Assembly (NCBI RefSeq): GCF_020360975.1
Contig: NW_025408679.1
Coordinates: 1-64,000 of the forward strand
Length of the DNA stretch: 64,000 bases
Reading direction: 5' to 3'
Source of the DNA: Hirsutella rhossiliensis
Taxonomy: Eukaryota > Ascomycota > Sordariomycetes > Hypocreales > Ophiocordycipitaceae
This document shows, piece by piece, positions 1 through 64,000 of this stretch. Numbering within the stretch: the first letter of the stretch is position 1; each line of letters begins with the position of its first letter. The position numbers were made by a program, and so were the translations under genes. Below the pieces are notes generated by a model that was given only the letters and a program-made list of their open reading frames with translations, did not search any database and had not been told where the DNA came from.

Positions 1-1064
1 AATGCCACATCATCTTGAAGGCAATCAATGATAGCCCATTTTGCTGGAATAATACTACATTTCAAGCACATATTAAGCTCGGCAACCCATATTCTGGATA
101 TATAATATAATAATTATACCGCTGTACAGCCCCAGCAAGCTGATTCGAAAACGCGTTCAGATCCTCAACATCTCAATACTGCGCGAACAATTGAAGTGAC
201 ACGAATCGAGTCAGCTCGCGATTTGGAGGCTGTTAGGGACTTATCTACCCTCGAGCCCAATATGACTGCTACTTGTTTGTCCATACAAATTAGCCGATCA
301 GGAAGTACCCGAAAAATCTGCATGATAAGGATATATTGTGCCAACTAGCCGCGTTCAGACGCGTTATTTCCGCTCAGTTGACCACCTGTTAATTCTACTG
401 CTGTCGGAAGACAGGGTCGTCAGCCCATCCACCTTTTGCCTGCGTGGCGCAACGGTCTTCGCGACAACTGCCACGACATTATTTTACCACGACCTCGCCT
501 AATTCCTGCTTCGATATTCCGACAGCGGCTTCGGATCAGCCCCCGAATCAACGCCCTGACCGACGACCTATCCTACCCGTTCAACCCCGACTCCTTGACA
601 CTTTATTGTGGTTTATTTGGTGTCGTTCCGACTACCTGTGTCGCGTCCATTCTCGAGCCTTTCAGCCAAGATCAGGTAAAACTTCATTACCTCCAATCTA
701 CCCTCCTTATTTAATTACCTTACGAGTGGATAGCTAATTATAACATGATACGTAGTATGCCCCTGCTGAAACAAAAACATCCGCAGCGAATTTCTTTGCT
801 CAAGGACCCGGCGTAAATTGCCAACGCAGAATTATGCCCGCATCGAACGTCCTCAATTCAACCTCGGAACTGCGCGCGCGCGCTGATTCTAGCGCAACTC
901 CGGCTCCTTCCTCTCCTCTTCCAACTGGCGAAGATACAATTGTCTGCGCGCCCCGGGTCATCCTGACTGTAGTCAGATGATGACATGCCCGACGCGGATA
1001 CACCAGAGCCGCCATTGAACAGTAGTCATATGACGCTCGCAGAGAAAGCCGGACTTATCAAGAA
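1..1064. other. No recognisable gene; left flank of the hAT relic
   Basis: Normal-GC sequence with only short overlapping open frames that resemble no family I know. It may contain the 5' untranslated part and left end of the degraded hAT element that follows, but I could not find a matching terminal inverted repeat. No tRNA, CRISPR or clear promoter was seen. Confidence 0.4.
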
Positions 1065-3150
1065 GTGGGCCGACAACAAACAAAAGCATGTTCGCAAGAA
1101 GAGAGACAAGAACAGCCACGTCTATTGGTATATGCAGAGGAAGCTATAGACAGAAGCTTTTACTCAGAGGATAAGGATGGGCCGAAGATCTTCCAAGAGT
1201 TCCGGTGGACTTGTATAGAGTGCCTTCAAAATCCCAATACTCTTCGGAAGAGATTCCAGGTCCTCGAATCGAACCGAGGGGTTACTCTGGCATGGGAGAC
1301 CATTTAAAAATCCACGGTATTACGAAGGAATCTCACCACGCTCGAATTAATGGATACGGCCGCGCCATTGGTGGAGGAGATTATACAGAGGCAGACGCAT
1401 GGAGCGGTCGACCTAGGCAGAGCAAGACTCACGGCAAAGGAGTCTATCCGCCGGTGGTTTGTAAAACACCGACAACCCTTCTCTGTTGTCGAGACTCCTG
1501 CTTTTCAAGAGATGTTCTTGGCTCACAACACAACATGTGTGTACAGGAGTCGTATAACGTTACGCAATCATATATATACAGACTTTGTCGAACGCAGGAG
1601 AAGCTGAAGATTGAGCTTGAGTACAATTGTGCCACCATCTCGTTCACCCTTGATATCTGGAGCACCGAATCGGGTGCCCATTTTCGCCATTATTGCGCAC
1701 TGGATTACACCGGAGTTTGAGGAGAGGAGAAGTTATTGAGTTTATTGAGCTCAAAAGATCTCACACTGGCAAACAATTAGCTGAGATAGTTGAGAGGACG
1801 CTTGAGGAGCTCAGGCTCAAGCCTAAGCTTCTCGCCATTACGGGAGACAACGCCGGCAATAACGGCACGCTCTGTCAGTCTTTGTACGATTCTCTCAAGA
1901 CCAAATTCGACGACAAGGTGAGCCCAATAGGGAGGCCCCGCATGCGCTTTCACGGCAGGAAGAGTTGGATCCGCTGTCTAGCTCATATTACCTCGCTCAT
2001 TTGTGAGGGCGTCTTGCAAGATCTCAAAGCAGGCACAGCGAAGGAAGCCAAGAAGATGTTTGACAAGTGACGAAGAGAATAAAAGCAACAACTACACCAT
2101 TCCGGGAGACTCTAGTCAGTGGATTGCCAAATCCGCCTCCTCAATCTCTGGATGTTGAGATCCGGGTCTAGGGAGCAAGACTTCAAAAGCATGCCGCGCA
2201 CGCACTACCGGAAGCCAACCTACGATGTCGACACTCGCTGGAATTCGGCCTACGACATGATTGACCAATTCCTCGAGCTTGAGGCAGAGTATACTGAGTT
2301 CGTTGATACTCACCCGCAAGTCAAGTGCCTCCTGCCCTTATCAGAAGAGATTGTCGCTCTCTATCAACTGTGGAAGGTTCTGAAGCCGTTTAAAGACCAC
2401 ACTCTGAAAGTCTCCGAAGTTATGCCGCCGATCTCACAAAGTCTCGATATCTATTGGGATTTGGAAGCTCTCCTTGATGATGTAGTCGAAGGAGTTGGCG
2501 ACTTTACAGACCTTGATATGTCCATTCGAGACGCCTCTCGAAGGGCAAAGCAAAACACGTTACTTATATAAGAAGCTTGACGATCAAATGATGCTATTCG
2601 CAGCTCACATCCTGGATCCGCGTTATAAAACTCACCAATTGGAAATGATGATACCGGATCACTCTGAGATTATGGCTAAAGTCAAGAAGTATTTCAAAAC
2701 GGAGTGGCCGGAGCTAGCAGCATTGAATGCCACAAACTCAACTATGAGCCAATCCAGGCCAGCTGAGCGTCTCCTCAAGTCTCCATTGCGCAATGGAGAG
2801 CCATCCAAATGAAGAAGGCGAGGAGGCGGAGACGGGCGCGGCGATCCCTATTTCGGAGCTTGAACGGTGGCTTGCAGCTCCTCGAATAGAGTTCGACGAG
2901 TCTATTGCAAAGTCTCCAGACTTCCTACTGAAGTGGTGGAAAGAACACAAGGTCGAGTGGCCACTTTTGGCTGCGGCGGCGCGTGATCTTCTCTGTCTCT
3001 GGCTCTGAAGTTGACGTGGAACGCCTCTTCAGCGGTTGTAGAGACGAATTCGGTATCCGCCGTCACGCCTTGAAGGCAGATACGGTGCGAGTAACACGGG
3101 AGTGCTTATACTCAGGAAGATAAGATCGATCAGGCGTTGATCAAGGCGGC
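1065..3150 (+). pseudogene. hAT-family transposase, broken by frameshifts
   Basis: Consecutive plus-strand fragments read in order as one hAT transposase. The early part contains WTCIEC and LDIWSTESGAHF. The catalytic core shows AITGDNAGNNG (about 1835-1865), then CLAHITSLI (about 1975-2005) and DTRWNSAYDM (about 2227-2260). The C-terminal dimerisation region has WWKEHKVEWPLLAAAARDLL followed in another frame by VERLFSG (about 3015-3036), the hallmark of hAT-C domains. In the family this enzyme excises and reinserts DNA by cut-and-paste. Here at least four frame changes (near 1700, 2070-2119, 2560-2580, 2800 and 3000) separate the fragments, so no full protein can be made. Base composition is like the neighbouring genes, so decay was by indels rather than RIP. 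No intact terminal repeats were found. Confidence 0.88.
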
Positions 3151-3432
3151 CATGGAGTATGACATCCTGCCCTTTGCCAATAGTATTATTTGGAGACCAG
3201 ACCACATTCCGGGCAAGCTGGAAGATGGTATGTATGGATATACCTCATTATATATGTAGGTATATGCTAATCTGTGTTCAGGCGAGAATCCTCCTCAACC
3301 TCTTCCTCCCACTGAGGCCCTCACTCCCTACCCCAAACCTCCTGCATCCCAAGCCGATAAGTCTGCGATATCAACCCCTGTCTAGATACAATGGAGGCTT
3401 CGGAGGATTGGGGCTCTAAGAGTGTACGTGTA

Positions 3433-3444
3433 CAGTGGCGGATC
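3433..3444 (+). repeat. hAT-like terminal-repeat motif
   Basis: CAGTGGCGGATC resembles the outer end of many hAT elements (CAGNGGCGG type), in left-end orientation. It lies just downstream of the hAT transposase relic and upstream of the pogo element. I did not find its inverted partner, so it may mark a second, non-autonomous hAT that the pogo element interrupted, or be chance. Confidence 0.3.
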
Positions 3445-3602
3445 TGAACGCGTTGTACCGACGTATTTTGAGGATTCGGCAGAGCTTTGAAAGTGCTTAT
3501 TTTCAGTCGATTTGCCTAGGACAGGCGGATCAGTATTTATGTAAGTTAATTTTTGTAGTATTCGGGATTATCGACTTCTTAGAAGGCTATAACTTAAAAC
3601 TA

Positions 3603-3648
3603 CCATGCCCCACCCCCCTTTCGGTAACACCCACCTTTCGGTAGCGCA
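3603..3648 (+). repeat. Left terminal inverted repeat of the pogo element
   Basis: This 46-bp repeat starts CCATGCCCCACCCCCC and contains two TTTCGGTA units (3619-3626 and 3636-3643) that are probable transposase-binding subrepeats. It is identical to the reverse complement of 5715-5760. Confidence 0.95.
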
Positions 3649-3955
3649 ATTGAAAAATTCTCCACCAAAAGTCTACCATTTGAACTACATGAAATATGAT
3701 CAGAACTTAACATTATAAACACAAAAATTATATCATTCCGTAGAGAAATGGACGCTCTTATATGTACCGGCGCTTTTTACCATTCGCCCGGATCTGGTGG
3801 TGACTGGAAGGGCTTCTGCCACCTTGACTTCGATCACTGAAGCTGTCTCCACCTCTGAGACCGCCTCCTCCTCTGTGTCAGAATTCAGCACAACGGCTAT
3901 CTCTTGGCTTTTAATTTGGGAATGGCTTCCTCAGCCACCAAAGCTTCACTGAGAG

Positions 3956-5477
3956 TCATGAACCGTCTGTCGGGTTCGGAATTGCTCTCCTCTTCTTGCC
4001 TCTCTGCAGCCGGGCCACTTCTTCCTCTAGCTTCGCGATTCTGTTGCTGTGCTCGGCAAGCGTCTGTTCTTGGGCTTCAAAGCCTCTAGCTATCACGGCG
4101 TATCGTCTCCGGGTGCCAGGAGTCTTGTTCTTTCCGAAATCGCGAATCTGGTGGCTGTTTCTTGGCGTATCATCAGAACCCAAAATGGCGCGGACTTTGG
4201 AGACGTCTCTACAATGTCCGCGAATTTCTGGATGCCGCAATGCCTTGGATCGTGAGATCGCCATTCCCAGTGACCCTCCAGCCGGACAATATATTCTTTG
4301 CCGTCATTCCAACCTCGCGCGCTTTAGCATATGCCCGTATAAAATTGACCTTATGAACAGGCGCAGAATCGGTCAAACAGGTCAATTTCTGAAGTTCTTT
4401 CCGGTAAGCTGCCTTGGAGGCATTGAATACACCGTTATCTAACGGCTGGAGGCCATGAGAGCAGTGGGCAGGAAGGTAACAGCAATAAACGTTGTTCAAA
4501 AAGCATGTGGCCATCCATGCATCCTGGTCCCGGTTAACGGTAATTCCTACAGAGGTGGATAAAGAAACGCACCGTTGCATGACTTCCATGTCCATCTAAT
4601 ATGATCAGTCTAGCATCTGAGGCATCGGCTGGTCGCGTCTGGGGCAAATAGACCCTCCTGCCACTCAATAGCGATATGGTTGTCCGTCCATCCGTTGGGC
4701 GACGTTATAATGCCAGTCGGCTATTTTGCCGAATTCCGTCAAGAACCACTGTTTCTGAAGTTCTTTGCCCTTAAAGATAATGCCAGGGTAAGGACACGGC
4801 CGTCCGCGGTGATAGCTTCAATAAATGAGGTCCAGTTGCGGGACTGTGGCCCTTTCAGAAGGGCCTTCCGTTTTGGTCTGCACCCAACCACAAGACTATC
4901 CAAACCTGGCAAAAAGAGTCTGGTTAGTAAAAGTAATGAAAGACAAGCCAAATACTCACCAAAGCCAGACATAATACCGCCTTCGTCAACATTCACGGTA
5001 TTTTCTGGTTTAATCCATCCATACTCCTTTCCTGATATCGAAGAACCAGTGAACCGCACGAGGCGTAAAAGCATTAAATCGGTTAGCTTCCTGACGTCTC
5101 CCACGCTTGTTCTTGATGTCCGGATGGCGATTGATGAATTTAGAGACCCAGCGCCCCACTGTCCGCTCGTTGTTCAGTTGTTTACAAGAGCCTCCACACA
5201 TGCGCGGATCTGACTGTGAGGGAGCATAGCCGAGAGACTCTTGGCGGAGGATCCAAGAAACCAAGCGAGCTTCCTGAGACTTACTCAAGAGTTGACGAGG
5301 CTGGATCTGATCAGCCAGGGCTACCTGGCCTTTGAGTCTGTCGGAAATAGACTGCTGAGGTATGTCATACTTTTGCGCGGTACTGCGACAAGCCGTTTTT
5401 GTGACATCAATTATCGCATTAGCTATAATATCCTCCGTATAAATACTCCGAGGCCGCTTTAAGGTCATTTTGGTCAT
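3956..5477 (-). pseudogene. pogo/Fot1-type transposase, frameshifted
   Basis: The minus-strand frames run from an ATG at 5477. The first segment (5477-5010) has a psq helix-turn-helix (IIDVTKTACRSTAQKYDIP) and a CENP-B-like HTH (SKSQEARLVSWILRQE). The next (5104-4739) holds NTVNVDEGGIMSG with the first catalytic aspartate. A short frame at about 4599-4570 gives LDGHGSHATV with the second. The 4595-4209 frame gives LPAHCSHGLQPLDNGVF with the third. The tail (4264-3956) has a coiled-coil-like LEEEVARLQRGKKRR. Together they cover a whole pogo-family enzyme, usually somewhat over 500 residues, but several frame changes break it. Stops are not of the C-to-T type. Confidence 0.9.
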
Positions 5478-5714
5478 GTGGTGGAGGAATAACGAGAAGA
5501 ATCATCGTCAGGAGGCGGAAGGAGATTAGGGGGTTGGATGGTAATTTCGCGTGCAAGGTACGCACAGGCCACAGACCCCTGTACAAACATTCAACCATCG
5601 AAAAGTAGAATCTCAATCCTCTATCTACTCCAAGTGACGGCTTGTGAATATCTTCAAAGCTGGCTGGAATCGGTGTAAGTGAAATTGATGGGTTTTGGTG
5701 GGGATATTTCCTAA

Positions 5715-5760
5715 TGCGCTACCGAAAGGTGGGTGTTACCGAAAGGGGGGTGGGGCATGG
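5715..5760 (-). repeat. Right terminal inverted repeat of the pogo element
   Basis: Exact inverted copy of 3603-3648. The match stops at the base inside each arm, and the outer edge abuts the TA target duplication. Confidence 0.95.
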
Positions 5761-5762
5761 TA

Positions 5763-6000
5763 TATACTACTTATTGGCGTTTTTGAGGCATCTTTGCAAT
5801 CGCTCAGGTACACACCAAATTCACTTCGTTTAGGGGATCCCTTCAAACCATTCATGAATGGCCTGAATTGGCCCAAACCCAACTTGAATCGCGAAAATTG
5901 GAGCTTGAAGATTTTGAATCAAGATCCAAAAAATTCAATTCATTTGATTCATCCTTCATTCAAAATCTTCAAAATCTTCACCTTCGTCTATCACCCCTAG
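5763..6000. other. Spacer with short A/T-rich direct repeats
   Basis: It contains locally repetitive TTCAAAATCTTCAAAATCTTC-like sequence around 5940-5985. It ends in a pyrimidine-rich CACCCCTAG that looks like a 3' splice site for the decayed exon that follows. No coding function is recognised. Confidence 0.4.
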
Positions 6001-6164
6001 CGACATGCTGGACAACATTCCAAAAGAACTTGCAAACGCCAATGCAGAAGCGCGTCGGAACGTCGGACGACATTGCTCAAATAGATGCGTGGTTGGCAAG
6101 TGAAGAGAGTCGTTGGGTTACAGGGCAGGTCGTATCAGCAAGCGGCGGATTTGCAATGTACTGA
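6001..6164 (+). pseudogene. Last exon of a decayed short-chain dehydrogenase
   Basis: The sequence translates to DMLDNIPKELA, then after a one-base frame change to TPMQKRVGTSDDIAQ, then WLASEESRWVTGQV and SASGGFAMY before the stop at 6162-6164. This is the C-terminal portion of a classical SDR: the segment after the catalytic YxxxK, ending in the cofactor-loop and tail motif WVTGQVxxxxGG. An AG acceptor lies immediately upstream (5999-6000), so this is probably the final exon. The Rossmann N-terminus and catalytic residues are absent upstream, where the pogo element and other repeats sit. I infer a gene destroyed by insertion or rearrangement, with a further frameshift. It is unrelated to the intact SDR at 9013. 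Confidence 0.75.
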
Positions 6165-6606
6165 ATTAACCTCGATTGCGGACGACGATCTGGAGGTTTG
6201 AAAATCCCGGTCACATGCATAAGACACATTCTCCGCCACCGCCTTATCCTCGGCCTCGGTGCAACGCAACCCCAGTGCGCACTTTACACATGAAATCACT
6301 TGGGGTTGCTGGCCGACACAGAGCGAGAGGACGCGCTCTTCCCACCCTCGAGAAGTCTCATGAGCCACTATCCCGCAAGCCGACAAGTTCTCGTCCGAGC
6401 CTTGTATTTCTGCTTCACATCTCAACTACGAATCTGGTGCATTCTCGCCGCGAAAAACGCCGAATACAGAAGACGTGCCACAAGCTCAAGGCTAAAAGTC
6501 AGCCAAGGACATCCCCAGAAGAGTGTTGATTGCCCTCACTTGCCGTGACAGTGCATTAGCACTTAGCTGAAAGTGGCGCGGCGCGACTCGTCGGCATCCC
6601 ATCAAC

Positions 6607-7278
6607 ATGAAGACATTCCAGGGTTTTGGCCCATTCGACATCACCATACTGATAATATCACTCAGCACCGCCATTCTCTACGGCTTGCGGATTCGCACCC
6701 CGTCGGACTCCTTGCGCACGACTCTCAAGGCGACGTCAACGGCTTCGTTATCCCTGCTCTGCGCTCTAAACGGGAAGTCATGGCTGCTCGTGGCAGCTCT
6801 AGCCTTCGGCGCGGTTGGGGATGCATTCCTTGCTTGGCCCGGCGAAGCGGCCTTTCTCCGCGGCCTAGGCAGCTTTCTGATAGCCCACCTGTTCTACGTT
6901 CGACTGTTCGCAGGTTTCGGCGATGGCAAGGAGTTGGTGCTGGCTGAGGGTTGGCGACAGCTTCTCGGCGTTGTCATGCTGGCACTGGCACCAATAATGG
7001 GCTTTGTGCTGGTACCGAGAGTCGGACCTTCTCTACGTTTGCCAATTGCTGTATACTCGGCGGTCTCGCTTTGCGTGATATTTGCGGCGCTTACTATTGC
7101 CCACCAGCATACGGTCACTGGCGCCACCCTGTTTGCCCTGTCCGACTGCTTGCTCGGGGCAGAGGAGTTTCTGCTTCCTGCAGACTCGAAGCATCACGTT
7201 TGGATGCAGTATGCGGTTTGGATCTTATACTATGGCGGTCAGCTGCTCATCGTTTCCGGGCTCATGGATGGTAGCTAG
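6607..7278 (+). CDS. YhhN/TMEM86-family membrane protein (lysoplasmalogenase-like)
   Basis: This is a single-exon 223-residue protein. It has about seven or eight hydrophobic spans (roughly residues 10-27, 44-64, 66-78, 86-103, 117-137, 145-166, 170-190 and 200-219). Family hallmarks are GDAFLAWPG (71-79), the FLRGLGSFLIAHLFY stretch (84-98), GATLFALSDCLLG (172-184) and a C-terminal YYGGQLLI (208-215). Members of this family include lysoplasmalogenases, which hydrolyse the vinyl-ether bond of lysoplasmalogens, and fungal relatives of unproven substrate. The conserved acidic and polar residues in membrane segments (D72, D180) match the proposed active site. Length is typical for fungal members. 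The start ATG follows CATCAAC and no intron is needed. I infer an endomembrane location. The substrate is not shown by the sequence. Confidence 0.87.
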   Translation: MKTFQGFGPFDITILIISLSTAILYGLRIRTPSDSLRTTLKATSTASLSLLCALNGKSWLLVAALAFGAVGDAFLAWPGEAAFLRGLGSFLIAHLFYVRLFAGFGDGKELVLAEGWRQLLGVVMLALAPIMGFVLVPRVGPSLRLPIAVYSAVSLCVIFAALTIAHQHTVTGATLFALSDCLLGAEEFLLPADSKHHVWMQYAVWILYYGGQLLIVSGLMDGS

Positions 7279-9884
<2,606 letters not shown>

Positions 9885-10722
9885 ACTAGGGGCTCTTGGG
9901 ATTTCCTCTTTGAGTCTTGGCTAAAAGAAGTAATGGAATTTGTTCAAAGTTCCGATTTGTGGCCAGTTCTCACTTTGATACCATACCATGAATGCTCCAT
10001 CTTGTTGACGCTTGGCCTGAAGTATCAAGACGATACAGCGCAAATAGTACACTGGGAGCTCCGTAAGCCATCAATCGCTTTCCCTAGGGCACTGTCTCGA
10101 GTTTCCTCGAAGGAGGGGGTGGAGAGGGGGTTGAGTTGCTCATCTCGACTCGGTCTGTTGCAACCGGCATGCGTCTCCAGGAGGCACGCGTCTCCCACCA
10201 TGTGTATAGCAACGCACTCTGTTTTATAGCCCCAGAGTGTGGAGCCACGCCGTCATTTCAACCCATTGTATGGTTACTCTCGGGTAGTTTGAACAGGCCC
10301 GTGACGAGCTTGCGGATTACGACGTCCTTGGGGGCGTTGCTGTCTGCGCTGGACATGACAAGGGAGAAGTCGACGGGCTGCTCAACTATACCATGCTCGA
10401 GACGAGTTCTATGCTTTGTTGTTCACGGCGTTCACTCGCCGAGCAAAGCACAGGATGCTCTAGATTTTGTCCACGTCTCAACTCTCAAGCCGATGGTGAG
10501 GAATGATTGCCCGGCACGTGATCGCATAATAAAGCCTCTTAACTGCATCCAGCATCCAAGGCGGGGTCGTCTATGACATAATTGCGGTCCTCATATATTA
10601 CCCCACTCTGAACCCCTCCAAACGCTGTCTGCCATCAAACTTTGCACAATACGCGTCACAATTCCAGTCCACCAGCAAACCCTCTGATCTCGAATCCCTC
10701 GGCCGAATACACAAGGCTCATC
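9885..10722. other. Intergenic: 3' end of the SDR gene and FKBP promoter
   Basis: No supported gene. A TATA-like CATATATTA at about 10591-10599 lies some 130 bp before the FKBP start codon and is the only promoter-like element I would point to. The rest is unremarkable normal-GC sequence. Confidence 0.5.
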
Positions 10723-11306
10723 ATGGGTGTCTCCAAGACTGTCATCAAGGAGGGCAACGGCCCCGTGCCGACCGTCGGCCAGAACGTCACCATCGAGTAC
10801 ACTGGCTGGCTGAAGGACGAGTCCAAGCCCGACAAGAAGGGATCACAGTACGCCGCCATCATCAGGACGTTGCAGATCTGTCGCTGACCTGCTCGCTCTC
10901 CCTCTCTCTTCAGGTTTGACTCCTCAGTCGGACGCGGCGACTTTGTCGTCCCGATTGGCACAGGCAAGGTCATCAAGGGTACAGTTCAGCACCAGCCATT
11001 ACTCGACCAATTGCTGACATCGATTGTAATTCCAGGCTGGGACGAGGGCGTCACGCAGATGAAGCTCGGCGAAAAGGCGACTCTCGACATCACCGCCGAC
11101 TATGGCTATGGCGCTCGGTGCGTGCTGGCGACCCCTGATAAGAGCGGCGCATCATGGCTGACAAGCTGTACCACAGAGGCTTCCCTGGAGCTATCCCGCC
11201 CAACTCGAGCTTGATCTTGTAAGCTGTTATTTTTCCCCGTTGACCATCAACACTTGCTGATTTCTTTGCCTGCAACAGCGACGTCGAGCTGAAGAAGATT
11301 GGTTGA
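10723..11306 (+). CDS. FKBP12-type peptidyl-prolyl cis-trans isomerase
   Basis: Five exons are called: 10723-10847, 10914-10978, 11036-11117, 11177-11218 and 11279-11306. The four introns are 57-66 bp, all GT-AG, with GCTGAC or GCTGAT branch points (10883, 11013, 11157, 11255). Splicing yields 113 residues, matching FKBP12 length. The split codons Q42, G64, R91 and F105 all restore conserved residues. Drug- and substrate-pocket residues are present: Y26, F43, D44, F52, V61, I62, W65, Y88, I97 and F105. The protein catalyses proline isomerisation. In fungi it is also the receptor through which FK506 inhibits calcineurin and rapamycin inhibits TOR. It is a stand-alone domain with no signal peptide or membrane span, so it is cytosolic. 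The dense intron pattern of a short gene is normal for fungal FKBP12. Confidence 0.96.
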
Positions 11307-12867
11307 TCTCCAATGTAAAGTGGAGGATCCCAAGGGTCTCTAGTGTACTACGGTAAAACACACTTTCAAAGCCTTTCCACCACCTAGAGTCTATAAGCAT
11401 ATAAATTACGACCTCTTTGCATAAAGCCCGGCGAAATCCGCCATTGGTAGTCGACGCGTGAGAAGCAACAGCTAAACGGCGACAAGAGGTCTTAAGGTAC
11501 TATGACTGAAGGCGTTTACGAGATTTGAGTCTCAGAGTCCACTTTTTTCGCATTCGAGTCTGTCTCCAGTTAGACGGTGGCTTTATAATATTTGTCTGTT
11601 CTCGCGTAAGCCTTGCCTCCTGATCCATCGCTCCATCCCCATCCATCCATAATACTTTATCCTGTCATCTACACTTGCGCCATGGTACCGAGAAATAAAC
11701 GCCATCGACCCTTCGAGCCTTATCACCGATATACACGCGAAATGCTGGCATTCGTACCTGTGGCTTGTTGGGATACCAAGGGTCTCGGTTGGTCCATTGA
11801 CTTGGCTCTTTGTATAGTTGATCGTTCATTATTGCGGGCCAGAGCGGAAAAGCGCAATCTACCCTTGTTACCTCGCCGTGCCATGGCTTGTTAGCGATTC
11901 GACTTGATATCCAAGCATGTCCCTACGAACGATCCAAAATAGACGTATTCTAAATGGGGTTTTGACAGTAAGCGCCTAGAGTCCCGCCCTGGGTTCAATC
12001 GACCTGTTTCGGAGCCGCTCGTCATCGAACAGGTATCGTGCACTGTCCCTAGCTTCACCTTACGTATCCTCGGCCCCGTACTCCAGACAACGGGCCTTGT
12101 CATGGGGAGAGTGGACTGCTCTCGTATCATCGCCCCGTATCCCCGGCACAGCTCTACATAGGCTTGGCACCAAGCGCATGGCACATTCAACAGACGAACT
12201 CAAGAGTTGTTAGAATGATCGATTGTCCGAAGAGTCAAAATCAACGCTTGCTAGCGTTCATAATGCTAGCGGACTTGAATTAGGACTTGGACTGGGATCA
12301 AGTTTGTATCAGTTTGTATCTTGTCTACTTAAGAACCCTCTGAGATGGATTCCTGACGATACCGGAAGAGTGTCGGGCCATTTTTCAGATACACTTTTCG
12401 CTCAACCGTTCGACGTTATCCCCTTTGATCCCTTGATATAACCGAGCCTGAACCGATTATAACGAGGCCTGTCAACTTCAGTATTGAGCAACCAACGCAC
12501 AACTCAATGATATCAAACCATGTCTGTTGGGTATTGGGCCAGGCTTGGGCTTTTTATGTATAGTAGCCGCCACCAACGCACCTCCGCTTTCCGCTGCTGC
12601 CTCGCGTTTCGGGGTGACTCCCGAACCTACTTCGAAAACTTCGTAGGAGTGTCAAATCGCTCTTTACAGTATGCAGGCGTCCAATTCTTACCAGACACTT
12701 TTATTAAATCATTGCCAGTCGAGCGGCAGGCAAATGGAAGGGAGAGCGGTCCACGGTGGCCGCACGTTGCACACTTGCCAACTCTAGTACTCTCCGTCAT
12801 CACTATAACCTCCAACACCGGTTTCCACTGCCATTGTGGTCGTCGGTCTTTGGCCGTCACAGCAGTT
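11307..12867. other. Gene-poor normal-GC stretch before the AT-rich compartment
   Basis: I see no supported coding region. Open frames here lack family motifs. GGGTTCAATC at 11991-12000 is B-box-like but has no tRNA fold around it. The stretch is the last normal-GC DNA before the truncated zinc-finger gene and the RIP-degraded block. Confidence 0.5.
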
Positions 12868-13114
12868 ATGTTCAGATTCCGGGACTGCGCTATTGCGGAG
12901 TGCCCAAGCGCCACTGCGATCGACATTGGTGACTGTGAGCGCTGCCAGTCGATATACTGTTCAGCACACGTCCGATCACTTTTACATACCTGTGATGTAT
13001 GAAGCCAATTCTTTGTACCATCAATCGCGGACCCCGAAACTATCTATAGGTGGAGCCCAGACGGCAGACTTGATCGCCTTAGGTGAGAAGATCGACCACG
13101 GTGCCCTTGTATAG
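12868..13114 (+). pseudogene. Truncated gene start with AN1-type zinc finger
   Basis: From the ATG at 12868 the frame encodes MFRFRDCAIAEC, then a cysteine/histidine pattern C-x4-C-x10-C-x2-C-x4-C-x2-H-x5-H-x-C ending LLHTCDV. This is the AN1 zinc-finger spacing, except that the first pair is four rather than two apart. A stop follows at 13000-13002. In the next frame YEANSLYHQ and TADLIALGEKIDHGALV continue to 13114 and look like the linker after the finger in a group of fungal aminoglycoside-phosphotransferase-like (APH/kinase-fold) proteins that begin with such a finger. No kinase-like domain follows, because the RIP-degraded compartment starts about 130 bp later. I infer a gene whose 3' part was lost or replaced at the boundary. 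The APH link is from memory of the family and is less certain than the finger. Confidence 0.5.
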
Positions 13115-13440
13115 TGCGTAAGTGGGTTAGCTGGTGGCAAAACATGTCGACTGCATGACCGGGGTCTGCTAGGACGCTGTCGAATTGAATCCTGAGAAGT
13201 CTGGAATCGTTGGATGCGCTATAAAAGGGGGATAATATAGCGATGTTAAATACACGGCGAGAATATATATATAAAGCGGCTATGCCTTATTTTTAAAATA
13301 TATATATAAAACTTAATTATTCTTTAATATAACTAACTATATAGCGGTATAACTTAAAAAACATTATTATATCTTTTTAGCTAACTTTTCGAAACTAAGC
13401 CTAAAATATAAAAAAAGTATATGCTTAGAACCCTCGCGAA

Positions 13441-15042
13441 TAGTATATTACTATCACGGAGTAGGTAGAGGCGTAGGCTTAGGTACGGTCCGTTAAAAGA
13501 AGGTTAATAATCTACGAGGGGGAAAAGGAAGAGAAGTATAGGCCTAGCCTATATAGGCATAGAGGCCGCTTATATATAGACTTAGCCTAGACCTTAGTTT
13601 AGGCCTATATAAGGTAAAAGCTCTTATAATTACGCCCTCCTAAGTATAGCCTTATATAGCTACTAGTAGGTATATAATATACTACTAAAGATTATAAATA
13701 AAGTAAGGTTTTCTTTTATATAGGTAGAAATCTTTTCCTTGCCCTTACTAACTAAAGCTATACGCCCCTTACTAATAGAACCTAGCCCGGACCTAGGACC
13801 CCGGCCTAGGCCTAAGGCGGACCCCTTTAACCCCCCCCCCCTCTTAACTTAAGGGCTAAAATAAGTACCTTAGAGGCTAGGGCCCGCTTAAAAGAAGCTT
13901 TAAAAGGCTAACGCCCTTTAAAGACCTTAGAAGAAAGGCCTAAGGCCTAAGACTAAGACTAAGAAGATACTAAGATAAAAGATAATACTAAGCTTATTAT
14001 ATTAAAGACTAGCCTCTTTAGGCTTAGCCTAGCCCTACCTTAAGCTAGCTACTTTTAGCCTAACTAGCTTTTAAAGTAAAGGGTAAAAGAGAGCTACTCT
14101 TAGTAGCCCTATTAGCTTTACGCCTATCTAACTTATACTTTAATACTTATAGTAGTAGTAGACTTAGACCTAGCCTTAGTACCCCTTTCTTAAAGATCGG
14201 GCCTAGGGCTTCCTTTAATAGGCCTTCTAGGCTCTTAAGGAAGCCTAAAAAATTAAACCCGTTTATAAGACCCTTATAAAAGGTCTTAAGAAGGCAGCTA
14301 TAGGGACCTCGGACCGCTAATAGCTCTTATAATAGCCCCTATAATAGCCTAAGGCCGCTTAGTAGCTTAAAGCTACTTAGGGAAATCTTAAAGCTAGCTT
14401 ATAAGCTAAGGTTACTATAAAGAAGGCGCCTAAGGCCCCGGCTAAGGCCTTAGCTAAGCCCCTAGCTAAGAGAAATATAAAAGAAGACTTCTAGCTTATC
14501 TTAAAGCTAAAGAAAGAATTATTAATCCTAATTATTAGCCCTATTGCTCTTTATAATAATCTTAATAAGGCTATAAGGGAACTAGCTATATTAGCCCTAT
14601 TAATTTTAAATAAGGGTAATATAGTTATAATAATAAAGGCCTCTTATATAATAAAGAAGCTTTTAAAGTAGCGTAATAACTAGTCCTTATACTTTAAGGG
14701 GTTACCTATTAAATCGGCTAACCTCCTTACTAGCTAAACTAAGCTAGTAGCCTAAAGCGTCCCTAACCTCCTTAAGATCCTTATCCTCGATATCTTTATT
14801 ATAAAGGCTAAGACCTTTAATAAGATTAATATCTTAGGGCAGCTTAGGTAGCTAGGTATAAGGGCTTTTACCTTATATAAGCCTAGACTAAGGTCTAGGC
14901 TAAGTCTATATATAAGCGGCCTCTATACTTATATAGGCTAAGCTTATACTTTTCTTTTTTTTTCTCCTTATAGATTATTAACCTTCTTTTAACGGACTAT
15001 ACCTAAGCCTATACTTATACCTACTTTATAATAGTATAATCT
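13441..15042. mobile_element. Element with roughly 190-bp inverted repeats, RIP-degraded
   Basis: Sequence at about 13441-13628 recurs in inverted orientation at about 14862-15042. The shared core includes GTCCGTTAAAAGAAGGTTAA and GAGGCCGCTTATATATAGAC. The two arms differ mainly by transitions and the right arm is more TA-rich. Long inverted repeats fit a Mutator-like or fold-back DNA element. The 1.2-kb interior has no clear transposase. One plus-strand frame around 14470-14870 weakly resembles a LINE ORF1-like region, so an inverted pair of retroelement ends is an alternative. Target duplications were not resolved. Confidence 0.6.
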
Positions 15043-15239
15043 ACCTTTTATTTTACCCTCTTTATATCCCTATATATAAAATAACTATTTTTAGCTACCT
15101 TTAAAGCTAACGTTTAATTACCTAGTTTAGTTAAACCGCCCGCGCTAGTATATATATATATAAAATATCTATATTTATATAGTTATAAAATTAAAGCGAA
15201 TATAATACTTAGTTCGCCTAGGTAATTAAGAGCCTCTTA

Positions 15240-15965
15240 TAATAATAGGGCTCTATATAACTAAGAGCGGTACTATTATTCTTTAGTAAGTTTAATAGCT
15301 CCTTTATAGAGCTCGAGCTATAGCTACTTTATATAAAAGCGAAGTTCTATACTAATAGCGCTATAATAAGGGATATCTACGCTTAATTTAACTATCTTTA
15401 TATAAGCCTATCCCTATACCTATAAAGGTATCTCTTACTATTTATATATACTAGTATAAATAGACTAGCCGACCTCTTTAATAAGTTCTATATTAATTAT
15501 AGCGAAGTTAATATAGCTAACTTAATAGGCTAAGAGCTTATAATACTCTATTAAAAGTAAAGTAAAGCTATTTCGGCCTACCTTATATAGTTTAAAGAGG
15601 TACTTTATTAAGTAAACGTATATAGCTAGCCTAATATAATAAAGTAAAATTACCTTATTATAAGCTTAAATATAGATTAGTATACTTATTTAAGTAAAAG
15701 ATCTATATTACTAGATATATATACTAATCTTATCCGCTTTCTTTATAAGCTTAATAGTAATAAGGTTTTTTTTATCTTCTTTTATAATATAAAAAGAAGA
15801 TAATATAAATAATACTATAAATATCTCTATCTTTACCTTAAGGACTAAGGATAAGAAGAAGTAGTAATAGGAGGGTCGCTATATAAGCTATAGTAGTAAA
15901 TCCTATTAGTTTTTAAAGTACCTACGCTAAGAAGCGCGGGTAAATATACTTTAAGTAGTAAAAGG
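15240..15965 (+). pseudogene. RIP-degraded Gypsy-type gag fragment
   Basis: A plus-strand frame with RIP-type stops reads ADLFNKFYINYSEVNIANL, then FKEVLY, then IISLNID and similar. The order and spacing match a Ty3/Gypsy capsid (retrotransposon gag) domain, in which an F-x-x-x-F-x-D repeat is followed by SVSSYIARF-like and LxxGL segments. Stops are TAG/TAA where TGG or CAA is expected. It is cut off on the right by the direct repeat that starts at 15969. No pol is attached. Confidence 0.5.
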
Positions 15966-15968
15966 GTG

Positions 15969-16604
15969 TAAGAAGGTATAAGTAATAAGCGCAGAATCGG
16001 GTAATCGATAACGTAAGCGGAAAGATCGGTCGAAGGAGTATAGGGTAGGATTTCGTCCGGAATTTATAACGAGCATATGAATAATATATTGAAAGAATAG
16101 CGTTGCAAAAGATGCTTGCTAACTTGCTTGTTCTATCTACTACTCCTAGGGAAATCCTTCGTCTTTTATAGACCATTGCTCGCCCACTAGTAGACCAATT
16201 AGTCAGCTTTCTCGCACATTCTATAGTGCTTAAAAAGCTCTATCTATAGTATATCTTCCTAACTTAGTAGGTGGTCTGATTGTGGCGTGATGGTTGACGT
16301 AAGACTATGGGTTCTGGTATAAGTAGTGGATTTAACCAGAATGTTCTATGCCCCACCTATTCTCGTATCGCGGATATCTTCGGAACCGCTAGGCCAAAAT
16401 AGGCAATAGGGTATCCGTTCTGCTCGTAATTGACTTATGCATTTTATGCATATTTTGTTTGTAAGGATAGGCTTATCTGACCCGCCTTTCCTAGAGGAAG
16501 GTATAGTTATCTAGTAGACCCTTAGACTGTATTATAGAGCCTCTTTTTACTAGCTTATTCTATAAAGCCTCCCTATGCCTATTATTTCTTTATAATAGTA
16601 AAAT
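15969..16604. repeat. Direct repeat copy A (about 636 bp), lightly mutated
   Basis: The copy begins TAAGAAGGTATAAGTAATAA and ends ATAATAGTAAAAT. It matches 17265-17933 along its length. Copy A still has TG and CA dinucleotides (for example around 16275-16345), whereas copy B does not. Size and spacing are compatible with LTRs of a small or internally deleted retroelement, but the ends lack TG...CA, so this could be another dispersed repeat. Confidence 0.7.
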
Positions 16605-17264
16605 AGGAATATAAGGGTATATTCTTATAAAGGGTATATATACTAAGATAGAAAAGAAGTTAGGTTTAATAATAGTAACTTTAGTAATATATAATCTTGG
16701 TAATACCTTTATAGGCTTTATCGGCGTTCCTTTATATATAGTAGTAGCTACTATATAAATAGGATATATACCTATAGCGACTAAGAAAGCAGCTAAGATA
16801 TAAAAAGGCCGCTAATATAATATAACTATAGTAAAAGAAAGTACCTATATAGCCTTATATAAAAGGGAGTAGATATTATAACTACGGTCTAGTAAATAGC
16901 GGGGACTAGTATATATTATAAGGATATATAATCTAGGGAGCAAGGAATATTAAATAAACTAATAGGCTAATTAAGTTTAGAGCGATAGGTTACTTTAGTA
17001 CTCTAACGCTCTAAGGCTAGGATTATAGGATCGCTCTAGCGCTCTAGCGCTCCTAGGCGATAGGATTACTTAGTGCTCTTAGCGATCTAAGGAAGCTCTT
17101 AAGATATATAAAGAAGGAACGGAATACTCCTTTAAATAAATAGCTTAATAGCTTTTAATATATTATAATTATTACGATCTTTATTATAATCTTATCTTTA
17201 ATTTTAATTACTTAATTACTTAGTTATAGTCTATAGTCTATAACTTTTAACTTATTACTAATTT
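16605..17264. other. Spacer between the direct repeats, with an LTR-like promoter
   Basis: AT-rich spacer without a gene. Around 16980-17110 there are iterated GCGCTCTAGCG-like octamers. A TATATAAAG TATA-like box at about 17105 is followed by a short GC-richer leader, as in an LTR promoter. It may be a solo LTR fragment of another element, but the boundaries are unclear. Confidence 0.35.
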
Positions 17265-17933
17265 TAAGAAGGTATAAGTAATAAGTATAGGATCGGGTAA
17301 TTAATAATAAAAGCCGAAAGATTAGTCGAAGAAGTATAGGGTAGGATTTCGTCCGGAATTTATAACGAGTATATAAGGGGCTAAATAATATATTAAAAGA
17401 ATAGCGTTATAAAAGATACTTTTAAACTTACTTATTTTATCTACTACTCCTAAGGAAATTCTTTATCTTTTATAGACTATTGCTCGCTTACTAATAGACT
17501 AATTAGTTAGCTTTCTAGTATATTCTATAGTACCTAAAAAGCTTTATCTATAGTATATCCTCCTAACTTAGTAGGTAGTCTAATTATAATATAATAGTTA
17601 ATATAAGACTATAGGTTCTAGTATAAGTAGTAGATTTAACTAGAATGTTCTATGCCCTACCTATTCTCGTATCGCGGATATCTTTAGAACCGCTAGGCTA
17701 AAATAGGTAATAGGGTATCCGTTCTACTTATAATTAACTTATATATTTTATATATATTTTATTTTATTAAGATAGGCTTATCTTAACCTACTTTTCTTAA
17801 AAGAAGGTATAAATATCTAGTAAAGGTCTTTATCTTTAAAGGTTATTCCCTTAGATTATATTATAGAGCCTCTTTTTACTAGCTTATTTTATAGAGCCTC
17901 CTTATACTTATTATTTCTTTATAATAGTAAAAT
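17265..17933. repeat. Direct repeat copy B (about 669 bp), heavily RIP-mutated
   Basis: Full-length partner of 15969-16604. It differs mainly by C-to-T and G-to-A changes, plus an extra ~30-bp stretch near 17820-17850. The asymmetry of mutation between A and B is the notable point. Confidence 0.7.
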
Positions 17934-19369
17934 TACTAATATAATATACTTATTATTACTTAGACTATACCTTATTATATCTACTAATATAAACCCCTTA
18001 ATAGGTTTATCCCTTTAAAATAATACTAGTCGTTATATATTAATAGCTCTTATTTAGTATAATACTATATTACTCTAAGTAGTATTATAACTATTAATAT
18101 ACCTATATAAATAATATAAGTTAGCTTTAACCTTTACCCTAGGCCTATATTATAAGGTAGGTAGAGGGTTATACTATAGGTGCTTTTTATTATATTATAA
18201 TAATAAGCTATATAAGATCTAACTATACGCCGCGCTTACTACTACTAAATACGTATTTATATATATAGCTTACCCTACCCTATAACGCTATCGGCTAAGG
18301 TTTAGGCTAATACCTAGACCTATACTAAAGGTAAGTACCCTTATATAAGGTCCCTACCCCTCTCTCTATAAGCGGTCCCTTATAACGTTAATCCTATACC
18401 TTAGCGCGTAGCTAGGAGGTAAATAACCTACTAGCGCGCCCTTATTACTCTTTCCTCTTAACTATATTATTATTATTAGTATTAATAATAGTAGCTATAA
18501 TTATAACTATAAGTCTCCTAGCGCTTAGCTATATACTACCGCCTATATATAAGCTAACCTATACCCTTACTAGTTATTTAAATAATTTAATATATCCTCC
18601 CTTACCTTATCTTACTTCTTTACTAAGATTAATAACTTTATTAATCGCGCCCTCGCCTCGCTTACTACCCTACCTACTGCCCCCGCCGCCTTAGTCGCGC
18701 CTACCGCCGCTCCGCGCTACCTACTACCTAGCTTCTCGGCCGTTAACTTTACTACCCGCGCTACCGCCGCCCCCGCTACGCTCTCCGCTACCGGCCGCCG
18801 CGATAATAACGACGATAATAATAACGATAATAACGATAATAATAAGTATAAGTCCTCGCCGCCCTCTTTTATAAGCCCCTTTACCTTTATTCTTATAAGT
18901 ATTACTAACTCCTTATACTAGTATAAGCGCGCTATAGCTTAGGGCGCTACCTAAGGTTCCTCTTATATATAGTATACTTTATAGCCCCTCCCTTACGCCG
19001 ACTAGGCCGGCCGCTCTTAAGGTAGCTACTTTTTATATACCTAGGCTAGCCGCGCCTATAAGGTTACGCCGCCCGTCCTTACCTATACTACTATAGCTTA
19101 AAGTATTATAGAGCTAGGTAAGGACTAGAATAAGGCTAAGCGCGCCTTAACTACTACCGCCGCCGCCTACTATAATTTATAGTTCCTTAAGCGCGCCGCT
19201 CTTATACCTAAGTATATAAGCTCCTTTTCCTATACTCCCTATAGCGCTAACTCTCTCTCTCTTAAGGGCACTATCGCCGCCGCCCTAGCCGCTCCTACTA
19301 CCTTTGCCGCCGCCGCCACCGCCGCTTCTACTACTACTAGCACCGCCGCCGCCGTCGCCGGTTAGCTAG
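17934..19369. other. RIP-degraded element body, triplet-rich, left of the chromovirus
   Basis: AT-rich sequence grading into a CG/GCC-triplet-rich stretch (about 18640-19365, with GATAATAACGATAAT-like runs near 18805-18840). A plus-strand frame with RIP stops would encode an Ala/Thr/Asn-rich protein and seems to resume after the chromovirus as a coiled-coil-like LEGRIRALEARAA (about 24786-24826). It may be a gag-like protein of an older element, but I cannot assign a family. Confidence 0.4.
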
Positions 19370-19374
19370 GTAGC
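19370..19374 (+). repeat. Target-site duplication GTAGC (left)
   Basis: GTAGC immediately left of the chromovirus LTR is repeated at 24781-24785. A 5-bp duplication is typical of Ty3/Gypsy integration and fixes the element ends. Confidence 0.9.
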
Positions 19375-19606
19375 TGTGAAAGGCTGGCCCGGAGTTTATT
19401 CAACAAGCAGGTGCCTAGGTGTTGTCTATCTAGAGCTAAGGAGGAAAAGAAGCTGAACTCGAGGCGTAGCCTCGAGTGCGAGCTTATATTACCCTTCTCG
19501 GAATGTTCTCGCAGCTTCTGGGTCCGCGGAGCGCCGGTGTTGCCACCGAGCACGACCCACCGGACCCGGTACAACCGGGTTCACCAGCCGGGCACAGCCC
19601 GTGACA
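19375..19606 (-). repeat. 3' LTR of the chromovirus
   Basis: 232 bp. On the plus strand it starts TGTGAAAGGC and ends CCGTGACA, so on the element strand it is TGTCACGG...TTTCACA. It differs from the 235-bp partner by three short homopolymer-length changes and one substitution. Confidence 0.93.
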
Positions 19607-19624
19607 TTACCCCCTTGTCCCCTC
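19607..19624 (-). promoter_or_regulatory. Polypurine tract of the chromovirus
   Basis: On the minus strand GAGGGGACAAGGGGGTAA abuts the 3' LTR. This purine run is where plus-strand DNA synthesis would be primed. Confidence 0.85.
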
Positions 19625-20199
19625 CGACCAGGTCGGCGTCTGCGGGGTTCTTGCGTTCCTGCCAGCGTCTCGTACCTCTCCCTAGGGCCATCATTGGTCT
19701 TGATTGGCCCGTACTTGTCCTCGAATGCCTTCATCGCAATTGTTCCTGCAACCACTCAACTGGCTCCCAAGTCGGCTCTGCGTAGCCCGTCCATCGCACT
19801 AGTGCTTGCCTGAATTCCCTCGTCCCGCTTCTTCCATCTCGCGCAGAGAATCTCGTCGACATCCCACAGATTCGTGCCGGACTCATCTTGTACCGGTGGT
19901 GGCTGTGCGTCATCTACCTTGGCCAGGAGCCGGATCTTGATGCGCCCGCCGCAAAGGTCAACATGAAATCGCGGGTAAATTGAGCCACGAACATCGAGCT
20001 CAACAACGTGCGAACTAATTACCTTCGTGACTGTGTACTTGTGATGCAGCCAGTCGAGCTTCTTGCACGGTCGTGGCGATCTGTAGTTTGCCATCGAGAG
20101 CCACACCTTGTCACCAACTTCAAATCGCTCCGCAGGCTGTCGCTTTGCGTTGGCAGCCTCTTCTTGTTGTTGCTGTGAGGAGGCCATCACTGCTTGCAT
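19607..20199 (-). pseudogene. Chromovirus integrase C-terminus and chromodomain
   Basis: The 20199-19756 frame has a GDKVWLSMANY-type integrase C-terminal (GPY/F-like) segment and YPRFHVDLC. A second frame (19913-19731) gives the chromodomain core ALVRWTGYAEPTWEP followed by a WLQEQL helix. A third frame carries a basic tail running to the polypurine tract. Two frame changes separate these pieces. Chromodomains of this class bind methylated H3K9 and steer integration to heterochromatin. This one keeps the aromatic W residues. Confidence 0.85.
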
Positions 20200-20314
20200 G
20201 TACTCATTGACCTCCTGCAGGCGACTGAGTAGGCTATCAGCTCTGCTTTCCTCTCTATGCCTCGGTGGCTCTTCCGATTCCTCGACGCTGATGGGATCGA
20301 CGTGGTAACCATGC

Positions 20315-21033
20315 TCAGCGAAAAGGGGCTGATCTTGGTCGCTGCGGATTCACGATTGTTGAGTGCCAGCTGCGCGGCAGGGAGCAGTTCTCCCAGTCGT
20401 CCTGCACGTACGACACGTAGGCTCTCAGGTAGGCCTCGATCTCCTGGTTCATTCTCTCTGGCCCTCCGTCCGTCTGAGGATGATAGGCCGTGCTCAATTT
20501 CTGCGTGACACCTGCAAGACGGCAGAACCTCTTCCAGAACCTACTTAGCCAGTTGCTCCCGCGGTCGCTGACGATGGACCGTGGCATTCCGTGAAATCGG
20601 TAATGACACTGGAGAAAACGGTTTGCACACTGCTCAGCTTCCATGTTGTCCATCACCTCGAGGGTCACAGCCTTTGTCAGTCTGTCCACAATCACCCACA
20701 GGTACCTTGCCTTGCTCGGTCCAGTAGGCGGCAGATCTGTGATGAAGTCCATGGACAAATGGCTTCGGGGTCGATCTGGAATCGGCAGAGGCTTGAGAAA
20801 TCCCTTCGACTGGCGCCAGATGTGTTCTCTGCCGCAGGTGTCGCAATTGGCTACGTACCGGCGAACCAGCTGGGACTGCCCAGGCCAGTAGAATCGCCGA
20901 GCCACAATAGCCAGCGTACCTTCCTGCCGGGATGACCGGTCGCAACAGAGTCATGCGACTGCTGCACAATGCGGGTTCTCAACTGGTCTTTCTCAGCTTC
21001 CTCCTGGTTACCTCCTCCGGATCCACCCGGCAC
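20315..21033 (-). pseudogene. Chromovirus integrase zinc finger and catalytic core
   Basis: The 20905-20315 frame starts in the zinc-binding domain (YWPGQ, then CDTC). It continues with SMDFITDLPPT (first D), IVSDRGSNW (second D), STAYHPQTDGGPERMNQEIE (third acidic residue, E) and the YLRAY helix, so the DD35E core is complete. The upstream histidine part of the zinc finger lies in other frames at 21033-20851 and 20969-20634, showing frameshifts. The frame ends early at 20315, another break before the C-terminal domain. Confidence 0.9.
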
Positions 21034-21098
21034 CCAAATACGGTCTCTGAATGTCAGCCTTTTGCCTGCGTCGATCGCACATTCTGAAATCTGGATCT

Positions 21099-22603
21099 TC
21101 AGGCCCAGCGAGGGCGGGAAGGCACGCTCGCGATCGCGGACTGCCTTATAGGCTGCCCGAATATCGAGTCCTTCGCCACCGTTTCGTCCCAGAGTTGCTG
21201 CAGGTCCGCTACCTCGAAGACCTTCATCTTCGGCAGGGTGGATGCCTCTGAACAGTCAGAACTCATCGCGTTGATACATGCTCTTGTCGATGATGGAATG
21301 GCACTATCCGGTATCAACTGTATCATTCTTCCTTGTTCCCGCTCGTCGTCAATGCCCTGTGGCTTGTCTTGTTCACGGCGGGACAACGCATCAGGCACGA
21401 CAGCCTCGCTTCCCGGTCGATACTCGAGCTTGAAGTCGAACTGGGACAATTCGGCTGCCCAACGGCTCTGCCGTTCCGTGAGCTTCTGGCGTGTCATGAA
21501 ATACTCCAGGTTGCGGTGATCGGTAAGGATTGTAAATGGGCCGCAGCTCCTAAGTTCGGCGTTCCAGTTGTCGAGACATCTCATGATGGCAAGCATCTCC
21601 TTGTCGTGAATGGGATAGTTGTACTCCGCTGGCGAAAGTCGCTTCGAGAAGAAGGCGCATGCGTGTCGACGTCCATCTGGGCCTTCCTGCGACAGGACGC
21701 CTCCCAATGCGTAGCCTGAGCAATCCGTCTCCAAAAGGTCGGGAGGCTCGGGTCCCACTGCTTGAGCACCGGTGACTCGCAAAATCGTCGCTTCAGCTCC
21801 TGAAACGCCTCGTTCTCCGCTCGTCCCCAATGAAAGGCAGTTCCTTCTTAAGCAGGGCATCCAGAGACTGCGTGATCTTGGCATAGTCGGGGATGAAGAT
21901 CCGGTAATAGTTGGCGAAGCCCAGAAAGCTTCTGACACCCTTCACCGTGGTCGGGCCTCCCATTCGCGGATGGCGCGCTGCTTTTCGGGGTCGCAGGCGA
22001 TTCCTTTCCCTGCGTTGACGATGAACCCAAGGTATTTGACCTCTTGTACCGAAAACTCGCACTTCGCTGGGTCTAGGTGCAGCCCAGCGTCGGCGAGTGC
22101 TTGGAGAACTCGTCGCACCTTAGCCTCATGATCCGCCTTCGAACCGCTCGAGTAGATCAGTACATCATCCAGGTACGCTGTGACAAAGTCGTCCAGCCAT
22201 TCGCGCAATACACTGTTCATGTATCGTTGGAATGATGCCGGGGCGCCGCTCAGGCCGAAAGGGCACACGAGCCACTCGTAGAGCCCAAACCTCGTGCGAA
22301 ATGCAGTCTTTCCCATGTCCCGGAGCCATGCGGATCTTATGGAAAGCGGCCACCACGTCCAACTTGTGAACCACTTAGCCTTGGCCAGATTCTGCAGGGT
22401 CTCCGCGATGAGGGCAGTGGGTATCGGTCGCGCTTGGTGATTGCATTCAGCGCTCGGTAGTCGCAACAAAATCGCAGCCCTCCATTCGGCTTCCGCACGA
22501 ACAGCACCGGCGCGGCAGCCGCTGAGCTACTCGCTCGGATGAATCCTCTGTCCAGCAGGTCTTTCAGGGTCTTTCGCAAGACCAACAGCTCTTCTCGTGA
22601 CAT
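21099..22603 (-). pseudogene. Chromovirus reverse transcriptase and RNase H
   Basis: RT motifs run from 22603: [40 protein letters not shown], then FGLYEWLVCPFGLSGAPASF and the catalytic YLDDVLIYS (YLDD codons 22164-22175). RNase H (21938-21099) has ETDCSGYALGGVLSQ, YPIHDKEMLAI, LTDHRNLEYF and DALSR. Order and spacing are normal for Ty3/Gypsy pol. Frame changes near 22340-22470 and 21940 interrupt it. Confidence 0.93.
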
Positions 22604-23456
22604 GTTGTAGAGTGGGCCCCACGGAAGGGTGGCTCGTTGCCGTTCTTGTCAGGCTGCAGGTTGACTTCATGATCCACACCCGGTCGATGTGGCGGCAGCT
22701 TCATTGCCTCTCCTGGTGAGAATAGGTCGCGGAATTCTTTCAGCACTTCTGCCGGGACCTTCTCGCTCGGATCGACTGGCGGCTTCGGCTGAAGCGCCTC
22801 TATATCCGACAAACTGATTGCATGAATCGAGATCGCGTTGCACTTCTTGCGTCTCTTTGCGCGTCGACATTCCGCCGTGAATACGGCTGCCGACACGAGT
22901 CTTGCGCTTCGAATCGCGCGTATCTTGGCGGGCTCTTCCTGCCCAATGAGGCGTATCGTCACACCTGCCCTCCCATGGTACATCTGCTGCTTGGCAGCAT
23001 CGTACACGACGTGATTTCTCTCCATCCAAGGCCGGCCGAGGAACATGTCCTGGCCCAGGCTTGGGATCACGTATGCAAAGACACGTTCGTCAAATCCAGC
23101 TGTCTCGACCACAACAGCCACGACCCTGGGGATATGACACTCTTCGCTGACTCTGAGAATCCCCCAATTTCTCGTGGTTTCGAGTCGACGAAGGGTATCC
23201 GCAGCTTCCGAACAAGGGCTTCGTCGATCACGGCATAGCAGTCACATCCACAGTCGACAAGGGCGCGTATTCGATAGCCTCGGTTTACCCGCGCGTTGAC
23301 TAATACAGTCCGACTATTCATTCGTGGCTTGAACGCTTCCCAGTCCCGGATGTCTGCCTTTGCAGGCCCCGGCGCCCGCTTTCGCCCCGGGGCTAGTCTT
23401 TTCCGCCGACTCGTCCTCACTGGATGCTGCGGTTGATTCCGAATCATCTGCGGCAT
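22564..23456 (-). pseudogene. Chromovirus aspartic protease region
   Basis: The 23456-23067 frame contains VNRGYRIRALVDCGCDCYAV, where the retropepsin D[ST]G active-site triplet reads DCG, a Ser/Thr-to-Cys change. The second half (23121-22564), with AYVIPSLGQDMFLGRPWM, is the conserved ILGRPWL-type flap end of Gypsy proteases, leading into the RT N-terminus. A frame change lies in the 23067-23121 overlap. The DCG triplet could be natural in this lineage or a mutation. Confidence 0.8.
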
Positions 23457-24484
23457 CGGGCTTCTTCATGCGCGCAGCTTTAGGTCGCTGTTGCTTCCCT
23501 TCGCCAGGAAAGACCACCTGGGCTGGGCAGTCCACGATAAGATGATCCGTCCGACCACAGCGATAGCAGCGGCGCTCATCCTTCGGCTTCTTATCGACAT
23601 GTCGACGACCCTTCGACTCGTGGCCAATACGGTTGATGTCCGTCATCTTAACATCTCCGTCGGGGTCCTCCGGTTCCTCCTTGGGTCGTTGCCTTGGTAG
23701 CTGTTGAGGCGTCCGCTCAGTCGACGTCGGCTGCCTACCGGGTTTCAGTCTCTCCAATCTGCCCGCAATTTCCTGAACTCTCGCAAGCCATCCCTGGTAG
23801 TCGTCGGGTAGGACGGCTGTGACCAAACTCTCTTGGAGGCGTGCATTTATTGCGTTCTCTAGAAATACGATCTTTGCACTGTCCGGCCAGTCTGCTCCCC
23901 CGGCTTCAGCTAATGCCTGTTCGAATCGGGGAAGGAAGGACGCGAGAGGTTGGTCTTCGCGCTGCCGCATAGTTCTCAGCGTGGCAGCAGCGCGGGATTG
24001 GATGTTGCTGTCCTGGTAGGTTCGGTCGAGGTATCGCATGAACTCTTGGGGTCGTAGCTACCCCAGGGCCTCCCGCGGCGTAAAAGGTAGCGACCACTTG
24101 CTGTGGTCGCTCGTCCAAACATGAGTTGATGAGGTACCAAAGTTCGCGATTTCCACTGTAGTAGTGTGCATCAAGGTCCAGCTTGTCTCGCATCTGCCTG
24201 GCCCAGGCGGAGTAGCTCTTCCGTGAGCCGTCATACTTGGGTGGGTTGGGCAACGGTTTCCGCATTCCAGTACCGCAGGTTTTGGGGAGGGGCGTGCCCA
24301 AGCCAGGCGTGCTCTCGCCCAATCCTCGTGCCACTGGCGGCGATTGCAAGTCGGCGCTCTGCGGCTGCGCTCGCCCGAGTTGCTCCATCAGCAAGGAAAG
24401 TTGGTCCTGTAGAGGGCTGAGAGTCGCATTGACCGCTTCTTGAATGCGTTGGTCAATCCATTGCTGCTGGAGACTTGGGCTCAC
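23314..24484 (-). pseudogene. Chromovirus gag with CCHC zinc knuckle
   Basis: It starts at an ATG at 24484. The N-terminal part holds a coiled-coil-like QLSLLMEQLGRAQ and the capsid start KYDGSRKSYSAWARQMRDKL. A frame change near 24060 leads to the 24039-23314 frame with RYLDRTYQDSN, RQREDQPLASFLPRFEQAL and the nucleocapsid knuckle CYRCGRTDHLIVDC (C-x2-C-x4-H-x4-C, about 23527-23571). A basic, serine/acid-rich tail follows. This is the structural protein that packages the element RNA. Confidence 0.9.
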
Positions 24485-24545
24485 TCTGCTGGTCCATCCT
24501 GACGAGCAGTCTGCAGCTTGCGGTATTTAGAAGGAGCTCTAGATA

Positions 24546-24780
24546 TGTGAAAGGCTGGCCCGGAGTTTATTCAACAAGCAGGTGCCTAGGTGTTGTCTAT
24601 CTAGAGCTAAGGAGGAAAGAAGCTGAACTCGAGGCGTAGCCTCGAGTGCGAGCTTATATTACCCTTCTCGGAATGTTCTCGCAGCTTCTGGGTCCGCGGA
24701 GCGGGGCCGGTGTTGCCACCGGAGCACGACCCACCGGACCCGGTACAACCGGGTCCACCAGCCGGGCACAGCCCGTGACA
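24546..24780 (-). repeat. 5' LTR of the chromovirus
   Basis: 235-bp partner of 19375-19606. It abuts the target duplication GTAGC at 24781-24785. No tRNA-complementary TGG-type primer-binding site is evident just inside it on the element strand (TATCTAGAGCTC follows), so self-priming, or a tRNA I do not recognise, remains open. Confidence 0.93.
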
Positions 24781-25150
24781 GTAGCCTAGAGGGCCGGATC
24801 CGCGCCCTCGAGGCTAGGGCCGCGCCTTATACTAAGGAAGAGGATAAGGAGGAGGATAAGTAAGAGGATAAGGATAACCGTTTATTAGTTAAGACCCCGC
24901 TAAAGAAAAAGGCCTACTAAGCTTAGTCTATATACCTTTAAGCGCGCCTATAAGGGCTAATATAATTTATTTATACTACCGCCGACCTAAGTACGCCCTA
25001 CCGATTATCTATAGTTATAGTATCTATAATATATACTTATAGCTTATACTAACGTAGCGACCGCCGCGAGCTTAGTACCCCGCTACTTTCTTAAGAGTAA
25101 GTTATAGTCTCCCCTACGTCTTAAGGTACTAGCGGCTTTACTACTAAGGG
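24781..25150. other. Right continuation of the element interrupted by the chromovirus
   Basis: It begins with the second GTAGC copy. The plus-strand frame first encodes LEGRIRALEARAA and a Glu/Lys/Asp-rich run, then a region where many Tyr codons (TAT/TAC) could be RIP-altered Cys codons of a zinc-binding segment. The family is not recognised. It appears to be in opposite orientation to the chromovirus pol relic that follows. Confidence 0.4.
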
Positions 25151-26742
25151 GGTAGCTTTTCTTAACTAGCTATTATTTTACTTTACTAGCCTATAAAAGG
25201 CCTTAAACTTATTTAGAGCTACCGCGCCCTTAAACTTAGAAGCTAGCTCTTATATTAGGTCCTAGTAGCCGCGCTACTTAATAAGGACTTCGCGCTTCTT
25301 ACCGCGGCCTATATTTTTTTAATAGGCTACCTATAACTCCTTTACTAAGAACTCCTCCTCCCCTTTAATAAAGATAGTAGCTAGTTAGGGATCCGCTATA
25401 TCTTAGCCTAGTAAGGGGTTTATAGCAGCGTAATAAAAGAGGTTAATATTAATCGTACTGTAGATATTAAAGGGTAGCCCCTCTAGCTTTATAGTCTATA
25501 AACTTAGTACCTTCTTTACTATATACTTAGCGTATAGTTAGTTAAGCTTCTTTATTAGCCTTATTAACCTATAGTTATAGAGGTTTAGCTAAACCTTATC
25601 CCTTACCGCGAACCTATTTATAGGATCCCTTAACTTATTTAGACGCTATTAAGAATTAATAGAACTCTATAACTTATTATAGCTTCTATATAAAAGTAGA
25701 CGCCCTGCCTCTTAGGGAGCTAGCTAGGTAGCGCTTTATACCTATATCTATAGTAATAGGCTATACTAACGGCGGTTTAAACTTATATAGCGCGAGGAAG
25801 AAGGATATACTAATAAAGGAGTTTAACTTACTATTAAGCGCTATCTAAGCTATAGGAAGCTACTTATTTTAGTCTGCTTAGTTATAGGCTATTACCTTTT
25901 AAAGGTAAGCTTATACTTTTTAGTTAAGGCGTTTAGGCCCCTTATTAGTTTATAAGTAGTAGGCTATACTTAGTAACTAAGTAACTTAAAGTAGCTTATA
26001 AAGGTACTACTAAAAGTAGCTAGTTTAATTAATACCCTTATTACTAGTAATTAAGGCTAGCTATTAATAAAAGTAAGCGTAATACTAAAGGAAGCGCTTA
26101 ATATAAGCCTTTACTTTTATAAATAATATTAGCTTTAGTACTACCTCTTTACTTAGATAGTCCTTAATTACTTAGAGATAATAGTTACCGCTTACTATAA
26201 GAGAGAGGTCTATAATAAAGTCTATCTATATATATATATAAAACTAGTTAAGGACTAGTAGTAACTTTAATAGCCCCCTCTTAAGCGCTAATTAGATCTT
26301 TAAGCGGCTATAGATATTATAGTTATAGAGGAAATAGCGGATATATAGTACTATAAATAGCTAGTAGAAGTCCTAGCTAATCGCTACTAGCGTGCCCTTA
26401 CGGCTAAGATAGCCGATTACGCTTAAGTTATAGATTATCTATATAAACCGCCCTCTTAACCTATCCCGCTCCTTAACTTTTAAAGGGGCCGCCCTAGCTA
26501 TAGCCTTTATTATCGCCGGCGCGCCTAGGACCTATAGCTTGCCCTTATAGCGAAGGTAGCTATAAGGGTCGATATAGTAGTCGCTTACTTAGACTTTTAA
26601 CCTAAGGCCGTAGTTAAGGGAGCGCGCCCTTACCTCTATAGCGCGGCGTACGCTTATATACGTACTATCCTATACTACTAGCTAGTCCTATAGGCGTTAA
26701 AGCTCCTCGTCTTAAAAGATATACTAAGGGATATTAGGCGTA
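25150..26742 (-). pseudogene. RIP-degraded minus-strand chromovirus integrase and chromodomain
   Basis: On the minus strand, with RIP changes allowed, the order is: a zinc-finger-like part where VRYFCHNCDIC appears as YFLYNYNIY (about 26285-26345); an integrase core with STAYHPQTDGGPER seen as SIAYYL*TNKGPKR (about 25936-25970); and a chromodomain EVLIK*RGY*DLI*E (about 25247-25295), where each star is a Trp codon turned into a stop. It is related to, but much older than, the chromovirus at 19375. The 5' part (gag, RT) is missing because family-X copy 1 begins at 26743. Confidence 0.75.
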
Positions 26743-28182
26743 CTTTAATAGGTAAGATCGTACCCTTATAAATATTAGCCCGTTAAAAGGATAAGACCCT
26801 TAGTACTCCCTATCTAACTTACTTCTAAGTATACTTAAAGGCTTTATAAAGACCTTAATTATCTAAGGACGTACTTTCTTTAATTATAGTTAATTTAAAT
26901 TTTTATTTTTCCCTTTTAAAGTAAAGGCCGTTAGTTAAGCGACTTTAATAGAGATAAAGAGGTATAAAGTAAAGAAATCTCTAAGACTTATATTTATAAC
27001 CTAAGACCCTTAGGGCTATATATAGGATTAACGTTTAGATAATTATATAGTTAATTACTTTACTAATCCTTAGCTATATACTACGCGTACTTTAAGTATA
27101 TACCTTTATCCTTATTAAAACTAGTCTTTAAGGCGTAAACTTATTATTCTATTTTATTTATATAGTAATAAGTAGCTTTATAAAGTTAAGAATATTTAAA
27201 GGATAGCGGTATTTTTTAGAAAAAATAAAATCTAGGGATTTAATAATTAAAGTAGTAACTACCTTAATAGCTAGAGTTAGAGACTTAATAAGGCGATAAA
27301 CTTACTAGGAAATAAATAATTAGATAATGCCTTTACTAATAGTAAAGGAAAAGTAATAAGGTAATACTAAAAAACCCTAAGCTCTTATTATTAGCCTTAT
27401 AACCCTTAATACTAGCGACTTAGTTAAGAAACTATAATCCTTATATAATACTTTAAAAGATATAAATAACGATAATAGCGTAATCTAAACTATTTTAAAA
27501 CCCTACTAAGATATCTTACTTATATATATACTAATAATACTAATATAAGTACTAATAAGGGATACCTTAATAACCTTAACCTTAGCTCTCCTCTATATAG
27601 TAGCTTATAGAGAACGCTTACTTCTTACTAATAAATAAGAAAGTAAGTAATAAGATAGTTATAATAAGATATCTTTTAACTCTAAAAACTCTAACTTTAA
27701 ATTTTATAACCTTATAATCTATAGGTATACTATATCTAGAAACGCTAGCTATTAAGAGGGATTATCTAATCTTACTACTAGTAATATAAAGAAAATTAAG
27801 GTATATATTAATAAGATTACTAATAGACTTAGAGATATACTTACTAAAAGCTAAGATAACTTTATAGGAAGACTCTATTAATTATAACTCTTACTTATTA
27901 GTAAATTTAATAGTAAAAATATAACTAAATTCCTTAAGAAGTTTAAACGGAAGATATATATTAACTATATTTATATAAGGATAAAATAAACTAGCTTAAA
28001 GTCTATATCTCCTTTATATAAGCCCTTACTATTAAAATTCTTATAAATAAACTTACTTAAAAAGAAGTAAAAAAGAAACTCTTTTAATACTACTATATAT
28101 ATAATATTAAATAACTAAAAACTACTAATAACTACTTAGACTATTATAATACTAAAAAGCCTAAGACTATTATAGAAGTTAT
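26743..28182 (+). mobile_element. Gypsy family X copy 1, segment a (5' end and gag)
   Basis: It matches 53751-55196 almost base for base. It starts CTTTAATAGGTAAGATCG at the same base as copy 2 although the left flanks differ, so this is a real element end, probably an LTR with a TATATATAGG promoter. The distal part has a gag-like frame (TKFLKKFKREIYINY and ILNN*KLLITT). It is broken at 28182 by Copia C1, with GTTAT duplicated, and continues at 34195. Confidence 0.8.
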
Positions 28183-28617
28183 TATCGCGAAGCGTGGCCT
28201 GATTTCGCAGTTCTCGGAGATATCCCTTAGCACGAGGGACCTAGGAAGCTAAAAAACAGGTTTTAAGGAAGGAGCTAAAAAGAGGTATAGAAAGGAGGGT
28301 GGGGGCATAAGGGGAAGCAGAAGTGGCGATGGCTTCCTATAGAGGTAGTAAGAGATAAGACGGATGTGCCGGCAACGGCTAGAAAGGAAGGGAAAAACCG
28401 GCAAAAAGCTCGGTAGTTAAAAGGACATTAGTAGCTTCTTTAAGCAGGATCTTCTTTGTTAATTAAGATGCTAGACGGGTATAAAGAGGGGCGTTAGATA
28501 GAGGAAAGAAGGACAATCAAGGCAATATAAATATCTCTGCCCTACCTGTCTAACCCCTTACTTCTACTTTTACCTTCGTGCATTTTATATGCACTTCTCG
28601 TATCTCTCTACGCGAGA
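28183..28617 (+). repeat. 5' LTR of Copia C1
   Basis: Starts TATCGCGAAGCGTGG (TGTCGCG in less mutated copies) and ends TACGCGAGA. At 435 bp it lacks a ~40-bp segment present in the C2 LTRs. Confidence 0.88.
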
Positions 28618-28631
28618 GTTATAAGCCCGGG
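28618..28631 (+). promoter_or_regulatory. Primer-binding site of Copia C1 (tRNA-iMet half)
   Basis: GTTATAAGCCCGGG directly after the 5' LTR. The complement of the anticodon arm of initiator tRNA-Met is GTTATGAGCCC. The single difference is a TG-to-TA change of RIP type. Drosophila copia is known to prime from an internally cleaved tRNA-iMet, so I infer the same here. Confidence 0.65.
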
Positions 28632-28817
28632 AGGAATAGTATTCCTATACCTTCCGGCTGCTATAAAAGGCACCTTTCTTGCATCCCTCGTAGCTTCCTT
28701 TTACCCCTCTTATTAGAAAAGCCGATTTATACCTAACTTTTCTGCCCCCCCTCTTCCGCAACGATAACGAAAACCGACTCCTCTACCGTCCCTACGGTCC
28801 ATAGGACGATTCTTATA

Positions 28818-29900
28818 GAGCCCTAAGATTAGGATAAGTAGGTAAAGGAGCTACGGGCTCGTATAGACAGAACTATCTATAATTTAGTCTTCTCTAATAA
28901 GCAGGACCCTCTCGAGCCCCCTCTTCGTCCTAGGGCAACGGAATTTATAGAGGGAGCTTCCCTCTTCTCCGAGCTAACCTCTATACAACAGAGAGCTTTT
29001 TCTGCTGCCTTAGGTAACTACGAGAGTCACCGTAAGGAATACCTTTACGAGACGAAGTTGCTAACTACTATACGCACGGCGATAACGGAATCCGTTAGTG
29101 CTGTAAAGCTAATTACTCTTCGAGAAGAAGAGACTCCTAGGCAGTGGCTTTTAAAGCTCGAGACCTCGACAGCTCCCTTAAGGGGCTATATAACTAACCG
29201 TATTAGGAAGACCTATACGGCCTACCTAGGAGCCTTTTCTGCTAGGAACCTACTAGCTTCTTCGTGGCTAGCTAAGTAGGAAGAAATCCTTAAGGAAGCT
29301 AACTAATACTTCCTTATAGAAGCTCTTTCCGGCTAGTAGCTACGGGATATATCTCTACTAATAAAGCCTATTAGTAACGGTTACTCGACTATCTTTTAAG
29401 AGGCTAGCCGGGAACTAGACGAAGAGGCTACTAGAGTATAATAGTAAGTAGTCTTATTCCTTTGTGGCTAGCACTCGACCTAGACGGCTCGACCTACTGC
29501 CCCTGCAGCTGCTGCAGCCCCTGTTGCTGCGGCTCCCGCTGCTGCTGCTGCGGCTATTGCTCCTTCGGCTCCTCCTCCCTCGAGAGCATTAACACCGTTA
29601 TTAACGGCTGCCCTAGGCCCGGCCCCGGCTCCGACTCTTGCTCCGGGCCCGGCCCCGGTCCCGTTAGTTAGACCGGCCTGACTAGTCCCCTAATAGACCT
29701 TTTAGTCCGTTAGTCGAAAAATCAGGGAACTAGTCGAAATCGAACCTCGTTAACATTAGTAATAAGGGGTAAAAAGGGGGGGTTTTTAAGCAGACCTTCC
29801 GGATCGGGACGAGGATTCCTCGAAGAAATAGAAGACTAGACAACGAAACGGCTGCCTAGCATATAAATCCCTAGGCCATCGATTATCACAATGCTAGCAG
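28818..29900 (+). pseudogene. Copia C1 gag with zinc knuckle
   Basis: The readable frame includes QQRAFSAALGNYESHRKEYL and a 73-residue open stretch at 29058-29279 (EEETPRQWLLKLETSTAPLR). This is typical of a Copia Gag (UBN2-like) capsid. A Pro/Ala-rich stretch follows (29490-29660). Near 29852-29896 a nucleocapsid knuckle reads CLAYKSLGHRLSQC, where the second Cys is now Tyr (TGT to TAT by RIP). Confidence 0.75.
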
Positions 29901-30559
29901 GTCTTCGAGGAAAACCGACCCGAAGGATTCAACCCTTTAAAGAGGCTATAAGAAACGATATAACAGTCTCTTAAGGAGGACCCCTCGTTGTAGAAGAAGA
30001 TAGACGAGATTCGGGTTGCTAAGAAATAGTAACTAACGCCGCTGCCCTTATTCGAGCCGCAAATTCGAGGAAAAATCGTTAGTATAGCAAATCCGGCATT
30101 CGTCTTCCCTACGAATTAGCAAGACTAACCGTTAGGACCCTCCGATTATCCCCTACGAAAATCAGCTATCCTTAACTCTAGTGCTTCCCTCGATATCTAT
30201 AATACACTCTCACGATTCCGGTCCTTTAAGAAGGCATAGAGGGAATACCTTATTGCCGGGGAATTAACCGTACGGATAGAGGGGTACGGAAGGGTGAATT
30301 TCACGATAAAATTACCTAATAGGTCTATACGAATTCTTCGACGAAAAAGGGTAGCTTTTTGCCCTCGATTTTTAACGAGCCTAATTTCCTTCCGCCTTCT
30401 TTAAGAGGAAGGAATCTTCTAGGATACGACGTCTAAGCCTACGAGGCTAGTCTAGAAGAATCAGACTATCGGGCCTATCGAGGAAAAATTCGGTTAATTT
30501 ATTCTCGAATTCCGACCTATCCCTAGGAAGGAACCTCTCGAGAAGTTAGCTTTCCCTAC

Positions 30560-31250
30560 TAGGAGGAATAGGTCTACTATAAAGGACCCTCTTCTAGCAG
30601 CCTAAGGAGACGGCATTCTTTAGCACGCACGACTTAGTCACCCGGGCCCCCTAGCTTTGCATAAGCTAGGCTAATAATAAGGCGTACGAATAAGGGGCCT
30701 AAAGACCGTCGAATGCGAACACTACGGCTAAGGAAAGACTAGGAGACGAATTTCTAGACGAACGCCTTTACGGCCGGACCAGCTATATAAGGAAATTTAG
30801 GTCGACTAGACCGACGTCTCTAGGGATCAGGAAAGCTTCGTTAGGGTAATGTTTTTTATAGACGCTTTTTTAGGGATGGTTTTCCCCTATTTCTTACGGA
30901 CCTACCTAAGCAAGCATAACTAGTCTGCCCTCTAGGACTTCGTTAACTAGATAAAATCCTACTTTAGCTACGAGGTAAAGAAGATACGGTCTAACGGAGA
31001 GCTATTTACGAAGGATATCTTAAATTAGCTTTAAAAAAGGGGCATTTTACCCCTCCCGTTAGCACCGAATACCTAGGCCTAGAACGGAGGGGCAGAAAGA
31101 TCAGGGGGTGCTATGATAGAAAGGGCCCGTACGATGAGACTTACTGCAAGGCTTCCACACGACCTTTAGAGGGAAGTCGTTGAGACCGCCTATTACCTAC
31201 GGAACCGGACCCCGAGAGACCTAAAGGACCCTAGGGGACTAAACTAAGGA
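30560..31250 (+). pseudogene. Copia C1 integrase
   Basis: A plus frame with a few RIP stops reads VD*TDVSRDQESFVRVMF, then FVN*IKSYFSYEVKKIRSNG. It then reads NGGAERSGGAMIERARTM (about 31081-31138) and AYYLRNRTP, the Copia signature around the catalytic glutamate and the downstream NR[TS]P motif. Trp codons have become stops. Confidence 0.85.
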
Positions 31251-32329
31251 ATAGACTAGAAATCCCCCCTCGAGCTCTTTACGAAGAAGAGGGCCTCGCT
31301 AGCCTACCTTCGTGCCTACGGTTGTAAGGCATATGTAATAACTGCCGATGTATAGCTAAAAAGGAAGAAGAAAAGAAAGCTTAATCCTAGAGCCTTTATT
31401 GGTTACCTCGTTAGTTATAATTCTACGAATATCTTCCGGATCTAGATCCCTCTTCTACGGAAGGTTATTTTAACTAGGGATATGATTTTCGACGAATTTA
31501 GCTTCTTTAACGGAAAGAGGGATCAATAGCCCTTTTTACTCTCTTAACGTTAGCTAATTTAGAAGATTTAAATCCCCCCTTCCTAATAGTCTTAAGAAGA
31601 AGTCCTAGACAAGGAAACGGAAGAAGAAACCGACGTCGAGAGCAGTCGAGGATAACGCCGACTTCGAAGAGGAAGCTATTAGATTAGATAATCTAGACGA
31701 AGAAGGAGACTATAGGAAAGCGGTAGAGCTAGAATACGCCTACCTACCTACGCCTCCTCCTACGTAAGAAGAAGATCTAGAAGCAGCTTTTTTAGTTAGT
31801 CTTCCCGTCTCGACCCCTAAGGGGGTAGGAAAGGTACCTCTCTTAAAGGATTACCCGGCTGCCTTTTTATCCCTGCTTCGAGAAGCAAAGGAAGGTATAG
31901 GGCCCGATACGGATACTAAAGAAGACTAACCTCTCCCCTATTTCGATCGTTTTTCCGACTTCTACCTAACGCTAATAAGACGGTTCCCACGACGTTTATA
32001 GCAGGCCGGCTTTTTAAGCCAGTATTAGCAAGGAAGGTATATAAAAGAGACCTCCCGGACCTACTAGCAAACCAGAAGCAGCTAGAAAGACACCCCTTTA
32101 GAGACTAGTTTTTCTAGGCCTAGAAAGACCACCTAGCCTTATACGAAGAGATAGGGTCTTTCGAAGAGGTCCTTAAGGAAAAAGCAAGAGGAAAACAGGT
32201 CCTTAGCTATAAGTAGGTCTTTATCTATAAGACTAATAAACACGGCTTCCTTTAAAAGTGTAAGGCCCGGCTAGTTATTTATAGGAATTAATAGGAAAAA
32301 GGGGATTTACCTACTAGGGCAACCACCCT

Positions 32330-33610
32330 AGCTAGGATGTCTTTTCGGACCCTTATAGCTATAGTAGTAGAATTCGACCTCGAGCTCGATTAGATAGATG
32401 CAGTTAACGCCTTTATTAACTGCCTACTCGAGGAAGAAGAAGTTATCTATATGCGCCTTCTACTAAGCTTCTAATAGCTAGGAAAGGTTCTACGGCTTAG
32501 GAAAGCTCTATACGGACTACGAAGATCACCCCTTCTTCAGCAACAGCATTTAATAGGTTCCCTCGAAGCCCTAGGCTTTAAGAAAGTCCCTTAGGAACCG
32601 TATATAATATAGAAGGGTAAAATCACGGTCTTCTTCTACGTCGACGATATTATCTAGGCCTACCTAAAAGGGGAAGAGGCTACTACTAGGGAGGCTATAC
32701 GAGGCCTATAATAAAGGTATAAGATAACTAGGCTAGGGGAGCTAAAGTAGTTCCTAGGGATACGAATCCTTAGGAATAGGTCCTAACGGACTATCTAGCT
32801 TACCTAAGACGCCTATATCGATAAGGTCGCTTATAAATTCCTCCTTAATTCCCTCGATAAGAAGCTTCCCTCTACGCCTATATTAGACGAAGAGCTTTTG
32901 CCTGATCCGTCCTTTTAAGCTAGGGAGCAAGAGAAACACTAATATTAATAGAAGGTAGGCTCCCTGCTTTTTTTAGCTATTTCTACTAGACCGGATATCT
33001 CTTTTACGGTCTCCCGGCTAGCTAGGCATAACTAGAATCCTAGCCCTAGGCATTAAGAAGCAGTAGATAGAGCTATCCTTTATCTCTATTTAACGAGATT
33101 ATATAGTCTGCGCCTAGGAGGGCAGAAAAGAAAGAAATTAGCTGCCGAAATCTTCCTTTATTCGAGCGATTCGTCCTTTGCGGACAATTCCTTAGATAGA
33201 AAGAGCTTATAAGGGTATATTATATCCCTTTTTAGAGGAACTATTGCTTATAGAGCTTCGAAGCAGGCTACCGTTATAACTTCTAGTACGGAGGCAGAGC
33301 TACTAGCTCTTTTAGAAGCGTTAAAAGAAGCGATTTTCCTTAGCCGGCTACTAATATCGTTACGACTGCAAATTCCGTCCCCGTTAGCTATAGAATGCGA
33401 TAACACGCAGACTATACGAATTCTTACGGAGGAAAATAGCAAGCTGTCGACCCGGCTACGGCATATCGATATCCACTAGCATTGGTTACGCTAAGAGGTC
33501 TAAAGGGGACTTATTTCCGTCCGTTAGGTTCTAACGGCATCAATAAAAGCCGACGGTCTTACGAAGCCCCTACCGAAGTAGAAGCTAGCTATCTTTTTAT
33601 AGCAAATTAG
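32330..33610 (+). pseudogene. Copia C1 reverse transcriptase and RNase H
   Basis: RT: FDLELD*IDAVNAFINCLLEE matches the Copia AFLNG-type region, and FFYVDDII contains the catalytic YVDD (32637-32648). RNase H: STEAELLALLEALKEAIFL, then ECDNTQTIRIL, then RLRHIDIH*HWLR. These are the standard Copia motifs with Trp or Tyr/Gln codons replaced by stops. Confidence 0.9.
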
Positions 33611-33887
33611 GCTAGAAGACGTTCGAGAGAAGCTATCCTTAGAAGCCCGCCTTAAGAGTCTACGAGAGGAGCTAATGGCACGTAGGAGGAAGGAGACGTC
33701 TATAGCCGAAGAGAGGAATTAGGACTTATCCTAGAGGAGGGCCCCTAGCTTAATTAGGACTTATTCTTCTTAAAGGCCCCCTTTTTAGGGACTTATTCTT
33801 AGAGAAGCCCCCTTTCTTATAGGACTTAATTTCCTCCTTAAGGCCCCTTTTCCTAAAGTAGGTCTAAAAGAGCCTAGGGCTAAAACC

Positions 33888-34194
33888 CGGGAAGCAGAAG
33901 TGGCGATTTCTTCCTATAGAGGTAGCGAGAGATAAGACGGATATACCGGTAACGGCTAGAAAGGAAGGGAAAAACCAGTAAAAAGCTCGGTAGTTAAAAG
34001 GATATTAGTAGCTTCTTTAAGTAGGATCTTCTTTGTTAATTGAGATGCTAGACGGGTATAAAGAGGGGCGTTAGATAGAGGAAAGAAGGACAATCAAGGC
34101 AATACAAACATCTCTGCCCTGCCTATCTAACCCCTTACTTCTACTTTTACCTTTATGCATTTTATATATACTTCTCGTATCTCTCTACGTAAGA
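33888..34194 (+). repeat. 3' LTR of Copia C1, 5'-truncated
   Basis: It matches the 5' LTR from GGGAAGCAGAAGTGGCG to the end TACGTAAGA. The first part and the polypurine tract are deleted. Confidence 0.85.
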
Positions 34195-35069
34195 GTTATA
34201 AAATAGCTTAATCTCTATTTATACCTATAGTATAAGGTATAACTTAATAGCTAGGAAGAATCTATAGTCTAGTTATACTTTATTTACTATATAATACTAA
34301 AGGAGCTTATTATTAATATTATAAAGAGAAATAAAAAGATATTTAAAGTTATTTTAAAACTCCTATATAAAAGCCTTATCTATATAATTAATAACTACTT
34401 AGTACCTTACTAGGTCGTTAAGCAACGAGATATAGCTTCTAAAGTCTATAATTAAAAGCTTAAGAACCTAAAGAAAGACTAGCTTTTTAGGGAAATTAAT
34501 AAAGTAATAAAAGAAGCTAAATCTAATAAGGGTAAAGAAAAACTTCTTAAAGAGTTAAAGAAAATAAATAAGAAACTTAAATAGCTTATAAAGGAGATCT
34601 TAAACTTAATAAAAGCCTTTAAAGATATAAAGATTAACCTTACTTACTAGTAAGAGTAGATATTTAACTAGCTTAATAGGGAATAAAGATATATTAGTAG
34701 TAAAGGCTACTTTTTAAGTTATAAATAAAAAGGTAGCGTAAATACTATCGGATTTTACTACCTATCTAATTAATATATATAGCTTTAGGTTAATACTTTT
34801 AACTAGCTTAGGAGATACTTTTATTATAGTAAAGAATAATACTACCTTTATAAATATAAGGTATACTCTTAAGACTATAAGATTAGATTTATAATATATA
34901 AAGTAGTAAATAGGACTCTTTACTTTAAAAGAAAAGATAATAAAAGCGTAATTCCCTTAGTACTTACTAATAAGTTTTCTTAAATAGGTATATATATTTA
35001 AAGGCTTATTATATACTAGGTAGATATATAGCTAGACTCCTTTATATTACTACTTATAAAATAAGTTAA
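34195..35069 (+). mobile_element. Gypsy family X copy 1, segment b
   Basis: It continues segment a after the C1 insertion and is collinear with about 55192-56058 of copy 2. It ends at GTTAA (35065-35069), which is duplicated at 41716-41720 around the TRIM-plus-C2 insert. Confidence 0.85.
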
Positions 35070-35258
35070 TATCACGAAAAAGATATAGCCGCCTATTAGA
35101 TATAAGCGACAGCGTCAATTAACGCATATAGTATACGCGACACACCCCCTTAGGGATATCGGGTTAATTCGTCCCGGGATACCTGGATATCCTAGACTAT
35201 AGCGGGAATTTTTATATAGGCAGGCCCCATGCTGAAACCGCGCTCAATTGCGCTGGCG

Positions 35259-35304
35259 GGACTCGAACCACGGGCCTTTCGGGTAGTGCGCGCCAGGCTA
35301 GCCA
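35259..35304 (-). promoter_or_regulatory. tRNA-like A and B boxes inside the TRIM
   Basis: On the minus strand TGGCTAGCCTGG (35304-35293) resembles an RNA polymerase III A box and GGTTCGAGTCC (35269-35259) matches the B-box consensus. They are 23 bp apart, a little short for a tRNA. The flanks do not fold into a full cloverleaf, so this is a tRNA-derived fragment rather than a tRNA gene. It gives the element a SINE-like feature. Confidence 0.6.
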
Positions 35305-35356
35305 GAAGAAGTGCGTGCGCAGTCACCGGGAAGTTCCCGGAGGGGTAACCCCTCCG

Positions 35357-35370
35357 CCCGGGCTTATAAC
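35357..35370 (-). promoter_or_regulatory. Primer-binding site of the TRIM
   Basis: On the minus strand, GTTATAAGCCCGGG follows the 5' LTR directly. It is identical over 14 bases to the Copia C1/C2 primer site and again fits a half-tRNA-iMet primer with one RIP transition. Confidence 0.7.
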
Positions 35371-35451
35371 TGTCACGAAAAAGATATGGCCGCCTGTTAG
35401 ATATAAGCGACAGCGTTAATTGACGCATATAGTATACGCGACACACCCCCT

Positions 35452-35927
35452 TGTCGCGAAGCGTGGCCTGATTTCGCAGTTCTCGGAGATATCCCTTAGC
35501 ACGAGGGACCTAGGAAGCTAAAAAACAGGTTTTAAGGAAGGAGCTGAAAGGAGGGGTAGAGAGGAGGGTGGGGGCATAAGGGGAAGCAGAAGTGGCGATA
35601 GCTTCCTATAGAGGTAGCGAGAGATAAGATGGATATGCCGGCAACGGCTAGAAAGGAGGAGAAAAACCGGCAAAAAGCTCGGTAGTTAAAGGGACATTAG
35701 TGGCTTCTTTAAGCAGGATCTTCTTTGTTAATTAAGATGCTAGAAGGGTATAAAGAGGGGCGTTGGATAGAGGAAAGAAGGATAATTAAGGCAATATAAC
35801 AATCACTCCCCTACCGCAATTGCTACTCCCGCAAGAATTAAATCTCTCTGCCCTGCCTATCCGACCCCTTACTTCTAATTTTACCTTCGTGCATTTTTAT
35901 GCACTTCTCGTATCTCTCTTCGCGAGA
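35452..35927 (+). repeat. 5' LTR of Copia C2
   Basis: 476 bp, starts TGTCGCGAAGCGTGG and ends CGCGAGA. It is the least mutated LTR start in the window. Confidence 0.92.
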
Positions 35928-35941
35928 GTTATAAGCCCGGG
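35928..35941 (+). promoter_or_regulatory. Primer-binding site of Copia C2
   Basis: GTTATAAGCCCGGG immediately after the LTR, the same as in C1 and in the TRIM. Confidence 0.65.
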
Positions 35942-36129
35942 AGGAATAGTATTCCTATACCTTCCGGCTACTATAAAAGGCACCTTTCTTATATCCCTCG
36001 TAGCTTTATTTTACCCCTCTTACTAGAAAAGCCGATTTTTAACCGACTTTTCTACCCCCCCTCTTCTTTCGTAATAATAACGAAAATCGACTCCTCTGCC
36101 GTCCCGACGGTCCGTAAGACGATTCTTAT

Positions 36130-39100
36130 AGAGCCCTAAGATTAGGATAAGTAGGTAAAAGAGCTACGGGCTCGTATAGATAGAACTATCTATAATTTGG
36201 TCTTCTCTAATAAGCAGGACCCTCTTAAGCCCCCTCTTCGTCCTAGGGCGACGGACTTTATAGAGGGAGCTACCCTCTTCTCCGAGCTAACCTCTATATA
36301 ACAGAGAGCTTTTTCTGCTACCTTAGGCGACTACGAGAGTCACCGGAAGGAATACCTCTATAAAACGAAGCTACTAACGGCTGCTCGTACGGCGATAACG
36401 GAATCCGTTAGTGCCGTAAAGCTAATCTCTCTTCGAGAAGAAGAGACTCCTAGGCAGTGGCTTTTAAAGCTCGAGACCTTAATAGCTCCCTCGAGAGGGT
36501 ATATAACTAACCGTATTAGGAAGACCTATACGGCACACCTAGGAGCCTTTTCTGCTAGGAACCTGCTAGCTTCTTCGTAGCTAGTTAAGTAGGAAGAAAT
36601 CCTCGAGGAAGCTAACTAATACTTTCTTATAGAAGCTCTTTCCGGCTAGTGGCTACGGGATATATCTCTACTAATAAAGCCTATTAGTAACGGTTACTTA
36701 ACTATCTTTCGAGAGGCTAGCTAGGAACTAGACGAAGAAGCTGCTAGAGTATAATAGTAAGCAGTCTTATTCCTTCGTGGCTAGCACTCGACCTAGACGG
36801 CTCGACCTACTGCCCCTATAGCTGCTATAGCCCCTATTGCTATGGCTCCCGCTGCTGCTGCTGCGGCTGTTGCTCCTTCGCCTCCTCCTCCCTTGAGAGC
36901 CTCAACGCCGTCGTCAACTGCAGCTGCGGCCCCGGCCCCGGCTACGTATCTTGCTCCGGGCCCGGCCCCGGTCCCGTTAGTTAGACCGGCCAGACTAGTC
37001 CCCTAATAGACCTTTTAGTCCGTTAGTCGAAAAATCAGGGAACTAGTCGAAATCGAACCTCGTTAAAATCAGCAATAAGGGGTAAAAAGGGGGGGTTTTT
37101 AAGCAGACCTTCCGGACTAAGACGAGGATTCCTCGAAGAAACAACGTATAAGGAGGAATCGACCTACCTACTAAGCGTGCAAAAAGCCCTATCGGCTAGA
37201 GGACTGCTAGCAGGTCTTCGAGGAAAACCGACCTAAAGGAATTAACCCTTTAAAGAGGCTACGAGAAACAGTATAATAGTCTCTTAAGGAGGACCCCTCG
37301 TTATAGAAGAAGATAGACGAGATTCGGGTTGCTAAGAAATAGCAACTAATAACGCCGCTACTATAAATTCGAGGAAAAATCGTTGGTATAGTAAATCCGG
37401 CCTTCGTCTTCCCTACGGATTAATAAGGCTAAGACTAACCGTTAGAACCCTCCGACTATCCCCTACGAAAATCAGCTATCCTTAACTCTAGTGCTTCCCT
37501 CGATATATATAATATACTCTTACGATTCCGGTCCTTTAAGAAGGCACGAAGGGAATATCTTATTGCCGGGGAATTAACCGTACGGATAGAGGGATACGGA
37601 AGGGTGAATTTCACGATAAAATTACCTAACGGATCTATACGAATTCTTCGAAGAAAAAGGGTAGCTTTTTGCCCTCGATTTTCAACGAGCCTAATTTCCT
37701 TCTGCCTTCTTCGAGAGGAAGGAATCTTCTAGGATACGACGTCTAAGCCTACGAGGCTAGTCTAGAAGAATTAGACTATCGGGCTTATCGAGGAAAAATT
37801 CGGTTAATTTATTCTCGAATTCCGACCTATCTCTAGGAAGGAACCTCTTAAGAAGTTAGCTTTCCCTACTAGGAGGAATAGGTCTACTATAAAGGACCCT
37901 CTTCTAGCAGCCTAAGGAGACGGTATTCTTTAGCACGCACGACTAGGTTACCTAGGCCCCTTAGCTTTATATAAGCTAGGACAATAATAGGGCGTACGAA
38001 TAAGGGGACTAAAGACCGTTAAATGCGAATACTACGGCTAAGGGAAGACTAAGAGACGAATTTCTAGACGGACCCTAATACGGCCGGACCAGCCGTATAA
38101 GGAAATTTAGGTCGACTAGACCGACGTCTCTAGGGATTAGGAAAGCTTCGTTAGGGTAATGTTTTTTATAGACGCCTTTTTAGGGATGGTTTTCCCCTAT
38201 TTCTTACGGACCTACCTAAGTAAGTATAACTAGTCTGCCCTTAGGGACTTCGTTAACTAGATAAAATCCTACTTCGGCTACGAGGTAAAGAAGATACGGT
38301 CTAACGGAGAGCTATTTATAAAGGATATCTTAAATTAGCTTCGAAAAAGGGGCATTTTACCCCTCCCGTTAGCACCGAATACCTAGGCCTAGAACGGAGG
38401 GGCAGAAAGATTAGGGGGTGCTATAATAGAAAGGGCCCGTATAATAAGACTTACTACGAGGCTTCCCTACGACCTTTAGAGGGAAGTCGTTGAGACCGCT
38501 TATTACCTTCGGAACCGGACCCTAAGGACCTAAGGAATAGACTAGAAATCCCCCCTTAAGCTCTTTACAAAGAAGAGGGCCTCGCTAGCCTACCTTCGTG
38601 CCTATAGCTATAAGGCATACGCTATAACTACCGATGTATAGCTAAAAAGGAAGAAGAAAAGAAAGCTTAATCTTAGAGCCTTTATTAGTTACCTCGTTAG
38701 TTATAATTCTATAAATATCTTCCGGATCTAGATTCCTCTTTTACGGAAGGTTATTTCGACTAGGGATATGATTTTCGACGAATCTAGCTTCTTCGACGGA
38801 AAGAGGGATTAATAGCCCCTCTTACTCTCTTAACGTTAGCTAATTTAGAAGATTTAAATCCCCCCTTCCTAACAGTCTTAAGAAGAGGTCCTAGATAAGG
38901 AAACGGAAGAAGAAACCGACGTCGAAGCAGTCGAGGATAACGCCGACTTTAAAGAGGAAGCTGCTAGATTAAATAATCTAGACGAAGAAGGAGACTATAG
39001 GAAAGCAGTAGAGCTAGAATACGCCTACCTCCCTACGCCTCCTCTTACGGAATAAGAAGAAGATCTAGAAGCAGCTTTTTTAGTTAGTCTTCCGTCTCGA

Positions 39101-40960
39101 ACCCTAAGGGGTGGAAAGGCACCTCTCTCGAAGGATTACCCGGCTGCCTTTTTATCCCTGCTTCGAGAAGCAAAGGAAGGTATAGGGCCCGATACGAAAG
39201 AAGACTAGTTTCTCCCCTATTTCGATCGTTTTTCCGACTTCTACCTAACGCTAATAGAAGACGGTTCCCACGGAGCGTTTATAGCAGGCCGGCTCTTTAA
39301 GCTATAGCTATTAGCAAGGAAGGTATATAAAAGAGACCTCACGGACCTACTAGCAAACTAGAAGCAGCTAGAAAAACACCCCTTTAGAGACTAGTTTTTC
39401 TAGGCCTAGAAAGACTACCTAGCCTTATACGAAGAGATAGGGTCTTTTAAAGAGGTCCTTAAGGAAAAGGCAAGAGGAAAACAGGTCCTTAGCTATAAGT
39501 AGGTCTTTATCTATAAGACTAATAAACACGGCTTCCTTTAAAAGTATAAAGCCCGGCTAGTTGTCTATAGGAATTAATAGGAAAAAGGGGATCTTCCTAC
39601 TAGGGCAACTACCCTAGTAGGGATATCTTTTCGGACCCTTATAGCTATAGTAGCAGAATTCGACCTCGAGCTCGATTAGATAGATATAGTTAACGCCTTT
39701 ATTAACTGCCTACTCGAGGAAGAAGAAGTTATCTATATACGCCTTCTACTAGGCTTCTAATAGCTAGGAAAGGTTCTACGGCTTAGGAAAGCTCTATACG
39801 GACTACGAAGATCACTACTTCTTTAGCAATAGCATTTAATAGGTTCCCTCGAAGCCCTAGGCTTTACGAAAGTCCCTTAGGAACCGTGTATAATATAGAA
39901 GGGTAAAATCACGGTCTTCTTCTACGTCGACGATATTATCTAAGCGTACCTAAAAGAGGAAGAAGCTGCTGCTAAGGAGGCTATACGAGGCCTATAATAA
40001 AGGTATAAGATAATAAGGCTAGGGGAGCTAAAGTGGTTCCTAGGGATACGAATCCTTCGGAATAGGTCCTAACGGACTATCTAGCTTACCTAGGACGCCT
40101 ATATCGATAAGGTCGCTTATAAATTCCTCCCTAAATCCCTCGATAAGAAGCTTCCCTCTACGCCTATATTAGACGAAGAGCTTTTGCCTAATCCGTCCTT
40201 TTAAGCTAGGGAGTAAGAGAAATACTAATATTAATAGAAGGTAGGCTCCCTGCTTTTTTCAGCTATTTCTACTAGACCGGATATCTCTTTTACGGTCTCC
40301 CGGCTAGCTAGGCATAACTAGAATCCTAGCCCTAGGCATTAAGAAGCAGCAGACAGAGCTATCCTTTATCTCTATTTAACGAGATTATATAGTCTACGCC
40401 TAGGAGGGCAGGGAAGGAAACAAGCTACCGAAATCTTCCTTTATTCGAGCGATTCGTCCTTTACGGACAATTCCTTAGACAGAAAGAGCTTATAAGGGTA
40501 TATTATGTCCCTTTTTAGAGGAACTATTGCTTAGAGAGCTTCGAAGCAGGCTACCGTTACGACTTCTAGTATAGAGGCAGAGCTACTAGCTCTTTTAGAA
40601 GCGTTAAAAGAAGCGATTTTCCTTAGCCGGCTGCTAATAGCGTTATAACTGCAAATTCCGACCCTATTAGCTATAGAATGCGATAATACGTAGACTATAC
40701 GAATTCTTACGGAAAACAGTAAGTTATCGACCCGGCTATAGCATATCGATATCTACTAGCATTAGTTACGCTAAGAGGTCTAAAGGGGACTTATTTCCGT
40801 CCGTTAGGTTCTAACGGCATCGATGAAAGCCGACGGTCTTACGAAGCCCCTGCCGAAGCAGAAGCTAGCTATCTTCTTATAGCAAATTAAGCTAGAAGAC
40901 GTTCGAGAGAAGCTATCCTTAGAGGCCCGCCTTAAGAGTCTACGAGAGGAGCTAATGGCC
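36130..40960 (+). pseudogene. Copia C2 gag-pol with RIP stops
   Basis: Collinear with C1 gag-pol: gag (about 36130-37200), integrase with a GGAERLGGAIIERA-like segment (about 38380-38450), RT with YVDD (39923-39934), and RNase H with SIEAELLALLEALKEA (about 40570-40640) and ECDNT. Many Trp, Gln and Arg codons are stops, so no protein can be made. The order and lengths allow the family consensus to be recognised by comparing copies. Confidence 0.88.
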
Positions 40961-41230
40961 CGTACGAGAAGGTGACGTCTATAGCCGAAGAAAAGGAAGA
41001 GGTTTTTCCCTTTAGAGGGCCCCCTATTTTAATTGGGTTTTCCCCCCTTTCTTATAGGACTTTCCCCTCTTTAGGCCCCTTTTCCTTAAGTAGGTCTAAA
41101 AGAGCCTAGGGACCCGAAAGGGCCCCTACTTTCCTCGAGTAAAGGGAGAAGTATAGAGCTAAGAACCTCCTCTATACGCTTACTAGCCCGAAGCCGTATT
41201 AGCTATGCCCTTAAGGGGCAGGCTATAGCT

Positions 41231-41715
41231 AAGGGGGTGTGTCGCGAAGCGTGGCCTAATTTCGTAGTTCTCGGAGATATCCCTTAGTACGAGGGACCTA
41301 GGAAGCTAAAAAACAGGTTTTAAGGAAGGAGCTAAAAGGAGGTGCAGAGAGGAGGGTAGGGGCATAAGGGGAAGCAGAAGTACCGATAGCTTCCTATAGA
41401 GGTAGCGAGAGATAAGACGGATATGCCGGCAACGGCTAGAAAGGAGGAGAAAAACCGGCAAAAAGCTCGGTAGTTAAAGGTACATTAGTAGCTTCTTTAA
41501 GCAGGATCTTCTTTGTTAATTAAGATGCTAGAAGGGTATAAAGAGGGGCGTTAGATAGAGGAAAGAAGGATAATTAAGGCAATATAACAATTACTCCCTT
41601 GCCGCAATTGCTGCTCCCGTAAGAATTAAATCTCTCTGCCCTGCCTATCCGACCCCTTACTTCTAATTTCACCTTCGTGCATTTTTATACACTTCTCGCA
41701 TCTCTCTTTATAAGA
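41231..41715 (+). repeat. Polypurine tract and 3' LTR of Copia C2
   Basis: AAGGGGGTG at 41231-41239 precedes a 476-bp LTR (41240-41715) of the same length as the 5' LTR. The insert ends with GTTAA (41716-41720), matching 35065-35069. Confidence 0.9.
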
Positions 41716-43950
41716 GTTAAAGCTATAATTATACTATCTTACTTAAATTAAGCTATTAGTAAAAGAGAATTTAGTTTCCTAGACTAATTTTAGAGATATA
41801 AAAGCCTATATAAGTAAAAGCTAAGGAATCTAAACGTAAGTAATATAAGAAAAGAAGTAGGAAGGATATTAGTTATTATAATTATAGATAATATATAATA
41901 AAGCAATATATATAATTAGATAATCTATATAATTATAATAAGGATTAATACTTATAAAGGAAAAAGATAAAGAGTTAAAGAGGATATAAAAGAAATCGAG
42001 ATAATAAAAATAGTAAAAACTAGCTTAAAGATTATCCTTATATACTATAGATATAAAGTAGATCTAGATAAGTAGTTTAATAGACTTATAGATAAAATCG
42101 TCGAAGAAATTATATATAAAAGAATCTTAATCCCTTTAAATTACTTAATTAACTTTATTCCCTAACTAAGTAAGAAACTTAGTATAAGATGTATATATAT
42201 AGCCTAAGGTATAGAAAATACTAAATTCTAGACCTTAAAGAACGTAAAGAGTAATATAAGACCTTATAAAGCTACGATAATAGTTATAAAAGTAGCTAAA
42301 GATAATATAAAGAGTAGTTTACTCCTTCTTAAATATCTATAAGGAAAACTTATAGTAGCTTTAGTATAAGTTAAAGAATAAAATAAAGAATACTAGGTCG
42401 AACCTATTAAGCTTACTTACCTTACTTATAAAGAATTAAATTATAAGTGCTTTAAAGTCTAATAAGTATTAAAGGAAGTTAGGTTTATAACTAATATAAT
42501 TAGCGTAACGTAACTAGCCTAAGGACTATTTAATTAATAAACTCTAAAGGTAATAAGACTAAGGAAAAACGAATTTATTATATAGGAAGTAGTACTCTTA
42601 ATAAGAAACTAAGAGATAACTTTAAAGGACCTTATAGCGATTCTTATAATATATATAAATATAGTCCTTATACCCTTCCGCTCACTTAAGTATATATAAG
42701 ACCTACCCTATATTTAAGTATAGCTTAGTAGCTAGAAAGCTAAAGTTCTAAGTACTTTAATTAATACTAGGTTTAAAGGAAACCTTATTATTAAAAGATA
42801 TATAACTATATATAGGCTTAAAATCCTATTAATAAGAGTATTAATAACGGCGTATACTAGGTCCCTTATAGATATAGTTAGGGAGGTAGAGACTAATCTC
42901 TATCTAAGTATAGCCTAGATATTAATCTATTTTTATATTACGCTAAATAGAGTCTTAGTCCCTTTTATCTTAGGTATACTATTTATTAGAGCCGTACGTA
43001 TATTATTTAATTATTAATTAAGGAATAGCGATATATAGGTTAAATATTAAATCGGTACTATCTAAGTAGTTATATTAGCGGTAGGAGCTATTAAATAAAA
43101 GCTTTTAGATAAGGTCGATATAGTAAAATCTTTTTATACTATAACCTTAATAGTTAATAAAGATATATATAAAAGACTAAAGCTTAAGGAAACTATATAC
43201 GAAATAGCTACCTAGCTCCTAAGAATTCTTTTTAGGCTTTAGTAATAGAAGTTAAAGAAGATAACCTAGGAGCTACCTAATAATTATAAAGAGAATCCCT
43301 TATAGATACCTTAATAGCCGAGACTCTCTTACTAAGAAGTAAGATCCTTAGTTATAGAGGGGGCGCTAACTAAGTCCTTAACCTAGCCTATACTAATATA
43401 AATAAGCCCTTAATAGTACTAGTATAATAGTAATTAATTATAGATAAAGGAGATAAAGCGATTCTAGTTATTAGATCTAAAATAGTAAAAGAGATTATTA
43501 AAGTTATAGTTATAAAGGCTATAAGAGAATTTAAGAAAAATATTATTAGAGCTAGAAAGAAGTTTAAAAAGATCTAAAAGGTTAAAGTTAAGATAGGGAG
43601 GAAACGACCTATTAAATTATATAATCTAAGAGTTAATACTATCTTTAAAAGAAAAGTAAATAAGATTAACCTAATTAATAATACTTTATTAAACGGCTTA
43701 ATATTAAAAGGGGACCTTAACTAAAAAAGGACTAAATAAAATACTATTAAAGATAAGATATAGCCTAGACCCTACTTTAAAATACTTAATAGGAAAGTTC
43801 TTAAGTATATAAAAAGGAAAGCGGCTTTTAAGGGCTTTCTTATAAAGGTAGAAATCTAGATCTTCGATAGTATTTTATTTAATAAGGAAGTAGCGTTATC
43901 CTAGGACTTTATAAAAAGAGGTAAAGTCGACCTAGTTATAGCCCCCTTAT
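41716..43950 (+). mobile_element. Gypsy family X copy 1, segment c (protease region)
   Basis: Collinear with about 56054-58286 of copy 2. It carries a long plus-strand frame with RIP stops, including a retropepsin-like region (VREVETNLYLSIA near 42880 and a VPFILGILFI-like stretch near 42960). It ends where Copia C3 begins, after CCCCCTTAT. Confidence 0.8.
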
Positions 43951-46411
43951 TCTCGCAAAGAGAGATATAAGAAGTATATAAAAATGCACGAAGGTAAAAT
44001 TAAAAGTAAGGGGTCGGATAGGCAAGGTAGAGAGATTTAATTCTTACGGGAGCAGCAATTGCGGTAGGGGAGTAATTATTATATTGCCTTAATTATCCTT
44101 CTTTCCTCTATCTAACGCCCCTCTTTATACCTATCTACTATCTTAATTAATAAAGAAGATCCTGCTTAAAGAAGCTACTAATATCCTTTTAACTACCGAG
44201 CTTTTTACCGGTTTTTTCCCCTCCTTTCTAGCCGTTGCCGGCATATCCGTCTTATCTCTCGCTACCTCTATAAGAAGCTATCGCTACTTCTACTTCCCCT
44301 CTTACCCCTACCCTCCTCTCTATACCTCCTTTTAGCTCCTTCCTTAAAACCTGTTTTTTAGCTTCCTAGGTCCCTTATGCTAAGGGATATCTCCGAGAAC
44401 TACGAAATTAGGCCACGCTTCGCGACATACCCCCTTAGCTATAGCCTGCCCCTTAAGGGCATAGCTAATACGGCTTCGGGCTAGTAAGCGTATAGAGGAG
44501 GTTCTTAGCTCTATACTTCTCCCTTTACTCGAGGAAAGCAAGGGCCCTTTCGGGTCCCTAGGCTCTTTTAGATCTACTTAAGGAAAAGGGGCCTAAAGAG
44601 GGGAAAGTCCTATAAGAAAAGGGGGAAAAACCTAATTAAAATAAGGGGCCCTCTAAAGGGAAAAGCCTCTTCCTTTTCTTCGGCTATAGACGTTACCTTC
44701 TCGTACGTGCTATTAGCTCCTCTTATAGACTCTTAAGGCGGGCCTCTAAGGATAGCTTCTCTCGAACGTCTTCTAGCCCTATTTACTATAAAAAGACAGC
44801 TAGCTTCTACTTCGGTAAGGGCTTTATAAGACCGTTGGCTTTTATTAATACCGTTAGAACCTAACGGACGGAAATAAGTCCCCTTTAGACCTCTTAGCGT
44901 AACTAATACTAGTAAATATCGATATACTATAGCTAGGTCGATAGCTTGCTATTTTCCTCTATAAGAATCCGTATAGTCTATGTATTATTATATTCTATAG
45001 CTAACGGGGACGTAATTTATAGTCGTAACGATATTAGTAGCCGGCTAAGGAAAATCGCTTCTTTTAACGCTTTTAAAAGAGCTAGTAGCTCTGCCTCTAT
45101 ACTCGAAGTTATAATAGTAGCTTATTTCGAAGCTCTCTAAGTAATAGTTCCTTTAAAAAGGGATATAATATACCCCTATAAGCTCTTTCTATCTAAGGAA
45201 TTATCTATAAAGGACGAATCGCTCGAATAAAGGAAGATTTCTATAGCTTGTTTCTTCCTTTCTAGCCCTCTTAGGCGTAGACTATATAATCTCGTTAAAT
45301 AGAGATAAAGGATAGCTCTATCTACTACTTCTTAATGCCTAGGGCTAGGATTCTAGTTATGCCTAGCTAGCCGGGAGACTATAAAAGAGATATCCGGTCT
45401 AGTAAAAATAGCTAAAAAAATCAAGGAGCCTACCTTTTATTAATATTAGTGTTTCTCTTACTCCCTAGCTTAAAAGGACGGATTAGGTAAAAGCTCTTCG
45501 TCTAATATAGGCGTAGAGGGAAGCTTCTTATCGAGGGATTTAGGGAGGAATTTATAAGCGACCTTATCGATATAGGCGTCTTAGGTAAGCTAGATTATCT
45601 ATTAGGACCTATTCCTAAGGATTCGTATCCCTAGGAACTACTTTAGCTCCCCTAGCTTAGTTATCTTATACCTTTATTATAGGCCTTATATAGCCTCCCT
45701 AGTAGTAGCTTCTTCCTCTTTTAGGTAAGCCTAGATAATATCGTCGACGTAGAAGAAGACCGTGATTTTACCCTTCTATATTATATACGGTTCCTAAGGG
45801 ACTTTCTTAAAGCCTAGGGCTTTAAGGGAACCTATTAAATGCTATTACTAAAGAAGGGGTAATCTTCGTAGTCCGTATAGAGCTTTCCTAAGCCATAGAA
45901 CCTTTCCTAGCTATTAAAAGCCTAGTAGAAGGCGTATATAGATAACTTCTTCTTCCTTAAGAGGGTAGTTAATAAAGGCGTTAACTATATCTATCTATTC
46001 GAGCTCGAGGTCGAATTCTGCTACTATAGCTATAAGGGTCCGAAAAGATATCCCTACTAAGGTAGTTGCCCTAGTAGGTAGATCCCCTTTTTCCTATTAA
46101 TTCCTATAGATAACTAGCCGGGCTTTATACTTTTAAAGGAAGCTATATTTATTAGTCTTATAGATAAAGACCTACTTATAGCTAAGGACCTATTTTCCTC
46201 TTACCTTTCCTTAAGGACCTCTTTAAAAGACCCTATCTCTTTATATAAGGCTAGGTAGTCTTTCTAGGCCTAGAAAAACTAGTCTCTAAAGGGGTGTCTT
46301 TCTAGCTGCTTCTAGTTTACTAGTAGGTCCGGGAGGTCTCTTTTATATACCTTCCTTACTAATATTAGCTTAATAGCCGGCCTACTATAAACGCTTTATA
46401 GGAACCGTCTT
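43951..46411 (-). mobile_element. Copia C3, inverted and 5'-truncated
   Basis: The minus-strand element enters from its 3' LTR (43951-44427, 477 bp, ending CGCGACA). The 3' untranslated part with TACCCCCTTAGC (polypurine reversed), RNase H and RT (YVDD codons at 45740-45751 on the minus strand) follow. It stops at about 46411, at a point corresponding to the region before RT, where unrelated sequence begins. No second LTR is present. The 64-residue open frame at 44946-45140 is an antisense shadow of RNase H. Confidence 0.9.
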
Positions 46412-47690
46412 CTATAAACGCTAAGATACTCGAGATCGTCGCTATTATTACTAGTATAAAGTACCTCCTTACCTATTTAAAGATATTTAAGGCCGCTACT
46501 ATAGAGGAGCGCGAGGCCTCTAGTATACTAAGAACTTATAAGTTTAGAGAGACCCTTAAGCGTACCCTAGCTAAGACCGGAGGATCTAATATAGTAGACC
46601 TTATATTTAACGAGCTATTAAGGAACCTATTTACTAAACGCCTACCCGCCGCCGCCGCGGCCCTACCCTTTACTCCCTTTAAGCGGGCTAACTTATTCGC
46701 TAAGGAATAGGCCCTAATACCGGTTTAATAAAAGCTTAACCCCTTCTAGGTTCTAAGCCGCGGAAAGCCTAGACTATTCCCTATTATACCTTTTATAGTA
46801 TACTATAATAACCTAGGCGATACCGACGGCTATATAGGTATTATTTACTCTAGGTTAGAAGCGCTAGTCTATAGAGCCCTAAACGCGGCCGTAATCTAGG
46901 TAAATCTATTCGCTACTATCTATAAGGAGGCTAACGCCGACCTCTCGCTTAGCTAGTACGCTGCCCTCGCCGGAGTACCTACTAGCTTTATTTATCGGTT
47001 CGCGTTCGCCGCTTACCTCTTAGACGACTCGCCTAAGCTTACTATAGCTTACTAAAGAGCCGCCCGCGTTAGCCCCCTATATACGCTAGTCGTGGCCCGC
47101 CCTTATATAGCTAATATAATAGCCTATTTTAACTTATTAGACTAAAAGTTTACTAACGCGTACTTAGGCGGATTCTAGAACCTAGGCCTAACTATATAGG
47201 TATTAGTAGTAGTAATCTATAACTAAATTCTAGCCTCTCGCGATAGACTAGCTATAATACTCTTAGTAGAACCGGCTCTAAATAACGCTTATAGCGTGCC
47301 TATCTATAAAGCCTCCGATATATAGGATGCCCCGGCTAACGTACCGGTAGGCCCTAAGGAACTAATAAAGGAGGAGGCTAAGGAGGAAATCCCCCGCCCT
47401 ACCCTTACCCCTATAGCGTAAGACGGTCGGTTACTAGGTTAGCCTTATAGTATTCCTAGCCCTATTTATTTTATTACTAGCTTAGCTATAGAGCGCCCTT
47501 AGTTATAATTAGTTTTCCTTAGCTTAGCTATACTACGCCCCTAGCCCTACTTATTTATTACCTTAGTTTTGCTACTTAGCGTCCCTAGTCTTAGTAGTAT
47601 TTTACTCTTAGCTTAGCCGCCTCGCGCCCTTAGTATTAGTTATACTAGGTTACGTTCTAGATAAAAGATAAGTTATTCTTTATACTAACC
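46412..47690 (+). pseudogene. RIP-degraded gag-like open frame, family unknown
   Basis: A plus frame with relatively few stops reads NAKILEIVAIITSIKYLLTY, LKRTLAKTGGSNIVDLIFNE, AFAAYLLDDSPKL and AYLGGF*NLGLTI, ending in an Ala/Pro/Glu-rich stretch. The length, the helix-rich character and the position among LTR elements suggest a gag-type protein, but I recognise no diagnostic motif. It could belong to family X or to another element. Its left edge is the C3 breakpoint. Confidence 0.4.
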
Positions 47691-48489
47691 TTAGAAATCT
47701 ATATAACTTTACTACGATTTCCTATTAACGCGACTCTTACTTAAATACTATAGGAGACTAATAAAGATATTAGTTAATTTTTTCGCCCTAGGTATTTATT
47801 ATAGGATACCCTATAGTCGATAATCTAGGTACCTATAATAATATCGGCTTCCCTCCTTAAGGCTCCTCGTAAAAGAAGGACTATAGAAGCTACTAGGTAA
47901 ACTCTAGGAAATTACCTAGAAATCCTAGAAATAATAACTAAGTAGATTATATAGATATTCTATAGAGATTTCCCCTAGGGATATATTATATAGGAAATAT
48001 ACTACGATTTCCTAAGTAATACTAGTTCCTTAAGGATTATATTAATATTTCCTTAAGAAGTTGCTATAGGGATATAGCGGGGAAATTATAAAGAAATACC
48101 TATACTTACTTAAGGAAAATATTAAGAAATACCGCTAATACGCCGTACTACCGTCGTACGATTATAAGGTTAAGATATTACTTAGTTAAAGCCCTAAGTA
48201 AGGTCCTACGCTCGCTATAGTATGTATAGAAGATAGAGAACCTACTAGATCTTAGGTAGGTAGAGAAGAATATAGATAGTTATTACTACTCTTACTTTAA
48301 CTTATAAGACTAGTAGCTAGTCTATATTTAATATATATAATAATATATAGTAGCTAGTCTATATAATACGTTTAATTATATATAGTAGCTAGTCTATTTA
48401 ATTACCTATTAGACCTATACCGGATCTAGGTAAACGGTAACGTTAATATACTAGCCCTATACTAAGGGACTAGTATATAATACTTTAGT
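47691..48489. repeat. AT-rich repeat stretch with short tandem units
   Basis: AGTAGCTAGTCTAT recurs several times between 48308 and 48400, and TACTACGATTTCCT occurs at about 47707 and 47998. It has no coding motif and may be a decayed LTR. Confidence 0.4.
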
Positions 48490-50108
48490 TATATAATTAT
48501 AAGGGCTAAATTAAAATTCTACTAGTAAGTAACTAAAGTTATTAGTTATATCTATAAAATAAATAAAAGGTACTATATAAAAGCTAAAGTTATTAAAATT
48601 AAGGAATAAATAAGATACCTTAATATAATATATATTAGAGTTTTCCTTAGTATTATACGATACTATTAAATCTAGATTAAATAGTTTACTATCTTAGTAA
48701 AACCCTTTATAGACCTATTAAAAAAAGAAGTCTATTAAGAATAAGGAGATAAATAAGAAAAAGTAATAGCTGCCTTTAAGGAAGCTATTATTAATCTAGT
48801 CTTTTTAATATCCCTTAATATTAGCTTAGAAAGAAGAGATATTATTTTAATATATAATACTAGTCTACTTAGCTAGGAGGTAGTCTTAATATAAATCGTT
48901 AATAAAAAAAGCGCCCTATAAGGTTCGAAAGTAAAACGTAGTTATTAGTAGAAACTAAGTATAATATAATAAAGAGGGAGTATAAGGATATATTAAGTAC
49001 GCTTAAGAGACTAAGAATATACCTATATAGTATATATTTTATCTTAGAAACTAACGTATAAGTCTTAGTTAATTAACTAAAAGGTGCCCTTAAAGGCGTT
49101 CTTAGAACTATAGTAACTTATTAGATAAGCTATATTTTCCTCTTTAACTTTACTATATAATACGTCGAAGGTAAGAAAAATAACGTAGCTAATACGTTAA
49201 AGGTAAGAAAAATAACGTAGCTAATAGACTCTTAAGAAAGCTTAAAGGATATTTTAATATATTAAATAAGGAAAGAAAAAGCGATATTAAAGAATTTATA
49301 AACTTTTACTTAAATATAGTATAAGGGACTAAGCTATAAGGGGACTACTTAAAGGAATCGAGGATAATTATATACTTCCTTTAAACGTTAAAACGGCTAG
49401 AGGGCCTTTCTTAATAAGACTATAGGAAGCTATATCTAAAGAGTTTAAATTTCTAAGTTAAAGATTAAAAGCTTTAGCGACTTCCTAAGAAGGAAGGAAG
49501 GGGACCTATACTAGTTAAAAATAACCTAAAAAAATAGAAAAGAATTATTATAAAGTACTATACCTAAATAGGATATAAGGGCCGATAAGTTATATATATA
49601 TTTATAAAGAATAAGTATTAGTAGGCTAGCCTTTAAAACGATATTTATAGTATAATCTCTTTTTATAAAGAATACTAATACTTTATAACTAAGAGACCGT
49701 AGGAAGTTATACCCGCGACTACGCTTAGCTACCTTATATATAAGATTTACTTTAATAGCTAGTATATATTGTCTAATTATAGGTATTTATACCTAATAAA
49801 AGTATAAGATAACCTTATTAAATAGGTAGAAGTAACCTTAGTTAAAGAAATTACTATAGGAGCTATAACTTAATTTATACTCTTAATTATTTATAGGTAT
49901 AGCGTAATACTATACGCTATAATTAATAGAGGGCCTAAAATAAAAAAAGACTTTAAGTATATCCTAGAGGATATAAGCGTTAAAGTTATTTAAACTTTAG
50001 TATATAATCTAAAAGCGAACATAGTAGTAGAATAAGGGTACTAAAGGTTAATAATAGTACTTATAAAAATAGTAGAGAAAAAGGGTAAGTAGATTAAATA
50101 CCTTAACT
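48490..50108 (+). mobile_element. Gypsy family X copy 3, pol 3' part
   Basis: It matches copy 2 from about 58905 to 59775 and then continues beyond the point where copy 2 is interrupted. It therefore shows RNase H (LETNVQVLVN-like) followed by an integrase region (about 49590-50090) that is absent from the other copies. It is cut on the right by Copia C4 at 50109. Confidence 0.75.
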
Positions 50109-53100
50109 TATCGCGAAGTATAGCTTAATTTCGTAGTTTTTATAGATATCCCTTAGTATAAGAGACTAAGGAAGCTAAAAACACCCGGTATAAAAGAAGA
50201 AAGAAGGAGCTAAAAATAAGTATAGAAAGGAGGGTAGGGGTATAAAGGGAAGTAGAAGTAGCGATAGCCTCTTATAAAGGTAGCGAGAGATAAGATAGAT
50301 ATACTAGCAACGGCTAGAAAAGAAAGGAAAAACTAGTAAAAGGCTTAGTAGTTAAAAGGATATTAGTAGCTTCTTTAAGTAGGATCTTTTTTTTATTAAT
50401 TAAGATACTAGATAAGTATAAAGAGAGGCGTTAAATAAAGGAAAGAAGGATAATTAAGGCAATATAATAATTACTCCCCTACCCTTATTACTACTCCTAT
50501 GAGAATTAAATCTCTTTACCTTACCTATCTAACCCCTTACTTTTAATTTTACCTTTATATATTTTTATATACTTCTTATATCTCTCTATATAAGAGTTAT
50601 AAGCTTAGGAGGAATAGAACTCCTATACCTTCTAGCTACTATAAAAGGCACCTTTCTTATATCCCTTATAGCTTCCTTTTACCCTTCTTACTAAAAAAGC
50701 TGATTTTTAACTAACCTTTCTACCCCCTCTCTCTATAATAATATTAAAAAAGGGACTCCTCTACCGCCCCTATAGTTTATAAGACGATTCTTATAGAGCC
50801 CTAAGATTAAGATAAGTAGGTAAAGGAGCTATAGGCTCCTATAGATAGAACTATTTATAATTTAGTCTTCTTTAATAAGTAGGACCCTCTTAAGCCCCCT
50901 CTTTATCCTAGGGTAATAGAATTTATAGAGGGAGCTTCCCTCTTCTCTAAGCTAATATCTATATAATAAAGAGCTTTTTCTACTACCTTAGGTAACTATA
51001 AGAGTTACCGTAAGGAGTACCTCTATAAGATAAAGCTACTAACTACTATATATATAGCGATAATAGAATCCGTTAATACTATAAAGCTAATCTTTCTTTA
51101 AGAGAAAGAGACTTCTAGGCAGTGGTTTTTAAAGCTCGAGACCTCGATAGCTCCCTTAAAGGGCTATATAACTAACCGTATTAAGAAGACCTATATAGTA
51201 TACCTAGGAGCCTTTTCTACTAGGAACTTACTAGCTATATATAGCTAGCTAAGTAAGAAGAAATCTTTAAGGAAGCTAACTAATACTTTCTTATAAAAGC
51301 TCTTTCCGGCTAATAGCTATAGGATATATCTATACTAATAAAGCTTATTAGTAACGGTTACTTAACTATCTTTTAAGAGGCTAGCTAGGAACTAGATAAA
51401 GAGGCTACTAAAGTATAATAGTAAGTAGTCTTATTCCTTTATAGCTAGCACTTAACTTAAACGGTTTAACCTATAGCCCTTATTACTATAGCCCCTACTA
51501 CTACTACTACTACTATAGCTATTGCTCCTTTAGCTCTACCTCCCTTAAGAGTATTAATACTGTCTTTAACGGCTGCCCTAGGCCCGGCCCTAGCTCCGCC
51601 TTATACTCCGGGCCCGGCCCCGGCCCCGTTAGTTAGACCAGCCTAACTAGTCCCCTAATAGACCTTTTAGTCCGTTAGTCGAAATATTAAGGAACTAGTC
51701 GAAATCGAACCTCTTTATTAAATTAGTAATAAGGGGTAAAAGGGGAGGGTTTTTAAGCGGACCTTTTAGATCGGGATAAGGATTCCTTAAAGAAATAAAA
51801 GACTAAACGAAACGGCTGCCTAGCCTATAAATCCCTAGGCTATCGATTATTATAATACTAATAGGTCTTTAAGGAAAAACGACTTAAAGGATTTAACCTT
51901 TTAAAGAGGCTATAAGAAACGATATAATAGTCTCTTAAGGAGGACCCCTTATTATAGAAGAAGATAGATAAGATTTAGGTTACTAAGAAATAGTAACTAA
52001 CGCCGCTGCTTTTATTTAAGCGATAAATTTAAGGAAAAATCGTTAGTATAGTAAATCCGGCCTTTATCTTTCCTATAGATTAATAAGGCTAAAACTAACC
52101 GTTAGAGCCCTCCGATTACCCCCTACGAAAATTAGCTATCCTTAACTCCGGTGCTTCCCTCGATATCTATAATATACTCTCTTAATTCCGGTCCTTTAAG
52201 AAGGTATAAAGGGAATACCTTATTACCGGGGAATTAACTATATAGATAGAAAGATATAGAAGGGTAAATCGTACGATAAAATTACCTAATAAGACTATAT
52301 AAATTCTTCGACGAAAAAGGGTAGCTTTTTACCTTTAATTTTAATAAGCTTAATTTCCTTTTACTTTCTTTAAAAGGAAGGAATCTTCTAGGATATAACG
52401 TCTAAGCCTATAAGGCTAGTCTAAAAGAGTTAGACTATTAAGCTTATTAAGGAAAAGTTCGGTTAATTTATTCTCGAATTCTAACCTATTTATAGGAAGG
52501 AACTTCTTAAGAAGTTAGCTTTCCTTACTAAGAGGAATAGGTCTATTATAAAGGACCCTCTTTTAGTAGCTTAAGGAGACGGTCTTCTTTAGCACGTATA
52601 ACTTAGTTACTAAGGCCCCCTAGCTTTATATAAGCCAGGCCTATAATAGGGCGTATAAATAAGGGGCCTAAAGACTATAGAATACGAATACTATAGCTAA
52701 GGAAAGACTAAGAAATAAATTTCTAGACGGACCCTTATACGGCTAGACTAGCCGTATAAGGAAATTTAGGTCGATTAGACCGACGTCTCTACGAACTAAG
52801 AAAGCTTCGTTAGGGTAATATTTTTTATAGACGTCTTTTTAAGGATAGTTTTCCCTTATTTCTTACGAACTAACCTAAGTAAGTATAACTAGTCTACTCT
52901 CTAAGACTTTATTAACTAAATAGAATCCTACTTTAGCTATAAGGTAAAGAATATATAGGCTAATAGAGAGCTATTTATAATGGATATCTTAAATTAGCTT
53001 TAAAAAAGAGGCATTTTACCCCTCCTATTAGCACCGAATACCTAGGCCTAGAATAAAGGGGTAGAAAGATTAGGGGGTGCTATAATAGAAAGGGCCTATA

Positions 53101-53748
53101 TAATAAGACTTACTATAGGGCTTCTATATAACCTTTAAAGGGAAGTTATTAAGACCGCCTATTACCTTTAAAACCGGACCCTAAGGGTCCCTAAGGGCCT
53201 AAGGGACTATAGGGACCTAGAGACCCTTATTAAGACCTAAGGAATAAACTAAAAATTACCCCTTAAGCACTCTATAAAGAAGAGGGCCTTACTAGCCTAT
53301 CTTTATACTTATAGCTATAAGGTATACGCTATAACTACTAATATATAGCTAAAAAGGAAGAAGAAAAGAAAGCTTAATCTTAGAGCCTTTATTAGTTACC
53401 TTATTAGTTATAATTCTATAAATATCTTCTAGATCTAGATTCCTCTTTTATAAAAGGTTATTATAACTAGGGATATAATTTTTAACGAATCTAGCTTCTT
53501 TAATAGAAAGAGGGATTAATAGCCCCTCTTACTATTATAACGTTAGCTAATTTAAAAGATTTAAACCCCCCCTTCTTAATAGTCTTAAGAAGAGGTCCTA
53601 GATAAGGAAATAAAAGAAGAAATTAACGTTAAAGTAGTTAAGGATAGCGCTAACTTTAAGGAAGAAAAAAAAGAAGAAGCTACTAAATTAAATAATCTAG
53701 ATAAAGAAAGAGACTATAAGAAAGCGGTAGAGCTAGAATATACCTACC
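50109..53748 (+). mobile_element. Copia C4, 5' part only, heavily RIP-mutated
   Basis: It starts with a 487-bp 5' LTR (50109-50595, TATCGCGAAG), then primer site GTTATAAGCTTAGG, gag and integrase collinear with C1. It ends at about 53748 before RT, at the junction with X copy 2. It is the most TA-converted Copia copy in the window, and even the primer site has further transitions. Confidence 0.88.
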
Positions 53749-56700
53749 TACTTTAATAGGTAAGATCGTACCCTTATAGATATTAGCCCGTTAAAGGGAT
53801 AAGACCCCTAATACTCCCCTTCTAACTTACTTCTAAGTATACTTAAAGGCGTTATAAAGACCTTAATTATTTAATTAAGCACCTTCCTTAATTATAGTTA
53901 ATTTAAATTTTTATTTTTCCCCTTTAACGTAAAGGCCGCTAGTTACGCGACTTTAGTAAAGATAAAGAGGTATAGAGTAAAGAAATCTCTAAGACTTATA
54001 TTTATAACCTAAGGCCCTTAAAGCTATATATAAGACCGATAATTAGATAATTATATAGTTAATTACTCTACTAATCCTTAGCTATATACTACGCGTACTT
54101 TAGGTATATACCCTTATCTTTATTAAAACTAGTGTTTAAGGCGTAAACTTATTATTCTGTTTTATTTATATAGCGATAAGTAGCTTTATAAAGCTAAGAA
54201 TACTTAGAGGATAATAGTATTATTTAGAAAATAAAATATAGGGATTTAATAATTAAAGTAGTAACTACTTTAATAGCTAGAGTTAGGGACCTAATAAGGT
54301 AATAGACTTACTAGGAAATAAATAATTAGATAATACCTTTACTAGTAGTAAAGGAAAAGTAATAAGCTAATACTAGAAAACCCTAAACTCTTATTATCGG
54401 CCCTATAACCCTTAATACTAGCGACTTCGTTAAGAAACTATAATCCTTATATAATACTTTAAAAAATATAAATAATAACGATAGTATAATCTAGACCGTT
54501 CTAAAACCCTACTAAGACCTCTTACTTATATATATACTAATAATATTAATATAGGTACTAATAAGGGATACCTTAATAACCTTAACCTTAGCTCTCCTCT
54601 ATATAGTAGCTTATAAAGAACGCTTACCTCCCGTTAATAAATAAGAAAGTAAGTAATAAGATAGTTATAATAAGATATCCTTTAACTCCGAAAACTCTAA
54701 CTTTAAATTTTATAACCTTATAATCTATAAGTATATTATATCTAGAAACGCTAGCCGTTAAAAGGGATTATATAATCCTACTACTAGCGATATAAAGAAA
54801 ATTAAGGTAGATATTAATAAGATTACTAATAGACTTAAAGATATACTTACTAAAAGCTAAGATAACCTTATAAGAAGACTCTACTAACTATAACTCTTAC
54901 TTATTAGTAAATTTAATAGTAAAAATATAACTAAATTCCTTAAGAAGTTTAAATAAGAGATATATATTAACTATATCTATAATAAAGTTAAAATAAACTA
55001 GCTTAAAGTCTATATCTCCTTTATATAAGCCCTTACTATTAAAACTCTTATAAATAGACTTACTTAAGAAAAAGTAAAAAAGAGACTCCTTTAATATTAC
55101 TATATATATAATATTAAATAACTAGAAACTAGTAACGACCGCTTAAACTATTATAATACTAAAAAGCTTAAGACTATTATAAAAGTTATAAAATAGCTTA
55201 GTCTTTACTTATACCTATAGCGTAAGGTATAACCTAATAGCTAGGAAGAATCTATAGTTTAGTTATACTTTATTTACTATATAATACTAAAAGAGCTTAT
55301 TATTAATATTATAAAGAGAAATAAAAAGATATTTAAAGTTATCTTAAAACTCTTATATAAAAGCCTTATCTATATAATTAATAACTACTTAGTACCTTAC
55401 TAAGATATTAAACGATAAGATATAGTATCTAAAGTCTATAATTAAAAGCTTAAGAACCTAAAAAAAGACTAGCTTTTTAGGGAAATTAATAAAGTAATAA
55501 AGGAAGCTAAATTTAATAAAGGTAAAGAAAAACTTCTTAAAGAGTTAAAGAAAATAGAGAAGAAACCTAGATAGCCTATAAAAGAGATCTTAGACTTAAT
55601 AAAAGCCTTTAAAGATATAAAGATTAACCTTACTTACTAGTAAGAGTAGATATTTAACTAGCTTAATAAGGAATAAAAACGTATTAGTAGTAAAGGCTAC
55701 TTTTTAAGTTATAGATAAGGAGGTAGTATAAATATTATTAGATTTTATAACCTATTTAATTAATATATATAGTTTTAAGTTAATACTTTTAACTAGCTTA
55801 AGAGATACTTTTATTATAGTAAAGAAAGATACTACCTTAATAAGTATAAGGTATACTTTTAAGACTATAAGATCGGATTTATAATATATAAAGTAGTAAA
55901 TAGGACTCTTTACCTTAAAAGAAAAGATAATAAAAGCGTAATTCCCTTAGTACTTACTAATAGGTTTTCTTAAATAAGTATATATATTTAAAGGCTTATT
56001 ATATACTAGGTAGATATATAGCTAGGCTCCTTTATATTACTACTTATAAAATAAGTTAAAGCTATAGTTATACTATCTTACTTAAATTAAGCTATTAGTA
56101 AAAGATAATCTAGTTTCTTAAACTAGTTTTAGAAATATAGAAGCTTATATAAGTAGAAGCTAAGGAATCTAAAAGTAAGCGATATAAGAAAAGAAGTAAG
56201 AAGGATATTAGTTATTATAATTATAGATAATATATAATAAAGTAATATATATAATTAAATAATCTATATAACTATAATAAAGATTAATGCTTATAAAGGG
56301 AAAAGATAAAACGTTAAAGAGGATATAAAGGAAATCGAGATAATAAGAATAGTAAAAACTAGCTTAAAGATTATCCCTATATATTATAGATATAAAGTAG
56401 ATCTAGATAAGAAGTTTAATAAACTTATAAATAAAATCGTTAAAGAAATTATATATAAAAGAACCCCGATCCCTTTAAATTACCTAATTAACTTTATTCC
56501 TTAACTAAGTAAGAGACTTAATATAAGATATATAGATATAGCTAAAGGTATAGAAAATACTAAATTCTAGACCTTAGAGAAAGTAAAAAGTAATATAAGA
56601 CCTTATAAAGCTATGATAACGGTTATAAAAGTAGCTAAAGATAATATAAAGAGTAGTTTACTCCTCCTTAAATATCTATAAGGAAAGCCTATAGTAGCTT

Positions 56701-59700
56701 TAATATAAGTTAAAGAATAAGATAAAGAATACTAAGTTAAACTAATTAAGCTTACTTACCTTACTTATAAAGAATCGGATTATAAGCGGCTTAAAGTCTA
56801 ATAAGTATTAAAGGAAGTTAGGTTTATAACTAATATAATTAGCGTAATATAACTAGCCTAAGGACTATTTAATTAATAAACTCTAAAGGTAATAAGACTA
56901 AGGAAAGACGAATTTATTATATAAGAAGTAGCACTCTTAATAAGATACTAAAAGATAACTCTAGAAGACCTTATAGCGATTCCTATAATATATATAAATA
57001 TATTCCTTATACCTTTCTACTTACTTAAGTATATATAAGACCTACCTTATATTTAAGTATAGCTTAGTAGCTAGAAAGCTAAAGTTCTAAGCGCCCTAGT
57101 TAATACTAAGTTTAAAGGAAACCTTATTATTAAAAGATATATAAATATATATAAGCTTAAAATTCTATTAATAAGAGTATTAATAACGGTATATACTAGG
57201 TCCCTTATAAATATAGTTAGGGAGGTAGAGACTAATCTTTATCTAGGTATAGCCTAGATACTAAACTATCTTTATATTACGCTAAATAAAGTCTTAGTCC
57301 CTTTTATCTTAGGTATACTATTTATTAAAGCCGCTTATATATTATTTAATTATTCTTTAAGGAATAGCGATATATAGGTTAAATATTAAATCGGTACTAT
57401 CTAGGTAGTTATACTAGTAGTAGGAGCTATTAAATAGGAGATTCTAAATAAGGTCGATATAATAAAATCCTTTTAAACTACGACCTTAATTATTAATAAA
57501 TATATATATAAAAGACTAAAGCTTAAGGAGACTATATAAGAAATAGCTACCTAGCTCCTAAGAAATCTTTTTTAAGCTTTAGTAATAAAAGTTAAAGAAA
57601 ATAACTTAAGAGCTACCTAGTAATTATAGAGAAAACCCCTTATAGATACCTTAATAGCCGAGATTCTCTTACTAAGAGGTAAGATCCTTAGTTATAAAAG
57701 GGGCGCTAACTAAGTCCTTAACCTAGCTTACGCTAGCGTAAACGAGCTCTTAATAGTACTAGTATAATAGTAATTAATTATAGATAAAGGAGATAAGGCG
57801 ATTCTAGTTATTAGATCTAAAATAGTAAAAGAGATTATTAAAGTTATAGTTATAAAGGCTATAAGAGAATTTAAGAAAAATATTATTTAAGCTAGAAAGA
57901 AGTTTAAAAAGATCTAAAAGGTTAAAGTTAAGATAGGGAGGAAACGACCTATTAAATTATATAATCTAAGAGTTAATACTATCTTTAAAAGAAAAGTAAA
58001 TAAGATTAACCTAATTAATAATACTTTATTAAACGGCTTAATATTAAAAGGGGACCTTAACTAAAAAGGACTAAATAAAATACTATTAAAGATAAGATAT
58101 AGCCTAGACCCTACTTTAGAATACTTAATAGGAAAGTTCTTAAGTATATAAAATAGAAAGCGGCTTTTAAGGGCTTTCTTATAAAGGTAGAAATCTAGAT
58201 CTTTAATAGTATTTTATTTAATAAGGAAGTAGCGTTATCCTAGGAATTTATAAAAAGAGGTAAAGTCGACCTAGCTATAGCCCCCTTATAGGTTATTACG
58301 ATAATAGAATATAAGGTATAGTAAGTAGCTTTAATCCTAATCCTAAAAGTAATAGAGTAGAAAGTTATTAATATCCTTAAAATTAAACTAGAAATAAGAG
58401 TCCTTAAAAAAGGGTATAGGCCTTATAAGAACCCCTTTTTCCTAGTAGTAAAGAAAGATAAAGGACTAAACTTAATTAATTCTACTATATATATAAATAC
58501 TATAATAATAAGAGATATAAACCTACTACTAAATATAAATAGGTTTAGCGACTACTTCTAAATATATAAGATCCTTTCCTTCCTAGACCTTTTTTAAGCT
58601 ATAATTAGATCCCTCTTAATATTAAAAGCTATAACTTAATAATATTTACGATACTTATTAGCCTATTATATATATATATACTCCCTTAAGGGGCTATAAA
58701 CTTAGTCGGCTAATTTATAAGGATAATATAAAGATTCCTATAAGACCTTATACTAAATATCTATAGGAGTTTCCTTAATAATATAGGTATTAAGGGGCCT
58801 AATATAATATATAATAATAAAGAGGTAGCGCTAAGAGTAAGGAGATTTATCTTTAAATACCTTATTAACCTTAATAAAGTCTTAGTTAATATTAAACTCT
58901 TTAGGTATATAATTATAAGGGCTAAATCGAAATTCTACTAGTAAGTAATAAAAGTTATTAGTTATATCTATAAAATAAATAAAAGGTACCCTATAAAAGC
59001 TAAAGTTACTAAAGTTAAGGAATAAATAATATACCTTAATATAACGTATATTAAAGCTTTCCTTAGTATTATAGGATATTATTAAATCTAGATTAAATAG
59101 TTCGCTATCTTAGTAAAACCCTTTATAGACTTATTAAAGAAAGAAGTCTATTAAGAATAAGGAGGTAAATAAGTAAAAGCGATAGCTACTCTTAAGGAAG
59201 CTATTACTAATCTAGTCTTTTTAGTATCCCTTAACGTTAGCTTAGGAAGAGGAGATATTATTTTAATATATAATAATAGTTTGCTTAGCTAGGGGGTAGT
59301 CTTAATATAAATCGTTAATAGAAAGAGGCACCCTATAAGGCTCGAAAGTAAAATATAGTTATTAGTAGAAGCTAAATATAATATAATAAAGAGGGAGTAT
59401 AGGGCTATATTAAGTATACTTAGGAGACTAAGAATATACTTATATAGCGAATATTCTATCTTAGAAACTAACGTATAGGTCTTAGTTAATTAATTAAAAG
59501 GTGCCCTTAAAGATATCCTTAAAGCTATAGTAACTCGCTAGATAAACTATATTTTCCTCTTTAACTTTACTATATAATACGTTAAAAGTAAGAAAAATAG
59601 TATAGCTAATAAACTCTTAAGAAAGCTTAAAGGACCTTTTAATATATTAGATAGGGAAATAAAAGGCAATATTAAAGGATTTATAGACTTTTACTTAAAC

Positions 59701-59778
59701 GTAGTAAAAGGGACTAAGCTATAAAGGGACTACTTAAAGGAATCGAGGATAATTATAGACTTCCTTTAAACGTTAAAA
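53749..59778 (+). mobile_element. Gypsy family X copy 2, longest uninterrupted copy
   Basis: It starts CTTTAATAGG at 53751. The probable LTR runs to about 54240, then gag (about 54300-55200, TKFLKKFK-like and TIIILKSL), protease (about 57200-57330) and RT (about 58400-58950). In RT, YKNPFFLVVKKDKGLNLIN and the LPQG/FLDD-region equivalents are recognisable despite stops. RNase H (about 59260-59600, LRRLRIYLY, LETNVQVLVN, VKSKKN) follows. It ends at 59778 against a TRIM copy, with the integrase missing. This RT type (NPWFLVKKKDG...INA) is a common fungal Gypsy lineage distinct from the chromovirus. Confidence 0.85.
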
Positions 59779-60076
59779 CTATTATAAAAAAGATATAGCC
59801 GCCTATTAGATATAAGCGATAGCGTTAATTAACGTATATAGTATACGCGATATACCCCTTTAGGGATATTAGGTTAATTCGTCCTAGGATACCTAGATAT
59901 CCTAGACTATAGCGGGAATTTTTATATAGGCAGGCCCTATACTAAAACCGCGCTTAATTACGCTAGCGGGACTTAAACTACGGGCCTTTAAGTAATACGC
60001 GCTAGGCTAGCTAAAAGTACGTACGTAGTTACTAGGAAGTTCCTAGAGGGGTAACCCCTCCGCCCGGGCTTATAAC
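59779..60076 (-). mobile_element. Second TRIM copy, one LTR plus internal region
   Basis: It is homologous to 35070-35370, with the 3' LTR (about 59779-59851), purine tract, A/B-box region (more mutated) and primer site CCCGGGCTTATAAC (60063-60076). Instead of the expected 5' LTR, Copia C5 begins at 60077. Read on the minus strand, the primer site of the TRIM follows a Copia LTR directly. Confidence 0.85.
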
Positions 60077-63000
60077 TCTCGCGTAGGGAGATACGAGAAG
60101 TATATAAAAATATATAAAGGTAAAATTAAAAGTAAGGGGTCGGATAGGTAGGGCAGAGAGATTTAATTCTTACTAGGGCAGTAATAAAGGTAAGGGAGTA
60201 ATTATTATATTACCTTAATTTTCTTCTTTCCTCTATCTAACGCCCCTCTTTATACCCGTCTAGTATCTTAATTAATAAAGAAGATCCTACTTAAAGAAGC
60301 TACTAATATCCTTTTAACTACCGAGCTTTTTACCGGTTTTTTCCCTTCCTTTCTAGCCGTTGCCGGTATATCTATCTTATCTCTCGCTACCTCTATAGGA
60401 AGCTATTGCTTCTTCTGCTTCCCCTTATACCCCTACCCTCCTCTCTATACCTCTTTTTAGCTTTTTCTTTAAAACCTGTTTTTTAGCTTCCTAGGTCCCT
60501 CGTACTAAGAGATATCTCTAAGAACTATAAAACTAGGCCACGCTTCGCGATATACCCCCTTAGCTATAGCCTGCCCCTTAAAGGCATAGCTAATATAGCT
60601 TCGGGCTAGTAAGCGTATAGAGGAGGTCCTTAGCTTTATACTTCTCTCTTTACTTAAGGAAAGCAAGGGCCCTTTTAGGTCCCTAGGCTCTTTTAGACCT
60701 ACTTAAGGAAAAGGGGCCTAAAGAAGGGAAAGTCTTATAAGAAAGGGGGCCTTCTTTTAAAGGGAAAAACCTAATTAAAATAGGGGGCCCTTTAAAGGGA
60801 AAAACCTCTTCCTTTTCTTCGGCTATAGACGTTACCTTCTTATACGTACTATTAGCTCCTCTCGTAGACTCTTAAGGCAGGCCTTTAAAGACAGCTATTC
60901 TTAAACGTCTTTTAGCCTAATTTACTATATAAAGACAGCTAGCTTCTACTTTAGTAAGGGCTTTATAAGACCGTTAGCTTTTATTAATACTATTAGAACT
61001 TAACGGATAGAAATAAGTCCCCTTTAGACCTCTTAGCGTAACTAATACTAATAGATATTAATATACTATAGCTATATTAATAGCTTCCTATTTTCCTCTA
61101 TAAGAATTCGTATAGTCTATATATTATCGTATTCTATAGCTAATAGGGTTAGAATTTATAGTTATAGAGAAATAGGTAGCCGGATAAGGAAAATCGCTTC
61201 CTTTAACGCTTTTAAAAGAGCTAGTAGCTCTGCCTCTATACTAGAAGTCGTAACGGTAGCTTACTTCGAAGCTCTCTAAGTAATAGATCCTCTAAAAAGG
61301 GATATAATATACCCCTATAAGCTTTTTCTATCTAATAAATTATCTATAAAGGACGAATCGCTTAAATAAAGGAAGATTTTAATAGCTTATTTCCTTCCCT
61401 ACCCTCTTAGGCATAGACTATATAATCTCGTTAAATAGAGATAAAGGATAGCTTTATCTACTACTTTTTAATACCTAGGGCTAGGATTCTAGTTATGCCT
61501 AGCTAGCTAAGAGACTATAAAAGAGATATCTAGTTTAGTAAAAATAGCTAAAAAAAGCAAGGAGCCTACCTTCTATTAATATTAGTGTTTTACTTACTCC
61601 CTAGCTTAAAAGGACGGATTAGGTAAAAGCTCTTTATCTAATATAAGTATAGAGGGAAGCTTCTTATCGAGGGAATTAAGGAGGAATTTATAAGCGACCT
61701 TATCGATATAGGCGTCCTAGGTAAGCTAGATAGTCTATTAGGACCTATTCCTAAGGATTTATATCCCTAAGAACTACTTTAGCTCCCTTAGCTTAGTTAT
61801 CTTATACCTTTATTATAGGCCTTATATAGCCTCCTTAGTAGTAGCTTCTTCCTCTTTTAAGTAGGCCTAGATAATATCGTTAATATAAAAGAAGACCGTG
61901 ATTTTACCCTTCTATATTATACACGGTTCCTAAGGGACTTTCTTAAAGCCTAGGGCTTCGATAGAACCTATTAAATACTATTACTAAAGAAGGGGTAATC
62001 TTCGTAGCCTATATAGAGCTTTCCTAAGCTATAGAACCTTTCCTAGCTATTAGAAGCTTAGTTAAAGGCGTATATAGATAACCTTTTCTTCTTTCTTAAG
62101 TAGGCAGTTAATAAAGGCGTTAACTATATCTATCTATTCGAGCTCGAGGTCGAATTCTACTACTATAGCTATAAGGGTCCGAAAAGACATCCCTACTAAG
62201 GTGGTTGCCTTAGTAGGTAGATCCCCTTTTCCCTATTAATTCCTATAGATAACTAGCCGGGCTTTATACTTTTAAAGGAAGCTATGTTTATTAGTCTTAT
62301 AGATAAAGACCTACTTATAGCTAAGGACCTATTTTCCTCTTACCTTTTTCTTAAGGACCTCTTTAAAAGACCCTATCTCTTTATATAAGGCTAGGTAGTC
62401 TTTCTAGGCCTAGAAAAACTAGTCTTTAAAAGGATATCTCTCTAGCTGCTTCTAGTTTACTAGTAGGTCTAGGAGGTCTCTTTTATATACCTTCCTTACT
62501 AATAGTAGCTTAAAAAGCCGGCCTACTATAAACGCTCTATAGGAACCGTCTTTTATTAGCGTTAAGTAAAAGTCGGAAAAACGATCGAAATAAGGGAGAG
62601 GTTAGTCTTCTTTTATATCGGGCCCTATACCTTCCTTTACTTCTTAAAGTAAGGATAAAAAGGCAGCTATATAATCCTTCGAGAGAGGTGCCTTTCCTAC
62701 CCCCTTAGGGGTCGAGATAGGAAGACTAACTAAAAAAGCTACTTTTAGATCTTCTTCTTATTCTATAAGAGGAAGCGTAGGTAGGTAGGCGTATTCTAGC
62801 TCTACTACTTTCCTATAGTCTCCTTCTTTATCTAGATTATCTAATCTAGTAGCTTCCTCTTCTTTAAAGTCGGCGTTATCCTCGACTACTTTAACGTCGG
62901 TTTCTTTTTTTATTTCCTCGTCTAGGACTTCTTCTTAAGACTATTAAGAAGGGGGGATTTAGATCTTCTAAATTAGCTAACGTTAAAAGAGTAAGAGGGG

Positions 63001-64000
63001 CTATTAATCCCTCTTTCCGTCGAAAAAGCTAGATTCGTCGAAAATTATATCCCTAGTTAAAATAACCTTCTATAAAAAAGGAATCTAGATCTAGAAGATA
63101 TTTATAGAATTATAACTAACGAGGTAACTAATAAAGGCCTCGGATTGCTTTCTTTTCTTCTTCCTTTTTAGCTATATATCGGTAGTTATTGCGTATGCCT
63201 TATAGCTATAGGCACGAAGGTAGGCTAGCGAGGCCCTCTTCTTCGTAAAGAGCTTAAGGGGGGATTTTTAGTCTATTCCTTTAGTCCTTAGGGTCCGGTT
63301 CTAAAGGTAATAGGCGGTCTTAATAACTTCCCTTTAAAGGTCGTAGGGAAGCTTTATAGTAAGTCTTATTATATAGGCCCTTTCTATTATAGCACCCCTT
63401 AATCTTTCTACCCCTCCGTTCTAGGCCTAGGTATTTAGTGCTAATAGGAGGGGTAAAATGCCCTTTTTTTAAAGCTACTTTAAGATATCTTTTATAAATA
63501 GCTCTCTATTAGACCGTATCTTCTTTACCTTATAGCTAAAGTAGGATTTTATTTAGTTAACGAAGTCCTAGAGGGCAAACTAGTTATACTTACTTAAGTA
63601 GGTCCGTAAGAAATAAGGGAAAACCATCCCTAAAAAGGCGTCTATAAAAAACATTACCCTAATAAAGCTTTCTTAATCCCTAGAGACGTCGGTCTAGTCG
63701 ACCTAAATTTCCTTATATAGCTAGTCCGGCCGTAAAGGGGTTCGTCTAGAAATTCGTCTCCTAGTCTTTCCTTAGCTATAGTATTTATATTCGACGGTCT
63801 TTAGGCCCCTTATTCGTACGCCTTATTATAGGCCTAGCTTATATAAAGCTAGGGGGCCTAGGTAACTAAGTCGTGCGTACTAAAGAAGGCCGTCTCCTTA
63901 GGCTGCCGGAAGAGGGTCCTTTATAGTAGACCTATTCCTCCTAGTAGGGAAAGCTAACTTCTTAAGAGGTTCCTTCCTAAGAATAGGTCGGAATTCGAGA
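60077..64000 (-). mobile_element. Copia C5, inverted, running off the window
   Basis: The LTR is at 60077-60552 (476 bp). It is followed on the plus strand by the reversed polypurine tract and the 3' end of pol, then RNase H (about 60950-61260) and RT, whose YVDD is RIP-altered at about 61876-61887. The integrase motifs run to the right edge (GGAERLGGAIIERA-equivalent near 63370-63420). The 5' end lies beyond 64000. Its 3' LTR is fused to the TRIM at the primer-binding site. Confidence 0.9.

Follow-up and report, generated by a model that had tools for sequence, protein, structure and literature searches.

The nearest known system to the element described here is Helenus, in which fungal TRIMs (miniature LTR retrotransposons) with tRNA-like Pol III boxes have already been published (Kojima 2024, PMC10886601). 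In fungi, that paper records Helenus elements from Pucciniales and some Agaricomycetes. The Helenus / TRIMp3 elements share with the Hirsutella rhossiliensis family reported here, TRIM1, a fungal host, 5-bp duplications, a link to copia elements and a primer-binding site (PBS) that lies mostly on the anticodon loop of a tRNA; initiator Met is the most common PBS tRNA and box B (GGTTC) is conserved, as here. The same paper describes half-tRNA priming for Ty5, Drosophila copia and most fungal Helenus. In Helenus the tRNA-like sequence lies inside the LTRs, whereas TRIM1 has box B only, in its internal region, and the LTR of a second family, TRIM2, holds box A only, with box B internal; by the LTR definition in that paper, neither is a Helenus element.

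Two other TRIM systems are close. Cassandra, too, is short and non-coding, with LTRs and Pol III motifs, but its LTRs are derived from 5S and Pol III transcripts have been reported for it, whereas TRIM1 is known here from DNA alone and its chimeras point to partners (PMC10886601). That paper also gives as unknown how the dependence of TRIMs on an autonomous partner is maintained, with nothing pointing to the partner of Cassandra. TRIMs are also listed in Cochliobolus heterostrophus (PMC4112212), which are, like those found here, from an ascomycete and copia-linked; they are described as deletion or recombination derivatives, and the available portion of that paper mentions no Pol III boxes or joint insertions. 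The preliminary description of the present locus, in which TRIMs were assigned mainly to plants and tRNA-like boxes in one were called unusual, overstated this rarity, as publications already describe fungal TRIMs, some of them with tRNA-like Pol III boxes (PMC10886601 and PMC4112212). For compound insertions, the closest precedent is the set of template-switching complexes from grasses (Sabot and Schulman 2007, PMC1950507), which contain two internal regions, three LTRs and one 5-bp duplication. Among open-licence papers, searched by titles and abstract openings, we found no TRIM/copia hybrids joined at the primer site and no TRIMs in Hirsutella.

The window analyzed here is a stretch of 64,000 nucleotides from H. 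rhossiliensis, a nematode-killing fungus of the Hypocreales (Ascomycota), the order to which its congener H. minnesotensis is also assigned (PMC4255773). The genome searched was a single assembly of 82 Mb. Window positions 35070-35443 were confirmed to be a 374-bp TRIM that belongs to a dispersed family. The direct repeats, as had been proposed, are 73 bp each; the match extends to approximately 80 bp, but the added length is due to purine-tract bases in reversed orientation, CACCCCCT (35444-35451), that reappear where the neighboring element adjoins. The PBS and the purine tract (PPT) that had been noted beside the repeats are both present, and both are on the minus strand, which is the sense strand. 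In that direction the 5' LTR (35371-35443) is followed by the primer site GTTATAAGCCCG (35359-35370), a box B GGTTCGAGTCC (35259-35269), the purine tract AAGGGGGTG (35143-35151) and, directly after it, the 3' LTR (35070-35142). The preliminary description overlooked this minus-strand sense, as well as a target duplication that the element shares with the adjoining 6.3-kb copia element. With a length below 1 kb, two LTRs, no coding capacity, a PBS after the 5' LTR and a PPT before the 3' LTR, TRIM1 has the structure of a TRIM. Its non-coding character holds, since the longest stop-to-stop frames across it are 83 and 105 codons and neither was matched to any family.

The family-wide sequence that follows the 5' LTR, GTTATRAGCCCG, is the complement of the anticodon arm in the initiator tRNA gene (L061) of this genome. 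At its R position 14 of 40 copies have G and the other 26, the window copy included, have A, which is a RIP-type change; as a result 11 of 12 bases are complementary to the initiator tRNA half in the window copy. From its sequence the PBS is predicted to be a site of half-tRNA priming on the anticodon arm of the initiator tRNA. A PBS pattern from other fungi (ending CCCTGY) gave 1 match versus 4 in the control and was replaced by the genome's own initiator tRNA. A hairpin after the PBS was also considered as a packaging signal and rejected, with z values of approximately -0.9 and -1.1 for the TRIMs, -2.9 and -3.3 for two copia elements of the window, and -0.1 for an intact copia element (L093).

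Using the 374-bp element as the query, the best 40 of 246 candidates in the genome were found to be 91-100% identical, and all 40 were read with approximately 1 kb of flank. Exact 5-bp target duplications lie precisely at the ends of the 73-bp repeats in 35 of the 40 copies, which is the dispersal that the preliminary description had proposed to look for; when flanks from different copies were paired as a control, the mean was 1.0 and the maximum 6 of 40. Five copies lack an exact duplication: L024, which has one mismatch, and four that are parts of compounds, namely the window copy, L031, L034 and L036. The two LTRs of the window copy are unlike at 5 of 73 sites, and all five differences are transitions at CpA/TpG, in agreement with the RIP-type changes reported earlier. 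Across the 40 copies, 139 of 174 LTR-LTR differences carry this RIP signature, and because RIP dominates, the divergence between LTRs is not usable as a clock.

The second family, TRIM2, adjoins the TRIM1 copy at L031. It is 387 bp long with 96-bp LTRs that are unlike those of TRIM1, but its PBS is the same and its PPT, GAGGGGGTG, differs from AAGGGGGTG at one base. In a genome search, 28 of the best 40 of 290 candidates cover the whole query by coordinates. Seventeen of these 28 loci were read, and exact 5-bp duplications flank 14 of them, compared with a mean of 0.1 and a maximum of 2 in the control; copy L105 has no target duplication. The TRIM2 LTR contains a perfect box A, TGGCGCAATGG, seven bases 3' of a run of four T, and a box B that matches at 10 of 11 positions is found 150 bp beyond it in the internal region. 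Since these scores are reached in approximately 6% (box A) and 2% (box B) of shuffles, neither box is decisive alone. At window positions 402-466, a 65-bp unit resembling a solo LTR also has a perfect box A and is bounded by the duplication ACTGC (397-401 and 467-471). It shares the box-A-bearing LTR end with TRIM2, and the upstream parts differ. The best 40 of 138 candidates for this unit are 87-100% identical; among the matches listed there was no two-LTR copy, and no two lie within 1 kb of each other.

The Pol III motifs of TRIM1 itself were upheld in part. The box B is perfect, with a score reached by 0 of 5000 first-order Markov shuffles, while the best box A scores 10 of 11, a value that approximately 76% of 1500 shuffles attain; box A is therefore unsupported in the TRIM1 family. 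The tRNA-like core that had been suggested is reduced to this box B. ARAGORN and Rfam found no tRNA in the window or near TRIM1, and none was found with both in L093, L031, L110 and L124, or in L111. A tRNA or SINE origin is rejected on these grounds: a tRNA-derived SINE lacks LTRs and carries boxes A and B in a tRNA-like head at its 5' end, and TRIM1 has LTRs and no tRNA at the loci tested. It could still be proposed that TRIM1 is chiefly a SINE-like Pol III element with incidental LTRs, as the perfect box B of TRIM1, the two boxes of TRIM2 and the LTR block common to TRIM2 and the 65-bp unit would allow. We find this hardly credible, because LTRs, PBS, PPT and 5-bp duplications are features of LTR elements, the TRIM1 box A is at the level of chance with no tRNA fold, and an internal start of transcription would omit the 5' LTR. 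In the 3' region of the intact copia L093 (5888-5941), a box-A-like TGGTCAAACGG and a box-B-like AGTTCGACTCC are 32 bases apart; ARAGORN and Rfam found no tRNA there.

The element next to the window copy, copia B, is on the plus strand and consists of a 5' LTR (LTR3, 35452-35927), an internal region (35928-41239) that starts with the primer site GTTATAAGCCCG and ends with AAGGGGGTG (41231-41239), and a 3' LTR (LTR3, 41240-41715) in which 448 of 469 aligned bases are identical to the 5' LTR. Its PBS and PPT are the same as those of TRIM1. A single duplication, GTTAA (35065-35069 and 41716-41720), surrounds TRIM1 and copia B together, and neither has its own. The two were therefore probably one integrating molecule, joined before insertion. 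When their junction was searched for with 3 mismatches allowed, there were 8 matches, as many as in the control, and the exact match is in the window alone. A neighboring element, copia A (28183-34194), has its own duplication, GTTAT. The one intact copia that was read, L093, has a 1315-residue frame, LTRs that are 99.7% identical and the duplication CTTAC. Its Pol matches RVT_2, and the Pol stretches of copia A and copia B are 37% identical to it over approximately 500 residues (499 for copia B). The PPT AAGGGGGTG is common to TRIM1, copia B and L093, and all 12 PBS bases match the initiator tRNA half in L093 and TRIM2. The LTR of L093 matches none of the 15 sequences with which it was compared; it was not seen as an LTR donor, and L093 is thus not named as the partner of TRIM1. 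Further copia fragments with LTR3-like LTRs are found at 43952-46423 (minus strand) and 50108-53749.

Hybrid elements were sought with the internal region of TRIM1 alone, which avoids a bias toward its LTRs. Among the best 40 of 187 candidates, 27 were already in the list of matches to the 374-bp query. The remaining 13 comprise one native copy (L124) and 12 in which the 3' LTR is the element's own but the 5' LTR is foreign, with the joint at the PBS. These 12 of the 40 internal matches listed represent 11 sites, because the flanking sequences of L113 and L118 are the same. Eight hybrids, among them L122 with a rearrangement upstream, carry the copia B LTR (LTR3) as the foreign LTR; two from one site carry an L111-type LTR, L119 carries LTR2 and L112 yet another LTR. 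Elements with two unlike LTRs were found at L112, L113, L115 and L116 for TRIM1 and at L111 for TRIM2.

Longer chains were also identified, one of them in the window. This second compound, on the minus strand, comprises, in order of rising window position, LTR1 as the 3' LTR (59780-59852), the TRIM1 internal region behind a foreign LTR (59853-60076), a copia LTR3 directly before the TRIM1 primer site (60077-60552) and a copia internal region (60553-64000) that continues past the window. The 5' end of that region is at C13:65708-65867 (L127), with LTR1 before it, ending at C13:65939; the compound was read apart from C13:64001-65699. The duplication AAAAC is found at 59775-59779 and C13:65940-65944. 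With 1 and 2 denoting the parts of TRIM1 and TRIM2, the order of this compound (59780-65939) is LTR1-copia-LTR3-int1-LTR1, and L120 has the same order. The others are LTR3-int1-LTR1-copia-LTR3 (L114 and L117), LTR2-copia-LTR3-int2-LTR2 (L110) and LTR1-int2-LTR2-int1-LTR1 (L119). The copia-bearing chains were read at both ends and at the joints, and the intervening copia in part. In all these chains each internal region starts at the PBS behind the LTR of another element, and where the sequence was read its own 3' LTR comes next.

One exact outer 5-bp duplication was found at 14 distinct compound or mixed-LTR sites (the two window compounds, L031, L034, L110, L111, L112, L113/L118, L114, L115, L116, L117, L119 and L120), which are not proven to be separate events, since chains could have multiplied as units. 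The duplication at L110, for example, is ATAAA on both sides. A fifteenth site, L036, is a chain inside a copia element with one mismatch (ATTTT versus ATTTC). Loci L109, L121, L122 and L123 were left out of this count; L131, the sequence examined for L123, had no element match. If the compounds had formed after integration, by recombination of neighbors or by insertion exactly beside another element, unrelated outer flanks or an extra duplication would be expected in place of the single exact duplication at these 14 sites. Moreover, LTR1 and LTR3 yielded no overlapping match when compared, and the stretch shared beside the joints is the short PBS. Nested and tandem elements are frequent here (copia A, copia B and the fragments in the window), and in approximately 7 Mb of Triticeae sequence 20 recombinant complexes were counted versus 2 template-switching ones (PMC1950507), but we consider a post-integration origin very improbable. 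Somewhat less improbable, though still unlikely, is that the chains are read-through RNAs of older adjacent elements that were then copied as units. The recurrence of one order in the second window compound and L120, as from one master copy, is what this would predict, but read-through leaves the two-LTR copies with unlike ends (L111, L112, L113, L115 and L116) unexplained.

A census of junctions was made with a 29-base pattern of the TRIM1 LTR/PBS junction, allowing one mismatch, which gave 130 matches; 97 of the 100 listed are exact. Among these 97, 14 have copia-type GA ends and 2 have TRIM2-type ends, so that 16 of 97 are foreign by letters. Alignments were read for 11 of the 14 and 1 of the 2, and all 12 are foreign. 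For copia internal regions there were 472 matches, with a TRIM-type end by letters in 7 of the 100 listed; because CGYRANA is required upstream of the PBS, the junction patterns overlook LTRs that end otherwise. The TRIM2 census gave 98 rows, 93 with letters, of which 28 are GA-type and 11 TRIM1-type, but these values are not a hybrid rate, since so short a pattern may also hit other families and L095, among the GA rows, is a native copy of full length. Twelve of the best 40 TRIM2 loci have no match to their own 5' LTR. Two of them, L110 and L111, were read and both have foreign LTRs; by letters, the other ten include five GA-type, one TRIM1-type and two native-type ends, and two are not listed.

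Taking together the family with its boundaries and target duplications, the shared PBS and PPT, the mixed LTRs and the single outer duplications, we propose with a probability of roughly 0.78 that TRIM1 is a non-autonomous miniature LTR retrotransposon of the Ty1/copia type that is copied by copia elements of the same genome, forms hybrids by strand transfer at the PBS and is integrated with them as one unit. The trans-mobilization, co-packaging and strand-transfer steps are those that we infer. Copia elements with the identical half-tRNA primer and purine tract would package and copy TRIM1 RNA. The minus-strand DNA of such an element would terminate at the PBS, and the plus-strand DNA of another would terminate with a copy of the same tRNA half. 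With identical primer sites, plus-strand DNA made on one element could pair with the minus strand of a different one, and extension would then give LTR_A-PBS-int_B-LTR_B. Exchange by both molecules would produce a heterodimer with equal outer LTRs. Integrase may insert either this heterodimer or a cDNA with unlike LTRs as a single unit, leaving one 5-bp duplication. Four joints are away from the PBS, at window position 35444 and L031 (head-to-head) and at L034 and L109 (end-to-end), and these call for a second route, for example end-joining. On this reading, the compound of TRIM1 and copia B is a joint insertion of a rarer, head-to-head form, and the purine-tract bases at its junction suggest a plus-strand primer that was not removed.

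The arrangement found in grasses, with a single duplication, two internal regions and three LTRs, is present in the second window compound, L110, L114, L117, L119 and L120, the copia internal regions having been read in part. The outer LTRs are alike in these six chains; they are unlike in L111, L112, L113, L115, L116 and the compound at 35070. The grass complexes are composed of near-identical elements with outer LTRs that are alike, and the switch was proposed to occur in the R region (PMC1950507). In H. rhossiliensis, by contrast, unlike whole LTRs are joined at the PBS, two-LTR copies have unlike ends and 16 of the 97 exact TRIM1 junctions listed are foreign by letters. Switching in the R region would predict chimeric LTRs and needs R homology; in the comparison made here, LTR1 and LTR3 yielded no overlapping match. 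As a tentative and rather doubtful extension, PBS-to-PBS transfer between unlike elements might be a regular outcome of TRIM replication in this fungus that yields TRIM/copia heterodimers, in which copia coding regions lie between TRIM LTRs and may travel in that form, and TRIM2 might use a split Pol III promoter whose box A lies in the LTR and whose box B is internal. If joint insertions preserve a record of co-copied elements, as they may, the partners of a TRIM could be read from the genome, and given the share of foreign 5' LTRs among the TRIM1 internal matches, a direct test of primer-site strand transfer is feasible.

Several other features were observed. Two TRIM1 LTR/PBS junctions at C8:2159108 and C8:2159407 are separated by 299 bp, as two tandem TRIM1 units with an LTR in common would be. 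At L109 (C1:8901213-8901648), letters resembling the end of a copia LTR, CTCTACGCGAGA, run straight into a TRIM2 copy without an intervening PBS. In the window, a Gypsy-type RNase H frame and a gag-like frame with a zinc knuckle are found at 21099-21938 and 23314-24039 on the minus strand, and the frame at 6607-7278 encodes a YhhN-family protein and is likely a host gene.
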